This document shows positions 1 through 64,000 of a DNA stretch of 64,000 bases, piece by piece (within the stretch, counting starts at the first letter, position 1; each line of letters starts with the position of its first letter). Below the pieces are notes generated by a model, which ran no database searches, was not told where the DNA came from, and worked only from the letters and a program-made list of their open reading frames with translations. Where the stretch lies: the NCBI RefSeq assembly GCF_021412585.1, contig NZ_JAKCMI010000023.1:1-64000 (forward strand). The letters are read 5' to 3'. The translations under genes and the position numbers were made by a program. The DNA comes from Halomonas alkalisoli. Its GTDB lineage: Bacteria; Pseudomonadota; Gammaproteobacteria; Pseudomonadales; Halomonadaceae.

Positions 1-4
1 AGCA

Positions 5-1378
5 ATGAAGATCATCATTCTTGGCGCCGGCCAGGTCGGCGGTACGCTGGCCGAGCATCTGGCCCGCGAGGAAAACGACATCACCGTGGTGGACACCGAC
101 GGCGAGCGGCTGCGCGAGCTGCACACCCGGCTCGACATCCGCACCGTGGTGGGGCCGGGCTCCTACCCCGTGGTGCTGCGCCAGGCCGGCTGCGAGGACG
201 CCGATATGCTGATCGCGGTGACCAGCCAGGACGAGGTCAACATGATCGCCTGCCAGGTCGCCCACACCCTGTTTCGCACCCCCACCAAGATCGCCCGGGT
301 CCGCGCCACCGCCTACCTCACCCGCAAGGGGCTGTTCGCCCACGAGGCGGTGCCCATCGACGTGCTGATCAGCCCCGAGCAGGTGGTCACCGACCACATC
401 CGCCGGTTGATCGAGCACCCCGGCGCGCTGCAGGTGCTGGAGTTCGCCGGTGGGCTGGTGCAGCTGGTGGCGGTCAAGGCGTTCTACGGCGGCCCGCTGG
501 TGGGCCAGGACCTGGGCTTCCTGCGACGCCACATGCCCAGCGTCGACACCCGGGTGGCGGCCATCTACCGCCGCAACCGGCCGATCATTCCCCGCGGCGA
601 CACCGTGATCGAGGCCGACGACGAGGTCTTCTTCATCGCCGCCCGCCGCGACATCCGCGCGGTGATGAGTGAGCTGCGCCGGGTCGACCGCGACTTCCGC
701 CGGGTGATGATCGCCGGCGGCGGCAACATCGGCGAGCGGCTGGCCGAACACCTCGAGCACAGCCACCAGGTCAAGATCATCGAGCACGGCATCGAGCGCT
801 GCACGGTGCTCGCCGAGCGCCTCGACCGCACCGTGGTGCTGCACGGCAGCGCCACCAACAAGCGGCTGCTGGAAGAGGAGAACATCGAGGACTGCGACAT
901 CTTTTGCGCGCTGACCAACGACGACGAGGTCAACATCATGTCGTCGATGCTGGCCAAGCGCATGGGTGCCAAGAAGGTGCTGACGCTGATCAACAACGCC
1001 GCCTACGTGGACCTGGTCCAGGGCGGCGAGATCGACATCGCCATCTCGCCGCAGCAGGCCACCATCGGCAGCCTGCTGACCCACGTGCGCCGCGGCGACA
1101 TCGTCAACGTGCACTCGCTGCGCCGCGGTGCCGCCGAGGCGATCGAGGCCATCGCCCACGGCGACATGCAATCCTCCAAGGTGGTTGGCCGCGCCATCGG
1201 CGACATCGACCTGCCCAGCGGCACCACCATCGGTGCGCTGGTGCGCGGCAAGGAGGTGCTGATCGCCCACGACGACGTGGTGGTGGAGTCGGGCGATCAC
1301 CTGATCCTGTTCGTGATCGACAAGCGCCGCATTCGCGAGGTGGAACGCCTCTTCCAGGTCGGCCTGACCTTCTTCTGA
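5..1378 (+). CDS. trkA: Trk K+ uptake system NAD-binding regulatory protein TrkA
   Basis: This is the peripheral cytoplasmic subunit that binds NAD(H) and gates the TrkH/TrkG potassium channel. At 457 residues it is full length for the family. Two Rossmann-type RCK halves are visible: [13 protein letters not shown] near residue 7 and [15 protein letters not shown] near residue 235, each followed by a TrkA_C-like regulatory segment. The ATG at position 5 lies at the window edge, so its ribosome site and upstream neighbours cannot be seen. K+ uptake is the first response of halophiles to osmotic upshift, which suits the organism suggested by the rest of the window. It converges on the copper block, with a GC-rich hairpin between them. 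Confidence 0.95.
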
Positions 1379-1397
1379 GGCACGTTGCGAAACAGGT

Positions 1398-1419
1398 GGC
1401 GCCGGCCGAGGCCGGCGCC
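1398..1419. terminator. GC-rich hairpin between convergent trkA and the DUF411 gene
   Basis: The arms GGCGCCGGCC (1398-1407) and GGCCGGCGCC (1410-1419) are perfectly complementary. A realistic fold is an 8-bp stem with a 6-nt loop. It lies 20 bp after the trkA stop and 10 bp from the stop of the convergent gene. No clear T-tract follows on either strand, so intrinsic termination is only inferred. Confidence 0.45.
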
Positions 1420-1428
1420 GGGAGGGCG

Positions 1429-1872
1429 TTACAGGGTCATGAACGGCATGGGCTGCTGGTCGGTGAACTGATAGACCTCCCAGTCGCCCTGCTTGGGCCC
1501 GGGCATGCCCGGTGTGCCGATGGGCATGCCGGCCAGGCCGATCCCGCCAACGTTCAGGCGCTGCTTGAACAGCGTCTCGATGGCCTCGAAGGGCACGTGG
1601 CCCTCGATGGCATAGTCACCCATCAGCGTGGTGTGGCAGGAGCCCTTGCCATAGGGCAGCCCGACCTGCTGCTTGATCTTGCCAACCTCCACATCGTCGA
1701 TGACGGTGACCGCGACGCCTCGCTCCTCCAGCTGGCGGGCATATTCGTGGCAGCAGCCGCACTCCGGATTCATGTAGAGCGTGGCTTCGTCAGGCATGGC
1801 AGCCTGTGCCGTGGCGGCACCACCCAGCAGGAGGGCGGAGGAGAGCATGAGTGAGGTGATTGAACGGTTCAT
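1429..1872 (-). CDS. DUF411-family periplasmic metal-binding protein
   Basis: The product has 147 residues: an N-terminal signal peptide ending near ATAQA, then the DUF411 signature YMNPECGCCHEYARQLEERG and KGSCHTTLMGDYAIEGHVP. These Cys and His residues are the probable metal ligands. DUF411 genes recur in copper-resistance clusters, and this one ends a minus-strand run that includes copA, so a periplasmic copper-binding role is likely but inferred. An open frame extends 46 codons upstream. The ATG at 1872 is preferred because the signal peptide begins there and because its ATG overlaps the TGA of a small upstream membrane ORF (ATGA), which implies translational coupling. The C-terminus is Met/Pro-rich. 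Confidence 0.85.
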   Translation of the reverse strand: MNRSITSLMLSSALLLGGAATAQAAMPDEATLYMNPECGCCHEYARQLEERGVAVTVIDDVEVGKIKQQVGLPYGKGSCHTTLMGDYAIEGHVPFEAIETLFKQRLNVGGIGLAGMPIGTPGMPGPKQGDWEVYQFTDQQPMPFMTL

Positions 1873-2021
1873 GAGCTTGCTCCGGTTGCGGATTTGGCTG
1901 AGGTGAGCAGGTACTTGAGCAGGGCGGCGATGCCCAGGCCCAGCAGGGAAAGGACTGCCAGCGGCATCAGCCAGCCAAGCCAGCTCATGTTGCCCATCAG
2001 GGCGAGGCAATTGGTCATCAT
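1869..2021 (-). CDS. 50-residue single-TM small protein coupled to the DUF411 gene
   Basis: This ORF lies on the minus strand from ATG 2021 to TGA 1869. It encodes 50 residues: a short N-terminus with a Cys and several Met (MMTNCLALMG), a hydrophobic helix (WLGWLMPLAVLSLLGLGIAA) and a short polar Lys/Ser tail. The stop codon overlaps the DUF411 start in an ATGA motif, an arrangement that usually marks a real coupled gene. The helix makes it a plausible inner-membrane microprotein of the copper operon. No family was recognised. It could be a fortuitous frame, but the placement and composition argue for translation. Confidence 0.6.
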   Translation of the reverse strand: MMTNCLALMGNMSWLGWLMPLAVLSLLGLGIAALLKYLLTSAKSATGASS

Positions 2022-2080
2022 GTTAGTCACTCCTGACGAATGGTCGGGTGTCGAGCCGAGAGGGCTCGCCGGGCATTCGT

Positions 2081-2401
2081 TCAGGCTTTGGGAGGGCGCC
2101 GAGGGGGCAGGGGGGTGCGATCCACGTATGCCACGGCGGGCACGGTGACCGGTAAGGCCGGCTCGGAAGCCGACAGGGAGAGTGACGGCATCAGCGCCGA
2201 ACAGGCGGAGCAGCGATGATCATCCGTATCGGCTGCATCGAGCTGCATCGCTGCCTGGGGCGTCAGTAGGCAGTCGGGCTGATCGGCCTGCGTTGCGCCA
2301 TGACTCGACAGGCTCGTCATCGCCAGCAGCAGCGCGAGCAGCAGGGCCAGGAACCGGCCTCCCGCTCGTCCATGCTGTGATGTACCGATATGCCGTGTCA
2401 T
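2081..2401 (-). CDS. Small exported His/Cys-containing protein (DUF2946-like), copper cluster
   Basis: The protein has 106 residues with a hydrophobic signal segment (FLALLLALLLAMTSLSSHG), then DCLLTPQ and DDHRCSACSALMPS, and a Pro/Arg-rich tail (LPPRRPP). This resembles the small secreted DUF2946-type proteins found in copper-resistance loci, but the family call rests on architecture only. AAGGGG lies upstream of the ATG at 2401. It sits 86 bp downstream of the DUF2933-like gene and 59 bp before the 50-residue membrane ORF, on the same strand as copA. Three other proteins in the window (6096-6518, 6696-7028, 24884-25210) share the pattern. Periplasmic metal binding is inferred. Confidence 0.6.
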   Translation of the reverse strand: MTRHIGTSQHGRAGGRFLALLLALLLAMTSLSSHGATQADQPDCLLTPQAAMQLDAADTDDHRCSACSALMPSLSLSASEPALPVTVPAVAYVDRTPLPPRRPPKA

Positions 2402-2486
2402 GGAAAACCCCTTTATAGTGTTGCCTCTACATTGAAACCGATCCTGCTCGTCATTTCATTGACGCAGCGCAAAGAGCGCCTGGTGA

Positions 2487-2792
2487 TCAGTCATCGCCGT
2501 GTCGATGACTATGTCGATGGCCATGGCGGTGCATCAGGAAATGGATGCCGAGGCACAGCAACATCGGCAGAACCAGCAGCCAGGTGCCGCCACCCAGGGT
2601 TTGGCCACGCCATATGACGAACAGCATGGCGCCACCCATCGCCACCAGGCAGAAGGTCATCATCCAACGGTGCAGTAAGCCGGAATGTTCGTCTCGATTC
2701 GGCGTTTTGCCTGGCGCGCCACTTGATGGTTCGCCAGTAACTTTCGTCGGCTCTTCTTGTGGGTGTTGGTTGGGCAGGTGAGTTCGAGTCAT
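2487..2792 (-). CDS. DUF2933-like small membrane protein with His-rich tail
   Basis: The protein has 101 residues. A polar N-terminus is followed by two closely spaced hydrophobic helices (MMTFCLVAMGGAMLFVIW and LLVLPMLLCLGIHFLM) and a C-terminal HRHGHRHSHRHGDD tail that should bind metal. Small two-helix His-tailed proteins of this kind (DUF2933) often accompany copper ATPases. The start overlaps the copA stop by 4 nt (ATGA), so translation is coupled to copA. A role as a membrane metal-binding partner of the ATPase is inferred. Confidence 0.7.
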   Translation of the reverse strand: MTRTHLPNQHPQEEPTKVTGEPSSGAPGKTPNRDEHSGLLHRWMMTFCLVAMGGAMLFVIWRGQTLGGGTWLLVLPMLLCLGIHFLMHRHGHRHSHRHGDD

Positions 2793-5296
2793 GAGTGGTC
2801 TCCTGAGGGTTGTGCTCGCGCATAGCGCCGCTTGAGCAGCAGGGAGTTACCGATGACAGAGAGTGAGCTGGCCGTCATGGCGATGACACCGATCATGGGG
2901 TGCAGCAGGCCAGCGGCGGCAATGGGAATGGCGGCGACGTTGTAGGCGCTGGCCCAGATCAGGTTCTGCACGATCTTGCCGAAGGTGGCCTTGGATAGGT
3001 GCATGGCATCCACCACGGCCGTCAGTTCGCCGCGCACCAGGGTGACGTCCGCCGCCTCGATGGCGACATCGGCACCGGCGCCGATGGCGATGCCGACGTT
3101 GGCCTGCTTCAACGCGGGGGCGTCATTGATCCCGTCGCCGACCATGGCAACATGGTTGCCGTGCTTCTGCTGAAGCGCGCGGATGGCGTCGACCTTGCCT
3201 TCGGGCAACACGCCGGCCTGGACTTCATCGATGCCCACCTCGTCGGCCACGGCCCGGGCGGCACGCTCGTTATCGCCGGTGATCATCACTACATGAAGGC
3301 CGAGGTCATGCATGCCGCGGATGGCTTCGATCGACTCCTTCTTGAGGGTGTCGGCCACCGCTACGATGCCCATGGCCTGGCCGTCGGCGGCGACGATGAC
3401 GGCGGTGCGCCCCTTGCCTTCGAGCTCCTGCATGGCGTCATCCAGCGCTTCCAGACCCCGGATACCCTCTTCCTGTAGCAGCAGTCGGTTACCGATCAGC
3501 ACGTGGATGTTGCCGACCTTGCCGGAAACACCGCGGGCACCGGTGGAGCGAAACTCGCTGACATCGTCGGGCTTGACGCCACGTTCACCGGCACCATCCA
3601 CGATGGCGCGGGCGATGGGGTGTTCGGAGGCATTCTCGACGCTGGTGGCGAGCCGCAGCAACTCGTCCTCATCGACACCTTCGGCGGTAACCACTTCGGT
3701 GAGCTTCGGCTCGCCACGGGTGATGGTGCCGGTCTTGTCGAGCACGATGACCTTGATGTCCTTGAAGGTCTGGATCGCTTCCCCGGAGCGGATCAGGATG
3801 CCACGCTCGGCGCCGATGCCGGAGCCGACCATCAGCGCCGTGGGCGTGGCAAGACCCAGGGCGCAGGGGCAGGCGATGACCAGTACGGCGATGGCAGCGA
3901 GGATGGCCAGCACAGGCGTGGCGGCTTCAGGATTGACCCAGGGCAGGAAGGTCGCGCCCCAGTCGAGGATCGGACGCAGGGCATCCGGGAACAGGGCCCA
4001 GGCGATCAGGCTTGCCAGGGAGATCAGGATCACTGCCGGCACGAAGCGACCGGTCATGCGGTCGGCAAACTCCTGGATCGGCACCCGGGAGCCCTGGGCC
4101 TGGTCGATCAGCCGCACCACCTGGGAAAGGAAGGTGTCGCCGCCCACCCGGGTCGCTGCCACGCGCAAGCGGCCCTCCTTGTTGATGGTGGCACCGATCA
4201 CGCTGTCGCCGACACCCTTGTAGACCGGCACCGACTCACCTGTGGCAATGGACTCATCGATGTGACTCTCGCCCTCGATCACCTCGCCGTCGGTGGGGAT
4301 CTTGTCGCCAGGGCGCACCACCATGATGTCGCCGGGCGCGAGCTCCTTCACCGGCACCTCGACCTCCTCGCCGTCACGCTCAACCCGGGCCGTCTTGGCG
4401 CCCAGGGTCAGCAGGCGGCGGATCGCCTGGGAGGCACGGCCCTTGGCCAGCGCCTCCAGGTAACGGCCGAGCAGATGAAAGGTCATGATGGTGGCGGCCA
4501 TCTCGATGAACGAGGTCATCGGGTAGATGAAGCCGATCAAGCCGATCAGGTATGGTGGCAGGCTGCCCAGGGAGATCAGCACGTCCATGTTGAAGGTGCC
4601 GTTCTTCAGCGAGCGCCATGAGGCCCTGTGCGTCGCCGCGCCGCCGTAGAGAAACACCACCGGGAAGGCGAGCAGAGCCACGATGGCCAGGTAGCCGGGG
4701 ATCGGCTGCCAGAACATGTGTGGCATCATCAGGATCATGATCAGGGTGGTGGGTATCGCGGCAATGATCAGCCGCTTGCGGGCCTGGCTAAGGTAACCCT
4801 CCTCGATGGCGGCGTCGGCATCGCCATCCTCCTCGGCCTGGCTGCTCACCGCTGCAACGTCGTAACCGGCACCCTCGACGGCCTGCTTTAGTGCGTTGCC
4901 GTCAGGGCCGCCTTCCTCGACGCTGACACTGACCCGGTGGCTGGCGATATTGGTGTCGACCCTGGCGATGCCTTCGAGCCGCTGCAGGGTGTCGCGGATG
5001 ATGCCGGCACAGTGATCCGATCCCATGCCTGGTACCGTGAGGCGAATCTGCCGGGCGCTCCTGCCGTCGCTGACCGCCGCGACATCGTAACCGGCACCCT
5101 CGACGGCCTGCTTCAGTGCGTTGCCGTCAGGGCCGCCTTCCTCGACGCTGACACTGACCCGGTGGCTGGCGATATTGGTCTGGATTTCTCCGACACCGCT
5201 TTGCCGCTGGAGCGTCTTGCGCACGATGCCGGCGCAGTGATCGCTACCCATGCCCGGCACTGTCAGGGTTATCGTTCTTGACGTGGTGTCGCTCAT
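2789..5296 (-). CDS. copA: Cu+-exporting P1B-type ATPase (CopA)
   Basis: The product (835 residues) exports Cu+ from cytoplasm to periplasm using ATP. Visible motifs are TGESVPV in the actuator domain, the transmembrane CPC site (ACPCALGLATPTALM), the phosphorylation motif DKTGTITRG with Asp520, SEHPIA, and GDGINDAPALKQA. The last helices carry YN and MTASSLS, typical of the Cu+ (P1B-1) subgroup. Two N-terminal HMA domains start near residues 10 and 85. Both read GMGSDHC instead of the usual GMxCxxC, so the first Cys is Ser (Ser18/Cys21 and Ser93/Cys96). Their second halves are nearly identical at DNA level. The frame is open 18 codons further upstream; ATG 5296 starts directly before HMA1. 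The gene lies between the Spy-like gene and the DUF2933-like gene. Confidence 0.93.
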   Translation of the reverse strand: MSDTTSRTITLTVPGMGSDHCAGIVRKTLQRQSGVGEIQTNIASHRVSVSVEEGGPDGNALKQAVEGAGYDVAAVSDGRSARQIRLTVPGMGSDHCAGIIRDTLQRLEGIARVDTNIASHRVSVSVEEGGPDGNALKQAVEGAGYDVAAVSSQAEEDGDADAAIEEGYLSQARKRLIIAAIPTTLIMILMMPHMFWQPIPGYLAIVALLAFPVVFLYGGAATHRASWRSLKNGTFNMDVLISLGSLPPYLIGLIGFIYPMTSFIEMAATIMTFHLLGRYLEALAKGRASQAIRRLLTLGAKTARVERDGEEVEVPVKELAPGDIMVVRPGDKIPTDGEVIEGESHIDESIATGESVPVYKGVGDSVIGATINKEGRLRVAATRVGGDTFLSQVVRLIDQAQGSRVPIQEFADRMTGRFVPAVILISLASLIAWALFPDALRPILDWGATFLPWVNPEAATPVLAILAAIAVLVIACPCALGLATPTALMVGSGIGAERGILIRSGEAIQTFKDIKVIVLDKTGTITRGEPKLTEVVTAEGVDEDELLRLATSVENASEHPIARAIVDGAGERGVKPDDVSEFRSTGARGVSGKVGNIHVLIGNRLLLQEEGIRGLEALDDAMQELEGKGRTAVIVAADGQAMGIVAVADTLKKESIEAIRGMHDLGLHVVMITGDNERAARAVADEVGIDEVQAGVLPEGKVDAIRALQQKHGNHVAMVGDGINDAPALKQANVGIAIGAGADVAIEAADVTLVRGELTAVVDAMHLSKATFGKIVQNLIWASAYNVAAIPIAAAGLLHPMIGVIAMTASSLSVIGNSLLLKRRYARAQPSGDHS
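4861..4954. repeat. Direct repeat copy 1 inside copA (HMA2 second half)
   Basis: This 94-bp stretch repeats at 5086-5179, exactly 225 bp (75 codons) away, with one mismatch seen by eye (tttag versus ttcag). It encodes the second half of HMA domain 2, while the first halves of the two HMA domains differ clearly. The pattern points to recent partial gene conversion or duplication within the gene. Confidence 0.9.
5086..5179. repeat. Direct repeat copy 2 inside copA (HMA1 second half)
   Basis: This is the partner of the 4861-4954 repeat, in the same orientation and frame. Recombination between the two would add or remove exactly one 75-residue HMA domain without breaking the frame. Confidence 0.9.
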
Positions 5297-5321
5297 CGCG
5301 TGCCTCCTGCTGGTGGAGCCG

Positions 5322-5348
5322 GGCGGACGACCTGGTTGGCCGTCCGCC
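5322..5348 (-). promoter_or_regulatory. Intercistronic hairpin between the Spy-like gene and copA
   Basis: The arms GGCGGACG (5322-5329) and CGTCCGCC (5341-5348) form a perfect 8-bp stem with an 11-nt loop. It occupies the 80-bp gap between the Spy-like stop and the copA start, on the transcribed strand of both. No T-tract follows. It may stabilise the upstream mRNA or attenuate readthrough; the function is inferred. Confidence 0.45.
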
Positions 5349-5376
5349 ATGTTGCTGACTTCAGTGATAGCGTCGG

Positions 5377-5976
5377 TCAGTGATGGGCATCATGATCGTC
5401 CGGGTCGATGGCCTCCGGTTCGGCCTGCTGCCACTGCTCGCGCTGCTCGTCGGTCATGAGGTCATGCATGGCGTTTCGCATGCGCACCATCTCAGCCATC
5501 ATTTCGCCATGGATTTCGGCCATCTGGGCATGAAGAGCCCGGACGTCATCGGGGTCGGGGCGTTCGGCCTGCATGGCAGCCATAAGGTCGTCGCGCAGGT
5601 TCATCATTCGACCCATGCGCTCGAACTGGGCGGGGCGGTGCTCCTGCATCAGCTCACGCATTTCGCTGCGTTGCTCGGCATCGAGTATTGTCATCATGCC
5701 CTTGCCACCGCCCATCATGGGGCAGGGCATCATGCCGCCCATCATCATGCCTGGGCCCATGCCGCCCTGGCCGCCACCCATCATCATGCCCGGGCCCATA
5801 CCGCCCTGGCCGCCGCCCATCATCATGCCCGGGCCCATACCGCCCTGGCCGCCCATCATGGAACCTTGGCCTTGATCCATACCCTGGCCCATGCCTTGGC
5901 CGAGGACGAAGCCGGGTGCGGAAATACCGACAGCCAGGGCGAGGCCCATGGCAATGGCGTGCTTGCGAAGTGTCAT
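5377..5976 (-). CDS. Periplasmic Spy/CpxP-like Met-rich protein with GQGGMGPGMMMGGG repeats
   Basis: The protein has 199 residues. A signal peptide (MGLALAVGISAPGFVLG) is followed by a Met/Gly-rich region with three copies of a 14-residue unit GQGGMGPGMMMGGG, then MPCPMMGGGKG. The C-terminal half is alpha-helical and highly charged (MRELMQEHRPAQFERMGRMM, LMTDEQREQW), reminiscent of LTxxQ Spy/CpxP metal-stress chaperones. Methionine clusters and the single Cys fit Cu+ binding. The ATG at 5976 has AGGAG 8 nt upstream and places the signal peptide correctly; the frame stays open 20 codons further. It is the first gene of the minus-strand copper run. Family assignment is moderate; copper sequestration is inferred. 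Confidence 0.72.
   Translation of the reverse strand: MTLRKHAIAMGLALAVGISAPGFVLGQGMGQGMDQGQGSMMGGQGGMGPGMMMGGGQGGMGPGMMMGGGQGGMGPGMMMGGMMPCPMMGGGKGMMTILDAEQRSEMRELMQEHRPAQFERMGRMMNLRDDLMAAMQAERPDPDDVRALHAQMAEIHGEMMAEMVRMRNAMHDLMTDEQREQWQQAEPEAIDPDDHDAHH
5728..5853. repeat. 42-bp tandem repeat (three units) coding for Met-rich segments
   Basis: Three near-identical 42-bp units encode the Met-rich 14-residue repeat of the Spy-like protein. The unit boundary is approximate. They are coding repeats and do not resemble a CRISPR array. Confidence 0.8.
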
Positions 5977-6095
5977 GATCGTTCTCCTGAGGGCTTGATC
6001 GCCCTGCGGTGATTGCTTCAAGGGGCGACTGTCCAAAGGACGTCACCGGAATCAATGGGAAAGGAGAGGAGGTGCGTACCCTCGAGCGTAAGCGC

Positions 6096-6518
6096 TCAGG
6101 GGCGCAGGCGCTGCGTCAACAGGTAGATAGGTGGGGCGCTGGAATCAGGCCGGCCATGGGGCATACCCGAGACAACAAGGACAGCAGGAGGAGGGGCCTG
6201 CTGAGCCAGGCTGCACAGCGCCACGCCATGTTCGATTTCCTGGCGTTCGGTGCGCAGAAGCGGATGGGTCGCGAGGGGGACATGGCCGGGATGGCAAAGC
6301 GGACCCCGATGGGGGTTGACGACGAAGGTGGCGGTCGGTGTCGCGTCGTGGACATGGCCGGCCACGTCATGGTGTATCTCGGAAGAGCCGGTGGCATGCG
6401 CCGCCGCACCATTAGCAAAAAGCAGCAGCATCAGGCACAGGAGTGCGAACAGCCCATGGCGCAGCCATGCCGCAAAGGACAGGGTCTGGCATGAAGTGGT
6501 CGCGTCCTGCCGAGCCAT
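6096..6518 (-). CDS. Small exported His-rich protein of the copper cluster
   Basis: The protein has 140 residues with a strong hydrophobic N-terminal segment (LFALLCLMLLLFANGAAAHA) and then scattered His (SSEIHHDVAGHVHD, RGPLCHPGHVP), ending SSAPPIYLLTQRLRP. No family was recognised with confidence. The architecture matches the other small secreted metal-type proteins in this window. ATG 6518 is chosen because GGGAG precedes it and the signal peptide follows; the frame opens 19 codons earlier. It is divergent from the gene at 6696, across a gap with an FNR-type palindrome. Confidence 0.55.
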   Translation of the reverse strand: MARQDATTSCQTLSFAAWLRHGLFALLCLMLLLFANGAAAHATGSSEIHHDVAGHVHDATPTATFVVNPHRGPLCHPGHVPLATHPLLRTERQEIEHGVALCSLAQQAPPPAVLVVSGMPHGRPDSSAPPIYLLTQRLRP

Positions 6519-6577
6519 GAGTGAGACTCCCGAGGTGTATCGTACCCACACCATAGAACAATAAGACGCTTGCACGC

Positions 6578-6591
6578 TTGACGCATGTCAA
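6578..6591. promoter_or_regulatory. FNR/ANR-type palindrome (TTGAC-N4-GTCAA)
   Basis: TTGACGCATGTCAA is a perfect inverted repeat with the 14-bp geometry of FNR/ANR/DNR boxes (consensus TTGAT-N4-ATCAA, where C/G at the fifth position is tolerated). It lies in the 177-bp gap between divergent genes at 6518 and 6696. Control by oxygen or redox is inferred; a copper-responsive regulator recognising the same palindrome is an alternative. Confidence 0.45.
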
Positions 6592-6695
6592 ATGGACCTT
6601 TCGCGAAAATCTATTCGGCCCCGGGTTGCCGGCTGCCTTGACTGCGTGAAATACTCCGTCTCAGGTTTGACCCCTACGGTAATAAAGCGACGCTA

Positions 6696-7028
6696 ATGAC
6701 CCGTTCCATTGCGACCTGGCTGCTCTTCCTGCTGGCTATCACCCTGGTGATGCCTATGGGCGCCATGGCGGGTGCTTCCCATCATGGCCACGGAGATGCC
6801 TGTCTCGGCATGACTGCGCTGGAGCCCGCCTCGGCAAGCCATGTCGCCGAAGCGACGACGGAAGATCATGAGCGCCAATCGCTGAGCTGTTCCTCGACCG
6901 GTTTCTGTGCCGCCCTGGTGCCCCAGGCCTCCGGCATGTCCGCTGCATCGGCACCACCGCGCCCGATGCCCGTCCTGGCGTGGCCCTGGTCACCCAGCGA
7001 TCGCCTTGATCGTCCTCCTCGCGTTTGA
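6696..7028 (+). CDS. Small exported protein preceding the multicopper oxidase
   Basis: The protein has 110 residues: signal peptide (IATWLLFLLAITLVMPMGAMAG), a His stretch (ASHHGHGDACLGMTA), SLSCSSTGFCAAL, and a Pro/Arg-rich C-terminus ending DRPPRV. It is another member of the small His/Cys exported set in this locus. It precedes the multicopper oxidase by 74 bp on the same strand, so co-transcription is likely. No defined family was recognised; periplasmic metal binding is inferred from composition and context. Confidence 0.55.
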   Translation: MTRSIATWLLFLLAITLVMPMGAMAGASHHGHGDACLGMTALEPASASHVAEATTEDHERQSLSCSSTGFCAALVPQASGMSAASAPPRPMPVLAWPWSPSDRLDRPPRV

Positions 7029-7102
7029 ACAGCCTTCCCTGACGTAATCTCCCGCCCGACGCGGGGGGTGATCGCTGTTCGAATAACGAGGAAACCGATT
7101 CC

Positions 7103-8812
7103 ATGAAGCGTCGTAACTTTCTGCTCTATTCCACGCTGGGCGGGCTGGCTCTTTCCACATCCGGCCTGCTCACCTATGTCATGGCCGGCCGCCATGGTGG
7201 CCACGGCGAGGCGCCACTGCTCTCTCCCTCGGCCCTGCCCGACGGGCAGCCGCTTCAACCACTGCCCCGGATCACCAACCTGAGTGATCGTGCCGGCCTG
7301 TTCCGCAGCGCCCTGACCGCGTCACCCAGCGAGGTCGCGCTGGATGAAGACAAGCAGGCCCTGCTGTGGCTGTACAACCACAAGGTGGCTCCCCTGATCG
7401 AGGTGCGCGAAGGGGATGATCTCGATATCACCCTGATCAATGAGCTGGAGGAGGAGACGACCGTGCACTGGCACGGGGTGCGGATACAGCACCAACATGA
7501 TGGCACGCCCTGGGATGCCGTGGCGCCAGGGGAATCCCACCAATACCGGCATCGTTTCACCGAAGGGAGCGCCGGCCTGCACTGGTTTCACCCCCACCCG
7601 CACGAGGGTACGGCCAGGCAGGTCGCCCATGGTTTGGCGGGAGCACTGCTGGTGCGTCCGGCCCAGGATGTCCTTCCCCCGGAGGTCGAGGAGCACCTGC
7701 TGCTGGTCAGTGACTTGCGGCTCACGGCCGATGGACGAGTGGCGCCACATACGGCGGCAGACTGGATGAACGGGCGGGAGGGCGAGCTGCTGCTGGTCAA
7801 CGGTCAGCGCCAACCGTACCTGGACGTGGCGCCAGGCACCACGCTACGCCTGAGGCTGATCAATGCCTGCGCCGGCCGCTACCTGCGCCTGCGCCTGGAG
7901 GAGCACGAATTCACCCTGATCGGTACCGACGGTGGATTGATCGAGCAGCCCCAGACGTTGGATGAGCTGCTGCTGACACCCGGGGAGCGGGCCGACCTGC
8001 TGGTGCGCATCAGTGAACAGTCCGGTGGCGCCTTCCAGCTTGCCAGCCACCCCTATGATCGTGGCTGGATGGGCCCAGAACCTGCCCACCTGAGCGAGGT
8101 GTCGCCCCTTCTGGACATTCGCACCCAGGACGCCGACGCGAAGCCGGCGGTGACGCTTCCCGCCAGCCTGGCCATGGTCGATCGACTGGGGGAGCCCGCC
8201 GTGCGCCGGCAGGTCGAGCTGACCGAAGTGATGCCGGGCATGGACCATGATGATAACAGCGGCACAATGGACCACGGTGCCCAGGATGGCCACGGCGATC
8301 ACGGTGCTCAGGATGGTCACGGCGATCACGGCGATCACGGCGATCACGGCGACCATGGTGCCCAGGGCGAGCCGGGCGGTCACGGCAATCACGGTGGTGG
8401 ACACGGTGCCCGGGACGACCATGGCGACCACGGCAGCGCTGGACACGAGGGCATGGCCAGCGATGGACCTCCCCAGGTGGACTTCCTGATCAATGGTCGC
8501 GCCTTCGCCATGAACGAGGTGCTGTTCGAAGGCCGGGCTGGCGAGGTCGAGGAGTGGGAGGTCTTCAACAACTCGCACATGGACCACCCCTTCCACGTAC
8601 ACGGCACCCATTTCCAGGTGATCGCCAGCCGCCCGGCCGACGGGGAATGGCAGGATTCGCCCTGGATGGCCTGGAAGGATACCGTCAACCTGGCGCCCTA
8701 TCAGCGACTGCGCCTGCGTATGGTCTTCAGGGAGCCAGGAGACTGGCTGTTCCACTGCCATATCATCGAGCATGAAGAGCTGGGCATGATGGCCACGGTT
8801 CGGATTCGCTGA
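7103..8812 (+). CDS. Multicopper oxidase (CopA/PcoA-type) with a His-rich insert
   Basis: The protein (569 residues) probably oxidises Cu+ to Cu2+ in the periplasm. A twin-arginine-like leader (MKRRNFLLYSTLGGLAL) fits export of a folded cuproprotein. Copper-ligand motifs are HWHG near residue 121, HWFHPHPHEG near 163, HPFHVHGTHF near 494 and HCHIIEHEELGMM near 550. Together these supply type 1, 2 and 3 sites with an axial Met. Between cupredoxin domains 2 and 3, about residues 377-452, lies an insert rich in HGDHG and HGAQDG units. The ATG at 7103 has GAGGA upstream. Neighbours are a small exported protein upstream and a lipoprotein downstream on the same strand. Confidence 0.92.
   Translation: MKRRNFLLYSTLGGLALSTSGLLTYVMAGRHGGHGEAPLLSPSALPDGQPLQPLPRITNLSDRAGLFRSALTASPSEVALDEDKQALLWLYNHKVAPLIEVREGDDLDITLINELEEETTVHWHGVRIQHQHDGTPWDAVAPGESHQYRHRFTEGSAGLHWFHPHPHEGTARQVAHGLAGALLVRPAQDVLPPEVEEHLLLVSDLRLTADGRVAPHTAADWMNGREGELLLVNGQRQPYLDVAPGTTLRLRLINACAGRYLRLRLEEHEFTLIGTDGGLIEQPQTLDELLLTPGERADLLVRISEQSGGAFQLASHPYDRGWMGPEPAHLSEVSPLLDIRTQDADAKPAVTLPASLAMVDRLGEPAVRRQVELTEVMPGMDHDDNSGTMDHGAQDGHGDHGAQDGHGDHGDHGDHGDHGAQGEPGGHGNHGGGHGARDDHGDHGSAGHEGMASDGPPQVDFLINGRAFAMNEVLFEGRAGEVEEWEVFNNSHMDHPFHVHGTHFQVIASRPADGEWQDSPWMAWKDTVNLAPYQRLRLRMVFREPGDWLFHCHIIEHEELGMMATVRIR
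8231..8458. repeat. His/Gly/Asp-rich low-complexity coding repeat in the multicopper oxidase
   Basis: Imperfect repeats of 9-24 bp (ggcgatcac, caggatggccac) encode HGDHG-type units. Their number is likely to vary between strains by slippage. The encoded segment resembles metal-scavenging loops of copper oxidases. Confidence 0.8.
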
Positions 8813-8871
8813 TTTGCCACCTTATTCGCCGGCGACCTGCTTCCCGCGGGCCGTCGGCGAGCAACGAGTCA

Positions 8872-9738
8872 ATGCACATGACACGATACCGATTGCTTCT
8901 TCCCCTGCTGCTGCTGGCGCTGCCACTTGCCGGTTGCTCCGGTGAACCCGAAGGCATCAGCCTCGAGGAACTGCGCCAGAAGACCCATATTCATGGCGTG
9001 GCCTTCGACCGCGCCGACAGCCAACGAATCCAGCTCGCGACTCACCACGGCTTCCATGTCGTTGGTGCCGATGGCAGGGCACGACAGGTCTCCAGCGAGA
9101 CACACGACTTCATGGGCTTCTCGCCCCACCCGCAGGAGGCCGACACACTCTTCGCCAGCGGCCACCCGGCGCGCGGTGGCAACCTCGGCGTCATGGTTTC
9201 CACCGATGGCGGCAGTACCTGGGAGCAGCGTTCCGCCGGCGTCGATGGGCCGGTCGACTTCCATCAGATGACGGTCAGCGAGGCCGACCCCGACGTACTC
9301 TATGGCGCCTATGCCGGCCGGCTGCAGGTGAGCCGTGACGGGGGGCATGAATGGCAGGTTCAGGCCGCTGTACCGGAGGGGCTGATCGATTTGGCGGCAT
9401 CCAGTCGAGACCCGGATCACCTCTATGCCGCCACCCAGACGGGGCTATTGATGAGCCCCAATGGCGGGCAGCGCTGGCGGCAGGTTCATCCCCAGCGCAA
9501 CCCGGCCAGTGTCGTGGTGGCGAGCGGTGGCGAACTGTATGCCTTCATGCTTGGCGTGGGGCTGATCAAGGCCGATGAGGCGACCCGGGAGTGGGAGCCG
9601 CTGAGCGGCGACTGGGGCGAGCGCTACTTTACCCACCTGGCGGTGGACCCCGCGGACCCGCAGCGCCTCGTGGCTGCCGACAACCAGGGCATGCTGCTGC
9701 TCAGCGAAGACGGCGGCAGGGAGTGGTCAAGCCTGTGA
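8872..9738 (+). CDS. Beta-propeller (BNR/sortilin-like) lipoprotein
   Basis: The protein has 288 residues. The lipobox LPLAGC near residue 22 predicts acylation at the Cys, so the mature protein is membrane-anchored on the periplasmic side. The rest is a propeller with Asp-box-like repeats (STDGGSTWEQ, SRDGGHEWQ, SPNGGQRW, SEDGGREW), as in BNR/VPS10-type proteins annotated as F510_1955-family glycosylhydrolase-like. No catalytic residues can be assigned. A DNA start two codons later (MTRY) is equally possible. It lies between the multicopper oxidase and lgt, whose product would lipidate it. A copper-related role is inferred from context only. Confidence 0.75.
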   Translation: MHMTRYRLLLPLLLLALPLAGCSGEPEGISLEELRQKTHIHGVAFDRADSQRIQLATHHGFHVVGADGRARQVSSETHDFMGFSPHPQEADTLFASGHPARGGNLGVMVSTDGGSTWEQRSAGVDGPVDFHQMTVSEADPDVLYGAYAGRLQVSRDGGHEWQVQAAVPEGLIDLAASSRDPDHLYAATQTGLLMSPNGGQRWRQVHPQRNPASVVVASGGELYAFMLGVGLIKADEATREWEPLSGDWGERYFTHLAVDPADPQRLVAADNQGMLLLSEDGGREWSSL

Positions 9739-9778
9739 CCTCCGCTCCCTCATATACTGCAACCGACACGGATGAATC

Positions 9779-10591
9779 ATGATGGACTATCCCCAGATCG
9801 ACCCGGTGGCCATCGCCATCGGACCGCTGCAGATCCACTGGTATGGCCTGATGTACGTTATCGGCTTCGTTGCCGCCTGGCTGCTGGGGCGCTATCGTGC
9901 CCACCGCCTGGGGCTGAGCCACGATGACATCGGCGACCTGCTCTTCTATGCGGCCATCGGCGTCGTTGCCGGTGGGCGCCTGGGTTACGTGCTCTTCTAC
10001 GGCATGGATCAGTTCTTTGCCAACCCGCTGTGGCTGTTCAGCATCTGGGACGGGGGCATGAGTTTTCACGGTGGGCTGATCGGGGTTCTGCTCGCCGCGC
10101 TGATCTTTGCACGTAAGAAACGCCTGGCCTTCTTCCAGCTGACCGACTTCATCGCACCGCTGGTGCCGATCGGCCTGGGGGCCGGGCGTATCGGCAACTT
10201 CATCAATCACGAGCTGCCGGGCCGGGTGAGCGAACTGCCCTGGGCCATGCCGTTTCCCCACATGGGGCCGGAGCCGCGTCATCCGTCGGCACTCTACGAG
10301 TTCGTGCTGGAGGGGGTCGTGTTGTTCGTGGTGCTGTGGTGGTTGTCTAGCCAGCCACGCCGCCGCGGCTTGATTTCCGGGATGTTCCTGCTGCTCTATG
10401 GGGTGTTCCGCTTTGCCGTCGAGTTCGTGCGCCTGCCCGATCCGCACATCGGCTTCATCGCCTTCGGCTGGGTGACCATGGGCATGCTGCTGACCCTGCC
10501 AATGATGATTGGCGGTGTGGCGCTGATAGTATGGTCGCGTCAACAGGCCCGAGACACGAAAGCGGTGCTGATACCGAGCCGCGAGTCCTGA
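9779..10591 (+). CDS. lgt: Prolipoprotein diacylglyceryl transferase (Lgt)
   Basis: This inner-membrane enzyme transfers diacylglycerol from phosphatidylglycerol to the lipobox Cys of prolipoproteins. The 270 residues are close to full length. Family hallmarks are PLQIHWYGLMY at the N-terminus, HGGLIG near residue 96, GRIGNFINHELPGR near 138 and HPSALYEF, with several transmembrane helices. It begins 40 bp after the propeller lipoprotein. The housekeeping lgt of gammaproteobacteria usually lies next to thyA; here it follows a copper-cluster lipoprotein instead, so this may be an accessory copy. Confidence 0.92.
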   Translation: MMDYPQIDPVAIAIGPLQIHWYGLMYVIGFVAAWLLGRYRAHRLGLSHDDIGDLLFYAAIGVVAGGRLGYVLFYGMDQFFANPLWLFSIWDGGMSFHGGLIGVLLAALIFARKKRLAFFQLTDFIAPLVPIGLGAGRIGNFINHELPGRVSELPWAMPFPHMGPEPRHPSALYEFVLEGVVLFVVLWWLSSQPRRRGLISGMFLLLYGVFRFAVEFVRLPDPHIGFIAFGWVTMGMLLTLPMMIGGVALIVWSRQQARDTKAVLIPSRES

Positions 10592-10657
10592 CGAGGGGCG
10601 ACATGGCTTGGCGCCGTGGATCGACGGAGAGGCAACGTCATTGAAGGAGAGCGACCC

Positions 10658-12181
10658 ATGCAGGGAAGCCGCGATGCCGGGCAGCCGGAGGAAAGGACGG
10701 ACGACCCGAAGGACCACGGCGTGTCGATGTCATCGAAGCCCCGGTCTGGCAGGGGCCGCCGCTGGAGCAAGCTCGTCGTCTTCATGGTCCTGGCCCACCT
10801 GGTGGGGCTGGCTTCATCCGTCGAAGCCCTGATGTCGAGCCGAACGTCCGAAGGGGCAATCGCCTGGATCGTGTCCCTCAATACCGTGCCGTACGTGGCG
10901 GTGCCCACCTACTGGGTATTCGGGCGCAGCAAGTTCGAAGGCTATGCGATGTCCCGGCGCGATGAGGAGTCGGAGATCACGCGGGCACTGGCCGAGAAGC
11001 TGAGCGAATTGCGCTCGCATCGGGTCGAGTCGTCGCGAAGCAGCCACTATCTGGACGGCGTGGAGCGCCTGGCCAAGTTGCCGCTGATGGGCGGGAACGA
11101 GACGACGCTGCTGGTCGACGGCGAAGCGACCTTCGACAGTCTGTTTGCCGGGATCGAGGCTGCCGAGCGCTACCTGCTGGTGCAGTTCTACATCGTCAGG
11201 GATGACGATATCGGCACCGAGTTCCAGCAGCGCCTGATCCAGAAGGCGAGGGAGGGGGTGGCGGTCTATTTCCTCTATGACGAGATTGGCAGCTACGCCT
11301 TGTCGAGTGACTATGTGAAGGAGCTGGAGGCGGCGGGTGTCAATGTCCACCGCTTTCACTCGACACGGGGGCCGGGAAACCGCTTCCAGCTCAACTTCCG
11401 CAACCATCGCAAGGTGATGGTGGCCGACGGAGCCACGGCGTGGCTCGGCGGGTTCAATATCGGAGACGAATACCTGAACGGGGAGGAAGGTATCGGGCCG
11501 TGGCGAGACACCCATCTCAAGATCGAGGGACCGGCGGCACTGGCCATGCAGCTGGTGTTTCTGGAGGACTGGCACTGGGCCACGGAAGAGCTGCCCGAGC
11601 TGCCCTGGGTACCGGTGGTACGTTCCCGCCAGGATGCACCGATACTGATCCTGCCCTCCGGTCCTGCGGATCGCTTCGAAACCGCCAGCCTGATGGTCCA
11701 GCAGGCTATCCACTCTGCCCAGGAGCGAATATGGTTTTCGAGCCCCTACTTCGTGCCGGACGAGGGTGTGCAATCGATGCTCAAGCTTGCCGCCATCAAC
11801 GGGGTGGACGTACGGATCCTGATCCCGGAGCAGCCCGACAATATCCTGCTCTACTATGCGGCATACGCCTTCCTGGGGCCGTTGCTGGATGCCGGTGTCG
11901 AGATCTACCGCTATCAGGCGGGTTTTTTGCACGGCAAGGCGTTCCTGGTGGATGATGCCGGCGCTGCGGTGGGAACCGTTAATCTGGACAATCGCTCGTT
12001 TCGACTGAATTTCGAGATTACCGCGCTGGTCATGGACCCGTCGTTTGCGGCCGATGTCGAAGCGATGTTCGAGGCGGATTTTGCTCGCTCCCGCCGAATG
12101 GAGCTCGAGGAGATCGAGCAGCAGCCGCTATGGCATCGCGTGGCTGCCCGGGGGGCTTACCTGTTCGCTCCCGTTCTCTAG
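10658..12181 (+). CDS. cls: Cardiolipin synthase (phospholipase D family)
   Basis: The protein (507 residues) condenses phospholipids to cardiolipin at the inner membrane. Two HKD motifs are visible: NHRKVMVADGATAWLGG near residue 249 and HGKAFLVDDAGAAVGTVNLD near residue 423. The N-terminus carries a hydrophobic helix (LVVFMVLAHLVGLASSVEAL) and a second one (IAWIVSLNTVPYVAVPTYWVF). ATG 10658 has AAGGAG 8 nt upstream; an in-frame start at 10616 and a later one (MSSKPRSG) are alternatives. Cardiolipin content rises with salinity in many halophiles, which fits the setting. It follows lgt by 66 bp. Confidence 0.9.
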   Translation: MQGSRDAGQPEERTDDPKDHGVSMSSKPRSGRGRRWSKLVVFMVLAHLVGLASSVEALMSSRTSEGAIAWIVSLNTVPYVAVPTYWVFGRSKFEGYAMSRRDEESEITRALAEKLSELRSHRVESSRSSHYLDGVERLAKLPLMGGNETTLLVDGEATFDSLFAGIEAAERYLLVQFYIVRDDDIGTEFQQRLIQKAREGVAVYFLYDEIGSYALSSDYVKELEAAGVNVHRFHSTRGPGNRFQLNFRNHRKVMVADGATAWLGGFNIGDEYLNGEEGIGPWRDTHLKIEGPAALAMQLVFLEDWHWATEELPELPWVPVVRSRQDAPILILPSGPADRFETASLMVQQAIHSAQERIWFSSPYFVPDEGVQSMLKLAAINGVDVRILIPEQPDNILLYYAAYAFLGPLLDAGVEIYRYQAGFLHGKAFLVDDAGAAVGTVNLDNRSFRLNFEITALVMDPSFAADVEAMFEADFARSRRMELEEIEQQPLWHRVAARGAYLFAPVL

Positions 12182-12256
12182 ATCTTTCCCAGGCAATCGC
12201 AGCCTGGTCGATGATGTGTGTCAGGTATATCGCTGTAGAAGTGCAAGGAGGTCGAT

Positions 12257-12328
12257 ATGATGACGACTAACGGTTCAATGACCTTCCACCCCTGTGGTGA
12301 AGGTTGCGCAAGAGGCAACGAAGAATGA
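12257..12328 (+). CDS. 23-codon leader ORF coupled to the L,D-transpeptidase
   Basis: ATG at 12257 (a second ATG follows at once) runs 23 codons to TGA 12326-12328. An ideal AGGAGG sits 5 nt upstream, stronger than the site of the following gene. The TGA overlaps the ATG of the L,D-transpeptidase (ATGA). The peptide begins MMTTNGSMTFHP and has two Cys. A hairpin lies inside the ORF. Leader-peptide control or simple translational coupling is inferred. Confidence 0.5.
   Translation: MMTTNGSMTFHPCGEGCARGNEE
12281..12304 (+). promoter_or_regulatory. Hairpin inside the leader ORF
   Basis: ACCTTC, a bulged C, ACC (12281-12290) pairs with GGTGAAGGT (12296-12304) around a 5-nt loop. It ends about 10 nt before the weak GAGG site of the transpeptidase. 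Ribosomes translating the leader must open it, which makes coupled control plausible. Confidence 0.4.
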
Positions 12329-13431
12329 GACACAATGGCAGCAATAGCGCATGGCCATCGCCATTTCGCCCCCGTGCAGCGGTATGGGCTACTGTACTGA
12401 GCCTGGTATTCACTGGTGCCATGCTGATGTCGGCCGCTGCGCTGGCCGACGAGCCCGACGAGGAAGCGGCATCCGAATGGCCCAAGGGGCACTATCCGTT
12501 GCCGGAGGCAGGCGACGTCATCGGCGAGAACTATACCGTCGAGGCTCGGGACGAGGAGACGCTGCTCGATATCGCCAGGGCCCACAATGTGGGGTACGAG
12601 GAGATCCGCCTGGCCAACCCCGAGGTGAGCGTATGGCTACCCGGCGAAGGCACCGAAGTGGTCATTCCCGGGCGGCACATCCTGCCCGCCGCGGAGCGGG
12701 AAGGCATCGTGATCAACATTGCCGAGCTTCGGCTCTACTACTATCCGCCGGCCTCCGAGGGTGAGACGCCTAGGGTCGAGACCTATCCGATCGGCATCGG
12801 CAGAGAGGGATATAACACGCCACTGGGCAAGACCGAGACCACCATGCGTCTGAAGGACCCGGCCTGGTATCCGCCTCGCTCCATGCGTGAAGAGGCGGCC
12901 GAGAGAGGCGAGCCGGCTCCCGCCGTGGTGCCGCCGGGTCCGGACAATCCGCTCGGCAGCCATGCCATCCTGCTGGATATCCCAGGCTACCTCATCCATG
13001 GAACCAACGAGCCGGATGGTATCGGCATGCGTGCCAGCCGTGGCTGTATCCGCATGTTCCCCGAAGATATCGAGTCGATCTTCGACCGCGTGCCCGTGGG
13101 TATGCAGGTCAATATCATCAACCAGCCGATCAAGGCCGGCTGGGATGGCGATATGCCCTATGTGCAGGTCTTCGAGACGCTCGAGGACCAGGAGTACGGC
13201 ATGGCGGCACTGATGGAGACCCTGTCGTTGCTGGAACGCAGCGGCGACGAGGGCTCGGTGCCGTTGAACTATGAGCAGTTGCGCCACTTGCTGGAGAACC
13301 CCAATGGCGCGGTCGTCGCACTGGAGCAGGCGCCGGAGCCCGAAGAGGAGCCGGAAGAGCCTGACGCGGGAGGTTTGTATGACGAACTCGCTGCCCTATT
13401 GGGCCCAGAGCTTGTAAAGCAGGGCTCGTAA
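12325..13431 (+). CDS. L,D-transpeptidase (YkuD) with LysM domain
   Basis: The protein (368 residues) makes peptidoglycan cross-links or attaches lipoprotein in the periplasm. A signal peptide (VLSLVFTGAMLMSAAALA) is followed by a LysM-like module (YTVEARDEETLLDIARAHNV to VVIPGRHILP). The YkuD catalytic domain follows, with IHGTN near residue 225 and ASRGCIRM near 240, the Cys being the nucleophile. The C-terminus is acidic (PEPEEEPEEPDAGG). ATG 12325 is chosen; a TTG seven codons upstream is the alternative. This architecture is that of the ErfK/YbiS/YcfS group. It is translationally coupled to the 23-codon leader ORF. Confidence 0.9.
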   Translation: MRHNGSNSAWPSPFRPRAAVWATVLSLVFTGAMLMSAAALADEPDEEAASEWPKGHYPLPEAGDVIGENYTVEARDEETLLDIARAHNVGYEEIRLANPEVSVWLPGEGTEVVIPGRHILPAAEREGIVINIAELRLYYYPPASEGETPRVETYPIGIGREGYNTPLGKTETTMRLKDPAWYPPRSMREEAAERGEPAPAVVPPGPDNPLGSHAILLDIPGYLIHGTNEPDGIGMRASRGCIRMFPEDIESIFDRVPVGMQVNIINQPIKAGWDGDMPYVQVFETLEDQEYGMAALMETLSLLERSGDEGSVPLNYEQLRHLLENPNGAVVALEQAPEPEEEPEEPDAGGLYDELAALLGPELVKQGS

Positions 13432-13468
13432 GAGAACGTGCGCCCGAGGAGGCTGTGTGATAACCCCG

Positions 13469-13566
13469 TCACCAGCTTCGGGTGCGGCGCCCAAGAAGAA
13501 TGCCTCGGCTTCGCCTTGCCATGGGATCACCTCGTTCAGTGTACTGCCTTAACGGGGTGTCCACTG
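13469..13566 (-). mobile_element. Possible degraded end of an IS3-like insertion sequence
   Basis: Read on the minus strand, the segment begins TGGACACCCCGTTAAGG at about 13563. It continues with an AGGTG site and an ATG at 13522 opening a 17-codon ORF (MARRSRGILLG...). The order of terminal repeat, short leader and Arg-rich OrfA start resembles the left end of IS3-family elements. No transposase body follows. The identification is from memory of such ends and is weak. Confidence 0.25.
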
Positions 13567-13589
13567 CTTCCTGGGCAAGATCACAGATA

Positions 13590-14333
13590 TTACATTGTCG
13601 CCGACATGGAGCTGGAAGCCGTGGCACGTCGCTTACCTTCGAACAGACGGTCGCGGGATCCGGCCAAGTGCTTATGCATGAGATCATGCGCCAGCTCGGG
13701 ATGGCGCTGTTCGATCGCCTCAGCGATAGCACGGTGCTCTTCAAACACATGTTGCAGGCCATCGGGGGTCGTCTTCAGCGACAGCCCGTGTAACTGCATG
13801 CCGACGGCGATGTGCTCTTCCAGCGCTTCCATCGCCGTCGCGTAATAGCGGTTTCCCGACGCCTGTGAGATGGCGAGATGAAACTGGAAATCGGCGTCCT
13901 CGTGGTGCCGGCGACGGCTGGTTGCATCACGCAGCATTTTCAAGGCGGACTTGATGCGCTGGAGGTCTTCCGCGTTGTGCCGTTCAGCAGCCCGGGCTGC
14001 CGCCCTCGGCTCGACACTAAGGCGAAACTCATAGCAATCTTCCAGATCGGCAATGTTTTCCATCTGCCCGAAACCCAGCGGTTGCCGTAGGCCGAGGCTG
14101 CGTACGAAGCTACCCGCGCCGCGCCGAGAATAGATTAGCCCTTGTTCGCGCAGTTTCTGCAGCGCGTCCCGCACGATGGGGCGAGAGACCTGAAATTCAG
14201 CAGCAAGCTCATGTTCAGTCGGCAGACGCTCGTCAGGCTGGTAAGACCCTGACTTGATCGCACGTTGCAGATGGTCGTAGACCATCTCGCCTAAACTACG
14301 TCGTCCTGAGGTCGGTTCTCGTCGATCACTCAT
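13590..14333 (-). CDS. GntR-family (FadR/FCD) transcriptional regulator
   Basis: The protein has 247 residues. A winged helix-turn-helix at about residues 10-75 (LPTEHELAAEFQVSRPIVRD, LREQGLIYSRRGAGSFV) is followed by an all-helical FCD ligand domain with metal-binding His/Asp residues (DADFQFHLAISQASGN, EEHRAIAEAI). The closest functional group is FadR-type regulators of acid-sugar catabolism. Its ATG overlaps the end of the DUF1537 kinase gene by 8 nt, so it belongs to the catabolic operon. Likely targets are the inverted TTGTCAA/TTGACAA sites in the divergent intergenic region (19814-19949). Confidence 0.88.
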   Translation of the reverse strand: MSDRREPTSGRRSLGEMVYDHLQRAIKSGSYQPDERLPTEHELAAEFQVSRPIVRDALQKLREQGLIYSRRGAGSFVRSLGLRQPLGFGQMENIADLEDCYEFRLSVEPRAAARAAERHNAEDLQRIKSALKMLRDATSRRRHHEDADFQFHLAISQASGNRYYATAMEALEEHIAVGMQLHGLSLKTTPDGLQHVFEEHRAIAEAIEQRHPELAHDLMHKHLAGSRDRLFEGKRRATASSSMSATM

Positions 14334-15396
14334 GCGGCTTTTCCGTATATGTTGTGCAGATCATTTCGGCGACTCTGACAAGGGTGTCATTCGCACCGAA
14401 GCCGCCCGATTTCGTGATGAATATAGTATCCCCGGCTCGGCAGATTGGAAGGCCGGGAAGAATTTCACCGAGTAGTTCCATGTCCGAGATGCCATGGCAA
14501 TGCAACACGGCTTCAGCCGTCGCCCCGCCGGTGAGAAGCCAGGTCACGGCGTCCTCTCCTGCAAGCTGTTTCAGGGACGTAGCAAGATTGGCTGCAACCG
14601 TTGCTGCCGGCACGGAGTTGGGGCCAGGAACGGCCTGCAGCACCGTCAACTGCGCTGCTTGCACGGGCTCGATGTCCAGGCGACCACCAGGGGCCGGTAT
14701 ATGCAAGGCATCACGTCGTGCCGTCAATAGGGCGTCAATCTGACCCAGGGTAATCGTATCCCGCGTCCCTGCGGTTATGCACAGCGCTGGCGGGAACGAC
14801 AATGGCGCGTCTTGCGGGATGCGCTGGCCAGCCATGTGCCGTGCCACACGCTCCGCCAGTGAACGCGCACCCAGCAGTAGGGTATCGGAGCCGCAGTCAC
14901 CGATCCACTGGTCCATATCTTCGTCACGCAGGGTGTCGGGTATACATGCGCTGCTGGCATGGTGGCCGAGGGCGGCGCCTACCGAGATCGGCGAGTCCAC
15001 CCCAAAACCGCTGACGCAGCCGTTGCGCACGATTCGGTCGAATTGCGGGATCGCCGGCATGGCGACGAGCCTGCGGTAGGGGATTTCGTCAAGCTCGGCG
15101 GCGATCGGCCCCTTGAGCCGGGAGTCGACCTTCTTGAAGATGGGGATACCGGCAGGCAGTGTCGCCACTACCTGGGCTACCCGTCGTCTTGCTTCATCCG
15201 GGGAGGCGTCGCGCGTTTGCGTCGAGATGGCCAGGATCTCGGGGTACTCCTCGGCCAATACGCGCTCGATGGCCTCTGGTGAGGTCACGGCAAGGGTCCG
15301 CAAGCCATATCGTGCGAACGCCGCGCCGGAATCGAGTGCGCCGGTCAGGTCGTCGGCAACGATCGCTAGTCTCGGAATTTCAGTCATGGACGCCAT
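14326..15396 (-). CDS. DUF1537 four-carbon acid-sugar kinase (threonate/erythronate kinase type)
   Basis: The protein has 356 residues. The N-terminal signature LAIVADDLTGALDSGAAFA and FKKVDSRLKGPIAAEL, with C-terminal LTGGATAEAVL and FITKSGGFGANDTL, define the DUF1537/OtnK family. These enzymes phosphorylate four-carbon acid sugars such as D-threonate or D-erythronate. Paired with PdxA2 in the same operon, the expected reaction is ATP-dependent formation of a 4-phospho-aldonate. The ATG at 15396 has GAGAGAG upstream; the frame remains open far upstream but without family sequence. At 356 residues it is shorter than most members (about 420). It is separated from the upstream Fe-ADH gene by a 185-bp gap with no obvious gene. 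Confidence 0.85.
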   Translation of the reverse strand: MASMTEIPRLAIVADDLTGALDSGAAFARYGLRTLAVTSPEAIERVLAEEYPEILAISTQTRDASPDEARRRVAQVVATLPAGIPIFKKVDSRLKGPIAAELDEIPYRRLVAMPAIPQFDRIVRNGCVSGFGVDSPISVGAALGHHASSACIPDTLRDEDMDQWIGDCGSDTLLLGARSLAERVARHMAGQRIPQDAPLSFPPALCITAGTRDTITLGQIDALLTARRDALHIPAPGGRLDIEPVQAAQLTVLQAVPGPNSVPAATVAANLATSLKQLAGEDAVTWLLTGGATAEAVLHCHGISDMELLGEILPGLPICRAGDTIFITKSGGFGANDTLVRVAEMICTTYTEKPHE

Positions 15397-15581
15397 CGCG
15401 GCTCTCTCTGGGAATTCGCTGAACAATTGATTGCACGTCACCCCGTGGCCAGGCGATTCGTTCGACCGCCCATCAGGGGGCTGGCCGAGGTGGCATGGGT
15501 ATGCCTCTGCAGCCAGTTCGATGGCGGAATGGGCATCAGGCCCCTTGGCCGGTTCCGTGGTGAGTTGCCCAGCGCCGCGGT

Positions 15582-16706
15582 TTATAGCGCGGCACGGTAT
15601 ATCTCGAGCACGTCGCTGACGGCCATGTCGCGGGGATTGTTGTCCATCAACCGCCGGATGCCGTGTGCCTCCTCGGCCCAAGCAGGCAGGTCGTCCTCAC
15701 GGGCACCGTGCCTGGCAATCCGCATCTCGACCCCGAGATCTCGGCAGAAGGCGTGGGCGGAGGCGAACAGCGACTCGGGCGAGTCGTCGAAATCAAGCCC
15801 CAACGCCTTGGCGATTTCGCGGCTCTTCTCGAGTCGCACCGGCGCATTATAGGCAAGCACGTGCGGGAAGGTGATCGCATTCGACAATCCATGCGGCAGG
15901 CTGAGTCGTGTGCCGAGGGGATAGGCGAGTGCGTGGCCGGCGGCGGTATTCACCGGGCCGAGGCAGATCCCGCCATAATACGATGCGAGGATCATGCCGG
16001 CGCGCGCCTCGGTATCCTGACCATCGGCGACGGCACGGGGCAGGTACTTGCCGATCAGGGACATGCCCATCCGCGCATAGCCGTCGATCAGGTCGTGCGC
16101 CTTGATGTTGGTGAATGCTTCGACACAATGCGCCATCGCATCGATGCCGTTCGCAGCGGTCACGGCGGGCGGTACAGAGTAGGTCAGCACGGGATCGAGT
16201 ACGGCGAAGTCCGCCAGCAGGAACGGGCTTTCCACCGCGATCTTCGATTTTGTCTCAGGGTCCGTGACCAGGGCGCGAATACCTGCCTCGGATCCGGTGC
16301 CGGCCGTCGTGGCAACCTGGGCGAGGGGGGTACGACGGCCCTGCACGCGGTTCGGTCCGGCGACGTCTTCGAGCGTCTGTTCTCCGTCCCAGAGTGCGGC
16401 GACCAGTTTGGCGATGTCCATCACCGACCCGCCACCGAGGCCCACGACCAGATCGGGTTGGCATTCGCGGGCGACAGCTATCGCCCGTTCGAGTGCCGTG
16501 GTGTCGGGCTCAGGCGGAATGTCGGCGAAGACGGTGACCTTCCCCGGTAACTGGAGGGTGTCGACATAGCCCGCCGTGTGTTCACCAGCGATGACCAGCG
16601 GTCGGCGGGCGTTTGTTGCCCACGCCCCCAAGCGAGCGGCGGCGCCAGCCCCGACTTCCAGCTGCTTGGGTTGATGGATGGTGATCGGGTTGTCGATTGT
16701 GCTCAT
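15582..16706 (-). CDS. Iron-containing alcohol dehydrogenase (group III)
   Basis: The protein (374 residues) is an NAD(P)-dependent dehydrogenase/reductase. GGGSVMD at residues 91-97 binds the nucleotide. Metal ligands are in NGIDAMAHCVEAF near 190 and GHALAYPLGTRLSLPHG near 265. TTAGTGSE is the usual family motif. Related proteins include maleylacetate reductases and hydroxyacid-oxoacid transhydrogenases, so the substrate cannot be fixed. Its start overlaps the stop of the DapA-family gene by 4 nt (ATGA). It probably oxidises or reduces an intermediate between the lyase and the kinase/PdxA2 steps; that order is inferred. Confidence 0.87.
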   Translation of the reverse strand: MSTIDNPITIHQPKQLEVGAGAAARLGAWATNARRPLVIAGEHTAGYVDTLQLPGKVTVFADIPPEPDTTALERAIAVARECQPDLVVGLGGGSVMDIAKLVAALWDGEQTLEDVAGPNRVQGRRTPLAQVATTAGTGSEAGIRALVTDPETKSKIAVESPFLLADFAVLDPVLTYSVPPAVTAANGIDAMAHCVEAFTNIKAHDLIDGYARMGMSLIGKYLPRAVADGQDTEARAGMILASYYGGICLGPVNTAAGHALAYPLGTRLSLPHGLSNAITFPHVLAYNAPVRLEKSREIAKALGLDFDDSPESLFASAHAFCRDLGVEMRIARHGAREDDLPAWAEEAHGIRRLMDNNPRDMAVSDVLEIYRAAL

Positions 16707-17626
16707 GCTTTCGCCCCCTGCTCGAGATGTTCCATCTGCGCCCAGACCGACGCACGGGCTTCGTCGTCAAGTTCCACGAACGGTGGGCGGACACGGGTCC
16801 AGCCGTTCCAGCCCCGGCGACGGGCAAGCATCGTCTTGACGGTCGGCAGCTGAACGTAGGCGTTGGTCAGTTCGCGCCAGGCGTTGATGCGCGCTTGCGC
16901 CGCCGCGACCTCGGCTTCTCGTGCGGGATCCTCCCACCCATCGAAGACGATCCTCAGGTCCGACGCGACCAGGTTCGAGCTGGCTGTGATGCAACCGGCG
17001 CCTCCCGATTGCAGCAAGGGCAGCATCAACGGGTCGGCCCCGGCCATCACGGCACAGTCCGGACACTCGGCGATGGTGCGGCGCATGTTGTCGAGGTCGC
17101 CGGAGCTATCCTTCACCCCGACCACGATTCCCGGGTAGGCGGCTTGCAGGCGAGCGATGAGCTGCTGCGAGATCGGAACTCCCGACATCTGGGGAATGTG
17201 ATAGAGAATCACCCGCAGCCGGTCGTCGGCGACCCGTTCGATGGTCTCGGCATAGGCGCGGAAGAGCCCTTCGTCGCTGGCCCCCTTGTAATAGAAGGGC
17301 GGCAACAGCACGACTGCCCGCACGCCGGCTTGGACCGCGTGCCGGGTCAGCGCCACGCTGTCCGTCACACTGGTCTGTGCAGTCCCGGGAAGCAGCCGCA
17401 GTGGGGCGATGCCCGCCTCGATGACACGGTCCAGAAGCTCCTGCCGCTCCTCGAGGCCCAAGGAATTCGCTTCGCCGGTCGTGCCGAGGAGAGCGATACC
17501 GTCGCAGCCCTCCTTGATCAGGGCGTGGCAGTGCTGAGCGAAGGCGACGTGATCCGGGCTGCCGTCCTCGACGAAGGGGGTCGCGGCGGCACAGAACACG
17601 CCGCTGAAGTCGTGAGCTGTCATCAT
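16703..17626 (-). CDS. Dihydrodipicolinate synthase/N-acetylneuraminate lyase family aldolase
   Basis: The protein (307 residues) is a class I Schiff-base aldolase or dehydratase. GTTGE at residues 48-52 binds the 2-oxoacid carboxylate. Tyr142 in [11 protein letters not shown] and Lys172 in GVKDSSGD are the catalytic pair. The YHIP-x-x-SGV form is seen in catabolic members of the superfamily rather than in lysine-biosynthetic DapA. Coupling by ATGA overlaps to PdxA2 upstream and Fe-ADH downstream makes a 2-keto-3-deoxy acid a likely substrate or product. The specific sugar is unknown. Confidence 0.88.
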
Positions 17627-18573
17627 GCGCCCCTGCCTGCCGCCAGTTTTCGCGCATAGGCGATGGCAGCGTTCAAGTTGGTGTGGTTGGCCTTGCCGGT
17701 ACCGGCGATATCGAAGGCGGTGCCGTGATCGACTGAAGTGCGGTCGATCGGCAGTCCCACCGAGACGTTCACTGTCGTGTCGAATGCCACGAGCTTGATG
17801 GGAATATGCCCCTGATCGTGGTACTGGGCGATCACCAGATCGAAGCCGCCCTGATAGGCGCGGTAGTAGACCGTGTCGGCCGAGATGGGGCCCTCGACGT
17901 TCATTCCCTCATCCTGCGCCATCGTGACGGCTGGCCTGATCTGCTCCATGTCCTCATTGCCGAACAGGCCGTTTTCTCCGCAGTGCGGGTTGAGCCCTGC
18001 GACGGCAATACGGGGATTCTCGACGCCGATACGCCGCATATGCTCGTAGCCCGCGCGGATCGTCGCCAGCACTCGCTCGGGCGTGACGCGCCCGATGGCA
18101 TCCTTGAGCGAGACATGGGTGGAGACGTGGATCACTTCCAGCCGTTCGGAAGCCAGCAGCATGTAGGCCGCATCCGATCCCGTCAGGTCACGCAGCATGC
18201 CGGTGTGGCCATCGTAATGGTGGCCGGCGGCGTTCAGCGACTCCTTGTTGATGGGAGCCGTGACGATGCAGCCGATCGTTCCGGCCTCGGCCGCGCGTAC
18301 CGCCGCCTCGATGAAGCGGAAGGCGGCGTCGCCGGCCGCGTGGTCGAGTCGCCCCCAGGGCAAGGGGGCGCCCGGCACCTCGATATCCTCGACCAGGCCA
18401 GCGAAGTCGAGCGAGGTGCCGACCACCTTCTGGGCCGCCTCGAGCGTTGCCAGGTTGCCGAAGACGCGCGTTTTCGCTCGCTGTTCAGGTGTCATCTCGG
18501 CCAGTGCCTTGACCGTGATCTCGGGACCGATCCCGACCGGGTCGCCCATCGTGATGCCGATGATGTCGTTCAT
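17623..18573 (-). CDS. pdxA2: 4-phospho-D-threonate/erythronate dehydrogenase-type PdxA2
   Basis: The protein (316 residues) belongs to the PdxA family of NAD+-dependent oxidative decarboxylases. Family signatures are the N-terminal [28 protein letters not shown] with a metal-binding His, [10 protein letters not shown], and [20 protein letters not shown]. Its operon partner is a DUF1537 kinase, not pyridoxal biosynthesis genes. The PdxA2 subfamily converts 4-phospho-D-threonate or -erythronate to dihydroxyacetone phosphate, CO2 and NADH. The ATG at 18573 overlaps the stop of the sialidase-like gene (ATGA); the frame opens further upstream but without family sequence. Confidence 0.88.
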
Positions 18574-19751
18574 GCGGTTGCTCCGTCGATCCAATCGAGG
18601 CTGAGCCGAACGTGTTTGATGGCTCGCCGATAGAGGGTGTAGGCGATGTCCACCTGCCCGTCGGCTCGCTGCAGGATGACAGGGTAGGAGAGCTCCTTGT
18701 TGCGGCCGTCCACCGAGTTGTTGGAAAGACAGGTACCCGGGGCGTCCTCGATGACGATTCGGTGCGGGAAAGTGCAACCATCGTCTTGGGAAAGACACAG
18801 GGTCAGCGGTGCACGCGGTACGCCCCAGATTGGCTGGCAACCTCCCGACGCATCGGGCCGGTCATCATCTTCACCCAACTCGTCGTAGAGGGAGGTGCGC
18901 CGGTCCTGGGACATCGCCGCCGAGACCGGATTGCAGACCATGGCGATTCGCCCATCGGCCAGTCGCGTCACGCCGATCGAGGAGTTGTTGTTCGGCACGT
19001 CGGTGGGGGCGGGGGGCGTCCAGGTATGGCCGCCGTCGAGGCTTTCCGAGCGGTGCACGAAATCGGCTTGACGCCGACGATAGAAGGCCACCTGGCGGTC
19101 TTCCTCGAGGGGTACGGGGGACATGTGAACCGCACCTAGCGAGTCCGGCACGTCCTGGACCGTCCAGGTTTCGCCTCGATCGGTCGATACCGCCATCGCG
19201 GCCGTGTCGTGGCTGCCATTCCAGCGCTGTCCCGGGCGTGGGTTGCAACGAAACAGCGGCAGCATCCAGGCGCCATCGCCTCGGATGCGCAGGGGGGCGC
19301 GGATAAAGGTCCCATCCGGCAAGCCGATGTCGCGGCATGGGCCACTGGCTACATGGTCACCATTCAACTCGAGTCGGCGCATCATGACCCTTGCCTCGTC
19401 CTGGTTGCCGGCGGGCTGGGCCGTATTGAACAGGATCGTCTCGCCCTCGGGCGACGTGAAGATCACCGGGTTTTGCTCGGACCGGGCTGGGTCGTCGGTC
19501 AGGCATTGCGCAGGCCCCCAGGCATCGGCGCCCGGTGCCAGTACCGAGGCGTGGATCGAGATGTCCGACTTGCCTTCGAGGGTTCCGCCGAACCACGCGC
19601 AGAGCAGTGCGCCATCGGGAAGAACGGAAAGAAAAGCGGCATGATTCTGCACCGCCAATGAGGGCAGGATCGCCTCCGACCCGCCGGAGCGCGAGACCAG
19701 CGTTCCGTCCATACGGGCTGCGATTTCGTCAGGTGTCATTCGAGCATTCAC
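18570..19751 (-). CDS. Sialidase-like six-bladed propeller protein without signal peptide
   Basis: The protein has 393 residues. Asp-box repeats ([24 protein letters not shown]) and [26 protein letters not shown] match the BNR_2/exo-sialidase-like family found in bacterial catabolic clusters. No N-terminal signal peptide is visible ([18 protein letters not shown]), so it should act in the cytoplasm, unlike classical exported sialidases. It heads the minus-strand operon and is coupled to pdxA2 by ATGA. It may hydrolyse a glycoside or open an anhydro or unsaturated sugar acid brought in by the TRAP system. The substrate is unknown, and sialic acid is not supported by any NanE/NanK-type neighbour. 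Confidence 0.75.
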
Positions 19752-20160
19752 TCCTAAGTGTCATTGGGGCGCTCACGCTGCCCCGGTGACGGTGAGCATC
19801 GTCACTGGCAAAGATGTTGTCAAGTTAGCAGTCGCAATATTGAAGGTTAGACCAAAGGATAATGTGTAAATTAATTGCTTTTAAATCAATAATTTACTTT
19901 AGGCAAATCATGATGGATAGGTTTGTTTGATTTCTTAAATTGACAACATTGTGAGCTGAAGCCATTGTTCAGGTGTACGGCACACCGAGGAGGGGCTATG
20001 ACACCGATATGCTTGGATGTGGTTTGGCAGGGACAACACGGCACCAGCTTGGTTGCCGATACAATGTCTCTCTTGGCGCCCAGATGATGACCCGCTGCTA
20101 CTATCATTACAGAAGAGTGGTTTGAAGCTTTACTTCTTATATTGAAAAGGAGAGTAACAA
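19752..20160. promoter_or_regulatory. 409-bp divergent control region with inverted TTGTCAA sites
   Basis: This gap separates the minus-strand catabolic operon from the plus-strand TRAP operon. ATGTTGTCAA (19814-19823) and its exact inverse TTGACAACAT (19940-19949) lie 116 bp apart. They flank an AT-rich segment that probably carries both promoters. TTGACA at 19940 could also be a -35 element. FCD-type GntR proteins often bind TTGT/ACAA half-sites, so these are candidate operators for the regulator at 13590. The right part (19965-20100) returns to host-like GC and holds a 29-codon ORF. The final 50 bp are AT-rich with an AAGGAGAG ribosome site for dctP. Confidence 0.5.
19998..20087 (+). CDS. 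Possible 29-residue leader peptide upstream of dctP
   Basis: ATG 19998 is preceded by GAGGAGGGG and runs 29 codons to TGA 20085-20087. The peptide starts MTPICLDVVWQGQ and has no recognised family. It lies 73 bp upstream of dctP in a short GC-rich patch, with a small GGTGT/ACACC hairpin just before its ribosome site. It may be a real leader or a chance frame. Confidence 0.28.
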   Translation: MTPICLDVVWQGQHGTSLVADTMSLLAPR

Positions 20161-21186
20161 ATGATCTTAAAAAAGACTGCTTTGAAAAAATCGTCGCTTC
20201 TATTGTTGTCAGGGATGCTGCTCCCCTTTGCCAGTGGCTTCTCCAATGATGGCTCTGCGCAAGCTTCAGAAAACGCTGAAACAGTGAAGCTGGTAGCTGC
20301 GACCATCAACCCAAGAGGCTCATTGCTGGCTGACGCGCTCATAGCCTTCGGGGATGAAATTGAAAACCAGAGTGACGGAACGATTGAAGTAAACGTTCGC
20401 ACTGACGGCATTCTTGGCAGTGCATCCAGCCAATACCAATCCGTTATCTCTGGTGACATTGACATGATTTACTCAGATTCGGGTTGGTTTGCAGAACAAC
20501 ACCCGGTATTTGAGGTGTTAAGCTCGCATTATCTCTTCAAGGACAGAGAGCACTTTGAATCTATCGTGAATACAGAAGGGAAGCTCTCTTATTTTGAAGA
20601 TTTGCTGGTAGAGCGTCCTGGTTTAAAAACAGTGATGTATGCGGGCGGGCTGGAAAGGAATATCATCAGCACTTTTCCGATTAACGGTGTTGAAGATTTG
20701 CAAGGAAGAACAATGCGGAGTGGTACAGGGGCTACTGAGTTGGAATGGTGGCGAAACCTGGGTGCAAATCCAACCAATATTGATTTTAATGAAGTGTACT
20801 CTGCTCTACAAACAGGCGTAGTAGAGGGCTCGCAAAATAGTTTGGACGCTATGATTCAACAGCGCTTCGGGGAAGTTGCGAAACACGTAGCTAGAACACA
20901 ACATAGCCTAACCCTGGGTTTTGTGGTCATGAATAATGAACGATATGAGTCATTATCAGATGAACAAAAAGAAGCAATACAGAGAGCGGCGGATATTGTG
21001 CAGCCTGAATATATCAGCAGGGCGTTTGAGCAAGCCAAAGAAGATATGGAAACATTGGAAAATGAATTTGGCGTAACCTTTACCAATCCAGAGCGTGAAG
21101 GATTCGTTGAAAGATCACGCCTCCAATTGGATGAATTAGCTGCGAGATATGATGTGGAAGACATCGTAGAGGAAACCTTCAACTGA
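20161..21186 (+). CDS. dctP: TRAP transporter substrate-binding protein (DctP family), AT-rich island
   Basis: The protein (341 residues) is the periplasmic solute receptor of a TRAP importer. A signal peptide precedes ETVKLVAATINPRGSLLADAL. Family motifs are GRTMRSGTGATELEWW, whose Arg typically salt-bridges the ligand carboxylate, and EVYSALQTGVVEGSQNSLDAM. AAGGAGAG lies upstream of ATG 20161. Codon use is AT-rich (many AAA, GAA, TTA), unlike the neighbouring minus-strand operon. It is followed by an intercistronic hairpin that may lower expression of the membrane subunits. The ligand is probably an organic or sugar acid handled by the divergent operon. Confidence 0.92.
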   Translation: MILKKTALKKSSLLLLSGMLLPFASGFSNDGSAQASENAETVKLVAATINPRGSLLADALIAFGDEIENQSDGTIEVNVRTDGILGSASSQYQSVISGDIDMIYSDSGWFAEQHPVFEVLSSHYLFKDREHFESIVNTEGKLSYFEDLLVERPGLKTVMYAGGLERNIISTFPINGVEDLQGRTMRSGTGATELEWWRNLGANPTNIDFNEVYSALQTGVVEGSQNSLDAMIQQRFGEVAKHVARTQHSLTLGFVVMNNERYESLSDEQKEAIQRAADIVQPEYISRAFEQAKEDMETLENEFGVTFTNPEREGFVERSRLQLDELAARYDVEDIVEETFN

Positions 21187-21194
21187 AGATCTGT

Positions 21195-21237
21195 TTGAAC
21201 TGCCCCTGATACTTATGGGGCGGTTCAAACCCTTTTT
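21195..21237 (+). terminator. Attenuator-like hairpin between dctP and dctQ
   Basis: Arms 21195-21206 and 21217-21228 form a 12-bp stem (one T-G wobble) around a 10-nt loop. TTTTT follows at 21233-21237. This partial terminator would let the binding protein be made in excess over the membrane subunits, a common arrangement in TRAP and ABC operons. Confidence 0.65.
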
Positions 21238-21248
21238 GGGGTTGTAAT

Positions 21249-21761
21249 ATGTTGTATAGAAAACTCAATTGTGCAATATTCAGTGTGGTAGGATTGGTTA
21301 GCATATTCATGCTGGTACTGATTTCTATAACTTTGTTTGCTGGTGTGCTCACGAGATATGTTTTTTCTTACTCTGTTCCAGAGCTGGAGGTTTTAAGAAA
21401 GTTCTCCTTGCTGTGGCTTGTTTTTCTAGGGTCCGCCTTGGCTGTAAAAGAGAAAGCTCATTTGGAAATTGATATTTTCTCGGAGTACTTGAGCGAAACT
21501 GGCCTCAAGGTAAAAAACATCATTGTCTATTTGCTTTCTCTTTTCGGGATGATCATTCTGTTGTTTATAGGGATCGCTGCATACCGAGCAGGTCTGATGC
21601 GAACAGAGCTAGTACCGATTCGGTTCCTCCCTTCACAACCTTCGCTAATCTACTATTATTCCGCATTTCTCGTGGGCTCGGTATTCATGATTTACTTCCA
21701 CCTGCTCAACGCCAAGTATTTGTTCACTAGAAAAAACGAAGAAGAGGTGGATGAAGAATGA
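21249..21761 (+). CDS. dctQ: TRAP transporter small permease (DctQ family)
   Basis: The protein has 170 residues with four predicted transmembrane helices, beginning FSVVGLVSIFMLVLISITLFAG. The family motif around LEVLRKFSLLWLVFLGSALAVKEKAHLEID is present in recognisable form. It is the small membrane subunit that joins DctM. The stop overlaps the dctM start by 4 nt (ATGA). GC content is low, like dctP. The ribosome site is weak (GGGG). Confidence 0.9.
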   Translation: MLYRKLNCAIFSVVGLVSIFMLVLISITLFAGVLTRYVFSYSVPELEVLRKFSLLWLVFLGSALAVKEKAHLEIDIFSEYLSETGLKVKNIIVYLLSLFGMIILLFIGIAAYRAGLMRTELVPIRFLPSQPSLIYYYSAFLVGSVFMIYFHLLNAKYLFTRKNEEEVDEE

Positions 21762-23059
21762 TTCTGCTGGCCGTTATTTCTATTTTTCTTGTTTGTCTGT
21801 TAATTGGCGTTCCTGTTGCGTTCAGTATTATTATTGCTTCAGTGGTTCCGATTCTGTTCGAGCCGCTAGTGAGTTTGACGCAAGCTAGTTCTATCATGAT
21901 TGAATCGTTCTCCAGTTTTACGCTGTTGGCGATTCCATTGTTTATTTTTGCCGGGGCGTTGCTTAATCTAACGAAAGTGACGGATGATTTGATCTATATT
22001 TCCAAGGCGCTGGTTGGTAATTTAAAGGGTAGTCTCGCCCACATCAACATTGTGACGAGTGTGTTCTTTGGTGCCATATCGGGCTCTTCTGTTGCAGACG
22101 TTGCATCTCTAGGGAGACTCTTGATCCCTGCGATGGTAAAGGCAGGCTACAGCAAAGAGTTTGCAGCAACTTTAACAGCGGCTTCCTCTACCATTGGATC
22201 CATTATTCCCCCAAGTATTCTGTTGATTGTATATGGGGCGTTATCTCAGACTTCTGTGGCTGCGCTATTTGTAGCGGGGATTATCCCGGGAATTTTGATC
22301 GGGCTAACCCAAATGATTTACGCTTACTATTATGCATCAAAAAACAATGTTGGGCCTGTTAGCAACGAACTCTTGGGATTAAGCGATGACGAGAAAGTCT
22401 CCAAGCGCGTCGCGTTAAAGAAAAGCATATTCCCTGTCAGCTTGTTTTTAGTTGTCATCGTGGGGATTATGGCGGGTATATTTACGGCAACAGAAGCAGC
22501 CGCTATCGCTGTCGTTTATGTGTTCTTGGTGGCCTTCTTTATCAAGAAGGAGAGGGGCTTCAAGAACTACATGGAAGTCACGCATAGAGCTGTAACAGAC
22601 TCGGCATCCATTTATATTCTGATAGCGGCGGCTGCCTTTTTGTCCTGGGTTCTTTCGTATTATCAAGCACTCGACCCAGTTGTTAATTTTATTGTTGGCA
22701 ATGACTTTAGCCCCTTTGCTTTCTTGCTTATATTAGTGTTGCTGTACTTTATTCTTGGCACTTTTATGGAGCCAAACTCAGCCATGCTCATTTTTGTTCC
22801 CCTGTCGGTTCCAGTGATACGAGGATTGGGAATTGACCCAGTGGTTGCAGGCATAGTCACCGTTATGGCTATTCGTCTTGGCACCGTGACGCCGCCATAT
22901 GGGTTATCTACGTTATTAGCTGCAAAGATAGCAGAGACGAATGTGATAAAAATGCTGCCTCATATACTAATGTTTGTAGTGATCTACTTCATGTCTATTT
23001 TAAGCATTATTGTATTTCCTCAAATTGTGACATTCATGCCGGATCTATTAATGCGATAG
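21758..23059 (+). CDS. dctM: TRAP transporter large permease (DctM family)
   Basis: The protein (433 residues) is the Na+-coupled transport subunit with about 12 helices. Family motifs are IPLFIFAGALLN, FGAISGSSVADVASLGRLLIPAM, SSTIGSIIPPSILLIVYGAL, FTATEAAAIAVVY and GTVTPPYGLSTLLAAK. Its start overlaps dctQ (ATGA). A 111-bp gap with a hairpin separates it from the SDR gene. Base composition matches dctPQ, indicating that the three arrived together. Confidence 0.93.
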   Translation: MILLAVISIFLVCLLIGVPVAFSIIIASVVPILFEPLVSLTQASSIMIESFSSFTLLAIPLFIFAGALLNLTKVTDDLIYISKALVGNLKGSLAHINIVTSVFFGAISGSSVADVASLGRLLIPAMVKAGYSKEFAATLTAASSTIGSIIPPSILLIVYGALSQTSVAALFVAGIIPGILIGLTQMIYAYYYASKNNVGPVSNELLGLSDDEKVSKRVALKKSIFPVSLFLVVIVGIMAGIFTATEAAAIAVVYVFLVAFFIKKERGFKNYMEVTHRAVTDSASIYILIAAAAFLSWVLSYYQALDPVVNFIVGNDFSPFAFLLILVLLYFILGTFMEPNSAMLIFVPLSVPVIRGLGIDPVVAGIVTVMAIRLGTVTPPYGLSTLLAAKIAETNVIKMLPHILMFVVIYFMSILSIIVFPQIVTFMPDLLMR

Positions 23060-23124
23060 GCTAGGGAGCTACTGAAATTCTTTGGCTGGGGTCATTTAAA
23101 AGACTATTAACAACTGATTTTGAT

Positions 23125-23152
23125 CAACCCATAGCCCCGGGATTATGGGTTG
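23125..23152 (+). promoter_or_regulatory. Hairpin upstream of the SDR gene
   Basis: CAACCCATA (23125-23133) pairs perfectly with TATGGGTTG (23144-23152) around a GC-rich 10-nt loop. It ends 8 nt before the ribosome site of the SDR gene and has no T-tract. It may set the dctM to SDR expression ratio. Confidence 0.4.
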
Positions 23153-23170
23153 GTTCCAGGGTGGAATAAT

Positions 23171-23917
23171 ATGCTTTTGACGGATAAGGTGGCAATCATA
23201 ACAGGTGCCAGTAGAGGGATAGGAAGAAGTATTGCCAAGACATTGGCTGGGAATGGAGCATCCCTCACTATCGTTGGGACAAACCTGGATCTTTTAAATG
23301 AAGTTTCCTGCGATGTGAAAGAGCTGGGAAGCGAATGCTTGATTTTCGCGGGGGATGTCACAAAGCCTGAAACTGCGGAAGCCGTTGCAGAAGAAACGAT
23401 GGACTGTTTTGGAAAAATTGACATTTTAGTAAATAACGCCGGCATTAATATGCGCAGCTCTACCTTGGATATGGATTTTCAGGATTGGTATCGTGTGCTC
23501 GATGTGAATTTGAATGGAAACTTGTATTTCAGTAAAGCGGTTTTACCTCATATGGTAGGGAGGCGTTGCGGAAAAATTGTTAACGTCAGCTCCTCCACGG
23601 CCAAATCCGGGCATAGAAATGCCGCCCCTTCATACGGGGCATCTAAAGCTGGTGTTGATTACTTGACAAGGCATCTTGCCCTGGAAATGGCCAAGTACAA
23701 TATCAATGTCAATGGCGTTAGCCCTGGCCCTGTCGAAACAGACATGATCAAACAGTGGAGCGAGGAATACTTCCAGAAAGTTGTTTCCAATGTTCCTTTG
23801 CAAAGATTAGGGACACCTCAAAACGTAGCAGATGCTGTGCTTTTTCTTGCATCCAGTATGGCTGATTTTATTACTGGTGAAATTATTAATGTTAATGGCG
23901 GAACTTATATAAACTGA
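23171..23917 (+). CDS. Short-chain dehydrogenase/reductase, TRAP-linked
   Basis: The protein (248 residues) is a classical SDR. TGASRGIGR binds the NAD(P), NNAGIN follows, and the catalytic set is Ser (NVSSSTAKSG), Tyr and Lys (SYGASKAGVDYLTRHLA). The C-terminus ITGEIINVNGGTYIN is typical of FabG-like enzymes. ATG 23171 gives the usual length; a TTG at 23150 is the alternative. It lies downstream of dctM with the same low GC, so it probably oxidises the imported sugar acid or polyol before the divergent operon acts on it. The substrate is unknown. Confidence 0.88.
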   Translation: MLLTDKVAIITGASRGIGRSIAKTLAGNGASLTIVGTNLDLLNEVSCDVKELGSECLIFAGDVTKPETAEAVAEETMDCFGKIDILVNNAGINMRSSTLDMDFQDWYRVLDVNLNGNLYFSKAVLPHMVGRRCGKIVNVSSSTAKSGHRNAAPSYGASKAGVDYLTRHLALEMAKYNINVNGVSPGPVETDMIKQWSEEYFQKVVSNVPLQRLGTPQNVADAVLFLASSMADFITGEIINVNGGTYIN

Positions 23918-23962
23918 GGCTTTTGGGAACGTCTTTATACTGAGCTGCTGACGTTCGATAGC

Positions 23963-24028
23963 ATCTCTCCGAATCGACCACTAGCCATCAGAGGCTGGGT
24001 TTGTGACCGGTTAGGAGAGATGGCTAGT
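23963..24028. repeat. Interleaved inverted repeats at the right edge of the AT-rich segment
   Basis: ATCTCTCC (23963-23970) is complementary to GGAGAGAT (24014-24021), and ACTAGCCATC (23980-23989) to GATGGCTAGT (24019-24028). The pairs are interleaved, and their right arms overlap by 3 nt, so the two stems compete or form a pseudoknot-like fold. They lie in the 151-bp gap between the convergent SDR and cytochrome c genes and may act as a terminator or mark an insertion boundary. Confidence 0.5.
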
Positions 24029-24068
24029 CATTGTCTGACCATCGATCGCAGACACTTTTCGGAGAAGC

Positions 24069-24818
24069 CTAGTGTTTGTGTTCCGCGACATGCTCGTCCG
24101 CCAGGGTATGGCGGATATAAAGCACCACGGACCAGATGGCGTCTTCGTCCAGCTTGCCCTGGAAGCGGGGCATGGCGCTGTTGCTGTTGCCTTCCTTTAT
24201 CTGCCAGGCGTATTCACCGGCCGCATGAGCGGCGCCATGCAGGGCCAGGTTGGTCGGGCTAGGGTCGTAATAGGCGGCGGCGGGTGCCAGGCCATTTCCT
24301 TCCCCGCTCGGTCCATGACAGGCCGAGCAATAGCGCTGATAGACCTGCATCCCCTGAGCCAGGGTCTCGGCATCGGGCTCCAGCGGACTTTCGCGCTCAG
24401 CCCACTCCTGCGGTGCCTTCCAGCCATGACCTCCATCCCCATGGGCGTGATCGTCTGCACCGTGGCCATCATCGCCATGTGCTGCATGGTCATCACCACC
24501 ATGGGCGTGGCCATCATCGCCATGTGCTGCATGGTCATCACCGGCATGGGCGTGGCCGTCGTCGCCGTGTGCGGCATGGTCGTCACCGCCATGAGTCTGG
24601 CCGTCGTCGCCATGGGCAGTATGTTTTTCATCGTCATGGGCGGCATGCGCGTGGCTACCCGCCGAGCTATGCCCATGGCTCTCATCGGCATGGCCAGGAC
24701 TGGCCAGGGCAAGGGCGAGTGTCAGGCCGCCAGCAAGCATGATGGCGAAACGAAGCAGTCGGCCGGGATCCTGAGTGGCCACCTGAGTGGCGGAATGGTA
24801 TCGATTAGGGGTAGTCAT
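24069..24818 (-). CDS. Periplasmic cytochrome c with a His/Asp-rich repeat domain
   Basis: The protein has 249 residues: a signal segment (FAIMLAGGLTLALALASPGHA), a His/Asp-rich domain at about residues 43-132 with three 15-residue repeats, and a C-terminal class I cytochrome c domain. The heme site is YCSACHG at about 163-169, and the axial Met is probably in SAMPRF at 214-219. AGGAG precedes the ATG. The repeat region should bind Cu2+, Zn2+ or Ni2+. The combination suggests a redox protein linked to metal handling or to a copper oxidase; its partner is not evident here. The next gene on the strand is a small metal-type exported protein. Confidence 0.85.
   Translation of the reverse strand: MTTPNRYHSATQVATQDPGRLLRFAIMLAGGLTLALALASPGHADESHGHSSAGSHAHAAHDDEKHTAHGDDGQTHGGDDHAAHGDDGHAHAGDDHAAHGDDGHAHGGDDHAAHGDDGHGADDHAHGDGGHGWKAPQEWAERESPLEPDAETLAQGMQVYQRYCSACHGPSGEGNGLAPAAAYYDPSPTNLALHGAAHAAGEYAWQIKEGNSNSAMPRFQGKLDEDAIWSVVLYIRHTLADEHVAEHKH
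24459..24593. repeat. 45-bp tandem coding repeat (three units) in the cytochrome c gene
   Basis: Three 45-bp units encode (HxGDDHAAHGDDGHA) with one or two substitutions each. The units are contiguous and in frame with no spacers, so copy number can change without frameshift. Confidence 0.88.
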
Positions 24819-24883
24819 GGGTTGCTCCTGAATACGGTCAAGCGGACGACGACACGAGGATCGCGTCGTTTCGGTAACGGTAT

Positions 24884-25210
24884 TCAGGCGAGTCTAGGCG
24901 GGCGCTTGAGCAAATAGGCAGGCGCCGGGGGCGAGTGCCCCGGCATGAAAAGTGGCTGCTGCGTCATGGCACAGGCCGGAATAACGGCATGGCCGGCGGT
25001 GCCCGTCATGCAGTGGCTGTTGCCGATGCAGTCCGTGGCGCAGTCCGCCATATCCGAGTGGGTGTCCTGTGGGCAGTCCTCATGGCTGCTCTCCTGGCTC
25101 GCATGATGCGTGGCATCGAAGATGGCATCGAGTCCGGCCGCGGCGACGCCTCCTGCCGAGAGGGCGAGAACGAGGCAGAGGTAGGCGAGTCGGACCATGA
25201 ATCGACGCAT
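24884..25210 (-). CDS. Small exported His/Cys-rich protein
   Basis: The protein has 108 residues: signal peptide (FMVRLAYLCLVLALSAGGVAAAG), then DATHHASQESSHEDCPQDTH, DMADCATDCIGNSHCM and PACAMTQQP, ending PPAPAYLLKRPPRLA. The Cys pattern and the PPxYLL-R-PPR ending resemble the copper-locus proteins at 2081 and 6096. ATG 25210 starts the signal peptide; the frame opens 24 codons earlier. It lies 65 bp upstream of the cytochrome c gene on the same strand and may be co-transcribed. Metal binding is inferred. Confidence 0.55.
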   Translation of the reverse strand: MRRFMVRLAYLCLVLALSAGGVAAAGLDAIFDATHHASQESSHEDCPQDTHSDMADCATDCIGNSHCMTGTAGHAVIPACAMTQQPLFMPGHSPPAPAYLLKRPPRLA

Positions 25211-25311
25211 GCGGAGCGGAACCTCGAAAACGTCAGGCAATTGAACACTTCCGATCTTCGCCGCAATGCCGTGATCAGGCAATCGACAGGTGGCCCTGGA
25301 AGGAGCTGATC

Positions 25312-25343
25312 GACCGATTCCTGATCTCGGTCAGGATTCGGTC
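25312..25343 (-). terminator. Hairpin spanning the desaturase stop codon
   Basis: Arms 25312-25324 and 25331-25343 pair at 12 of 13 positions around a 6-nt loop. The hairpin overlaps the TGA of the desaturase gene. No T-tract follows, so it may stabilise the mRNA end rather than terminate. Confidence 0.4.
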
Positions 25344-26380
25344 AACGGCCTTGGCTCTGATGATAGAGGTGTTGCCTCGGCAAAGGAGACCAGTCGACGC
25401 TTCTCCTCGTCCCACAGCACGAGTCGCACCGATGCGAGGCTCTGCCGCAGGGTGAGGCGGCCGATATGGCGGATTTGGGGATGGTCGCGCAGCACTTCGG
25501 GCAGCCGGTAGGAGGGGATGCGGCTGCAGAGATGATGGACATGGTGGATCCCGATATTGGCGGTGAGCCAGCGCAGGGGACCCGGGAGGTCATAGTGGGA
25601 GCTGCCGTGCAGCGCCGTCTCGTGGAACGTCCAGTCGTCTTCGTGTTCCCACAGGGTCTCCTCGAACTGGTGCTGGACATAGAACAGCCAGACGCCGATC
25701 GAGGAGGCGAGAAGCGTGATGGGGAGTTGCACGAGCAGAAAGGGGATCACGCCGACCAGCCAGATCATGACGGTGACGAGCAGCGCGATCGCCGCGTTGG
25801 TGCTCATGGTGCTCAGCCAGGGCATCCAGCCCGCACGCATGAATCCCACCGGCAGGCGATGGTCCAGGATGAACAGGTACGTCGGGCCGAGACCGAACAG
25901 CACCAGCGGGTGCCGGTACAGGCGATAGCGGAGCCGCTGCCTTAGCGGCAAGCCCCGAAACTCGCGTACGGTCAGGGTATCGATGCCGCCGATACGCGGG
26001 CGATCGAGGTTGCCGGAGCTGGCATGATGGAGGGCATGGCTGTGCCGCCACAGGTCGTAGGGCGTCAGGGTCAAGACGCCGATGGCTCGTCCGACCCAGT
26101 CATTGGCAGCGCGAGACGGGAAAAATGACCCGTGGCTGCAGTCGTGCTGGATCATGAACAGGCGCACGAGAAAGCCCGCGGCAGGCACGGCGAACAACAG
26201 GCCGAGCCAGTAGCCAGCGCTCAGGGTGCCCCACATCAGTATCCAGAGGGCGGCGAAGGGGATCGCCGTGGCCATCAGTTCCACCACGCTGCGCGCCAGG
26301 CGCGGCGTGCGGTACTCACCCAGGGCGCGCTTCAATGCCCGTGGCTCGGCGGTGATGTCGATAGTCGTTTGGGGGTCCAT
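25331..26380 (-). CDS. Membrane fatty-acid desaturase
   Basis: The protein (349 residues) introduces a double bond in acyl chains using a di-iron centre. Three His boxes are present: HDCSH near residue 80, HALHH near 115 and HHVHH near 280, with membrane helices between them. The overall layout fits the DesA-like (delta-12/delta-9 acyl-lipid) family. Substrate position cannot be read from sequence. It is a probable single-gene unit transcribed away from the FixJ-like regulator, which is 119 bp upstream on the same strand. It may serve membrane fluidity under cold or salt stress. Confidence 0.87.
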   Translation of the reverse strand: MDPQTTIDITAEPRALKRALGEYRTPRLARSVVELMATAIPFAALWILMWGTLSAGYWLGLLFAVPAAGFLVRLFMIQHDCSHGSFFPSRAANDWVGRAIGVLTLTPYDLWRHSHALHHASSGNLDRPRIGGIDTLTVREFRGLPLRQRLRYRLYRHPLVLFGLGPTYLFILDHRLPVGFMRAGWMPWLSTMSTNAAIALLVTVMIWLVGVIPFLLVQLPITLLASSIGVWLFYVQHQFEETLWEHEDDWTFHETALHGSSHYDLPGPLRWLTANIGIHHVHHLCSRIPSYRLPEVLRDHPQIRHIGRLTLRQSLASVRLVLWDEEKRRLVSFAEATPLSSEPRPLTES

Positions 26381-26499
26381 GACTGTAGGTTGGTGTCAGT
26401 CACGCACCCCGTCTGTACGGTACCGCACGTATATCGGGACGATCGTCGGCGTGGCCCCGCCTGTGCTGCTGGCGTCACGGCGCGCCCGAGGCGACCTGC

Positions 26500-27162
26500 C
26501 TACTGCTGCCGTGGTTCCGTCGGCAGCGCCTCCACCAGCCCCAGCGCCACGCAGAGCCGCACCAGCTCGGCCAGGTTGTGCGCTCCCAGCGCCTTCATGG
26601 CCCGCAGCCGGTAGACCTCCACGGTCTTGGCACTGATGTCGAGGTGCTCGGCGATCTCGCGGCTGGTCATGCCTTCGGCGACGTGCACCAGTATCTGCCG
26701 CTCCTTGGGGCGGAGGGCGGCGTAGCGGGCCTGGACGGTCTCGAGCCTGGCCCTGGTCTGGCGCAGGCGCTGGTGTTCGGCCATGGCCTGCTGCACGGCA
26801 TCGATCAGCTGCTGATGGTTGAAGGGCTTCTCGATGAAGTCGAAGGCCCCCGCCTTGAGGGCCGTCACCGCCATGGGCACGTCACCGTGTCCGGTCATGA
26901 AGATGATCGGCGCGATGTCGCCGCGCTCGTTCAGGCGCTGCTGGACCTGCAGGCCGCTGAGGCCGGGCATGCGCACATCGAGCAGTACGGCAGCGAAGCT
27001 GTCGGGTTCAGCGGCCAGGAAGGCATCGCCGTCGGCAAAGGCGTGGGTGGCCAGGCCCACGGAGTCCAGCAGCCAGGCCAGCGAATCGCGCAGGGCCTCG
27101 TCATCGTCGACCACGGCGATGCGGGGCACAGCGTGGTCTGAATGGGCCGAAGGGGTGGTCAC
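26500..27162 (-). CDS. FixJ/NarL-type response regulator
   Basis: The protein has 220 residues. The receiver domain has acidic pocket VVDDDEALRD and phospho-acceptor Asp62 in VLLDVRMPG. It continues through FMTGHGDVPMAV and FIEKPF with the conserved Lys. The C-terminal LuxR-type helix-turn-helix reads LRPKERQILVHVAEGMTSREIAEHLDISAKTVEVY. It lies 21 bp downstream of the sensor kinase gene. The targets are not evident in the window; the desaturase just downstream on the same strand is one candidate. Confidence 0.9.
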   Translation of the reverse strand: MTTPSAHSDHAVPRIAVVDDDEALRDSLAWLLDSVGLATHAFADGDAFLAAEPDSFAAVLLDVRMPGLSGLQVQQRLNERGDIAPIIFMTGHGDVPMAVTALKAGAFDFIEKPFNHQQLIDAVQQAMAEHQRLRQTRARLETVQARYAALRPKERQILVHVAEGMTSREIAEHLDISAKTVEVYRLRAMKALGAHNLAELVRLCVALGLVEALPTEPRQQ

Positions 27163-27183
27163 GCGTCTCTCCTGGGCGAGCGT

Positions 27184-28758
27184 TCAGGCGGAGGCTGGCC
27201 GGGTCGTCAGCGAGCCGGGTTCGGCCTGCAGTGTACCCGCAAAGGTGGCGCCGTCGGAACCGCTGGTCAGTGCCAGGTTGCCGCCCATGGCTTCCATCAG
27301 CGAATGACTGATGGCCAGACCCATCCCCAGGCCGTCGGAGCGGGTGGAGTGAAAGGGCTCGAAGAGATGTGTCGCCTGGGCTTCACTGATGCCGGGCCCC
27401 CTGTCGCTGACGGTGAAGGTGACTTCCCGGGGGCCTCTGCGCCAGGCGTGGATTGTGACCCGGTCGGCGCCATGCCGGTCGCGGCTCGCCTCCAGCGCGT
27501 TGAGCAGCAGGTTGACGAGGACCTGTTCCAGCGCCACCGGATCGGCCATCACCCGAGGCAGGGCGTCGGCCAGGTCAGGCTCGATGGCGACGCCGGCCTG
27601 CTGATACTGCCAGTCGCAGAGGCGACAGGCGGCGTCGACGATACCGGCCAGCACCAGCGGCCGAGGCCGTGTCTGGCCCTTGCGCACGAAGGTGCGGATA
27701 TGACGCAGCCGCTCGTCCAGGCGCTGGACCTGCTCGTTGATACGCGAGAGGGGGTGCGCCAGGTCGCTGGCGGGGCGGCCCGGGTCGGCCTGCAGCTGCA
27801 TCAGCGCGCCGCTGGAGTAGTTGGCGATGGCCGCCAGCGGCTGGTTGAGCTCATGAGCGATATTGGAGGCCAGCTCGCCGGTGGTGGCCAGCCGGTTGGC
27901 ATGGGCGATCTGCTCCTGATGGCGCCTCGCCTGATCCTCGGCGGCCTTGCGCAGGCCGATATCGCGATTGAGCAGCGAAAGGTGGTCGGGCTCGGCGCCG
28001 GGCCCGTGGTGGGCCAGTACCACGCTGAGTACCGGCACCGGCCCCTTGGGACCCGGCATTTCCAGCTCACCGCTCCAGGAGCCGTAGCGTGCCACGGCCG
28101 GCAGCACGATATCGCGCAGAATGACGAGCGAGGCCGGCGTATAGGCCTGGTCGAGGCGGGCGTCGAGGCCCTCCCTGGGCAGGCTCAGCAACCGACGCGC
28201 GGCCTCGTTGGAATAGATGAGTCGCTCGTTGCCGTCGGCGAAGAGCACATAGTCGGTGGTCGACTCTACCACACGGGCCAGGCGCTCCCGGTTGGCCTCG
28301 GCGCGGATACGCCGGCCCACGTCCCGGGAGACGCAGAGGATATCGAGCAATTCGCCGGTCGCCGGGTCGCGGCGGGTGCGACTGGTGGTCTCGAACCAGA
28401 TGTAGCGGCCATCCTTGGCCCGGAAGCGATAGGTCTGCTGATAGAAGCCATCGTGGTAGTAGACCCGGGGCGACTTGTTGAGCAGGTCGGCCAGGTCGGC
28501 CGGGTGGAAGTGATCGTAGGCGGAGGCGCCGATCAGCTCCTCGGGCTCGAAGCCGAGCAGCTCCCGTGCCGCCTGGGAAGCGTAGAGGAAGGTGCCGTCG
28601 CGGGCGTGGCGGGAGATCAGGTCGGTGGTGCTCTCCGCCAGCCACTGGTAGTGGCGTTTTTCCTCCTCGAGTGCGGCGTTGCGCGACTCCAGCTCGGCGC
28701 AGCGGGCCTCCAGGGCGGCAAGCCGTTGGCGCAGGCGGGCAGTGTCGTCGCCAGCCAT
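27184..28758 (-). CDS. Cytosolic PAS-PAS sensor histidine kinase (FixL-like)
   Basis: The protein has 524 residues. A coiled-coil N-terminus (LRQRLAALEARCAELESRNA) is followed by PAS 1 at about 35-150, PAS 2 at about 160-275, then HisKA with ELASNIAHELNQPLAAIANY (His near 302) and a HATPase_c domain (NLLLNALEAS, DRGPGIS, GLGMGLAIS). No transmembrane helix is seen, so it senses a cytoplasmic cue. No obvious heme-binding His can be claimed for the PAS domains. Its start touches the stop of the 2OG-oxygenase gene, so the three genes form one unit. Confidence 0.9.
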   Translation of the reverse strand: MAGDDTARLRQRLAALEARCAELESRNAALEEEKRHYQWLAESTTDLISRHARDGTFLYASQAARELLGFEPEELIGASAYDHFHPADLADLLNKSPRVYYHDGFYQQTYRFRAKDGRYIWFETTSRTRRDPATGELLDILCVSRDVGRRIRAEANRERLARVVESTTDYVLFADGNERLIYSNEAARRLLSLPREGLDARLDQAYTPASLVILRDIVLPAVARYGSWSGELEMPGPKGPVPVLSVVLAHHGPGAEPDHLSLLNRDIGLRKAAEDQARRHQEQIAHANRLATTGELASNIAHELNQPLAAIANYSSGALMQLQADPGRPASDLAHPLSRINEQVQRLDERLRHIRTFVRKGQTRPRPLVLAGIVDAACRLCDWQYQQAGVAIEPDLADALPRVMADPVALEQVLVNLLLNALEASRDRHGADRVTIHAWRRGPREVTFTVSDRGPGISEAQATHLFEPFHSTRSDGLGMGLAISHSLMEAMGGNLALTSGSDGATFAGTLQAEPGSLTTRPASA

Positions 28759-29417
28759 CAGCGTGCCGGGTCCACCAGGCCGCCCAGCGAGGCGTTGCGT
28801 CGGAACCAGCCGGCAATGCTGGCGCGGGGCAGGCGGGTCGGCAGCACCTCGTGGGGAACGCGCTCGGAGAGAAAGCAGGCGAAGTTGCCGGCGGCGGGCG
28901 CTACGCGGGCCACTTCACGCTGCGGGTCGTCGTCGGCGAAGATCACCATCTCGCCGCCGCCATCGACGGGCCAGTCGGGGTTGAGGTAGCCCACCGTGGA
29001 GACCACCCGATTGGCGCGCCCTTGGAAGCTGTCCAGGTGCCTCTTGTAGAAGGCCCCGGGCGGGTAGTGGGCGAAATGGGCCTCGTACTCGAAGAGCCCC
29101 AGGAACAGTGCCTGATTGAGCTCACGCTGCAGGTCGGCCATGGCCTCGAGGTAGCGCCGCTGGGCCAGGCTGCCACGATCGAGCCAGTGGATGGCATCGC
29201 CGCGGATATCGCGGCGCAGGGTGTGCTGCGGGCCCCGGCCGATGCCGGCCGACTCGAGCGCTTCGCTCTCGGCCAGGGTCATCAGTTCCCGGTACAGGTC
29301 GTGACACAGTTCGGCGTCGAGCATGGCCTCACCGATATACCAGCCCTGGTCGACCAGGGCATCGACCAGCCGGGGAAGGGCGCTGACATCGAGGGCCGGG
29401 CGGGTGGCTGGGGGCAT
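28758..29417 (-). CDS. 2-oxoglutarate/Fe(II)-dependent oxygenase (prolyl-hydroxylase-like)
   Basis: The protein has 219 residues. The double-stranded beta-helix carries the iron triad HLD (KRHLDSFQG), the distal His in VPHEVLPT, and the 2OG-binding Arg in RASIAGWFRR. GYLNPDWPVDGGGEMVIF is the usual core strand of P4H/PiuC/EGLN-like members. The substrate could be a protein or small molecule. Its TGA touches the kinase ATG, so an O2- and 2OG-dependent enzyme is co-expressed with a FixLJ-like pair, suggesting oxygen or metabolic sensing (inference). Confidence 0.85.
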   Translation of the reverse strand: MPPATRPALDVSALPRLVDALVDQGWYIGEAMLDAELCHDLYRELMTLAESEALESAGIGRGPQHTLRRDIRGDAIHWLDRGSLAQRRYLEAMADLQRELNQALFLGLFEYEAHFAHYPPGAFYKRHLDSFQGRANRVVSTVGYLNPDWPVDGGGEMVIFADDDPQREVARVAPAAGNFACFLSERVPHEVLPTRLPRASIAGWFRRNASLGGLVDPAR

Positions 29418-29450
29418 CGGGACGTCTCTTCTCCGTGGCGACAGCGGTGG

Positions 29451-30095
29451 TCAGGGCGTGTGCGTCTCGCTGTGCAGCGTGCGCAGCAGGCGTTCGGGAA
29501 AATAGCACAGGCGGCCGGTCGGTGGCTCCTCCAGCAGGCTCACCGGGCGCCCGAACCCCTCGGCCAGCAGTTCGACCAGCATCATCGAGGAGAGCCCCCA
29601 GATCACCTGGCCGGCGGCATGATAGCTGGGTACATAGTGGAGGCGCCCATCCACCGGAATGACATCGGTATGGTGTCGCCTGTCCTCGAGGAACAGCGAC
29701 AGTTCCACCTCGAAGATGGCATCGAGCTCGCTGGGGTCTGGCACCAGCGGCAGGTCGGGAGGAATCAGGCCGACATAGGGCGTGACCAGGATGCCGTGCA
29801 GCGATATCACGTCCGAGAGCCGTCCCAGCAGTTCGACCCGCTCCGGCGGCAGGGCGATCTCCTCCCGGGATTCCCGCAGCGCGGTGAACAGCAGGTCGGG
29901 ATCGGCCTCCTCGCGCTTGCCGCCGGGGAAGGCGACCTGGCCGCTGTGGGTGTTGAGATGGCTGGCGCGGCGGGTGAAGAGCAGCGTCGGCTCGGGGCGG
30001 TCGACGATCGGCAGCAGCACCGCGGCCTGCGGCATGTCGAGTCGCATGCGACACGGGGTATGTGCTTGCAGGCGTTTGCGAAGTTTCTCTAACAT
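29451..30095 (-). CDS. NUDIX hydrolase, CoA pyrophosphatase (NudL/YeaB) type
   Basis: The protein has 214 residues. It has the UPF0035 motif (LLFTRRASHLNTHSGQVAFP) directly before the NUDIX box GGKREE...TALRESREEI, the combination diagnostic of CoA/acyl-CoA diphosphatases. It would cleave CoA to phosphopantetheine and 3',5'-ADP in the cytoplasm. The gene precedes the 2OG-oxygenase gene by 33 bp on the minus strand and is divergent from a second NUDIX gene. Confidence 0.88.
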   Translation of the reverse strand: MLEKLRKRLQAHTPCRMRLDMPQAAVLLPIVDRPEPTLLFTRRASHLNTHSGQVAFPGGKREEADPDLLFTALRESREEIALPPERVELLGRLSDVISLHGILVTPYVGLIPPDLPLVPDPSELDAIFEVELSLFLEDRRHHTDVIPVDGRLHYVPSYHAAGQVIWGLSSMMLVELLAEGFGRPVSLLEEPPTGRLCYFPERLLRTLHSETHTP

Positions 30096-30197
30096 GGGGT
30101 TTCCATCGGGTTTGATTCGTTCTACCGGTCGCCATTGCCACCGTCAAGCCCGAAGCCGGGCGGTATCGCACCGCTCGTCAGCCTGCCAGGGAGCCCC

Positions 30198-30755
30198 ATG
30201 AACTTCTGCAGCCATTGTGGCCATACCGTGCGTTTCGCGATTCCGGAAGGGGATGACCGGCCAAGATACCTGTGCGATGCCTGCGGGGCCATCCATTACC
30301 AGAATCCGCGTATCGTTGCCGGCACACTGCCGGTGAGCGGTTCGCAGGTTCTGCTGTGCCGGCGTGCCATCTCCCCGCGCAAGGGCTTCTGGACCCTGCC
30401 CGCCGGCTTCATGGAGAACGCCGAGACCACCGTCGAGGCCGCCGTCCGGGAGACCCTCGAGGAGGCCTGCGCCGACGTCAGCATTCACGGCCTGTATACC
30501 CTGATCAACCTACCCCATATCAATCAGGTCTACATGATCTTTCGTGCCGATCTGGCGGGCGGTTTTGCCGCCGGGCCCGAGAGCCTGGAAGTGGCGCTTT
30601 TCGAGGAGCACGAGATTCCCTGGGACGAGCTGGCTTTCCCCACCATCGAGCGTACGCTTCGCCATTTCTATGCCGACCGTGGCGGCAACGACTTTCCGCT
30701 GCATATCAGCGATATTACCGCCGAGGATCGCGAGCGCTACTTTGGCTCGGCCTGA
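30198..30755 (+). CDS. Zinc-ribbon NUDIX hydrolase
   Basis: The protein has 185 residues. An N-terminal zinc ribbon (FCSHCGH and YLCDACGAIHYQNPR) is followed by a NUDIX domain with GFMENAETTVEAAVRETLEE. It resembles NADH pyrophosphatase-like or ADP-ribose hydrolases; the exact substrate is unclear. ATG 30198 with GGGAG upstream gives the ribbon start; the frame opens 21 codons earlier. Its last 75 bp are duplicated at 42739-42813 beyond the polyol cluster, so its 3' end is a probable insertion boundary. The copy ends with the same stop codon. Confidence 0.88.
   Translation: MNFCSHCGHTVRFAIPEGDDRPRYLCDACGAIHYQNPRIVAGTLPVSGSQVLLCRRAISPRKGFWTLPAGFMENAETTVEAAVRETLEEACADVSIHGLYTLINLPHINQVYMIFRADLAGGFAAGPESLEVALFEEHEIPWDELAFPTIERTLRHFYADRGGNDFPLHISDITAEDRERYFGSA
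30681..30755. repeat. Left 75-bp direct repeat (NUDIX gene 3' end)
   Basis: This is identical to 42739-42813 except for one base (acgac versus acgtc), same orientation, and ends exactly at the TGA stop. The two copies bracket the whole polyol cluster (about 12 kb), like attachment-site duplications of elements that insert at gene 3' ends. No integrase gene lies between them. Confidence 0.9.
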
Positions 30756-30770
30756 CAAGGAAACTCCATC

Positions 30771-31721
30771 GTGGACAAGTTCGAGGTAAAGCTGGATCAG
30801 GCAGCCAGGGCGGCCTGGATGTCCTTCGTCGGCGGCATGACCCAGGACGAGATCGCCCAGCAGCTGGGCGTGTCGCGCCCCGGAGTGCAGCGCCTGCTGG
30901 CCCTGGCGCGCCAGGAGGGGCTGGTCAAGGTGCACATCGATCATCCCATCGCTTCCTGCATGTCGCTGGCGGGTGCCATCCGCGAACGCTTTGGCCTGGA
31001 CTACTGTGACGTGGTGCCGGCGGAGGCGGGGGCCGCCGAAGGGGCGGCCAACTATCTTGCCGTGGCGGGGGCAGAGCGGGTGGCTCGCCTGGTCGAGCGG
31101 GTCGAACCATTGACGCTGTCGCTGGGAACGGGACGAGCCGTGCGTGCCACGGTGGAAGCCCTCAGCCGCATCGACCGCCCCCAGCACCGCTTCGTCTCGC
31201 TGGTCGGCAACGTGGCGCGTGATGGCTCCTCCAACCGCTACGACGGCGTGATGGTGGCGGCGGACAAGACCGGCGGCGAGCGCTTCCTGCTGCCCGCTCC
31301 GGTGGTGGCCAGCTCCGTCGAGGAGAAGCAGGCGATGCAGGCACAGCGGTTGTTCCAGGCGATCTTCCAGGTGGCTCGCGAATCCGAAGCCGCCTTCATC
31401 GGGGTGGGGCAGATCGATCGCCAGGCCACGCTGTTCCAGGACCAGTTCATTTCCGAAACGGAGCTGGACGAACTGCTGGGCATGCATGCCGTGGGTGAAT
31501 TGCTGGGTTGGCCCCTGGATAGCCACGGCAATGTGGTCGATTGCTCCATCACGCGGAGGGTGACCAGCTTGCCCCTGGAGATGTTTCGCGACCAGCCGCT
31601 GGTGGGGCTGGCCGGTGGGAAGGACAAGGCGCCGGCGATTCTGGCTGCGCTTCGCGGCGGCTGGCTCAAGGGGCTGGTCACGGACCAGGTGGCGGCCCGC
31701 TATATCGTCGAGTCCCGCTGA
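30771..31721 (+). CDS. SorC-family polyol-responsive transcriptional regulator
   Basis: The protein has 316 residues. An N-terminal helix-turn-helix (MTQDEIAQQLGVSRPGVQRLLALARQEG) precedes the SorC sugar-phosphate-binding domain (LSLGTGRAVRATVEAL, PAPVVASSVEEKQAM, DEVLGMHAVGELLG-like region). A GTG start at 30771 is used, with AAGGAA upstream; no ATG fits better. It lies 15 bp after the NUDIX stop and directly before the ABC importer operon. The palindromic GATCATTTGATC sites at 31803-31834 are the probable operator. The ligand is likely a polyol or its phosphate. Confidence 0.87.
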   Translation: MDKFEVKLDQAARAAWMSFVGGMTQDEIAQQLGVSRPGVQRLLALARQEGLVKVHIDHPIASCMSLAGAIRERFGLDYCDVVPAEAGAAEGAANYLAVAGAERVARLVERVEPLTLSLGTGRAVRATVEALSRIDRPQHRFVSLVGNVARDGSSNRYDGVMVAADKTGGERFLLPAPVVASSVEEKQAMQAQRLFQAIFQVARESEAAFIGVGQIDRQATLFQDQFISETELDELLGMHAVGELLGWPLDSHGNVVDCSITRRVTSLPLEMFRDQPLVGLAGGKDKAPAILAALRGGWLKGLVTDQVAARYIVESR

Positions 31722-31766
31722 CAACCACCATTAGCGGCAATTCCCTTTTTCGTTAGCCGAAAGTCT

Positions 31767-31790
31767 AAGCCGCTGGGCTTTGCTTTTTTT
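31767..31790 (+). terminator. Weak intrinsic terminator after the regulator gene
   Basis: AAGCC (31767-31771) and GGCTT (31776-31780) form a 5-bp stem with a 4-nt loop, and seven T follow at 31784-31790. The short stem suggests partial termination before the transporter operon. Confidence 0.45.
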
Positions 31791-31802
31791 GGTGCCATGT
31801 CC

Positions 31803-31834
31803 GATCATTTGATCGAACGATGATCAAAATGATC
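31803..31834. promoter_or_regulatory. Operator-like inverted repeat upstream of the polyol ABC operon
   Basis: GATCATTTGATC (31803-31814) and TGATCAAAATGATC (31821-31834) are inverted copies of one another and each is itself near-palindromic. They lie about 80 bp upstream of the binding-protein gene and just after the SorC regulator, which is expected to bind sites of this kind. Confidence 0.6.
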
Positions 31835-31911
31835 AAGACAAGCCAGTCACAACAGCCAGACCAGAACAACCTGTTCACAACAACAATGCACGCACACCAA
31901 GGAGCCCTTCC

Positions 31912-33222
31912 ATGAAGCTCACCCACGCCTTACCGCTGACGGCGCTCGTCGCCGCCGTCTCGGCCGCAGCCCAGGCCCAGGAAATCACCGTCGCCACCGT
32001 CAACAACAACGACATGGTGATCATGCAGAGCCTGACCGATGAATTCGAACAGGCCTATCCCGGCATCAGCGTCAATTGGGTGGTGCTGGAAGAGAACGTG
32101 CTGCGACAGCGGACCACCACCGACATCGCCACTGGCGGCGGCCAGTTCGACGTGATGACCATCGGCACCTATGAAGTCCCCATCTGGGCCGAGCGCGATT
32201 GGCTGGTCGGCCTGAACGGACTGCCGGATGCGTACCAGGTCGACGACCTGCTGCGTCCGGTACGCGATGGCCTGAGCCGTGACGGCGTGCTGCATGCGCT
32301 GCCGTTCTACGGCGAAAGCTCGATGCTCTACTATCGCCAGGACCTGTTCGATGAGCACGGCATCGAGATGCCAGAGCAGCCCAGCTGGGAAGAGGCGAGG
32401 GAGTGGGCCAGCGAGCTCCACGATCCCGATAATGGCCTCTACGGTATCTGCCTGCGCGGCAAGCCAGGCTGGGGCGAGAACATGGCCTTTGTCTCGACCC
32501 TGGTGAATACCTTCGGCGGGCGCTGGTTCGATGAGGACTGGAACCCGGAGATCGACTCCCCCGAATGGCAGGCGGCCATCGAATTCTATGTCGACCTGCT
32601 CGGCAACTATGGCCCGCCAGGAGCCAGCTCCAACGGTTTCAACGAGAACCTGGCGCTCTTCTCCGGTGGGCGCTGCGCCATGTGGGTCGACGCCACCTCG
32701 GCGGCAGGGCGCCTGTTCGACCCGTCGGAGTCTGACGTGGCGGAGGCGCTCGGCTTCTCCCAGGCGCCGATCGCCGAGACCCCCAAGGGCTCGCACTGGC
32801 TCTGGTCCTGGGCGCTGGCGATTCCGGCAACTTCCCAGCAGCAGGATGCCGCCCAGCAGTTCATTACCTGGGCCACCTCCCGGGAGTACATCGAACTGGT
32901 CGGCGAGCGCCACGGCTGGACCAGCGTGCCCCCCGGCACGCGCACCTCGACCTACGAAGACGAGCGCTACATCGAGGCGGCGCCCTTTGCCAGCTTCGTC
33001 CTGGAGGCCATGGAGAACGCCGATCCCACCGATTCGACGCTCAAGCCGAGCCCCTATATCGGCGTGCAGTTCGCCGGTATTCCCGAGTTCCAGGCCATCG
33101 GCACCCAGGTTGGACAGACCATCGCCGCCGCCTTGACCGGCCAGACCACCGTCGAACAGGCCCTGGTCTCGGCCCAGCGCAGCGCCGAGCGCGCCATGCG
33201 TCAGGCGGGTTATTACGACTGA
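31912..33222 (+). CDS. smoE: Sorbitol/mannitol ABC transporter substrate-binding protein (SmoE-like)
   Basis: The protein (436 residues) is a periplasmic type I solute-binding protein. The signal peptide is MKLTHALPLTALVAAVSAAAQA. Features such as GGGQFDVMTIGTYEVPIWAERDWL, PFYGESSMLYYRQDLFDEHG and GLYGICLRGKPGWGENM match polyol-binding members of the sugar-binding family. AAGGAG lies upstream of the ATG. It heads a string of importer genes (two permeases, one ATPase) followed by sorbitol and mannitol dehydrogenases, giving the polyol assignment. The exact ligand preference is inferred. Confidence 0.88.
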   Translation: MKLTHALPLTALVAAVSAAAQAQEITVATVNNNDMVIMQSLTDEFEQAYPGISVNWVVLEENVLRQRTTTDIATGGGQFDVMTIGTYEVPIWAERDWLVGLNGLPDAYQVDDLLRPVRDGLSRDGVLHALPFYGESSMLYYRQDLFDEHGIEMPEQPSWEEAREWASELHDPDNGLYGICLRGKPGWGENMAFVSTLVNTFGGRWFDEDWNPEIDSPEWQAAIEFYVDLLGNYGPPGASSNGFNENLALFSGGRCAMWVDATSAAGRLFDPSESDVAEALGFSQAPIAETPKGSHWLWSWALAIPATSQQQDAAQQFITWATSREYIELVGERHGWTSVPPGTRTSTYEDERYIEAAPFASFVLEAMENADPTDSTLKPSPYIGVQFAGIPEFQAIGTQVGQTIAAALTGQTTVEQALVSAQRSAERAMRQAGYYD

Positions 33223-33294
33223 GTACCCTGGCGTGCCGCCGGCCGGGAAGACCCCGGCCGGCTTCCCCCTCTACTTTACCAAGTGGTCGATACC

Positions 33295-34182
33295 ATGCGT
33301 ACACGAGCTTCCGGGCGGACCGTTGGAGGTCTGCGCTCCCTGTCGCTGCAGGCGCCAGCCGTCACGCTGCTGCTGATCTGGATGCTGATTCCGCTGGGCA
33401 TGACCCTGTGGTTCTCCTTCCAGCGCTACAACCTGCTGATGCCGGGCATGGAGCGGTTTGCCGGCTGGGAAAACTACGAATACCTGCTGACGGATCCCGC
33501 GCTGTGGTCCTCCATGGCCACCACCCTGGTGCTGGTGGGCTCGGTGCTGGCGATCTCGGTGATCGGTGGCACCCTGCTGGCGGTGCTCTACCAGCAGGAC
33601 TTCTTCGGTCGCGGCGTGGCTCGGGTGCTGGCAATCTCGCCCTTCTTCATCATGCCCACCGTCAGTGCCCTGGTGTGGAAGAACATGATGATGCACCCGG
33701 TCAACGGCGTGCTGGCCTGGTTCTCGGGACTCTTCGGCCTGCCCGCGGTGGACTGGTTCTCCAACTACCCTCTGCTGTCGATCATCATCATCGTCGCCTG
33801 GCAGTGGCTGCCGTTTGCCCTGTTGATCCTGCTCACCGCGATGCAGTCCCTGGACGACGACCAGGTCGAGGCGGCGCGCATGGACGGCGCCGGGCCGCTG
33901 GCGGTGTTCTTCTTCATCACCTTGCCGCACCTCAAGCGGGCGATCAGCGTCGTGATCATGATCCAGATGATCTTCCTGCTGACGATCTTTGCCGAGATCT
34001 ACGTCACGACCTCGGGTGGCCCCGGGCTTGCGACAACCAACCTGGCCTACCTCATCTATATCCGCGCGCTGCTGGAGTTCGATGTGGGGGGTGCCTCCGC
34101 CGGCGGGGTCATCGCCATCATCCTGGCCAATATCGTGGCGATCTTCTTGATCCGGATGGTCGCCAGGAACCTGGAAGACTGA
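33295..34182 (+). CDS. smoF: Polyol ABC transporter permease 1 (SmoF-like)
   Basis: The protein (295 residues) has six predicted transmembrane helices. The EAA loop EAARMDGAGPLAVFFFITLPHL contacts the ATPase. The typical MalF-like N-terminal helix LLLIWMLIPLGMTLWFSF is present. ATG 33295 is preferred over a GTG at 33283; neither has a strong ribosome site. It lies 72 bp after the binding protein and 32 bp before the second permease. Confidence 0.88.
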   Translation: MRTRASGRTVGGLRSLSLQAPAVTLLLIWMLIPLGMTLWFSFQRYNLLMPGMERFAGWENYEYLLTDPALWSSMATTLVLVGSVLAISVIGGTLLAVLYQQDFFGRGVARVLAISPFFIMPTVSALVWKNMMMHPVNGVLAWFSGLFGLPAVDWFSNYPLLSIIIIVAWQWLPFALLILLTAMQSLDDDQVEAARMDGAGPLAVFFFITLPHLKRAISVVIMIQMIFLLTIFAEIYVTTSGGPGLATTNLAYLIYIRALLEFDVGGASAGGVIAIILANIVAIFLIRMVARNLED

Positions 34183-34214
34183 TCCCTGCACGACACACGC
34201 AACGAGGTCACAAG

Positions 34215-35117
34215 ATGTTCAACAAGACACCCACCAGCGGCCCGGCAACGGCCGCGATGCCTCCGGCTCAGCAGGCGCTGGGCGCTCAGGGTATCGGCGC
34301 CGTGCTGGCGCGCCACCGGCGCCTCTGGCTGGCGCTGCTGGCCTGGACGATCACCTTCGTCATCTTCTTTCCGATCTTCTGGATGGTGCTGACCGGCTTC
34401 AAGACCGAGGCTCAGGCCATCGCCGACCCGACCCTGTTCTTCACGCCGACGCTGGACAGTTACGCGGCGGTGCAGGGGCGCGCCGACTACCTGAAGTTCG
34501 CCTGGAACAGCGTCTATGTCTCGTTCGGCTCGACGCTCCTGGCGCTGTTGATCGGCATCCCCGCGGCCTACTCGATGGCCTTCCTGCCCACCAAGCGCAC
34601 CAAGGGCACCCTGCTGTGGATGCTCTCCACCAAGATGCTGCCGCCGGTGGGCGTGCTGGTGCCGATCTACCTGATCTTCCGCGACCTGGGCATGCTCGAT
34701 ACGCGCATCGGCCTCACCGTCATCTACACCCTGATGAACCTGCCGATCGTGATCTGGATGCTCTACACCTTCTTCAAGGACCTGCCCAAGGACATCCTCG
34801 AAGCAGGGCGCATGGACGGTGCCAGCACCCTGCAGGAGGTCCTCTACCTGCTGATTCCGCTGACGCTTCCCGGCATCGCCTCCACCGGCCTGCTGTCAGT
34901 GATCCTAAGCTGGAACGAGGCGTTCTGGAGCCTCAACCTGACCTCTTCCCGCGCGGCACCGCTGACGGCCTACATTGCCTCCTTCTCCAGTCCCGAAGGC
35001 CTGTTCTGGGCCAAGCTCTCGGCGGCATCGACCATGGCGGTCGCGCCGATCCTGATCTTCGGCTGGCTCACCCAGAAACAGATGGTTCGCGGCCTGACCT
35101 TCGGCGCGGTCAAGTAA
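34215..35117 (+). CDS. smoG: Polyol ABC transporter permease 2 (SmoG-like)
   Basis: The protein (300 residues) is the second membrane subunit, MalG type. Six helices and the EAA loop EAGRMDGASTLQEVLYLLIPLTLP are clear, and the C-terminus LTQKQMVRGLTFGAVK is typical of the family. The N-terminal 30 residues are polar and Ala/Pro-rich. It lies 12 bp before the ATPase gene. Confidence 0.9.
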   Translation: MFNKTPTSGPATAAMPPAQQALGAQGIGAVLARHRRLWLALLAWTITFVIFFPIFWMVLTGFKTEAQAIADPTLFFTPTLDSYAAVQGRADYLKFAWNSVYVSFGSTLLALLIGIPAAYSMAFLPTKRTKGTLLWMLSTKMLPPVGVLVPIYLIFRDLGMLDTRIGLTVIYTLMNLPIVIWMLYTFFKDLPKDILEAGRMDGASTLQEVLYLLIPLTLPGIASTGLLSVILSWNEAFWSLNLTSSRAAPLTAYIASFSSPEGLFWAKLSAASTMAVAPILIFGWLTQKQMVRGLTFGAVK

Positions 35118-35129
35118 CAGGACATTCTC

Positions 35130-36272
<1,143 letters not shown>

Positions 36273-36285
36273 AGGAGCACGAGGC

Positions 36286-36969
36286 ATGCAGACCCTGATC
36301 TTTGACTGCGATGGCGTGCTCGTCGATAGCGAAGCATTGGCCGAAGAGACCCTGGCTGAGCGGCTTGGCAACTGGCTGCCCGACCTCGACCTGGAGCGGC
36401 TGCTCAGCCAGGCATTGGGCATGACCACGGCGGACATCCTCGATCACCTGGAACGACTCAGCCGTCACTCACTGCCGCCGGATGCGGCCGAGCACATCGA
36501 CTCGGCGATCGAAGCCCGGCTTGGCGCCGAACTCTGCGCCATCGCCGGCGCGGCTGAGGCGATCACGGCGATCGCCTTGCCCAAGGCGGTCGTCTCCAAC
36601 AGCCGCCGCAGCCGGGTGGTGGCATCGCTGGCCACCACGGGGCTCGACACGGTACTGGGCCAGGCGCCGATCTTCACCGCCGAGCAGGTCGAACGCCCCA
36701 AGCCCGATCCGGCCATCTACCGCCTGGCAGCCCGTGAGCTGGGTCTCGCACCCCGGGAGTGCCTGGTGGTCGAGGACAGCGTGGCCGGGGTCAGCGCCGC
36801 CCATGCCGCTGGCATGACCGTGATCGGCTTCACCGGAGCCAGCCATCTGGATGCGGGGCAGGGGGCGAGGCTGCTTCAGGCGGGTGCCTGGCAGGTGATC
36901 GATCGCCTCAGCGAACTCGAGGGATGGGTGAACGACTGGCAGCGAGCTGCCGACTCCATACAGCCATGA
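36286..36969 (+). CDS. HAD-superfamily phosphatase/mutase, polyol cluster
   Basis: The protein has 227 residues. Motif I FDCDGVLVDSEA, motif II VVSNSRR, motif III lysine in ERPKPDPAIY and motif IV VVEDSVAGVSAAHAAGM are all present. This is HAD subfamily IA, as in beta-phosphoglucomutase and sugar-phosphate phosphatases. HAD genes of this kind occur in polyol operons, where they may dephosphorylate dead-end sugar phosphates; this is inferred. It starts 13 bp after the ATPase gene with AAGGAG upstream. Confidence 0.88.
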   Translation: MQTLIFDCDGVLVDSEALAEETLAERLGNWLPDLDLERLLSQALGMTTADILDHLERLSRHSLPPDAAEHIDSAIEARLGAELCAIAGAAEAITAIALPKAVVSNSRRSRVVASLATTGLDTVLGQAPIFTAEQVERPKPDPAIYRLAARELGLAPRECLVVEDSVAGVSAAHAAGMTVIGFTGASHLDAGQGARLLQAGAWQVIDRLSELEGWVNDWQRAADSIQP

Positions 36970-36982
36970 CGAGATCCAAGAC

Positions 36983-37768
36983 ATGAAACTCAACGACAAG
37001 ACCGCGGTAGTCACCGGCGGCGCGCGCGGGATCGGCCTGGCCATCGCCCGGCGCTATCTCGACGAGGGGGCGGCGGTGGTCATAGCCGATATCGACCGGC
37101 TCGCCATCGACGAGGCCGTGGCCAGCCTCGCGCAGCACGCAGAGGCCTCCCGGGTGCTGGGGCTGCGCCTGGACGTCTGCGACAAGGGCTCCATCGATGC
37201 CATGGTCGAAGCGGTGAGCGAGCGCTTCGGCGGCATCGACATCCTGGTGAACAACGCCGCCGTCTTCGACATGGCGCCGGTGCTCGAGGTGACCGAGGCG
37301 AGCTACCACCGGCAGTTCGACGTCAACGTCAAGGGGCTCTTCTTCACGCTGCAGGCGGTGGCACAGGCCATGATCGCGCGGGGCCGGGGCGGCAAGATCA
37401 TCAACATGGCCTCCCAGGCCGGCCGCCGCGGAGAGCCCCTGGTCAGCATGTACTGCGCCACCAAGGCGGCGACCATCAGCCTGACCCAGTCCTGCGGACT
37501 GGCGTTGATCGCGCATGGCATCAACGTCAACGGGATCGCCCCCGGCGTGGTCGACACGCCGATGTGGGACGAGGTCGATGCGCTCTTCGCCCGCTATGAG
37601 AACCGGCCTCTGGGCGAAAAGAAGCGCCTGGTCGGCGAGGCGGTGCCCTACGGGCGCATGGGACGCCCGGAAGACCACGCCGGGGCGGCGGTCTTTCTTG
37701 CCTCGGATGACAGCGACTACGTGGTGGCCCAGACGCTCAACGTCGATGGCGGCAACTGGATGAGCTGA
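36983..37768 (+). CDS. smoS: SDR-type sorbitol (L-iditol 2-) dehydrogenase (SmoS-like)
   Basis: The protein (261 residues) would oxidise D-sorbitol to D-fructose with NAD+. TGGARGIGL binds the cofactor, NNAAVFDM is the structural Asn motif, and the catalytic residues are Ser (NMASQAGRRG), Tyr and Lys (SMYCATKAATISLTQS). The segment around DTPMWDEVDALFARYENRPLGEKKRLVG is characteristic of the sorbitol/galactitol dehydrogenase subgroup. It lies 13 bp after the HAD gene. Confidence 0.9.
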   Translation: MKLNDKTAVVTGGARGIGLAIARRYLDEGAAVVIADIDRLAIDEAVASLAQHAEASRVLGLRLDVCDKGSIDAMVEAVSERFGGIDILVNNAAVFDMAPVLEVTEASYHRQFDVNVKGLFFTLQAVAQAMIARGRGGKIINMASQAGRRGEPLVSMYCATKAATISLTQSCGLALIAHGINVNGIAPGVVDTPMWDEVDALFARYENRPLGEKKRLVGEAVPYGRMGRPEDHAGAAVFLASDDSDYVVAQTLNVDGGNWMS

Positions 37769-37776
37769 ACCGCGCA

Positions 37777-37808
37777 GGCTGACGAGACAGCGTCAGGCTT
37801 GCGCCCAG
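37777..37808 (+). promoter_or_regulatory. Imperfect hairpin between smoS and the kinase gene
   Basis: CTGACG and CGTCAG, extended by partly paired GCGCAGG and CTTGCGC, form an imperfect stem-loop in the 92-bp gap after smoS. No T-tract is present. It may be an mRNA-stability element within the operon. Confidence 0.35.
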
Positions 37809-37860
37809 CGTCGGGCAGGCGATGATGACGGTTCGTCAGCCCGACTGTGAGGACATTGTC

Positions 37861-38484
37861 ATGTATCCCGAGCTTCAGGATATCGCACGCCAGATCATCG
37901 AGGCCGCCGCCGGTCGGCGGCGGTACATCGTCGCCCTTGCCGGCCCCCCCGGCAGTGGCAAGTCGTATCGCTCCGAGCTGCTGTGCGATGCCATTGCAGC
38001 GCTGCGGCCCGGCGATGCCGTGGTGGTGCCGATGGATGGCTACCATTTCGACAACGCCGTGCTCGAGCCGTCTGGCGAGCTGCCGGTCAAGGGTGCGCCG
38101 CACACCTTCGACGCCGATGGCCTGCGGGTGGATCTCGAGCGCATCCGGCGCGGCGACCGGGACGTGGCCGTGCCGGTATTCGATCGCCCGCTGGACCTGG
38201 CCCGGGCCGGCGGGCGGCTGATTTCCCGGGACCACCGCATCGTGCTGGTCGAGGGCAACTATCTGCTGCTCGATGAAGCGCCCTGGCACGAACTTCACGG
38301 GCTCTTCGACCTGACGATCCTGCTCGATGTCGACGACGAGGTGCTCGAACAGCGCCTCTTCGAGCGCTGGCTGGACATGGGGCAGGAGCCGGCCAGTGCC
38401 CTGGACAAGGCCCGCCACAAGGACATGCTCAACGCGCGGCTGGTGAAGTCGCGCTCCATTTCGCCCGACCTGGTGTGGCGATGA
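37861..38484 (+). CDS. P-loop sugar kinase of the phosphoribulokinase/FrcK type
   Basis: The protein has 207 residues. Walker A is GPPGSGKSYRSELL, followed by PMDGYHFDN and VFDRPLDLA and the LVEGNYLLLDE strand, as in the uridine kinase/panthothenate kinase-like group that includes fructose-transport kinase FrcK. ATG 37861 has GAGGAC upstream; an in-frame ATG at 37822 is possible. In this cluster the probable job is phosphorylation of fructose made by the sorbitol and mannitol dehydrogenases. This is inferred. Confidence 0.8.
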   Translation: MYPELQDIARQIIEAAAGRRRYIVALAGPPGSGKSYRSELLCDAIAALRPGDAVVVPMDGYHFDNAVLEPSGELPVKGAPHTFDADGLRVDLERIRRGDRDVAVPVFDRPLDLARAGGRLISRDHRIVLVEGNYLLLDEAPWHELHGLFDLTILLDVDDEVLEQRLFERWLDMGQEPASALDKARHKDMLNARLVKSRSISPDLVWR

Positions 38485-38532
38485 CCACGCCGAGGTCCGA
38501 CAACGCCGAGTAATGCTTGGCCGGGAGACTTC

Positions 38533-40020
38533 ATGACCGTTCTCGACAACCAGCACCTTGTCGAAATCAATGCCGCGGTGGCGTCGCCACGCTACCCGAG
38601 GCAGGCGCTCACGCCGGGCATCGTCCATATCGGGGTGGGTGGTTTTCACCGCGCTCACCAGGCCATGTACCTGGACGACCTGATGAACCGCGGCGAGGCG
38701 CTGGACTGGGGGATCGTCGGGGTCGGTGTGATGCCGGGCGATCGGCGCATGCAGCAGGTGCTGGCCGCTCAGGACCACCTCTATACGCTGATGGTCAAGC
38801 ACCCCGATGGCCACCTCGAGCCCCGCGTGATCGGCAGCATGATGGATTATCTGTTCGCCCCGGACGACCCCGAGGCGGTGATCGAACGAATGGCCGATCC
38901 CGCCATTCGCATCGTCTCGCTGACCGTCACGGAGGGTGGCTACAACTTCCATCCGGTCACCGGGGCGTTCGACCTCGACAACCCCGATGTACGCCATGAC
39001 CTCGCCAATCCGTCGGCGCCCACCACCAGCTTCGGCCTGGTCACCGAGGCGCTGGCCCGGCGTCGCGCGCGTGGCCATGGGCCTTTTACCCTCATGTCCT
39101 GCGACAACATCCAGGGCAATGGCGAGGTGGCCCGGCGCATGTTCACCGCCTACGCCCGGGCTCGCGACCCGGAGCTGGGCGCCTGGGTGGCCTCGGAAGT
39201 ACCGTTCCCCAATGCCATGGTCGACCGCATCACCCCGGTCACCACCCCCGAGGACATCGACGAGCTGGCCGCGCGTTTCGGTGTCGAGGACGCCTGGCCG
39301 GTGGTCTGCGAGCCCTTCACCCAGTGGGTGCTGGAGGACCGCTTCGTGGCGGGTCGGCCCCCCTTCGAGTCGGTCGGTGTGCAACTGGTAGAGGACGTCG
39401 AACCCTACGAGCTGATGAAGCTGCGCCTGCTCAATGCCAGCCATCAGGCGCTCTGCTATTTCGGCTACCTGGCCGGCTACCGCTACGCCCATGAGGTGTG
39501 CCGGGACCCGCTGTTCGTCGACTTCCTGCTCGCGTACATGCGCCACGAAGGCTCGCCGACGCTGCCGCCGGTGCCCGGGGTGGATCTCGAGCAGTACCGA
39601 ACGACCCTGATCGAGCGCTTCGCCAACCCCCAGATCAAGGACACCCTGGCGCGGCTGTGCGCCGAGAGCTCGGACCGTATCCCCAAGTGGCTGTTGCCGG
39701 TGATCCGCGAGCAGCTCGCCAGGGGCGGGGAGATCCATCGGGCGGTGGCGGTGGTGGCAAGCTGGGCGCGCTATGCCGAGGGTGTCGACGAGCAGGGCGC
39801 GCCCATCGCGGTCGTCGATCGCCTGAAGGGTGAGCTGATGCGGATCGCCGCCGGCAACCGCGAGCATCCGGCGGCCTTCATCGAGAACCGCGAGCTGTTC
39901 GGCGACCTGGCCGAGGAGCCGCGTTTCCGCGAGGCCTACCTGGCCACGCTGGCATTGCTGCACGAACGCGGCGCACGCGCTACCCTCGAATCACTGGCTC
40001 AGTCGAAAGGGACGACATGA
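38533..40020 (+). CDS. mtlK: Long-chain mannitol/arabinitol 2-dehydrogenase
   Basis: The protein (495 residues) is a polyol-specific long-chain dehydrogenase that oxidises mannitol to fructose or D-arabinitol to D-xylulose. Signatures are the N-terminal IVHIGVGGFHRAHQAMYLDD, the catalytic Lys region FPNAMVDRITPVTTPED, and YELMKLRLLNASHQALCYFG. Its length is normal for MtlK/Dsf-type enzymes. It overlaps the xylulokinase start by 4 nt (ATGA), which links its product to xylulose phosphorylation. Confidence 0.92.
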   Translation: MTVLDNQHLVEINAAVASPRYPRQALTPGIVHIGVGGFHRAHQAMYLDDLMNRGEALDWGIVGVGVMPGDRRMQQVLAAQDHLYTLMVKHPDGHLEPRVIGSMMDYLFAPDDPEAVIERMADPAIRIVSLTVTEGGYNFHPVTGAFDLDNPDVRHDLANPSAPTTSFGLVTEALARRRARGHGPFTLMSCDNIQGNGEVARRMFTAYARARDPELGAWVASEVPFPNAMVDRITPVTTPEDIDELAARFGVEDAWPVVCEPFTQWVLEDRFVAGRPPFESVGVQLVEDVEPYELMKLRLLNASHQALCYFGYLAGYRYAHEVCRDPLFVDFLLAYMRHEGSPTLPPVPGVDLEQYRTTLIERFANPQIKDTLARLCAESSDRIPKWLLPVIREQLARGGEIHRAVAVVASWARYAEGVDEQGAPIAVVDRLKGELMRIAAGNREHPAAFIENRELFGDLAEEPRFREAYLATLALLHERGARATLESLAQSKGTT

Positions 40021-41516
40021 TGTATATCGGGGTGGACTGTGGCACCCAGAGCACCAAGGTCGTGGTGCTGGATGCCGAACGGGGCAGGCTGCTGGCGGAG
40101 GCGAGCCGGCCACATCATCTCTGCGAGGGCGATGATGGCCGCCGTGAACAGGCGCCGGCCGAATGGATCGAGGCGCTTCGCGGCGCCTTTCACGAAGCGG
40201 TGGCCCGGGCGGGGATCGACCCCCGGGCGATTCGCGGTATCGGTGTCTCCGGCCAGCAGCACGGCATGGTGGCGCTGGACGAACGCGATGATCCGGTCCA
40301 TCCCGCCAAGCTGTGGTGCGATACCGAGACCGCGGCGCACAATGCCGCCCTGATCGAGCGGCTGGGCGGCGAGGCCGGCTGCCTCGACGAACTCGGCCTG
40401 GTGCTGCAGACCGGCTACACGGCCTCCAAGCTGGCCTGGCTGCGCGAGACGCGGCCCGACGCCTACCGCCGAATCACCTGCCTGTTGCTGCCCCACGACT
40501 ATCTCAATTTCTGGCTGACCGGCGAGCGGACCACCGAGGCCGGCGATGCCTCCGGTACCGGCTACTTCGATACCCTACGGCGCATCTGGAACCGCGATGT
40601 CTTCGCCACCATTGCCCCGGAGCTCGACCCCGACCGGGTGCTGCCGCGGCTGATCGACTCCCGCGAGCCGGCCGGTGTGGTGCGTCCCGATGTGGCGCGC
40701 GAACTGGGGCTCGGCCAAGGCGTATTGGTCTCCAGCGGGGGTGGCGACAACATGATGGGGGCGATCGGCACCGGCAACATCCGGCCCGGCCTGGTCACCC
40801 TGAGCCTGGGCACTTCGGGGACCGTCTGTGCCTATTCCCGGGAGCCGTTGGCCAGCGGCGACCCGCTGGTGGCGAACTTCTGCTCCAGCAACGGTGGCTG
40901 GCTGCCGCTGGTGTGCACCATGAACGTGACTTCCGCCACCACCCGGATGCGAGAGCTCTTCGGACTGGACCTGGCGGCGTTCGGCGACTGTATCGAGCGG
41001 GCGCCGATCGGAGCCGGCGGCGTGACGGCGCTGCCGTTCTTCAACGGCGAGCGAGTGCCCATGCTGCCCGAGGCCTCGGCCAGCTTCCTCGGCATGACCA
41101 GCCTCAATACCCGTCGCGAGAATCTCTGCCGTGCCGTCATGGAGGGGGCGACCCTGGGGCTGCGCTATGGGCTCGAGCGGATGGGGGCGATCGCCGACGG
41201 GGCCAGCCAGATCCGCCTGATCGGCGGCGGCGCCAGGAGCGAGGCCTGGCGCCGGATGGTCGCCGATGCCACCGGCACCCAGGTGGTCTGCCCCCAGATT
41301 ACCGAGGCGGCGGCGCTGGGTGCGGCGCTGCAGGCGCTGTGGTGCCACCGATCGGCCGAAGGCGAGGCCGCGAGCCTGGAGGCGATTTGCTCCAGGCTGG
41401 TCAGCCTCGACGAACGCTCGCTGGTCGACCCGGAGCCCGAACGTGTCGAGGCCTATGACGACGTGTACCGACGCTACCGTCGGGCGCTGGCCGACCGGCA
41501 CGGCATCCAGGCCTGA
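40017..41516 (+). CDS. xylB: Xylulokinase
   Basis: The protein (499 residues) phosphorylates D-xylulose for entry to the pentose-phosphate pathway. FGGY-family motifs are the N-terminal YIGVDCGTQSTKVVVLDA, GIGVSGQQHGMVALD, the catalytic Asp in AGDASGTGYFD, and the C-terminal IRLIGGGARSEAWRRMVAD. It overlaps the mannitol/arabinitol dehydrogenase by 4 nt. Together they indicate that arabinitol or xylitol is a substrate of the cluster besides hexitols. Confidence 0.93.
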   Translation: MMYIGVDCGTQSTKVVVLDAERGRLLAEASRPHHLCEGDDGRREQAPAEWIEALRGAFHEAVARAGIDPRAIRGIGVSGQQHGMVALDERDDPVHPAKLWCDTETAAHNAALIERLGGEAGCLDELGLVLQTGYTASKLAWLRETRPDAYRRITCLLLPHDYLNFWLTGERTTEAGDASGTGYFDTLRRIWNRDVFATIAPELDPDRVLPRLIDSREPAGVVRPDVARELGLGQGVLVSSGGGDNMMGAIGTGNIRPGLVTLSLGTSGTVCAYSREPLASGDPLVANFCSSNGGWLPLVCTMNVTSATTRMRELFGLDLAAFGDCIERAPIGAGGVTALPFFNGERVPMLPEASASFLGMTSLNTRRENLCRAVMEGATLGLRYGLERMGAIADGASQIRLIGGGARSEAWRRMVADATGTQVVCPQITEAAALGAALQALWCHRSAEGEAASLEAICSRLVSLDERSLVDPEPERVEAYDDVYRRYRRALADRHGIQA

Positions 41517-41555
41517 ATCCCGTTCGTTCGCATGACAACCCAACAGGAGCAAACC

Positions 41556-42509
41556 ATGACGTCTCGGCTCGACAATCTCAAGCGCCACTCACTGGTGGTG
41601 GCCGATACCGGCGATCTGGAGGCGATCCGGCGCTATCGGCCACAGGATGCCACCACCAACCCTTCGCTGCTGCTGAAGGCCTTCGAGCTGCCCGGCTACC
41701 AGGCGCTGATCGATTCGGAGCTGGCCGCGGTCAGGGCCGAGGGGGGCGATCGGCAGCAGAAGGTCGAGCACGCCGTGGACCGGCTCGCCGTGGCCAAGGG
41801 GGTGGAGATCTCCCGGCTGGTGCCCGGCCGGGTCTCCACTGAGGTGGCCGCCCGGCTCTCCTTCGATACCCAGGCCAGCATTCGCAAGGCCCACGAGCTG
41901 ATCGAGCTCTACGGCCGGCATGGCGTGGGGCCGGAGCGGGTGCTGATCAAGCTGGCCTCCACCTGGGAGGGTATCCGCGCCGCCGAGGCGCTGGAGCGCG
42001 AGGGCATCAACTGCAACCTGACCCTGCTGTTCAGCGACGCCCAGGCCCAGGCCTGTTTCGATGCCGGCGTGTTCCTGGTTTCGCCTTTCGTCGGCCGGGT
42101 CACCGACTGGTACAAGAAGGAGACCGGGCAGGACTATGCGCCCGACGAGGATCCTGGCGTGCAGTTCGTGCGCGGTGTCTGCGAACGTGCCGGCAGCGGT
42201 GGGTTCGACACCGTGGTGATGGGCGCAAGCTTCCGCACCGTCGGCCAGGTGCTGGCGCTGGCCGGCTGCCCACGCTTGACCATCTCGCCGGCGCTGCTGG
42301 AGGAGCTGGCGGCGAGCGAAGGCGAGGTTCCGCGCCGGCTGGAGTTGGCTCCTGCACAGGGCGAAGTCCCCGGGCGGATCAGCGAAGCCGAGTTCCGCTG
42401 GGGACACAATCAGGACGCCATGGCCAACGACAAGCTGGCCGAGGGCATCCGGCGCTTCGCCGAGGACCAGGCAGTCCTGGAGAGACGAATTCACGAGCGT
42501 TTGGCATAG
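41556..42509 (+). CDS. tal: Transaldolase (TalB type)
   Basis: The protein (317 residues) transfers dihydroxyacetone units in the pentose-phosphate pathway. [14 protein letters not shown] at the N-terminus, [13 protein letters not shown], the Schiff-base Lys in [12 protein letters not shown], and CNLTLLFS are diagnostic. AGGAG 7 nt before ATG 41556 decides this start over the ATG at 41532. It closes the polyol operon and would channel xylulose-5-phosphate and fructose-6-phosphate. Directly downstream lies the mosaic scar. Confidence 0.93.
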
Positions 42510-42547
42510 CGCGAGACGCACCTGCGCTCGACCAGCCGGTCGCGCGC

Positions 42548-42642
42548 TCAGAAGCTCGCCAGCTGCCACACATCAAAGGCGGGTTCCTCATAGGGGTGAG
42601 CGGCTCTCAGGGCCGCCACCGCTTCCTCCATAAAATCATCCT
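42548..42642 (-). pseudogene. Fragment: 3' end of a YqfO/NIF3-like gene
   Basis: Positions 42561-42642 match 46162-46243, the 3' end of the intact gene at 46149, with 6 mismatches in 82 bp, same orientation. The minus-strand frame is preserved (EEAVAALRAAHPYEEP) and ends VWQLASF before its own stop at 42548, instead of VWKLETL. Conservative changes suggest that it came from a homologous gene of another strain, not from decay of a local copy. Confidence 0.85.
42561..42642. repeat. Direct repeat of 46162-46243 bracketing the second TRAP operon
   Basis: The two 82-bp copies have the same orientation and share a central run of about 50 identical bases. They lie either side of the TRAP genes at 43174-46096, about 3.6 kb apart. 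Confidence 0.88.
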
Positions 42643-42744
42643 GACATCCACCCTGCCGGGATGGGGCAACCATTCCTTGCCGTTCAGCAACACGCGACTC
42701 CCCCGTGTGGCCACCGGCACCACCGATATCTGGGCCTTGGCGGC
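42643..42744 (-). pseudogene. Fragment of an ACP/AMP-ligase/acyltransferase gene
   Basis: 102 bp matches 47463-47564 in the intact fusion gene, with about 12 mismatches and no gaps. The minus-strand frame still encodes KAQISVVPVATRGSRVLLNG, a conservative variant of the acyltransferase segment. It abuts the NIF3-like fragment directly and joins the NUDIX fragment through a 7-bp microhomology (TGGCGGC). Confidence 0.85.
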
Positions 42745-42813
42745 AACGTCTTTCCGCTGCATATCAGCGATATTACCGCCGAGGATCGCGAGCGCTACTT
42801 TGGCTCGGCCTGA
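42739..42813 (+). pseudogene. Fragment: duplicated 3' end of the NUDIX gene (right direct repeat)
   Basis: 75 bp is identical to 30681-30755 except one base and ends at the same TGA. It lacks the rest of the gene. The near-identity, against about 88-93 percent for the two adjacent fragments, means it was duplicated recently or is kept identical by recombination. It is the right boundary of the polyol island. Confidence 0.9.
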
Positions 42814-43173
42814 TGGGGAAATGTGGTTGCTACGGCCAATGGTGATGGGCATTTTTGCGTCAGGATGTCCATGATCTGGATCAGTTTTTTGATGTGAGCG
42901 GTGCGCCGTTGCCGTCCCATATCCGGTTGCGACCTACAGGCATGTGCCGGCGACATCGGCGCCGGTAGCGTTGGTGATGGCTGTTTCGGTACTTCGCCCC
43001 GTTCGTGGTGGTTCTCAAGTCGCATGCTGTGTTGTGATGGAGATATTGCACGGTGACGGTCGTTTTTTAGGGTGTTTTTTACCAATTTTACTGTCGATGT
43101 GGGTGAATTGACCGCTGTTCTGGCCGGATGTAAACAGGATCTCTCCAAACACAACAACCCGAGAGAGACTGTC

Positions 43174-44190
43174 ATGACACTCGAGCACAAGGGCTCCATC
43201 CTTCCCGCCGTTACCGCCTTGTCTGCCGCCATTTTCCTGCTGGGAGCATCGATGAATGCCGATGCCACTACCCTGCGCCTGGCCACCGATTCTGGCACCA
43301 AGGGGTCGCCTGCCGGCGACGCCTTGGATCGCTGGGGGCAGTTGATCGAGGAGAAATCCGATGGAGAAATCAAGGTCAATGTTTTCTATCAGAATGAGTT
43401 GGGCGGGCAACAGGAGCTCTTCGACCTGCTGATTTCCGGTGACGTACACATGATGCTGAACTGGCCGATGACCTCTTACGATCGCCGTATCGGGGTTATC
43501 TATACGCCCTACATGACGCTCTCCTGGGAGGAGGCCTTCGATGCCTACAGCCCCGGGGGCTGGGTCAACGAGCTTCTCGGTGATATCTATGCCGATATCG
43601 GCCTCAAGTTCTTCGGTCCCTGGCCGGAGGGCTTCAATGGTGTGGCTTCCCGAGGCAAGTACGCGCTGACCATGGAAGAGGCGGGTGACCTGGCAGTAAG
43701 AACCATGACAGTGTTCCCCGCGCCTCAGACCATGCAAGCGTTGGGCTACCAGACTGCGGCTATTGATTGGGGCGAGGTTTATACCGCATTGCAGACCGGA
43801 GTGGTCGATGGTGAGGCGGGCAACGTCATCTACTGGCCTTACGAATACTTCCGCGACATTCTCGATTACTACGTCCACACCAAGCACTTCTTCATGACCG
43901 GCATCCTGACCATGAACATGGATGCCTTTGAGTCGCTGAGCGAACCCCACCAGCAGGTGGTGACCGAGGCGGCCGAGGCGATCATGAACCAGCAGTTCGT
44001 AGCCGCTCAGGAGCAGGATGAGTATTACATCGCCAAGGCACAGGAAGATGGCATGCAGTACTTCGAGCTCTCCGACGAGCAGCTTCACGAATTCGCGCTG
44101 CGTGCTCGAGAGCAGGTGTGGCCGCTGATGGGCCGTGAAATTGGCCAGGAGATCATGGATGTGATCCGCGCCAATGCCACGCCGCTTTGA
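43174..44190 (+). CDS. TRAP transporter substrate-binding protein (DctP family), second system
   Basis: The protein (338 residues) has a signal peptide (ALSAAIFLLGASMNADA) followed by TTLRLATDSGTKGSPAGDALD. The ligand-binding Arg lies in LAVRTMTVFPAPQTM, and EVYTALQTGVVDGEAGNVIYWP is the usual helix. It differs clearly from the dctP at 20161 and has host-like GC. ATG 43174 follows GAGAGAG and starts the signal peptide; the frame opens 34 codons earlier. A monocarboxylate or sugar-acid ligand is likely. No catabolic gene is linked to it. Confidence 0.92.
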   Translation: MTLEHKGSILPAVTALSAAIFLLGASMNADATTLRLATDSGTKGSPAGDALDRWGQLIEEKSDGEIKVNVFYQNELGGQQELFDLLISGDVHMMLNWPMTSYDRRIGVIYTPYMTLSWEEAFDAYSPGGWVNELLGDIYADIGLKFFGPWPEGFNGVASRGKYALTMEEAGDLAVRTMTVFPAPQTMQALGYQTAAIDWGEVYTALQTGVVDGEAGNVIYWPYEYFRDILDYYVHTKHFFMTGILTMNMDAFESLSEPHQQVVTEAAEAIMNQQFVAAQEQDEYYIAKAQEDGMQYFELSDEQLHEFALRAREQVWPLMGREIGQEIMDVIRANATPL

Positions 44191-44207
44191 GCGGTGCTGG
44201 TGATCAG

Positions 44208-44795
44208 ATGTCAACGCAGGTCGGCTCGGATTCGGGTCGGCCTGCCCGGTGTGGGGTCTTTACCATGACGACATTTCTGACAGGGCTGGACCGGGCGGTC
44301 GGTGGGCTGCTCAACTTTATTGCCTTTGCCGCAAGCCTGCTGGTCGTGGGCCTTATGATCTTCCTAATCCTGGCGCGCTATGTATTCGGATGGTCGCTGG
44401 TTGGTACCTTGGAGCTGGTCATGCTGGCCGGTATGTGGCTGTACATGACGGGTGCGCTGATCGCCAGTCGCAAGAATGAGCATCTGGTGGTGGACTTTCT
44501 CGAGTTGCAGATCCGTGATTCCCGCATTCGCGCGCTACACAAGGTCCTGGTGTCGGTAATCGTGGCGGTGATCTGCGCCTGCTTCGTCTACTGGTCCTAC
44601 CGAATGCTCTCATGGGGTCTGGTGCGCCCGCAGCGCACCCCGGAGTTGGCCATTCCGTTGTGGATTTCACAGGCGTCGATCATGGTCGCGAGCGTGGGCT
44701 GTTTTTGCTACGCGCTGCGCGATGTGCTCGTAGGTATTCGCGCGTTCCAAGAAGTGCCGCGCGGGTCCCGGTTGGAAGCGGAAGGAGAGCAGTAA
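44208..44795 (+). CDS. TRAP transporter small permease (DctQ family), second system
   Basis: The protein has 195 residues from ATG 44208; ATG 44265 (MTTFLTGLDRAVGG) is an equally reasonable start closer to the first helix. Four hydrophobic helices are seen, starting FIAFAASLLVVGLMIFLILARYV, with the family motif LELVMLAGMWLYMTGALIASRKNEH. The stop TAA overlaps the start of dctM by one base. It follows the binding protein by 17 bp. Confidence 0.88.
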   Translation: MSTQVGSDSGRPARCGVFTMTTFLTGLDRAVGGLLNFIAFAASLLVVGLMIFLILARYVFGWSLVGTLELVMLAGMWLYMTGALIASRKNEHLVVDFLELQIRDSRIRALHKVLVSVIVAVICACFVYWSYRMLSWGLVRPQRTPELAIPLWISQASIMVASVGCFCYALRDVLVGIRAFQEVPRGSRLEAEGEQ

Positions 44796-46096
44796 TGGAA
44801 GGTTTGTTTGCAATTCTGCTGCTGCTGGTCCTGATGGGGCTGGGTGTGCCTATCGCCTGGTCTTTCGCCGGGGTGCTGGCGTACCTGGCGTTCGTCTACG
44901 ACGCCAATTTCAATACCTTAATGATGCAGGGCTTCCGCTCGGTGGATTCGGTGATCCTGATCGCGCTGCCGCTGTTCGTGCTGACTGGTTATCTGATGCA
45001 AAGTGGTGGCATCGCCACGCGACTGGTGGTGTTCATCGAAACTCTGGTAGGCAGACGGCGCGGTGGAATGGGAGCATCGCTGGTGCTGGCCTCGGGCATA
45101 TTCGGCGCCATTGCCGGGACTGCCACCGCGGCGGTCGCGTCGATCGGGACTATCATGGTCGGGCCCTTGGAGCAGCGTGGCTATCCACGCGGCTACTCTT
45201 CCGCGCTGCTGGGCATCTCGTCGCTGCTGGGCATACTGATTCCGCCCTCGATTACCATGATACTGTTTGCGGTGGTCACACGGCAGTCGGTGGCAGCGCT
45301 GTTTGCCGCTACCGTTGGCCCGGCACTGCTGCTGATCATCGGGCTGATCCTGGTCAATCGTTTCGCATGCGGGCGGTTGTTCCAGGAGGTGGCAGGCCAG
45401 GAGAGCCTCACTGGGGCCAAGCCTGTCACACGTACCCGCGCCAGCCTCAACGCCTTTCCAGCGCTGTGTCTGCCGGTGATCATTCTCGGTGGCATCTACG
45501 GTGGAGTCTTCACGCCCACCGAGGCGGCGGCAGTGGCGGCCTTTGCAGCCATCGTCATCGGTTTTCTGGTCTACCGCGACCAGTCGCTGAGGAGCTTCTA
45601 TCGTAGCGTGATCGCGGCCTCGGAGACCACCGGCTCGATCATCCTGATCTTGCTATTCTCTTTCATGATCGGTCGGATACTGGCCGCCGAGCGGGTACCC
45701 CAAGAACTCACTGAGCTGATTACGCTGCTGATCAGCGACCCGCTGCTGATCCTGATCACGGTGAACATCTTCCTGATTCTCGCCGGGGCCATGCTCGACG
45801 ACGTCTCGGTGACGGTGGTCATCGCGCCGCTGTTCCTGCCTCTGATGGTACAGACCGGCGTCGACCCAGTGCATTATGCCGCCATCGTCGCTTGTTCGGT
45901 GGTGATTGGCGCCAACAGCCCGCCGGTGGCGCCAATCCTCTACATGGCCTGTCGCATCGGGCGGGTATCAATCCACAAGACCTTCTCGCCAGCGCTGATG
46001 CTGATTGCCGTGGTGGGTATTCCGGTGATGCTGATTACCACCTTTGTGCCTGAACTGTCGCTGTTCCTGCCGCGCCAGCTAGGCTTTATCCGCTGA
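44795..46096 (+). CDS. TRAP transporter large permease (DctM family), second system
   Basis: The protein (433 residues) has about 12 helices. Family motifs are LPLFVLTGYLMQSGG, SGIFGAIAGTATAAVASIGTIM, GISSLLGILIPPSITMILFA, GGVFTPTEAAAVAAF and GANSPPVAPILY. GAAGGAG precedes the ATG. The operon ends here; a hairpin separates it from the convergent NIF3-like gene. It is the distal gene of the segment bracketed by the 82-bp direct repeats. Confidence 0.92.
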   Translation: MEGLFAILLLLVLMGLGVPIAWSFAGVLAYLAFVYDANFNTLMMQGFRSVDSVILIALPLFVLTGYLMQSGGIATRLVVFIETLVGRRRGGMGASLVLASGIFGAIAGTATAAVASIGTIMVGPLEQRGYPRGYSSALLGISSLLGILIPPSITMILFAVVTRQSVAALFAATVGPALLLIIGLILVNRFACGRLFQEVAGQESLTGAKPVTRTRASLNAFPALCLPVIILGGIYGGVFTPTEAAAVAAFAAIVIGFLVYRDQSLRSFYRSVIAASETTGSIILILLFSFMIGRILAAERVPQELTELITLLISDPLLILITVNIFLILAGAMLDDVSVTVVIAPLFLPLMVQTGVDPVHYAAIVACSVVIGANSPPVAPILYMACRIGRVSIHKTFSPALMLIAVVGIPVMLITTFVPELSLFLPRQLGFIR

Positions 46097-46106
46097 ACCG
46101 GAGGCT

Positions 46107-46145
46107 GCAAGCGCCGCAGTGGATCAGTCCCTCTGTGGCGCTTGC
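46107..46145. terminator. Bidirectional-type hairpin between dctM and the NIF3-like gene
   Basis: GCAAGCGCCGCAG (46107-46119) pairs with CTGTGGCGCTTGC (46133-46145) over 13 positions with one G-T wobble and a 13-nt loop. It lies 10 bp after the dctM stop and 3 bp from the stop of the convergent gene. No long T-tract is present. Confidence 0.6.
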
Positions 46146-46148
46146 GCT

Positions 46149-46460
46149 TCACAGCGTTTCCAGCTTCCAAACATCGAAGGCGGGTTCCTCATAGGGGTGA
46201 GCGGCTCTCAGGGCCGCCACCGCTTCCTCTATGAGATCATCCTCGCAGACCAGCTCCACCTTGAGCTCCTCCACCTGCTCCAGGTCGCCGACCTGGCCGA
46301 TATGCGGGCTGGCACCGTCCAATGGGCGGAACTGCCCCGTACCCGGCGTCTGGAAGCAGCAGGCCTCGTAGTTGCCTATTCTCCCCGCGCCGGTCGCGAA
46401 CACGGCTTCCTTGACGGCTTCGGCGTCCTCGACGGGGACGTAGAACGCTAACTTGTACAT
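46149..46460 (-). CDS. YqfO/NIF3-like small PII-fold protein
   Basis: The protein has 103 residues. MYKLAFYVPVEDAEAVKEAVFATGAGRIGNYE-type N-terminus, a central FRPLDGASPHIG and the ending AHPYEEPAFDVWKLETL match the stand-alone NIF3/YqfO-related family (COG3323), of unknown biochemical role. A GAGGAG-like site precedes ATG 46460. Its 3' 82 bp is duplicated at 42561-42642. It is divergent from the fasciclin gene across a control region with TTGTACAA-type palindromes. Confidence 0.85.
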   Translation of the reverse strand: MYKLAFYVPVEDAEAVKEAVFATGAGRIGNYEACCFQTPGTGQFRPLDGASPHIGQVGDLEQVEELKVELVCEDDLIEEAVAALRAAHPYEEPAFDVWKLETL

Positions 46461-46587
46461 AGCTTGATCTCCTCTCTTTTCCGTCTCTTCTCTGCTCTCT
46501 CTTCCTGCTCTTCTCTCGTTAGCTCGCTGTGATGGCAGCGACGGCACTGACAGGAGTGTGGTGTCGGTGGGGCGAGCGAAAAAAATG

Positions 46588-46626
46588 TTGTACAAGTGCT
46601 GAACTAGTTGTCCAGATAGTGTACAA
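46588..46626. promoter_or_regulatory. TTGTACAA palindromes between the NIF3-like and fasciclin genes
   Basis: TTGTACAA (46588-46595) is a perfect palindrome. TTGTCCA-GATAG-TGTACAA (46608-46626) is an inverted repeat with one mismatch. TATACT at 46628-46633 immediately follows and could be the -10 of the fasciclin gene. The sites resemble those of MerR-type light regulators (LitR/CarH group), but that link is speculative. Confidence 0.4.
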
Positions 46627-46722
46627 ATATACTACCGTGTATAAGGATTCGGGCATCGCCCCCACTCCTGCCGGTCAATTTCACCGCCCTTCGGGGCAGC
46701 AAGACACCAAGGAGCATCACTA

Positions 46723-47232
46723 ATGAATGCCTTTACCGTCACAGCACCCAAGTGGATCGGCGCCAGCCTTCTCGGCCTTGCACTCGCGACCTCAGCCCAT
46801 GCCGGTAGCCATGATCATGCCCATGACGATATCGTCGATACTGCCATCGGCGCCGGGCAGTTCGAAACCCTGGTCGCAGCGGTTCAGGCGGCCGAGCTTG
46901 TCGAGGTACTCAAGGGTGAGGGGCCCTTCACGGTTTTCGCACCGACCGATGAGGCCTTCGCGGCACTGCCCGAAGGTACCGTAGACACGCTGCTGCTGCC
47001 CGAGAACCAGGCCCAGCTGCAGGCGATACTCACCTATCACGTGGTACCTGGAAACGTGATGGCCGCAGAGGCCATGGAACTGGACAGCGCCACCACCGTG
47101 CAGGGCCAGGACATCACCATCACCACCATGGATGGCAGCGTGATGATCAACGACGCCACCGTAGTCCAGGCCGATATCGAGGCCAGCAACGGGGTGATCC
47201 ATGTGATCGATGGCGTTCTGATGCCGGAGTGA
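46723..47232 (+). CDS. Secreted fasciclin (FAS1)-domain protein
   Basis: The protein has 169 residues: a signal peptide ([16 protein letters not shown]), a short His/Asp stretch ([13 protein letters not shown]) and one FAS1 domain. The hallmark H1 motif [17 protein letters not shown], followed by LTYHVVPG, and the H2-like motif [14 protein letters not shown] are clear. Such proteins act in adhesion or are induced by stress or light in some bacteria. AAGGAG precedes the ATG. A strong intrinsic terminator follows. Confidence 0.92.
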
Positions 47233-47266
47233 GACGAGCCCCGCATCTCGTCTACCTCTTCCGCTT

Positions 47267-47290
47267 GCCACTCTTCGGAGTGGCTTTTTT
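47267..47290 (+). terminator. Intrinsic terminator after the fasciclin gene
   Basis: GCCACTC, a TTCG tetraloop and GAGTGGC form a perfect 7-bp stem, followed immediately by TTTTTT (47285-47290). It is 35 bp after the fasciclin stop. Confidence 0.9.
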
Positions 47291-47336
47291 GTGCTCAGAT
47301 GCCCAGGAGCCTGTCGGGACTTGCAGTCGATGAGCG

Positions 47337-50195
47337 TCAAGCCCGGCTGGCTCCCAGGTCCGGTTCGCCGGATTCCGCCACGATGAACGTTCGGGCCTCG
47401 TTGCGCAGCCTGACCGCTTCGGACCAGTCCGAACTTCGGGGCTGGAGCGGGGCGCCCACCACGACATCCACCGTGCCGGGATGGGGCAGCCACTCCTTGC
47501 CGCGCAGTAACACGCGACTCCCCCGAATGGCCACCGGTACTACCGCTACCTGGGCCTTGGCGGCCGAGACGAAGGCGCCCATATGGAAGTCCTGCACCCC
47601 GGGCTCCGGCCGAAAGGTTCCTTCGGGAAAAAATGCCGGCGACCCGCCTTCCCGTGCGGTCTGAAGCACCTTCTCGGTGGTGTGGTTGGCCTCCCGCGTA
47701 TTGTCGCGCTCGACGAACAGCACGCCCATGCGCTCGAGTACGAACCGGGTGAGAAACGGCTGACTGAGTTCGGCCTTGGCCAGATAGTGAAAGCCGTACG
47801 GAAACACGGCCGTCAGAATCAGCGCGTCCAGGTAGCTGGCGTGATTGGCCACCAGCACGCAGGGCTCGCGGTGGGGAAAGCGGGCCAGGCCATGTGCCCG
47901 GGTACGAATGCCCGTCAACAGCGAGGCGATGCGGGCAATATAGTGGGCGACTCGCCAGCGCCAGGCGAGCCGGGGCAAGGGCAGGGCGAGGAGGGCGACC
48001 AGCGCCATGGCAATGCCGAAGATGGCCCAGGCATAGCCGGCATAGAGCCATTCGCCGGCTCGGCTGGCGCCATGGCGCCAGCGCTGCAAGGCCGAGCGTA
48101 GCGCCAGCCCGGTGACCTGTCGCCAGACGGGCGCCTGGCCCTTTTCCAACTGCCCGCTGCGGTAGCGCTCTGCCGTGGCACCGCGGCGAATCTTGCCGCT
48201 CGAGGTCTTCAGCACGCCATGGGGTGGCACCAGGCGTATGTCGTCGGGCGGGAGGTTGACGATATCCACCGTTACGCTGGCGATCTCATGGGTGATGGCC
48301 TCGCGCTGCATCGCGTCGTCGACATGGGTCTCGGCCACCACGACCAGTTCCTCGATACCGCTTTCGGCATTGGGATTGCCGAATACCGCCACGCAGCCCT
48401 TTCTGATCCCCTCAAGACCGCCGATGGCCTCCTCGAGATCGTAGGGATAGATGTTGCGCCCACCGCGAACCAGGACATCCTTTCGCCGGCCACTGAGGTG
48501 GATGTCACCATCGGCGAGATAGCCCCTGTCCCCGGTGCGTAGCCACTCGCCGTGGTACAGCTTGCGGCTCTCCTCGGCGTTATTGAAGTAACCCTGGGTG
48601 GCGGAGGGGCCGCGAAATTCGATGTCGCCTTCATGACGTTCAGGCAGCGCTTCCCCCTGTGGGTCGACGATACGAACCGAGTAGCCGGGTAGGGGCGGGC
48701 CGCAGTTGACGAAGGTCTGGGCGGCTTCGGGATCCGGTTCCGGCCGGGCCTCGCCGGTGGTGGCGAAGACCTCGCGGTGGACGGCGTCGAGGATCACGCC
48801 GCGGCCGGGCGTGGCCACGCAGAGCCCGACGGCGGCCTCGGCCAGCCCGTATACCGGCATCAGGGCCTCCTGGCGCAGCCCGCAGGGCGCCAGCGTCTCG
48901 GCAAAACGCTCGAAGGTGCGAGCGCTGACCGGCTCGGCGCCGTTGAAGGCGATGCGCCAACTGCTCAGGTCCAGCGCCTCCAGCTGTTCCGGGCGAGCTG
49001 ACCGAAGGCAGAGTTCGTAGCCGAAATTGGGCGACCCGGCGATCGTGCCCCGGTGGCGCTGGATCAGCTCGAGCCAGCGCAGCGGGTGCGACAGGAACGA
49101 GAGCGGCGACATCACCACCAGCGGGATGGCGTAATAGAGGCTGGCGAGCCAGGCCGCGATCAGCCCCATGTCATGGTAGAGCGGCAGCCAGCTGACGAAC
49201 ACGTCCTCGGGCGTGGCTTCCAGCCGCTTGCCCATGGCGCGGATATTGGCCAGCAGCTGCGCATGGGTCAGCATGACCCCCTTGGGATCGCCGGTACTGC
49301 CTGAGGTGTACTGCAGCAGCGCCAGGCTCGAGCCCTCCGGTGTCATGGCCGCCGCGGTGTCACTCCCGTCGCAGAGTTCCGCCACCGTCACGATGGCCTC
49401 GAGATGCGGCGCGTCTGCGCGCAGCAGGTGGGCGACACGTCGCGCCTCGGGAACGGTGACCAGGACCTCCGCTCCGGCGTTGGTCAGAATGCGGCCATGG
49501 CGCCGCAGGTGCTCCTCGAGCTGTGCCGGCCGTGCCGGCGGGTAGATCGGTACGGGCACCGCACCGGCGCGAAGAATGCCCAGGAAGGCGATGAAGTAGT
49601 CCGGTGAGGTCGGCAGCATCAGGGCGACCCGGTCGCCGGCCTCGACGCCCCGGGCCAGCAGCGCTGCGGCGATGTCTCGGCCGCCCCGGTCGAGTTCTCC
49701 GTAGCTCAGCGTCCGGGGCTCGTCCTCATCGCCGTAGATGAACAGGTGTGGCCGCTCGGGATGGCGTTCCAGGTGCCAATCCATGGCCGCATTGAGCGTC
49801 TCGGCGCTTTCCGGCTCGCCCTCCACTGGCTCCAATGGGGTGGTGGGAGTGGCGGTCGGTTCCTGTGTCGCCTCCGCCACCGGGTCGGCGGTGGCATCCG
49901 CGTCGGCGGCCTTGCCACGGGCTCGTTGCAGCGCATCCAGCAGCGCGGCGGGTGTCTCCGCCATCAGGGCTTCTTCGGGCAGCTTGACGTCGAAGGCGTG
50001 TTCGATTCGCAGGAGCAGCTCGGAGCGGGCCAGACTGTCCAGGCCGAGATCCCGGTCCAGCCGCGACTGCAATGACGGGGAGCGTGGCTCAGCCCCGTCC
50101 GGCTGCAATTCGCGGGCCATCTCTTCAACGATGGCGAGCAGCCGCTGCTGTGGCGTCCTGCCCTGCGGCGGCTCGCGGTTGGAACGTTCCGTCAT
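47337..50195 (-). CDS. ACP / acyl-AMP ligase / 1-acyl-glycerol-phosphate acyltransferase fusion
   Basis: The protein has 952 residues with three modules. An N-terminal acyl-carrier domain carries DLGLDSLARSELL, whose Ser takes phosphopantetheine. The AMP-binding ligase at about 130-700 has LLQYTSGSTGDPKGVML, YGLAEAAVG, LRTGDRGYL and a C-terminal KTSSGKIRRG, of FAAL/acyl-ACP synthetase style. The C-terminal PlsC domain has NHASYLDALIL and FFPEGTFRPEPG. It could activate a fatty acid, load it on its own ACP and transfer it to a lyso-lipid. ATG 50195 has GAGAGG upstream; the frame opens 12 codons earlier. Part of the PlsC coding region (47463-47564) has a divergent copy in the 42.6-kb scar. Confidence 0.88.
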   Translation of the reverse strand: MTERSNREPPQGRTPQQRLLAIVEEMARELQPDGAEPRSPSLQSRLDRDLGLDSLARSELLLRIEHAFDVKLPEEALMAETPAALLDALQRARGKAADADATADPVAEATQEPTATPTTPLEPVEGEPESAETLNAAMDWHLERHPERPHLFIYGDEDEPRTLSYGELDRGGRDIAAALLARGVEAGDRVALMLPTSPDYFIAFLGILRAGAVPVPIYPPARPAQLEEHLRRHGRILTNAGAEVLVTVPEARRVAHLLRADAPHLEAIVTVAELCDGSDTAAAMTPEGSSLALLQYTSGSTGDPKGVMLTHAQLLANIRAMGKRLEATPEDVFVSWLPLYHDMGLIAAWLASLYYAIPLVVMSPLSFLSHPLRWLELIQRHRGTIAGSPNFGYELCLRSARPEQLEALDLSSWRIAFNGAEPVSARTFERFAETLAPCGLRQEALMPVYGLAEAAVGLCVATPGRGVILDAVHREVFATTGEARPEPDPEAAQTFVNCGPPLPGYSVRIVDPQGEALPERHEGDIEFRGPSATQGYFNNAEESRKLYHGEWLRTGDRGYLADGDIHLSGRRKDVLVRGGRNIYPYDLEEAIGGLEGIRKGCVAVFGNPNAESGIEELVVVAETHVDDAMQREAITHEIASVTVDIVNLPPDDIRLVPPHGVLKTSSGKIRRGATAERYRSGQLEKGQAPVWRQVTGLALRSALQRWRHGASRAGEWLYAGYAWAIFGIAMALVALLALPLPRLAWRWRVAHYIARIASLLTGIRTRAHGLARFPHREPCVLVANHASYLDALILTAVFPYGFHYLAKAELSQPFLTRFVLERMGVLFVERDNTREANHTTEKVLQTAREGGSPAFFPEGTFRPEPGVQDFHMGAFVSAAKAQVAVVPVAIRGSRVLLRGKEWLPHPGTVDVVVGAPLQPRSSDWSEAVRLRNEARTFIVAESGEPDLGASRA

Positions 50196-50350
50196 TCGAC
50201 ACCTCTCGTCATGCCTCCCAGAGTCGTGCACGGGGGGGTATCGTTACTGTAGGAGTTTGTGCGCCGGGATGTATAACGCAAACTCGGTCTGCTGCGCTTG
50301 CGTGGGTGGCCGAGGCTCCTAGGGGTTGGCAATCAATGGAGGGGAAGATC

Positions 50351-51193
50351 ATGGAAACCGCGCTGTCGTCGCTGCTGCAGATCGCCGGACTCGAACCGCA
50401 AGGGCAGCTCCGCCCCCTGGGCGGTGGCGATATCGCTGCCGTCTACTGGCTGGATACCCGCCAGGGAGCGGTAGTGATCAAGCGTGACGATCACGCCCGC
50501 CTGGCCGGGGAGGCCGATGGGCTGCGTGCCCTGCGCGAGGCGGGCACGCCGCTGGTGGTGCCCGAGGTGCTGGGGGTGGGCGAGGGTTGGCTGGTGATGG
50601 AAGCCCTCGAGCGTATGTCGCCCTCTACGGTCAGTGCAGCGGCCCTGGGGGAGGGGCTGCGCCATCTCCACGCCCACACTGCAGCCGAGCACGGCTGGCC
50701 GCGGGACAACGCCTGTGGGCGCACGCCCCAGCCCAATGCCTCTCTCGCCGATGGTCGGGATTTTCAGCGCGAGCGGCGCCTGCTGCCTCTGGCAAGGGCC
50801 TGCCATGAGCGCGGGCTGCTGGATGCCAGCCTGCGTGAACGGATCGAGCGTATTGCCCATGGGCTGGAAGCGTGGCTGCCCGATGTGCCGGCGAGCCTGG
50901 TGCATGGTGACCTCTGGTCGGGCAATGTGCTGTACACGCCGCGGGGGCCGGCGATCATCGACCCGGCGGTCTATTGCCACTATCCCGAAGTGGATCTGGC
51001 CATGCTGACGCTGTTCGGCTCGCCCCCTGACGCCTTCTTCGAGGCCTACTGGGATGCCTCGCCTCCCGACGACTGGCCGCGGCGCGAGGCGCTGTTTCAG
51101 CTCTACCCGCTACTCAACCACCTGTTGCTGTTCGGCGGGGGGTATCGCAATGCGGTTGCCCGAGCCACGGCCAGGGTCGAGTCGGGCGGCTGA
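50351..51193 (+). CDS. Fructosamine/ketosamine-3-kinase family protein
   Basis: The protein (280 residues) is an aminoglycoside-phosphotransferase-like kinase that removes sugars from glycated amines by 3-phosphorylation. Motifs are LGGGDIAAVYWLDT, the catalytic HGDLWSGNVLYT and metal-binding DPAVYCHYPEVDLAML. GGAGGGGAAG precedes ATG 50351. It is divergent from the acyltransferase fusion. A role in protein repair is known for the family; no local partner is evident. Confidence 0.88.
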   Translation: METALSSLLQIAGLEPQGQLRPLGGGDIAAVYWLDTRQGAVVIKRDDHARLAGEADGLRALREAGTPLVVPEVLGVGEGWLVMEALERMSPSTVSAAALGEGLRHLHAHTAAEHGWPRDNACGRTPQPNASLADGRDFQRERRLLPLARACHERGLLDASLRERIERIAHGLEAWLPDVPASLVHGDLWSGNVLYTPRGPAIIDPAVYCHYPEVDLAMLTLFGSPPDAFFEAYWDASPPDDWPRREALFQLYPLLNHLLLFGGGYRNAVARATARVESGG

Positions 51194-51278
51194 TCGGGCA
51201 GGCGATCCCCGTTCCGTGCCTATACTGATATTTGTATCGGGCGGACGCACCGCCTGCAGGAATGTGAAGGAGAGCGTC

Positions 51279-51713
51279 ATGCACACGCTCATCAGGCGGT
51301 TGTCGCTGCTACTGCTCCTGGTGCTGCCGATTTGCGTCCTCGCCGACGAGGCGTCGGCGGCATCAGGTGACCAGCACGTCTACTGGCATCCTCCCTACCT
51401 GGTGATCGATGTGCCCCATCAGCCGCCGGTCTCGGTGGTGCTGCCCGGCCCACGGCTGCCCTGGCAGCAGGGCTACTGGCATCGGGCACCTTCGCCGCCC
51501 CACCCGCCGAGCCCGCCTGGCGTGTTCCAGCGGCATGGGATGTGGCGCGACGATGTGGCCAGGCAGCGCCCCGACGGCGAGGCGCGCCGGGAAGGCGCAC
51601 GCATCGAGTCTCATGCCGGCGGCACGATCACGCGTAGCCGCGGGAAAAGCGGCAGCCGCATCGAGACCCACCCGGGGGGCTCGGTAATCCGCAGCCGCCC
51701 CCGGGCAGAGTAG
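51279..51713 (+). CDS. Small exported protein of unknown function
   Basis: The protein has 144 residues. A signal peptide (LSLLLLLVLPICVLADEASA) is followed by a Pro/His/Trp-rich middle (YWHPPYLVIDVPHQPP, PPHPPSPPG) and an Arg-rich tail with two similar units (SRIETHPGGSVIRSR and ARIESHAGGTITRSR). GAAGGAGAG precedes the ATG. No family was recognised. The two-unit C-terminal repeat hints at a surface- or wall-binding role, which is speculative. It follows the fructosamine kinase by 85 bp. Confidence 0.65.
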   Translation: MHTLIRRLSLLLLLVLPICVLADEASAASGDQHVYWHPPYLVIDVPHQPPVSVVLPGPRLPWQQGYWHRAPSPPHPPSPPGVFQRHGMWRDDVARQRPDGEARREGARIESHAGGTITRSRGKSGSRIETHPGGSVIRSRPRAE

Positions 51714-51738
51714 CTCTTCCCGGGCCAGGGGCCGGCGG

Positions 51739-52179
51739 CTACCAGGCCTTGTAGGGCAGGAACTTGCCGTTCAGCGTTAGTAGCACCCGGTCACCCTTGG
51801 GGTCCTCGATCTTGTCGACGTCCATGGTGAAATCGATGGCGCTCATGATGCCGTCGCCGAACTTCTCCTGGACCACGTCCTTGAGGGTTTCTCCGTAGAC
51901 GCCTACGACCTCATAGAGGCGATAGATGAAGGGGTCCTGGGGAATGGCCTCGTCCCAGGCCTTGGTCGGGAAGGCAGCCAGGGCCTCGGCGACTTCGGTA
52001 TCGACCTCGAGGGCATCGCAGAGCTTGTGGGCCACCTCGGCGCTGGCACTGTTCATGCCATAGCAGGTCGAGGCGACCCATACCGGTGACATGCCGACGG
52101 CCTTGCCGATCTCGTCCCAGCTCATCTTCTTGCGTGCCTTGGCGGCGAGCAGGGTATGGCGCATTTCGAGCTTATCCAT
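51739..52179 (-). CDS. cynS: Cyanase (cyanate hydratase)
   Basis: The protein (146 residues) converts cyanate and bicarbonate to ammonia and CO2. The N-terminal helical domain (LLAAKARKKMSWDEIGKAVG) and the C-terminal catalytic domain are of normal length. The active-site residues Arg and Glu lie in YRLYEVVGVYGETLK and Ser in GIMSAIDFTMDV. It is the last gene of the importer operon and overlaps the ATPase gene by 8 nt, so uptake and hydrolysis of cyanate are tied. It allows cyanate to serve as nitrogen source or to be detoxified. Confidence 0.95.
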   Translation of the reverse strand: MDKLEMRHTLLAAKARKKMSWDEIGKAVGMSPVWVASTCYGMNSASAEVAHKLCDALEVDTEVAEALAAFPTKAWDEAIPQDPFIYRLYEVVGVYGETLKDVVQEKFGDGIMSAIDFTMDVDKIEDPKGDRVLLTLNGKFLPYKAW

Positions 52180-53134
52180 GGTGGGTCTCCTTGGGAGTGA
52201 ATCTGACCAGCTTCTGGTCTGTATCGATGGCGGCGGGGTCGCCTGCCGTCGGGGTATCTACCGCATCGTCACCGGCCGCCGCCAACGCGATCGGGTTGAC
52301 CGCCCGGGGGTAGCGAAGCCCGTTCCCGTCAAGCTCGCTGGAGGTCATGATGGCCGAGCGGGTCACCAGAAAATCCACCAGGTAGTTGCGGATGGGGTAG
52401 AAGTGGGGGTGCTTGATGATCTCGGCGCGCTGACGCGGCCGGGGCAGGTCGATTTCCACCGCCTCGGCGATCCGCGCTTCGGGCCCGTTGGTCATCAGGA
52501 AGATACGGTCGGCGAGCAGGATCGCCTCGTCGACGTCGTGGGTGATCATGAACACCGTCTGTTGGTCCTGACTCCAGATCTTGATCAGCTCATCCTGAAT
52601 GACGCCGCGGGTCAGGGCGTCCAGCGCACCGAAGGGTTCGTCGAGCAGCAAGAGCTTGGGCTTGGTGGCGAAGGCGCGGGCGATACTGACTCGCTGGCGC
52701 ATGCCGCCCGAAAGCTGTGCCGGCTTGCGCTCCACCACGTCCTTGAGGCCGACCATTTCCAGGTATTTGAGGCTGTGCTCGGTCACCTTGGCCTCGTCCC
52801 AGGCCTTCCAGCGGGCGCGTACGCCGAAGCGCACATTGTCCAGTGCCGACAGCCAGGGCAGCAGGCTGTAGTTCTGGAACACCACGCCCCGCTCCAGCCC
52901 CGGGCCGTCGATTTCCTTGCCCTCCATGATCATGGCGCCGTCACTGAACCGGTCGAGGCCGGCCAGGGCATTCATGATGGTTGACTTACCGCAACCGGAG
53001 TGGCCGATGATGCAGACGAACTCGCCTTTTTCGAGCTTGAAGCTGACGTTCTCGAAGACCGTCAGGTCATCGCTGCCCCTGGCGCCGGGAAAGCGTTTGG
53101 CGGCTTGCTGGACTTCTACGAAGGCGTGACTCAT
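52172..53134 (-). CDS. Cyanate/nitrate-type ABC transporter ATP-binding protein
   Basis: The protein has 320 residues. Walker A is GHSGCGKSTIMNALAG, the signature LSGGMRQRVSIARAF, Walker B LLLLDEPFGALD and the H-loop THDVDEAILLADRI. It belongs to the NrtD/CmpD/CynD/TauB group. The about 40-residue C-terminal extension (PTAGDPAAIDTD) is low-complexity. A cyanate substrate is inferred from the downstream cyanase. Confidence 0.9.
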   Translation of the reverse strand: MSHAFVEVQQAAKRFPGARGSDDLTVFENVSFKLEKGEFVCIIGHSGCGKSTIMNALAGLDRFSDGAMIMEGKEIDGPGLERGVVFQNYSLLPWLSALDNVRFGVRARWKAWDEAKVTEHSLKYLEMVGLKDVVERKPAQLSGGMRQRVSIARAFATKPKLLLLDEPFGALDALTRGVIQDELIKIWSQDQQTVFMITHDVDEAILLADRIFLMTNGPEARIAEAVEIDLPRPRQRAEIIKHPHFYPIRNYLVDFLVTRSAIMTSSELDGNGLRYPRAVNPIALAAAGDDAVDTPTAGDPAAIDTDQKLVRFTPKETHHG

Positions 53135-53150
53135 GTCTCTCTCCTGGAGG

Positions 53151-54011
53151 TTATTCCTGATAGGCGACCAGTTTGGCGACGGCGCCGAGGGCCAGGTCGA
53201 GCAGCATGCCCACCACGCCGATCATCAGGATCGAAAAGATCACGCTGGTTAGGTCGAGGTTGTTCCACTCGTTCCACACGTAGTAGCCGATGCCGGTACC
53301 GCCCACGAGCATCTCGGCGGCGACGATCACCAGCCAGGCGATACCGATGGAAATTCGCATGCCGGTCAGGATGGTCGGCGCCGCGGCGGGAAGAATCACC
53401 TTGAATGCGGTCGCAAGCGGCGACAGCTCGTGGGTGCGGGCGACGTTGACCCAGTCCTCCCTGACGCCGGCCACACCGAACGCCGTATTCAGCAGCATCG
53501 GCCAGATCGAGCAGATGAAGATGACGAAGATCGCCGAGGCCTCGGAGTCCTGGATGATGAACAGCGCCAGGGGCATCCAGGCAAGCGGCGAAATTGGTCG
53601 CAGTACCTGAATGAAGGGATTGAGCGCCTTGTACATCAGTGGCGACATGCCGATCAGAAAGCCCAGCGGAATCGCGATCGCCGCCGCCAGCAGGTAGCCT
53701 GTCAGCACGCGATACAGCGAATAGCCCAACTGGATGCCGATGCCCTTGTCGTTGGGACCGGCATCATAGAAGGGGTTGGACAGTTCCTCCCAGGCGCGCA
53801 CCAGAACCTCCGACGGTGGCGGCACCTTGGCAGTCTGGTCGGCACCGGCCATCAGCTGTTCGTACTCGCTCAGCTCGCCCCCGCCGCCGCCCAATATCGG
53901 CACCTGATTGAGCCCCTCCCAGAGCCCCAGACCGATGACCAGGAGTACCACGGCCAGCAGGCCGGCGCGTACGTTGAGGCTGAAGTTCCACTCGGTCGTC
54001 GTGCGGTCCAT
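53151..54011 (-). CDS. Cyanate/nitrate-type ABC transporter permease
   Basis: The protein has 286 residues with about six membrane helices. An N-terminal helix (LLAVVLLVIGLGLWEGLNQVP) is followed by a periplasmic segment rich in Gly/Glu. The EAA-type loop (VARTHELSPLATAFKVILPAAAPTILTGMRI) and GGTGIGYYVWNEWNNLDL are typical of NrtB/TauC-type proteins. It lies 3 bp after the binding-protein gene and 16 bp before the ATPase gene. Confidence 0.9.
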   Translation of the reverse strand: MDRTTTEWNFSLNVRAGLLAVVLLVIGLGLWEGLNQVPILGGGGGELSEYEQLMAGADQTAKVPPPSEVLVRAWEELSNPFYDAGPNDKGIGIQLGYSLYRVLTGYLLAAAIAIPLGFLIGMSPLMYKALNPFIQVLRPISPLAWMPLALFIIQDSEASAIFVIFICSIWPMLLNTAFGVAGVREDWVNVARTHELSPLATAFKVILPAAAPTILTGMRISIGIAWLVIVAAEMLVGGTGIGYYVWNEWNNLDLTSVIFSILMIGVVGMLLDLALGAVAKLVAYQE

Positions 54012-54014
54012 GGT

Positions 54015-55454
54015 TCAGCTCCTGCGGATATCGAAGCTTTCGAGGTAGGCTTCGGGCTGGGTGTAGTCGAAGGTCTTGCCCATGATCTCGAAGTTGCGTG
54101 AGTTCTCCTCCGGCGCCTCGTAGCCCAGTTCGCGCATCACCTCACGGGCATCGCTGGCGAGATAGACGTCTCGCGCGACTTGCTGGTAGTCCACATGGCC
54201 GTCGATGTAGCCCCAGCGCTTCATCTGGGTAAGGATCCACACCGCCATGGAGTGCCAGGGGAAGGGGTCGAAGTCGATGCGATCGGGCACCCGTTGGACT
54301 TCACCCAGGCCGTCGGCAAAGGTGCCTGTCAGGACCTGCTCGATGACCGTGACCGGCTGGTTGAGGTAATTGGTCGGGGCGATGGCCTCGGCGATCTCCG
54401 AGCGATTCTCGGGATTCGAGGAGTACTGGGTGGCATCGATGATCGCCCGCAGCAGGGCGCCATAGGTGTTGGGATTCTCCCGGGCGAATTGGGCGCTGGT
54501 GGCGAAGGCACAGCAGGGGTGGCCCTCCCAGATTTCCTTGGTCAGCAGGTGGATGAAGCCGATGCGCTCGTAGACGGCTCGCTGGTTGAAGGGGTCCGGC
54601 GAGAGGAAGCCGTCGATATTGCCGGCGCGCAGGTTGGCGACCATCTCGGGCGGCGGGATCACCCGGATCTGAATGTCCTGGTCGGGGTCGAGACCATGCT
54701 CGGCGACGTAGTAGCGCAGCAGGAAGTTGTGCATCGAGTACTCGAAAGGCACGCCGAAGGTGAACCCCTTCCACTGCTGAGGGTCGCGCTTGTCCTGGTG
54801 GTCGTTGTGCAGGACGATCGCCTGGCCGTTGATGTTCTCTACGGCGGGCATGATGAAGTGCTCGGGGTTGGAGCCTGCGCCGAGTGTCATGGCCAGCGGC
54901 ATCGGGGTCAGCATATGGGCGGCGTCGTACTCGCGGTTGAGCGACTTGTCCCGGGCCACTGCCCAGCCGGCGGTCTTGATCACCGAGACGTCCAGGCCGT
55001 AGCGCTCATAGAAGCCCATGGGGTGGGCCATGATGATCGGCGTGGCGCAGGTGATCGGCACGAAGCCGATATCCAGCCGGGTCTTCTCCAGCGGGCCCAG
55101 GTCCTCCTTGACCGCCGCCTTGATGGCGTCCATGGGGAACAGGCTGGCCAGGGCGGCGGCCACGGTGCCGCCGCCCACCAGTTTCATGAACTGGCGGCGG
55201 TGCATGTCGCTGTGGCCGAAGATGCCGCGCACCAGGGCACTCTCGACCACACGATCCATCATGTCGTCGCTGTTGACCTGGGTGCCGGGCCGCTCACCGG
55301 GCTGTGCCGCCGAGTGGGCCGGCATGATGCGTGGAGCGTCGTCGGCCAGGCAGGTCTGGCAGTCGCAGTGGCGGCCATGGACCAGCGACTGCCTGTGATC
55401 GAAGGGGTTGCCCAGGCTGTTGTGATCGTTGTGGTTGGTCATGTTGTTATTCAC
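54015..55454 (-). CDS. CmpA/NrtA-family cyanate-type substrate-binding protein with Tat motif
   Basis: The protein has 479 residues. An unusual N-terminal region of about 80 residues contains HCDCQTC and ends in a twin-arginine motif (HRRQFMKLVGGGTVAAALAS), so export is probably by Tat. The binding domain follows (TRLDIGFVPITCATPIIMAHPMGFYERYGL, PFEYSMHNFLLRYYVAEHGLDPD) and matches the nitrate/bicarbonate/cyanate group. It heads the operon; a sigma-54-type promoter lies about 77 bp upstream of its ATG. The HCDCQTC cluster may bind a metal. Confidence 0.88.
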   Translation of the reverse strand: MNNNMTNHNDHNSLGNPFDHRQSLVHGRHCDCQTCLADDAPRIMPAHSAAQPGERPGTQVNSDDMMDRVVESALVRGIFGHSDMHRRQFMKLVGGGTVAAALASLFPMDAIKAAVKEDLGPLEKTRLDIGFVPITCATPIIMAHPMGFYERYGLDVSVIKTAGWAVARDKSLNREYDAAHMLTPMPLAMTLGAGSNPEHFIMPAVENINGQAIVLHNDHQDKRDPQQWKGFTFGVPFEYSMHNFLLRYYVAEHGLDPDQDIQIRVIPPPEMVANLRAGNIDGFLSPDPFNQRAVYERIGFIHLLTKEIWEGHPCCAFATSAQFARENPNTYGALLRAIIDATQYSSNPENRSEIAEAIAPTNYLNQPVTVIEQVLTGTFADGLGEVQRVPDRIDFDPFPWHSMAVWILTQMKRWGYIDGHVDYQQVARDVYLASDAREVMRELGYEAPEENSRNFEIMGKTFDYTQPEAYLESFDIRRS

Positions 55455-55530
55455 CTCGCTGGAGCAGGGGGAGGATGCGCTGTGCCGGAATGGTGCAAGG
55501 ATGGGTGCCGGCGCCGCTTACCCTGATAAA

Positions 55531-55545
55531 GCGAATTTGGTGCCA
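55531..55545 (-). promoter_or_regulatory. Sigma-54-type promoter of the cyanate operon
   Basis: Minus-strand sequence TGGCACCAAATTCGC fits the consensus TGGCAC-N5-TTGC at 9 of 10 positions and has the exact GG-N10-GC spacing. Transcription would begin near 55520, leaving about 65 nt of leader before the ATG at 55454. The divergent gene is a sigma-54 activator, which supports the call. Confidence 0.72.
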
Positions 55546-55627
55546 GGAACCTCGTTGGAGAAAAGAACCAAGGTTTTTCAATAGACTGGCGTATGGGGTA
55601 TGAGCCGGGGCTGGATGTGCGCCGGTG

Positions 55628-55656
55628 ACGAAATATCGTATTTGGCGATATTTCGT
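55628..55656. promoter_or_regulatory. Perfect inverted repeat, candidate activator-binding site
   Basis: ACGAAATATCG (55628-55638) and CGATATTTCGT (55646-55656) are perfect 11-bp arms around a 7-bp spacer. The site lies about 83 bp upstream of the -24 element of the cyanate operon and 84 bp upstream of the activator gene. That is the usual place for an enhancer bound by a Fis-type HTH. Confidence 0.7.
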
Positions 55657-55739
55657 TGAATAATTGGCGGATTTTCGTATATGGCGCGGGTCTTGTATGG
55701 AAAGGGGGGAGAAGAGGTTCCATTGAGGATCGTGCCACG

Positions 55740-57665
55740 ATGAACAGCGACTCACGTGCGTTGCCCAGGGAGGATGGCTCCCGAGCATCGCCTGCGCTCT
55801 CCGACCGGATATTTACTCTGTCGCCCCAGGCCATGCTGGTCGTCGATCCATTTAGCGACAGGCTGATCGATGCCAACGCGGCAGCCTGCGAACTGCTGGG
55901 CGGTGAACCGCATCTGCTGTCGGCACGACCCTTCAGCCATTTCCTGGGTGCCTCGCTTCCGCTATGGGTCAGCTTTACCGATGAGGCGCTGCACCGGTCG
56001 CCGGCCTGGTCCGACGACCTGGTGCTGCTCGACCTGACCCGCCAGCCACACCATGTCGAGACCTTCGCCCAGGTGCTGGATGGTCATAGCGAACTGCTGC
56101 TGACCCTGGTCGATCGCGACAAGGCCGAGCAGCGGCGCGCCAAGGCCGATCTAGGGCGTCAGCATCGTCGCGGCCATGTGGGCTGGCAACGTGTCGAGCA
56201 GGTCTTCGAGCGTATCGAGCGCCAGAACCAGTTGATCCTGGGAGCCGCGGGAGAGGGCATCTATGGCCTTGATGCAGAGGGCAGGACCACCTTCGTCAAT
56301 CCGGCGGCCGAGCGCATCCTGGGCTGGAGCAGTGATGACATGGTAGGGCATGACGCGCACCTCCTGTTTCACCATACCCGCGCCGACGGCAGCCACTTTC
56401 CCGTTCAACAGTGTTCGATTCATGCTTCATTCAGCGATGGCCAGGTACACCGGGTCGATGACGAAGTCTTCTGGCACAAGAACGGCGAGGCGATACCGGT
56501 GGAATATACCAGCACTCCTATATTCGAAATGGGGCGGCTGGTGGGTGCGGTGGTGCTGTTTCGTGATATTCGTGAGCGCAAGCTGGCCGAGCAGCAGCTG
56601 CGCGATGCGCTCACCGAAGTGGAGTCTCTCAAGCAGCGCCTCGAACTCGAGAACCAGTATCTGCAGGAAGAGATCAAGGCTGAACTCAATCACCGGGAGA
56701 TCGTCGGCGAGAGCCCGGCTGTCGCCCAATTGATCCGCCAGATCGCACTGGTTGCCCCCACGGACGCAAACGTGTTGATCAGCGGTGAGTCGGGCACCGG
56801 CAAGGAGCTGATTGCCCGTGCGATCCATGTGGGCAGTGAACGCAGCGATCGACCGCTGATACGGGTGAACTGTGCGGCGATTCCCCGCGACCTGTTCGAA
56901 AGCGAGTTCTTCGGCCACGTGAGGGGGGCCTTCACCGGGGCGGTGAACGACCGTCCCGGTCGTTTCGAGCTGGCCGATGGCGGCACCCTGTTTCTCGACG
57001 AAGTGGGGGAAATTCCGCTGGAGCTGCAGAGCAAGCTGCTCCGAGTGCTGCAGGATCAGCAGTTCGAGCGGGTGGGGGATAACGTTACGCGGGAAGTGGA
57101 TGTCCGAGTGATCGCGGCGACAAATCGTGAGTTGCGAGAAATGATCGACGAGGGAAGCTTCCGCGAAGATCTGTATTTCCGCCTCAATGTCTTTCCCATC
57201 GACTCCGTGCCGCTGCGAAGTCGAATCGGGGACGTGCCTCTGCTGGCACGCCACTTTCTGCTGCGGGCGTGCCAGAAATTCAACAAGCCGGGAGTACGGA
57301 TCCCCCCCGCTCAGCTCGAGATCCTCCAGCGCTATAGCTGGCCGGGTAATATCCGCGAACTGGAGAATGTCATCGAGCGCCAGGTGATCGTCACCCAGGA
57401 CCGGCGGCTCACGTTCGACGATCTTCTGGCCGGGAAGTCGCCTTGGCCGCGAGACGAGCTGGGCACTGTGACCGAAGAGCAGGGGCCACTACCCGAGCAG
57501 GAGCTTTGCCGGCGGCAGCGCGACAACGCCATAGCGGCACTGAGGCAGTGTGCGGGCAAGGTGTCGGGGGAGGGCGGGGCCGCCGAGCTGCTGGGGCTGA
57601 AGCCGACCACCCTTTTCTCCCGGCTGAAGGGCTGGGGAGTGATGCCGCGGGATTTTCGCCGCTAG
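55740..57665 (+). CDS. PAS-PAS sigma-54-dependent transcriptional activator
   Basis: The protein has 641 residues. PAS 1 at about 25-130 and PAS 2 at about 160-290 are followed by a coiled segment (EVESLKQRLELENQYLQEEI) and the AAA+ domain, with Walker A GESGTGKE near 348, the sigma-54 contact loop GAFTGA near 396, and DGGTLFLDEVGEIPLELQ. The C-terminal Fis-type HTH is degenerate (AAELLGLKPTTLFSRLKGWG). No receiver domain is present, so it senses a ligand or redox cue directly. ATG 55740 has GAGGA upstream. It is divergent from the cyanate operon and is its probable regulator. Confidence 0.92.
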   Translation: MNSDSRALPREDGSRASPALSDRIFTLSPQAMLVVDPFSDRLIDANAAACELLGGEPHLLSARPFSHFLGASLPLWVSFTDEALHRSPAWSDDLVLLDLTRQPHHVETFAQVLDGHSELLLTLVDRDKAEQRRAKADLGRQHRRGHVGWQRVEQVFERIERQNQLILGAAGEGIYGLDAEGRTTFVNPAAERILGWSSDDMVGHDAHLLFHHTRADGSHFPVQQCSIHASFSDGQVHRVDDEVFWHKNGEAIPVEYTSTPIFEMGRLVGAVVLFRDIRERKLAEQQLRDALTEVESLKQRLELENQYLQEEIKAELNHREIVGESPAVAQLIRQIALVAPTDANVLISGESGTGKELIARAIHVGSERSDRPLIRVNCAAIPRDLFESEFFGHVRGAFTGAVNDRPGRFELADGGTLFLDEVGEIPLELQSKLLRVLQDQQFERVGDNVTREVDVRVIAATNRELREMIDEGSFREDLYFRLNVFPIDSVPLRSRIGDVPLLARHFLLRACQKFNKPGVRIPPAQLEILQRYSWPGNIRELENVIERQVIVTQDRRLTFDDLLAGKSPWPRDELGTVTEEQGPLPEQELCRRQRDNAIAALRQCAGKVSGEGGAAELLGLKPTTLFSRLKGWGVMPRDFRR

Positions 57666-58600
57666 TCGGTCTCCCTTAGGCGGTTTTCCCGCCTCATCCA
57701 ACTGAGCATGCGCTGCCACCAGGAGCTCTCGAGGCGCTGTGGCTGGAGCGGCAGTCGTTGCCGGTGGGGGCGGGCGAGAAACTCGGCGATGGGGGCGACC
57801 TGGCTGTCACGGTCGAGCATCGGGGCATGGCCGCAGCCGGGCACCTCCAGGGTGACCAGGCCGGGCTGTGCCTCGGCCATGCTCAGGACGCTGTCGGCGT
57901 CCAGCAGCGGCGATTCGGCGCCACGTATCACCATCAGCGGGCAGCGGATCGCCCGCCAGTCTGCCCAGCTGTTGCGGGGCGTGTCATAGATGAATTGTTC
58001 GCCGATCCGTGGATCGTAGTGGTAGGTCCAGCTGCCGTCGGGCAGGCGTCGAGCGCTGCCCAGTGCCAGCCGGCGCCAGGCGTCGTCGCCCTCGATGCCG
58101 AAGCCGCCATAGTGGCTGCGCAGCTCCGTCTCCAACTGGCCGAAGGTGGCGAAGCGGTGCGGCCTGCCGAAATAGAGGGCCAGTTGCGTCAGGCCGTCGG
58201 TATTCAGCTCGGGACCCACGTCGTTGAGCACCAGGCGTTCGATGCGATGGGCGCTGTCGGCCTCGGCCGCCAGCAGCATTCCCAGCAGCCCACCCATGGA
58301 CGTGCCCACCCAGGGAACCTGTTCCAGCGAGAAGTGATCCAGCACGGCCAGCGCCACTTTCTTGTAGCGGTGATAGAGGTAGTCCTGGGCCGGAATGGGC
58401 GACCAGCTCGAGAGTCCGCGTCCCGGGGTGTCCGGCGCCAGGACTCGCCATTCGGGACCAAGCGCCCGGGCGAAGCCTTCGAAATCGCCACCGTGGCGTG
58501 CCAGGCCATGCCAGGCGACCACGGTTTTCGGTGCGTCGGGGTGCCAGATGCGTACCGCTACTTCCAGCCCTCGCAGCGGAACCAGTTCCAGTGCATCCAT
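57662..58600 (-). CDS. Alpha/beta hydrolase
   Basis: The protein has 312 residues. The oxyanion HG motif is AWHGLARHGGDF, the nucleophile elbow is GTSMGGLLGM, and the likely acid and His are in the C-terminal third (LDADSVLSM, CGHAPMLDRD). GGAG precedes ATG 58600; the frame opens 22 codons earlier. It converges with the sigma-54 activator gene, with the two stops 4 bp apart in overlap. A perfect inverted repeat lies just upstream of its start. The substrate is unknown; esterase or thioesterase activity is possible. Confidence 0.85.
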   Translation of the reverse strand: MDALELVPLRGLEVAVRIWHPDAPKTVVAWHGLARHGGDFEGFARALGPEWRVLAPDTPGRGLSSWSPIPAQDYLYHRYKKVALAVLDHFSLEQVPWVGTSMGGLLGMLLAAEADSAHRIERLVLNDVGPELNTDGLTQLALYFGRPHRFATFGQLETELRSHYGGFGIEGDDAWRRLALGSARRLPDGSWTYHYDPRIGEQFIYDTPRNSWADWRAIRCPLMVIRGAESPLLDADSVLSMAEAQPGLVTLEVPGCGHAPMLDRDSQVAPIAEFLARPHRQRLPLQPQRLESSWWQRMLSWMRRENRLRETD

Positions 58601-58619
58601 GGGTGTCTCCGTCAAATCA

Positions 58620-58642
58620 GCTATGCTGCTATGCAGCATAGC
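58620..58642. promoter_or_regulatory. Perfect inverted repeat upstream of the hydrolase gene
   Basis: GCTATGCTGC (58620-58629) and GCAGCATAGC (58633-58642) flank TAT. The site starts 20 bp upstream of the hydrolase ATG, within its probable leader or promoter. It could be an operator or a leader hairpin. Confidence 0.55.
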
Positions 58643-58727
58643 CTGTTTCCCCTTCGCTTGCCTCACTTGAGGGAGGCACCGGAGTATTTCGCCAAGTCAC
58701 GAAGACCTTGTGCAAGGCTAGTATACA

Positions 58728-58747
58728 TACAAGGTTGTAGCTATAAT
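58728..58747 (+). promoter_or_regulatory. Promoter and operator-like site of the RND efflux operon
   Basis: TATAAT at 58742-58747 is a perfect -10 element. TACAAGGTTGTA (58728-58739), an inverted repeat with arms TACAA/TTGTA, lies directly upstream inside the spacer, where a TetR-type repressor would block polymerase. A clear -35 was not found. No local regulator gene is seen in the window. Confidence 0.45.
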
Positions 58748-58834
58748 CCGTCGCACGCTAACAACCCGCCATGCGACCCCCTGCTGTTGGGCGTGTTGCC
58801 CCTGACGAACCACGATATGCAGCGGAGATCTTTT

Positions 58835-60106
58835 ATGCATCAGTCACCCCCGGGAGGGCGTGCCCCCGTGAAATGGATTCTGGCGCTTGGGCTGCTGGCC
58901 ACACTGCTCGCGGGCTGCGAGCAGGGCGACAACGCCGGTGGTGGCGCCATGGGAGGCGGCGAGCGTCCCCCGCCCCAGGTCAGCGTACTGGGGGTCGAGC
59001 CACGCTCGGTCGATGTGGTCGAGGAGTATGCCGCCCGTGTGCGTGGCTCCCGGGAGGTGGAAGTGCGTGCGCGGGTGCAGGGCATCCTCGAGGAGCGCCT
59101 CTATACGGAGGGTCAGGTGGTCGAGGAGGGCGAGCCGCTGTTTCACATCGACCGCGAGCCCTATGAGATCGAGCTTCAGCGGGCACAGGCGGAGCGGGCC
59201 AATGCCCAGGCGGAGCTGAACCAGGCCCGGCGCGAGTGGCAGCGTATCTCGACGCTCTACAACCAGAATGCGGTCAGCGAGCGGGAGCGTGACACGGCGC
59301 TGTCGGCTCGCGAACTGGCCGAGGCACGCTTCGCGCTCACCGAGACCGGGGTGGCAAATGCCGAGTTGAATCTCGACTATACCGAGGTGCGGGCCCCCCT
59401 GGCCGGGATGACCGGGCTCGAGAGCTTCCCGGAAGGGAGCCTGATCGAGCGGGGCACGCTCTTGACCACCGTGACCCAGCAGGACCCCGTCCACGTGCGC
59501 TTCTCGCTGCCCGAGGGCGACGCCACCCTGCAGCGCACCGCTCGCCGGGCCATGGCCGCCAGTGGTGAAGAGCATCAGCGGGAGGCGCTGCTGATCCTGC
59601 CCGATGGCAGCGAGTATGCCGAGACCGGCATCGTCGATTTCACCGCCAGCACCATCGACCCCCGCACCGGCAGCGTCTCGGCCCGGGCCGTCTTTCCCAA
59701 CGCCGGCGGCGACGTCGTGCCCGGGCAGTTCGTGCGTATCAAGCTGAAGGCCCAGACCCTCGACGATGTCTTCCTGATTCCTCAGGAGGCGGTGGGCCAG
59801 GGCCCCGAGGGGGCGCGCGTCTTCGTGGTGGTCGATGATGCTGCCGAATCGCGCACCGTCGAGCTGGGACCCGTTGTCGACAGCCGCCAGGTCGTGCTGG
59901 CGGGGCTCGAGCCGGGCGACCGACTCGTGGTCAATGGCCAGGTCGCCCTGCAGGACGGCATGCCGGCCCAGGCCAATGAGGTCGAGAGCCACGAAGAGGC
60001 CCTGGAGGAAGCGGCGAATGCCGAGGCTTCCGCCGCCGAGACGTCTGGCGCCGAACTTGGGCCTGACGACGCCGAGGCCGATATCCAGGCCGACGAGGAG
60101 GCATGA
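58835..60106 (+). CDS. RND efflux periplasmic adaptor lipoprotein (AcrA/MexA type)
   Basis: The protein has 423 residues. The lipobox LLATLLAGC anchors it to the inner membrane. Next come the lipoyl/hairpin domains ([20 protein letters not shown] and a coiled-coil with [14 protein letters not shown]), the beta-barrel and the membrane-proximal domain ([18 protein letters not shown]). The last about 40 residues are Glu/Ala-rich. ATG 58835 has GGAG 8 nt upstream; an ATG six codons earlier is the alternative. It overlaps the pump gene by 4 nt (ATGA). Confidence 0.92.
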
Positions 60107-63100
60107 TGTTAAGGCTATTCATCGATCGGCCGATCTTTGCCTCGGTTATCTCCCTGATCATCGTGCTGGCCGGCCTCGCTGCCCTGCGGGCGCTGCCGGT
60201 GGAGCAGTATCCCGACGTGGTGCCGCCCCAGGTGGTGGTCCAGGCCCAGTATCCCGGTGCCAGCGCCGAGGTGATTGCCGAGGCGGTGGCCGCACCGCTG
60301 GAGCAGGAGATCAACGGCGTCGACAACATGCTCTACATGGAGTCGAGCGCCACCGACGCCGGCAGTCTGCAGATCACCGTGTCCTTCGAGATGGGCACCG
60401 ATCCCGACCAGGCGGCGATCAACGTCAACAACCGGGTGCAGGCCGCAACGGCCCGGCTACCCCAGCAGGTGCGTAACCAGGGGGTTCGTGTCGAGGCACG
60501 CTCCACCAACCTGCTGATGGTACCGGTGATGTATTCACCGGATGGCAGCCAGGATCCGCTGTTCATCTCCAACTACGCACTGCTCAACGTACTCGACGAG
60601 CTGGTACGGATCCCGGGCGTGGGGGACGCCTCGCTGTTCGGCGCCCAGGACTACTCGATGCGCATCTGGCTCTCTCCGGACAAGCTCGCCCAGTACGACC
60701 TGACGCCTTCCGAGGTGGCCGGCGCCATTCGCGAGCAGAACGCCCAGTTCGCCGCCGGCCGGCTGGGGGCAGAGCCAGCGCCCGAGGACCAGGCCTTCAC
60801 CTTCACGGTGACGACACGCGGCCAGCTCTCCGATCCCGAGGAGTTCGAGCGCATCATCCTGCGCGCCGATGAAGAGGGCGGCACCCTGCGCCTTGGCGAC
60901 GTGGCCCGTGCCGAACTGGGTGCCCAGAACTACGCCTTTACTGCCACCTACAATGGGCAGGCGGCGGTGCCCATGGGCGTCTACCTGCAGCCGGGGGCCA
61001 ATGCCCTGGAGACCGCCACTGCGGTGCGCGAGGCGCTGGACGCCGTGGCCGATCGCTTCCCCGAGGGTGTCGAATATACCGTGCCCTACGACACCACCGA
61101 GTTCGTCGAGATCTCCATCCGCGAGGTGTTCATCACCCTGCTGATGGCGGTGGGGCTGGTGGTGCTGGTCACCTTCATGTTCCTGCAGCACCTGCGGGCC
61201 ACCTTGATCCCCGTGATCGCCATTCCGGTATCGCTGATCGGTACCTTCGCCGGCATGCTGGCACTGGGCTTCTCGGTCAATCTCTTGACCCTGTTCGGCC
61301 TGGTCCTGGCCATCGGCATCGTGGTGGACAACGCCATCATCGTGCTGGAAAACGTCGACCGTCTGATAAACGAGCAGGGCATGCGCGCCCGTGAGGCCTC
61401 CATCGAGACCATGAAACAGGTGGCCGGTGCGGTGGTGTCATCGACGCTGGTGCTGGTGGCGGTATTTGCCCCGGTCACGTTCCTCGGAGGCCTGACCGGT
61501 GAACTCTATCGCCAGTTTGCGGTGACCATCGCCATCTCGGTGGTGGTGTCCGGCGTCGTGGCGCTGACACTGACGCCTGCCATGTGTGCCATGCTGCTCG
61601 ACAAGCAGTCCCACTCCGTCGCCAAGCCGTTCCAGTGGTTCAATGCCGGTTTCGACCGCTTGACCCGTGGTTTCAGCTGGCTGGTGAGCAAGCTGCTGCG
61701 CCACGCGGTGATCGGCGTGCTGCTGTTCATCGGCGTGCTCGCCCTGACGCTGTTTTCGCTGAGCCGTCTGCCCCCGGGCCTGGTGCCTCAGGAGGATCAG
61801 GGTGTGGCGCTGGTGGTCTATCAGTTGCCGGCCGTCTCGGCGCTGGGTCGCACGGAGGCCGTGCGCGACCGGGTCTCGGCCATGCTCACCGAGATGGACG
61901 AGGTCGACGAATTCACCAGCTTCGCCGGTTTCGACATCATCGCCGGCTCGCTGCGCAGCAATACCGGGGTGGGCTTCGCCAACCTGGCGGACTGGAACGA
62001 CCGCCGCGGGCCGGGGCAGGACGCGCAGTCGCTCACCGGCCGCATCATGGGCATGGGCGCGGGCATCCCGGAAGCCAACGTGTTCGCCTTCACCCCGCCG
62101 CCGATCATGGGGCTGTCGCTGACCGGGGGCGTCGAGGGTTACCTGCAGGTCCGTGGTGATGCTACGCCCCAGGAGATCCAGGCGATCGCCGGCGAGCTGG
62201 CTGCAGCCGCCAACGAGCGGCCCGAACTGTCCAACGCCCGCACCACCCTGGATACCAGCATTCCCCGCTTCACCGCCGAGGTGGACCGTGAGAAGGCACG
62301 GGCCATGGGTGTGCCGATCAACCAGATCTTCGAGACCATGCAGAGCACCTTCGGCGCGCTCTACGTCAACGACTTCACCCTGGCCGGCCGCAACTGGCAG
62401 GTCAACCTGCAGTCGGAAGGCGAGTTCCGCAGCCAGCCGGAGGACCTCAACAAGGTCTTCGTGCGCTCGGAGTATGGCGAGATGTTGCCGCTGAGTTCGC
62501 TGGTGACCCTCGAGCGCGCGCCGGGGCCGGACATCATCAACCGCTTCAATGTCTATCCGGCGGCCAAGTTCATGGCCGACGCGGCGCCGGGCTACACCAC
62601 CGGCCAGGCCAAGGCGGCCATGGACGAGGTGGCAGCACAGGTATTGACCCAGGGCAACACCCAGCTCGGCTGGATCGGCGAGGCCTTTCAGCTTGACGCC
62701 GCCGCCGGTGCCGGCGGGCTGGCCTTCGGCCTGGGCATGATCATGGTGCTGCTGATCCTGGCGGCCCAGTACGAGCGGCTGACACTGCCGTTGGCGGTGG
62801 TGACGGCGGTGCCGTTCGGCGTGCTGGGAGCGGCGCTGGCGGCGATGCTGCGCGGCTTCCCCAATGACGTCTACTTCCAGGTGGGGCTGCTGGTGCTGAT
62901 CGGCCTGGCCGCCAAGAATGCCATCCTGATCGTCGAGTTTGCCGCTCAGAACCGGCGCGCCGGGATGAGCTCGACCGATGCGGCTCTGGCCGCGGCACAG
63001 CAGCGCTTCCGGGCGATCCTGATGACGGCGTTGACCTTCATCATCGGCTCGCTGCCGCTGGTCTTCGCCACCGGGGCGGGGGCTGCCAGCCGACAGGAAA

Positions 63101-63249
63101 TCGGCACCGTGGTAGTCGGCGGTATGCTGTTGGCAAGCTCCCTGGCCCTGATCTTCGTGCCGCTGGCCTACAAGCTGCTGGAGGACCTGGGGACCTGGCG
63201 CCGCGATCGCAAGGCAAGCCGCCAGGGAGAGGAGCCGACCCATGCGTAA
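60103..63249 (+). CDS. RND multidrug efflux pump (AcrB/MexB, HAE-1 type)
   Basis: The protein (1048 residues) is a proton-driven trimeric inner-membrane pump. The N-terminus [19 protein letters not shown], helix 4 motif [16 protein letters not shown] with the proton-relay Asp residues, [14 protein letters not shown] in the second half, and the length are all typical of HAE-1. Its start overlaps the adaptor and its end overlaps the outer-membrane factor gene by 8 nt, so the three are one operon. Substrates such as antibiotics, dyes or organic acids cannot be told from sequence. Confidence 0.95.
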
Positions 63250-64000
63250 CCGTTCACTGCTTCGCACCGGTCGCCTACCCTCGCTGGCATTGGCCACGGC
63301 ACTGCTGGCCGGCTGTGCCATGGGTCCCGACTATCGTGCCCCCGAGCTGGCGCTGCCCGACGAGTGGCCCGAGCATGTGATGCTCTCCGCCGAGGCCCGC
63401 CAGGAGTGGCAGAGCTGGTGGACCCGCTTCGAGGACCCGTCATTGGACAGGCTGGTCGAGCGGGCGGTCGACGACAATCTGGATATCCGCCTGCAGCTGG
63501 CGCGCATCGAAGAGGCGCGGGCGCGCCTGGGCCTGGCCCGTGCCGAACAGCTGCCCTCGGTGGGTGCCCAGGCCGAGGCTTCGCGGGAGCGCACACCCGG
63601 CACGGCCTCGCCGCTGGGGCAGAGCACTACCGGCAACCTGTTTTCGCTGGCCGGCGTGCTCAACTATGAGCTCGATCTCTGGGGCCGGCTGGATCGCGAG
63701 CGCGAGGCCTCCGAGGCCCTGCTCGAGCAGAGCGAGTTCGCCCGTGATGCGGTGCGCCTGAACGTGATCGCCGATGTAGTGGCCACCTACTTCGACCTGC
63801 GCAACGCCGAGCGTCAGCTTCGAATCACCGAGGAGACGGTGGCGTCCCGCGAGGAGACCTACCGGATCGAGCAGATTCGCTTCGACTCCGGCGAGACCGG
63901 TGAGCTGGCCCTGCGTCAGGCCCAGTCGGAGCTGGAAACCACCCGTGCCCAACTGCCCGGCCAGAAGCAGCGGGTCAGGATGCTGGAGGGTGCGCTGGCC
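63242..64000 (+). CDS. RND outer-membrane factor (NodT/OprM type), cut by the window end
   Basis: 253 codons are visible from ATG 63242 with no stop, so the gene continues past the window. A lipobox (LATALLAGC) and [14 protein letters not shown] start, then [32 protein letters not shown] and [18 protein letters not shown], are the standard OprM-family signatures. It forms the outer-membrane channel of the tripartite pump. The start overlaps the pump gene by 8 nt. Confidence 0.93.

Follow-up and report, generated by a model that had tools for sequence, protein, structure and literature searches.

A patchwork of three gene fragments, about 260 bases long and lying between a transaldolase gene (end 42509) and dctP (start 43171), is almost certainly the seam at which two alternative alleles of one variable slot were joined end to end. 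Judged from their matches in relatives, the NIF3-like and acyltransferase fragments would be the right flank of an allele carrying a polyol cluster (P), and the NUDIX fragment the left flank of an allele carrying a TRAP transporter (T). All positions refer to the window, the whole stretch of 64,000 nucleotides that was analyzed. The scar itself spans 42559-42813, and it and the spacer in front of it are made up as follows.

42510-42558, spacer from the transaldolase gene to NIF3'; of P-allele type, matching G048 and not the window's own TRAP-NIF3 spacer
42559-42642, minus strand, NIF3': the last ~28 codons of a NIF3-like gene, corresponding to 46160-46243 (78 of 84 bases identical, ungapped alignment)
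42643-42744, minus strand, acyl': an internal piece of an acyltransferase fusion gene, corresponding to 47463-47564 (90 of 102 identical)
42738-42744, TGGCGGC: 7-bp microhomology at the acyl'/NUDIX' joint, common to the acyl and NUDIX parents
42738-42813, plus strand, NUDIX': the 3' end of a NUDIX gene, with one mismatch in 75 against 30681-30755

Ungapped alignment reproduced the three blocks that a first-pass annotation had picked out by inspection, with the same mismatch counts (6 in 82, 12 in 102 and 1 in 75) and each block in the orientation of its parent. All six mismatches of NIF3' fall inside the 82-bp part reported earlier, and the NUDIX' alignment can be extended to 42735-42821 against 30677-30763, with 82 of 87 bases identical. 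The TGGCGGC noted at the second junction is there as well, and the interpretation as a recombination scar with a microhomology joint was borne out. Shared sequence of at least 7 bp occurred in 15 of 20,000 random joints between the acyl and NUDIX parent genes. The first joint, NIF3'/acyl' (42642/42643), has 0 bp of microhomology.

Searching the scar's own genome returned four matches, the scar itself plus the parents of its three blocks, with E values of 4e-32 to 4e-29 for the latter. The composite scar occurs as one contiguous copy in its own genome and in none of 89 genus relatives, so that among the 90 genus genomes it does not behave as the fixed multi-copy repeat family that would have spoken against a recombination scar. 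A search of a contig database, from which the own genome was possibly left out, gave 0 matches to the NIF3'/acyl' joint pattern. A repeat family or mobile-element footprint was rejected, finding no support in the own-genome, genus (90) or family (275) searches. The scar gave no Rfam match at the gathering score as an RNA element, and no terminator-like or promoter-like site was found in it.

The parents lie on either side of the scar in the window, among the following genes.

30198-30755, plus strand, NUDIX hydrolase gene (Pfam Zn_ribbon_Nudix and NUDIX); left border of the slot, with 30681-30755 as parent of NUDIX'
30771-42509, plus strand, polyol cluster (P cargo): SorC-type regulator, sugar ABC transporter, HAD-type protein, SDR, kinase, mannitol/arabinitol-type dehydrogenase, xylulokinase and transaldolase; collinear with G048
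42814-43170, T-allele sequence from the NUDIX' stop to DctP, within the match to G059 described below
43171-46096, plus strand, TRAP transporter DctP-DctQ-DctM (T cargo; Pfam DctP, DctQ, DctM)
46149-46460, minus strand, intact NIF3-like gene, right border of the slot and parent of NIF3'; phmmer match to the NIF3-related protein 2gx8, E 3.4e-25
46723-47232, plus strand, fasciclin-domain gene (Pfam Fasciclin), between the two right-flank parents and absent from the scar
47337-50231, minus strand, AMP-ligase/carrier/acyltransferase fusion gene (Pfam AMP-binding, PP-binding, Acyltransferase), with 47463-47564 as parent of acyl'

Within the P cargo, the transaldolase is assigned by Pfam, and L-iditol 2-dehydrogenase and xylulokinase models score above cut-off; the matches for the regulator, binding protein and dehydrogenase fall below it. 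The permeases, ATPase, HAD protein and small kinase are presumably what the look of their translations suggests. The intact NIF3-like gene matched no Pfam or NCBIfam model at the thresholds used. None of the nine window slot proteins scanned matched an integrase or transposase above cut-off; the P cargo regulator gave a weak match to an IS630 transposase (17 bits against a cut-off of 100).

The NUDIX and NIF3-like genes are convergent, and in the relatives that were read they are either adjacent or parted by cargo. Past the NIF3-like gene and, in many genomes, the fasciclin gene comes the acyltransferase fusion gene on the right. A mosaic of three different genes, as had been described, is therefore correct as to the three parents, but rather than being unrelated, these genes flank a single variable slot on its two sides. 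We searched 90 genus genomes and took the locus from nearly all that had a NUDIX match. The slot was measurable in 72 of the 89 relatives, giving 73 slots with the window; the other 17 relatives were left unclassified (7 had no match, 8 had a match of NIF3 type and no other, and in 2 the locus lay at a contig end). Thirty-two of the 73 slots are empty (18-228 bp), 23 hold P, 5 hold T, 4 hold P+T (the window, G028, G007 and G083) and 9 hold something else. Conserved border genes thus enclose variable content, as in a hotspot, and these comparisons indicate that the genus has a gene-gain slot bounded by the NUDIX and NIF3-like genes. The four close genomes alone show three states. The window has P+T, G048 has P, and G016 and G063, whose left flanks are 98% (the closest) and 95% identical to that of the window, have empty slots of 25-26 bp. 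Both kinds of locus to which the first-pass annotation had pointed as support were therefore found, empty sites without the insert in G016 and G063, and in G048 a polyol cluster followed by the NIF3-like gene and then the acyltransferase. Next to one empty slot, that of G069, the NIF3-like gene (L050:17350-17651) is read in two frames owing to a frameshift.

The two halves of the window correspond to two different alleles, each of which is found on its own, and collinear, in another genome. Positions 25374-42642 are collinear with the P allele of G048 in two matches (95.4 and 94.6%) with one indel of ~100 bp between them, and positions 42735-46477 form a single 3743-bp match to the T allele of G059 (92.8%). 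Both collinearities stop at the seam. Because the halves follow a P allele and a T allele in this manner, we read the scar as the meeting of a P right flank with a T left flank. The bases past the stop of the intact NUDIX gene are of G048 type and those past the NUDIX' stop are G059-like; conversely, the NIF3 tail in the scar is of G048 type and the intact copy beside the TRAP genes is of G059 type. The best match of NIF3' among 158 loci is G048 (94.8% over 97 bp), and acyl' is 88.2% identical to G048, which equals its identity with the window's own gene. No donor closer than G048 was found for the scar pieces in these 158 loci, among which many genomes are represented twice.

Polymerase template switching inside one genome, from NIF3 to acyl to NUDIX and without a second allele, would draw on parents that all lie within 20 kb and on the 7 bp shared at one switch. 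It would leave unexplained the P-type NIF3 tail of the left piece, which is absent from the window's intact NIF3 gene, as well as the run of the right piece into T-type, G059-collinear sequence. We consider it very improbable.

NIF3' and acyl' had been taken for imports from a diverged relative, with conservative residue changes. That description holds for NIF3' (K/Q, I/M and L/F, with four of the six changes at third positions) but not for acyl', in which 5 of 34 residues differ from the own gene, the changes fall on codon positions 4:3:5, and an R has become N at a residue that is R in 14 of 14 distinct proteins aligned. Owing to this flat codon-position pattern and the change at an invariant R, the acyl' differences look more like decay after capture than like a diverged working donor gene, a candidate source that the same two features weaken. 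Nor is import well supported as a necessity for the two pieces together, since the scar agrees with either G048 or G016 at all 8 sites in NIF3' and acyl' at which these two differ, and the private changes in acyl' are decay-like. Such private changes, found in none of the relatives compared, number 3 in 84 for NIF3', 10 in 102 for acyl' and 1 in 75 for NUDIX'. They are unevenly spread, with 10/102 in acyl' against 4/159 in the rest (Fisher P 0.02). Two further changes in the scar (46176 and 47541) are common to the more distant G059, and given these the scar pieces may contain some foreign input.

Fourteen private changes in ~261 bp, compared with 4-fold divergence over seven flank genes (77/1378 to G016, 153/1331 to G048), would date the seam roughly to the split from G048 and before the split from G016, by what is a rough decay clock. 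G016 lacks the scar despite splitting later; either its slot was replaced afterwards or the clock is too rough. In the left flank (25380-30755), 215 sites follow G016 versus 66. After 30374 the informative sites are mixed (four in which the window equals G048, two in which it equals G016), with no sharp switch to mark a left crossover in NUDIX, and the site pattern of the right flank is mixed too. We tried to tell from these patterns whether P had entered T or T had entered P; neither direction is singled out. Also in the left flank, 29700-30755 is ~98% identical to G059 and the rest ~70-95%, which points to a short tract of recombination next to the slot.

The alleles, their order, the seam and its microhomology can be read off the sequences directly. 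To account for them, we propose a joint between alleles through an event like homology-facilitated illegitimate recombination (HFIR), combined with a deletion, and regard this explanation as a whole as probable. One illegitimate, microhomology-aided joint at TGGCGGC would have linked a P and a T chromosome, with the P chromosome running from the left to a point inside its acyltransferase gene and the T chromosome continuing from the last 75 bp of NUDIX onward. On the empty-site map of G016 the joined points would be ~1.5 kb apart. The product of such a joint would be NUDIX-P-NIF3-fasciclin-acyl'/NUDIX'-T-NIF3-fasciclin-acyl. RecA recombination in the homologous flanks would have anchored the rest of the incoming DNA, as in recombination of the HFIR type. 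An internal deletion, which we would place after the joint, could then have trimmed the inter-cargo spacer to NIF3'-acyl'. It would have removed ~1.2 kb on the window or G048 map, or ~0.4 kb if the chromosome had no fasciclin gene, as in G059. The outcome may have been kept by selection since NUDIX, both cargos and the NIF3-like gene are intact.

Not every observation sits well with this proposal. The 0-bp first joint needs a separate step, and the excess of private changes in acyl' is poorly explained by one event and later decay. G016, although closest on the left flank, is without the scar that the decay would put before its split, and P+T occurs without any strong relic in G007 and G083. 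A Ku gene, which Ku-type end joining at the 0-bp joint would call for, was sought with PF02735, which had 0 matches in the own genome; the control matched in 1 of 14, B. subtilis. ComEC- and DprA-type competence families are present, and are little informative since the controls match E. coli too.

For the HFIR-like route itself the evidence is evenly balanced. In transformable species, HFIR joints mostly carry 3-10 bp of micro-homology and recipient DNA is generally deleted, according to passages of one study (PMC3240628). Here NUDIX, P, T and the NIF3-like gene are all present, and there are second copies of the NUDIX 3' end and of parts of NIF3 and acyl. Because no deletion of recipient DNA is apparent, we do not file the scar as a proven HFIR event. 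The microhomology is not a firm mark of HFIR either, as the portion of that study on E. coli conjugation gives 3 of 4 apparent HFIR clones without homology at the joint (PMC3240628).

With no loss seen and a short flank duplicated, a circularised fragment and a single crossover would give the same result. A P fragment would have become circular when its acyl' and its NUDIX end were joined at TGGCGGC, and it would have entered the T chromosome in Campbell fashion through a single crossover within the 3' end of NUDIX. The final map would be identical, with the homologous end partly duplicated. Such a circle would keep only ~75 bp of homology, which is short for RecA recombination, and the single difference in 75 sites between NUDIX' and the intact NUDIX does not locate the crossover. 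There is a precedent in the E. coli conjugation experiments, where 56 of 60 clones gave the partial duplication PCR product (14 were sequenced), attributed in the passages concerned to circularised DNA, against the 4 apparent HFIR clones (PMC3240628). We judge this insertion unlikely. It is also conceivable that unequal crossing-over between P and T duplicated a long stretch and that two later deletions emptied the interval from NIF3' to NUDIX'. Transformation can make tandem duplications by unequal crossing-over, as described in part of another study (PMC3784515), and a large tandem merodiploid fits the order and orientation of the pieces. It requires one duplication and two deletions, one of them ending in the NUDIX coding end, and no further duplicated flank was found in the window slot with queries that reached 3.0 kb into the left flank and 3.5 kb into the right. 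We find this course distinctly unlikely.

The allele fusion can be looked for in other genomes by way of relics of the flanks. We searched 41 slots of >600 bp against their own flanks, using up to 3.5 kb on the right and, on the left, 3 kb in three genomes and 0.7-1.7 kb in the others. Strong flank relics (E below 1e-15) were present in 2 of the 41 slots, those of the window and G028. Matches in other slots were weaker (best E 8e-11) and short or on the opposite strand, and a control with reversed sequence gave one match in each of two slots. The relic of G028 (L112:4666-4779) consists of 101 bp of the NIF3 end, 77% identical to its own intact NIF3 and containing two stops, between the polyol and TRAP clusters. 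To its left the sequence is the P allele of G087; to its right, past a blurred zone of ~15 bp, it is the T allele of G053, and the intact NIF3 lies behind the TRAP genes. On this evidence the G028 relic is a separate, decayed seam of the same design as that in the window. Two NIF3-end matches in one genome were found in the window genome (G000) and G028 alone among 275 family genomes. The window genome also has two NUDIX-end matches, as do, weakly, four members of a different genus (G241, G242, G248 and G254). That the window genome is a draft of 47 contigs raises the thought of an assembly artefact at short repeats. The blocks of 75-102 bp carry private substitutions unseen in the relatives compared, and G028 has a seam built in the same way, so an artefact is scarcely credible.

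In G007 and G083 no strong flank relic was found in the slot, and by eye the T upstream region begins within ~20 bp of the transaldolase stop. Therefore, seams are not the sole route to P+T. The relic-free joint of these two genomes could be an older P+T arrangement owing nothing to fusion. By sequence, the P+T state comprises at least three different joints (the window; G028; G007 and G083 alike), always in the order P then T. It is perhaps the case, and we suggest this only tentatively, that the slot has been enlarged again and again as alternative alleles were fused end to end through illegitimate joints, and that additive fusion rather than swapping is general for integrase-free hotspots, with flank fragments as the fossil record.

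Further variable stretches are present elsewhere in the window. A second metabolic island of ~10.6 kb (~13460-24055) breaks collinearity with G048, G016 and G063; by the look of their translations, we take its genes to encode a GntR-type regulator, a DUF1537-type kinase, an iron-type dehydrogenase, DapA-like and PdxA-like proteins, a TRAP transporter and an SDR. The matched stretches of G048 and G016 do not include ~51714-57680, and the left part of this region, 51738-55303, presumably an ABC transporter of nitrate/taurine type from its look, is 94% identical to G059, above the neighbouring DNA.

Among the papers that a search of open-licence literature listed, none dealt with this locus. The scar is a well-resolved natural case of a known process, and it would show how a hotspot can keep both cargos rather than swap one for the other. 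Border-gene recombination, which has served to explain hotspots without mobile elements, by itself exchanges contents. In this locus, comparison base by base brings out the seam, both parent alleles, an empty site and, in another species, a second seam, so that the additive route can be read straight from the sequence. Fragments of border genes within slots offer a simple search signature for other genomes.

Among known systems, HFIR in transformable bacteria and in E. coli conjugation combines homology on one side with an illegitimate joint on the other, as far as the passages of that study go (PMC3240628), and the scar resembles it in its homologous flanks and in a probable joint of this kind with 7 bp of microhomology. 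It differs in that no coupled deletion of recipient DNA is seen here, the flank is partly duplicated, and the event is inferred from genomes rather than observed. The T6SS immunity-gene arrays of Vibrio cholerae, whose stacked build in Vibrio has tentatively been put down to something like HFIR, share the placing of new cargo beside old at a fixed locus where relics of earlier alleles remain; in the parts of that report drawn on here, the cargos are effector/immunity genes and the old effector is displaced (PMC5361080), whereas in the window two whole metabolic cargos stand together and the relic is border sequence. For E. coli, a portion of one report ascribes most small variable segments to illegitimate recombination (PMC2884548). 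Many hotspots are without recognisable mobile elements, and their flanking core genes recombine often. Like the slot described here, they have conserved border genes, empty sites and alternative cargos, but the model offered for them is double homologous recombination in the borders (PMC5635113), whereas the window holds tandem cargos with border fragments between them.
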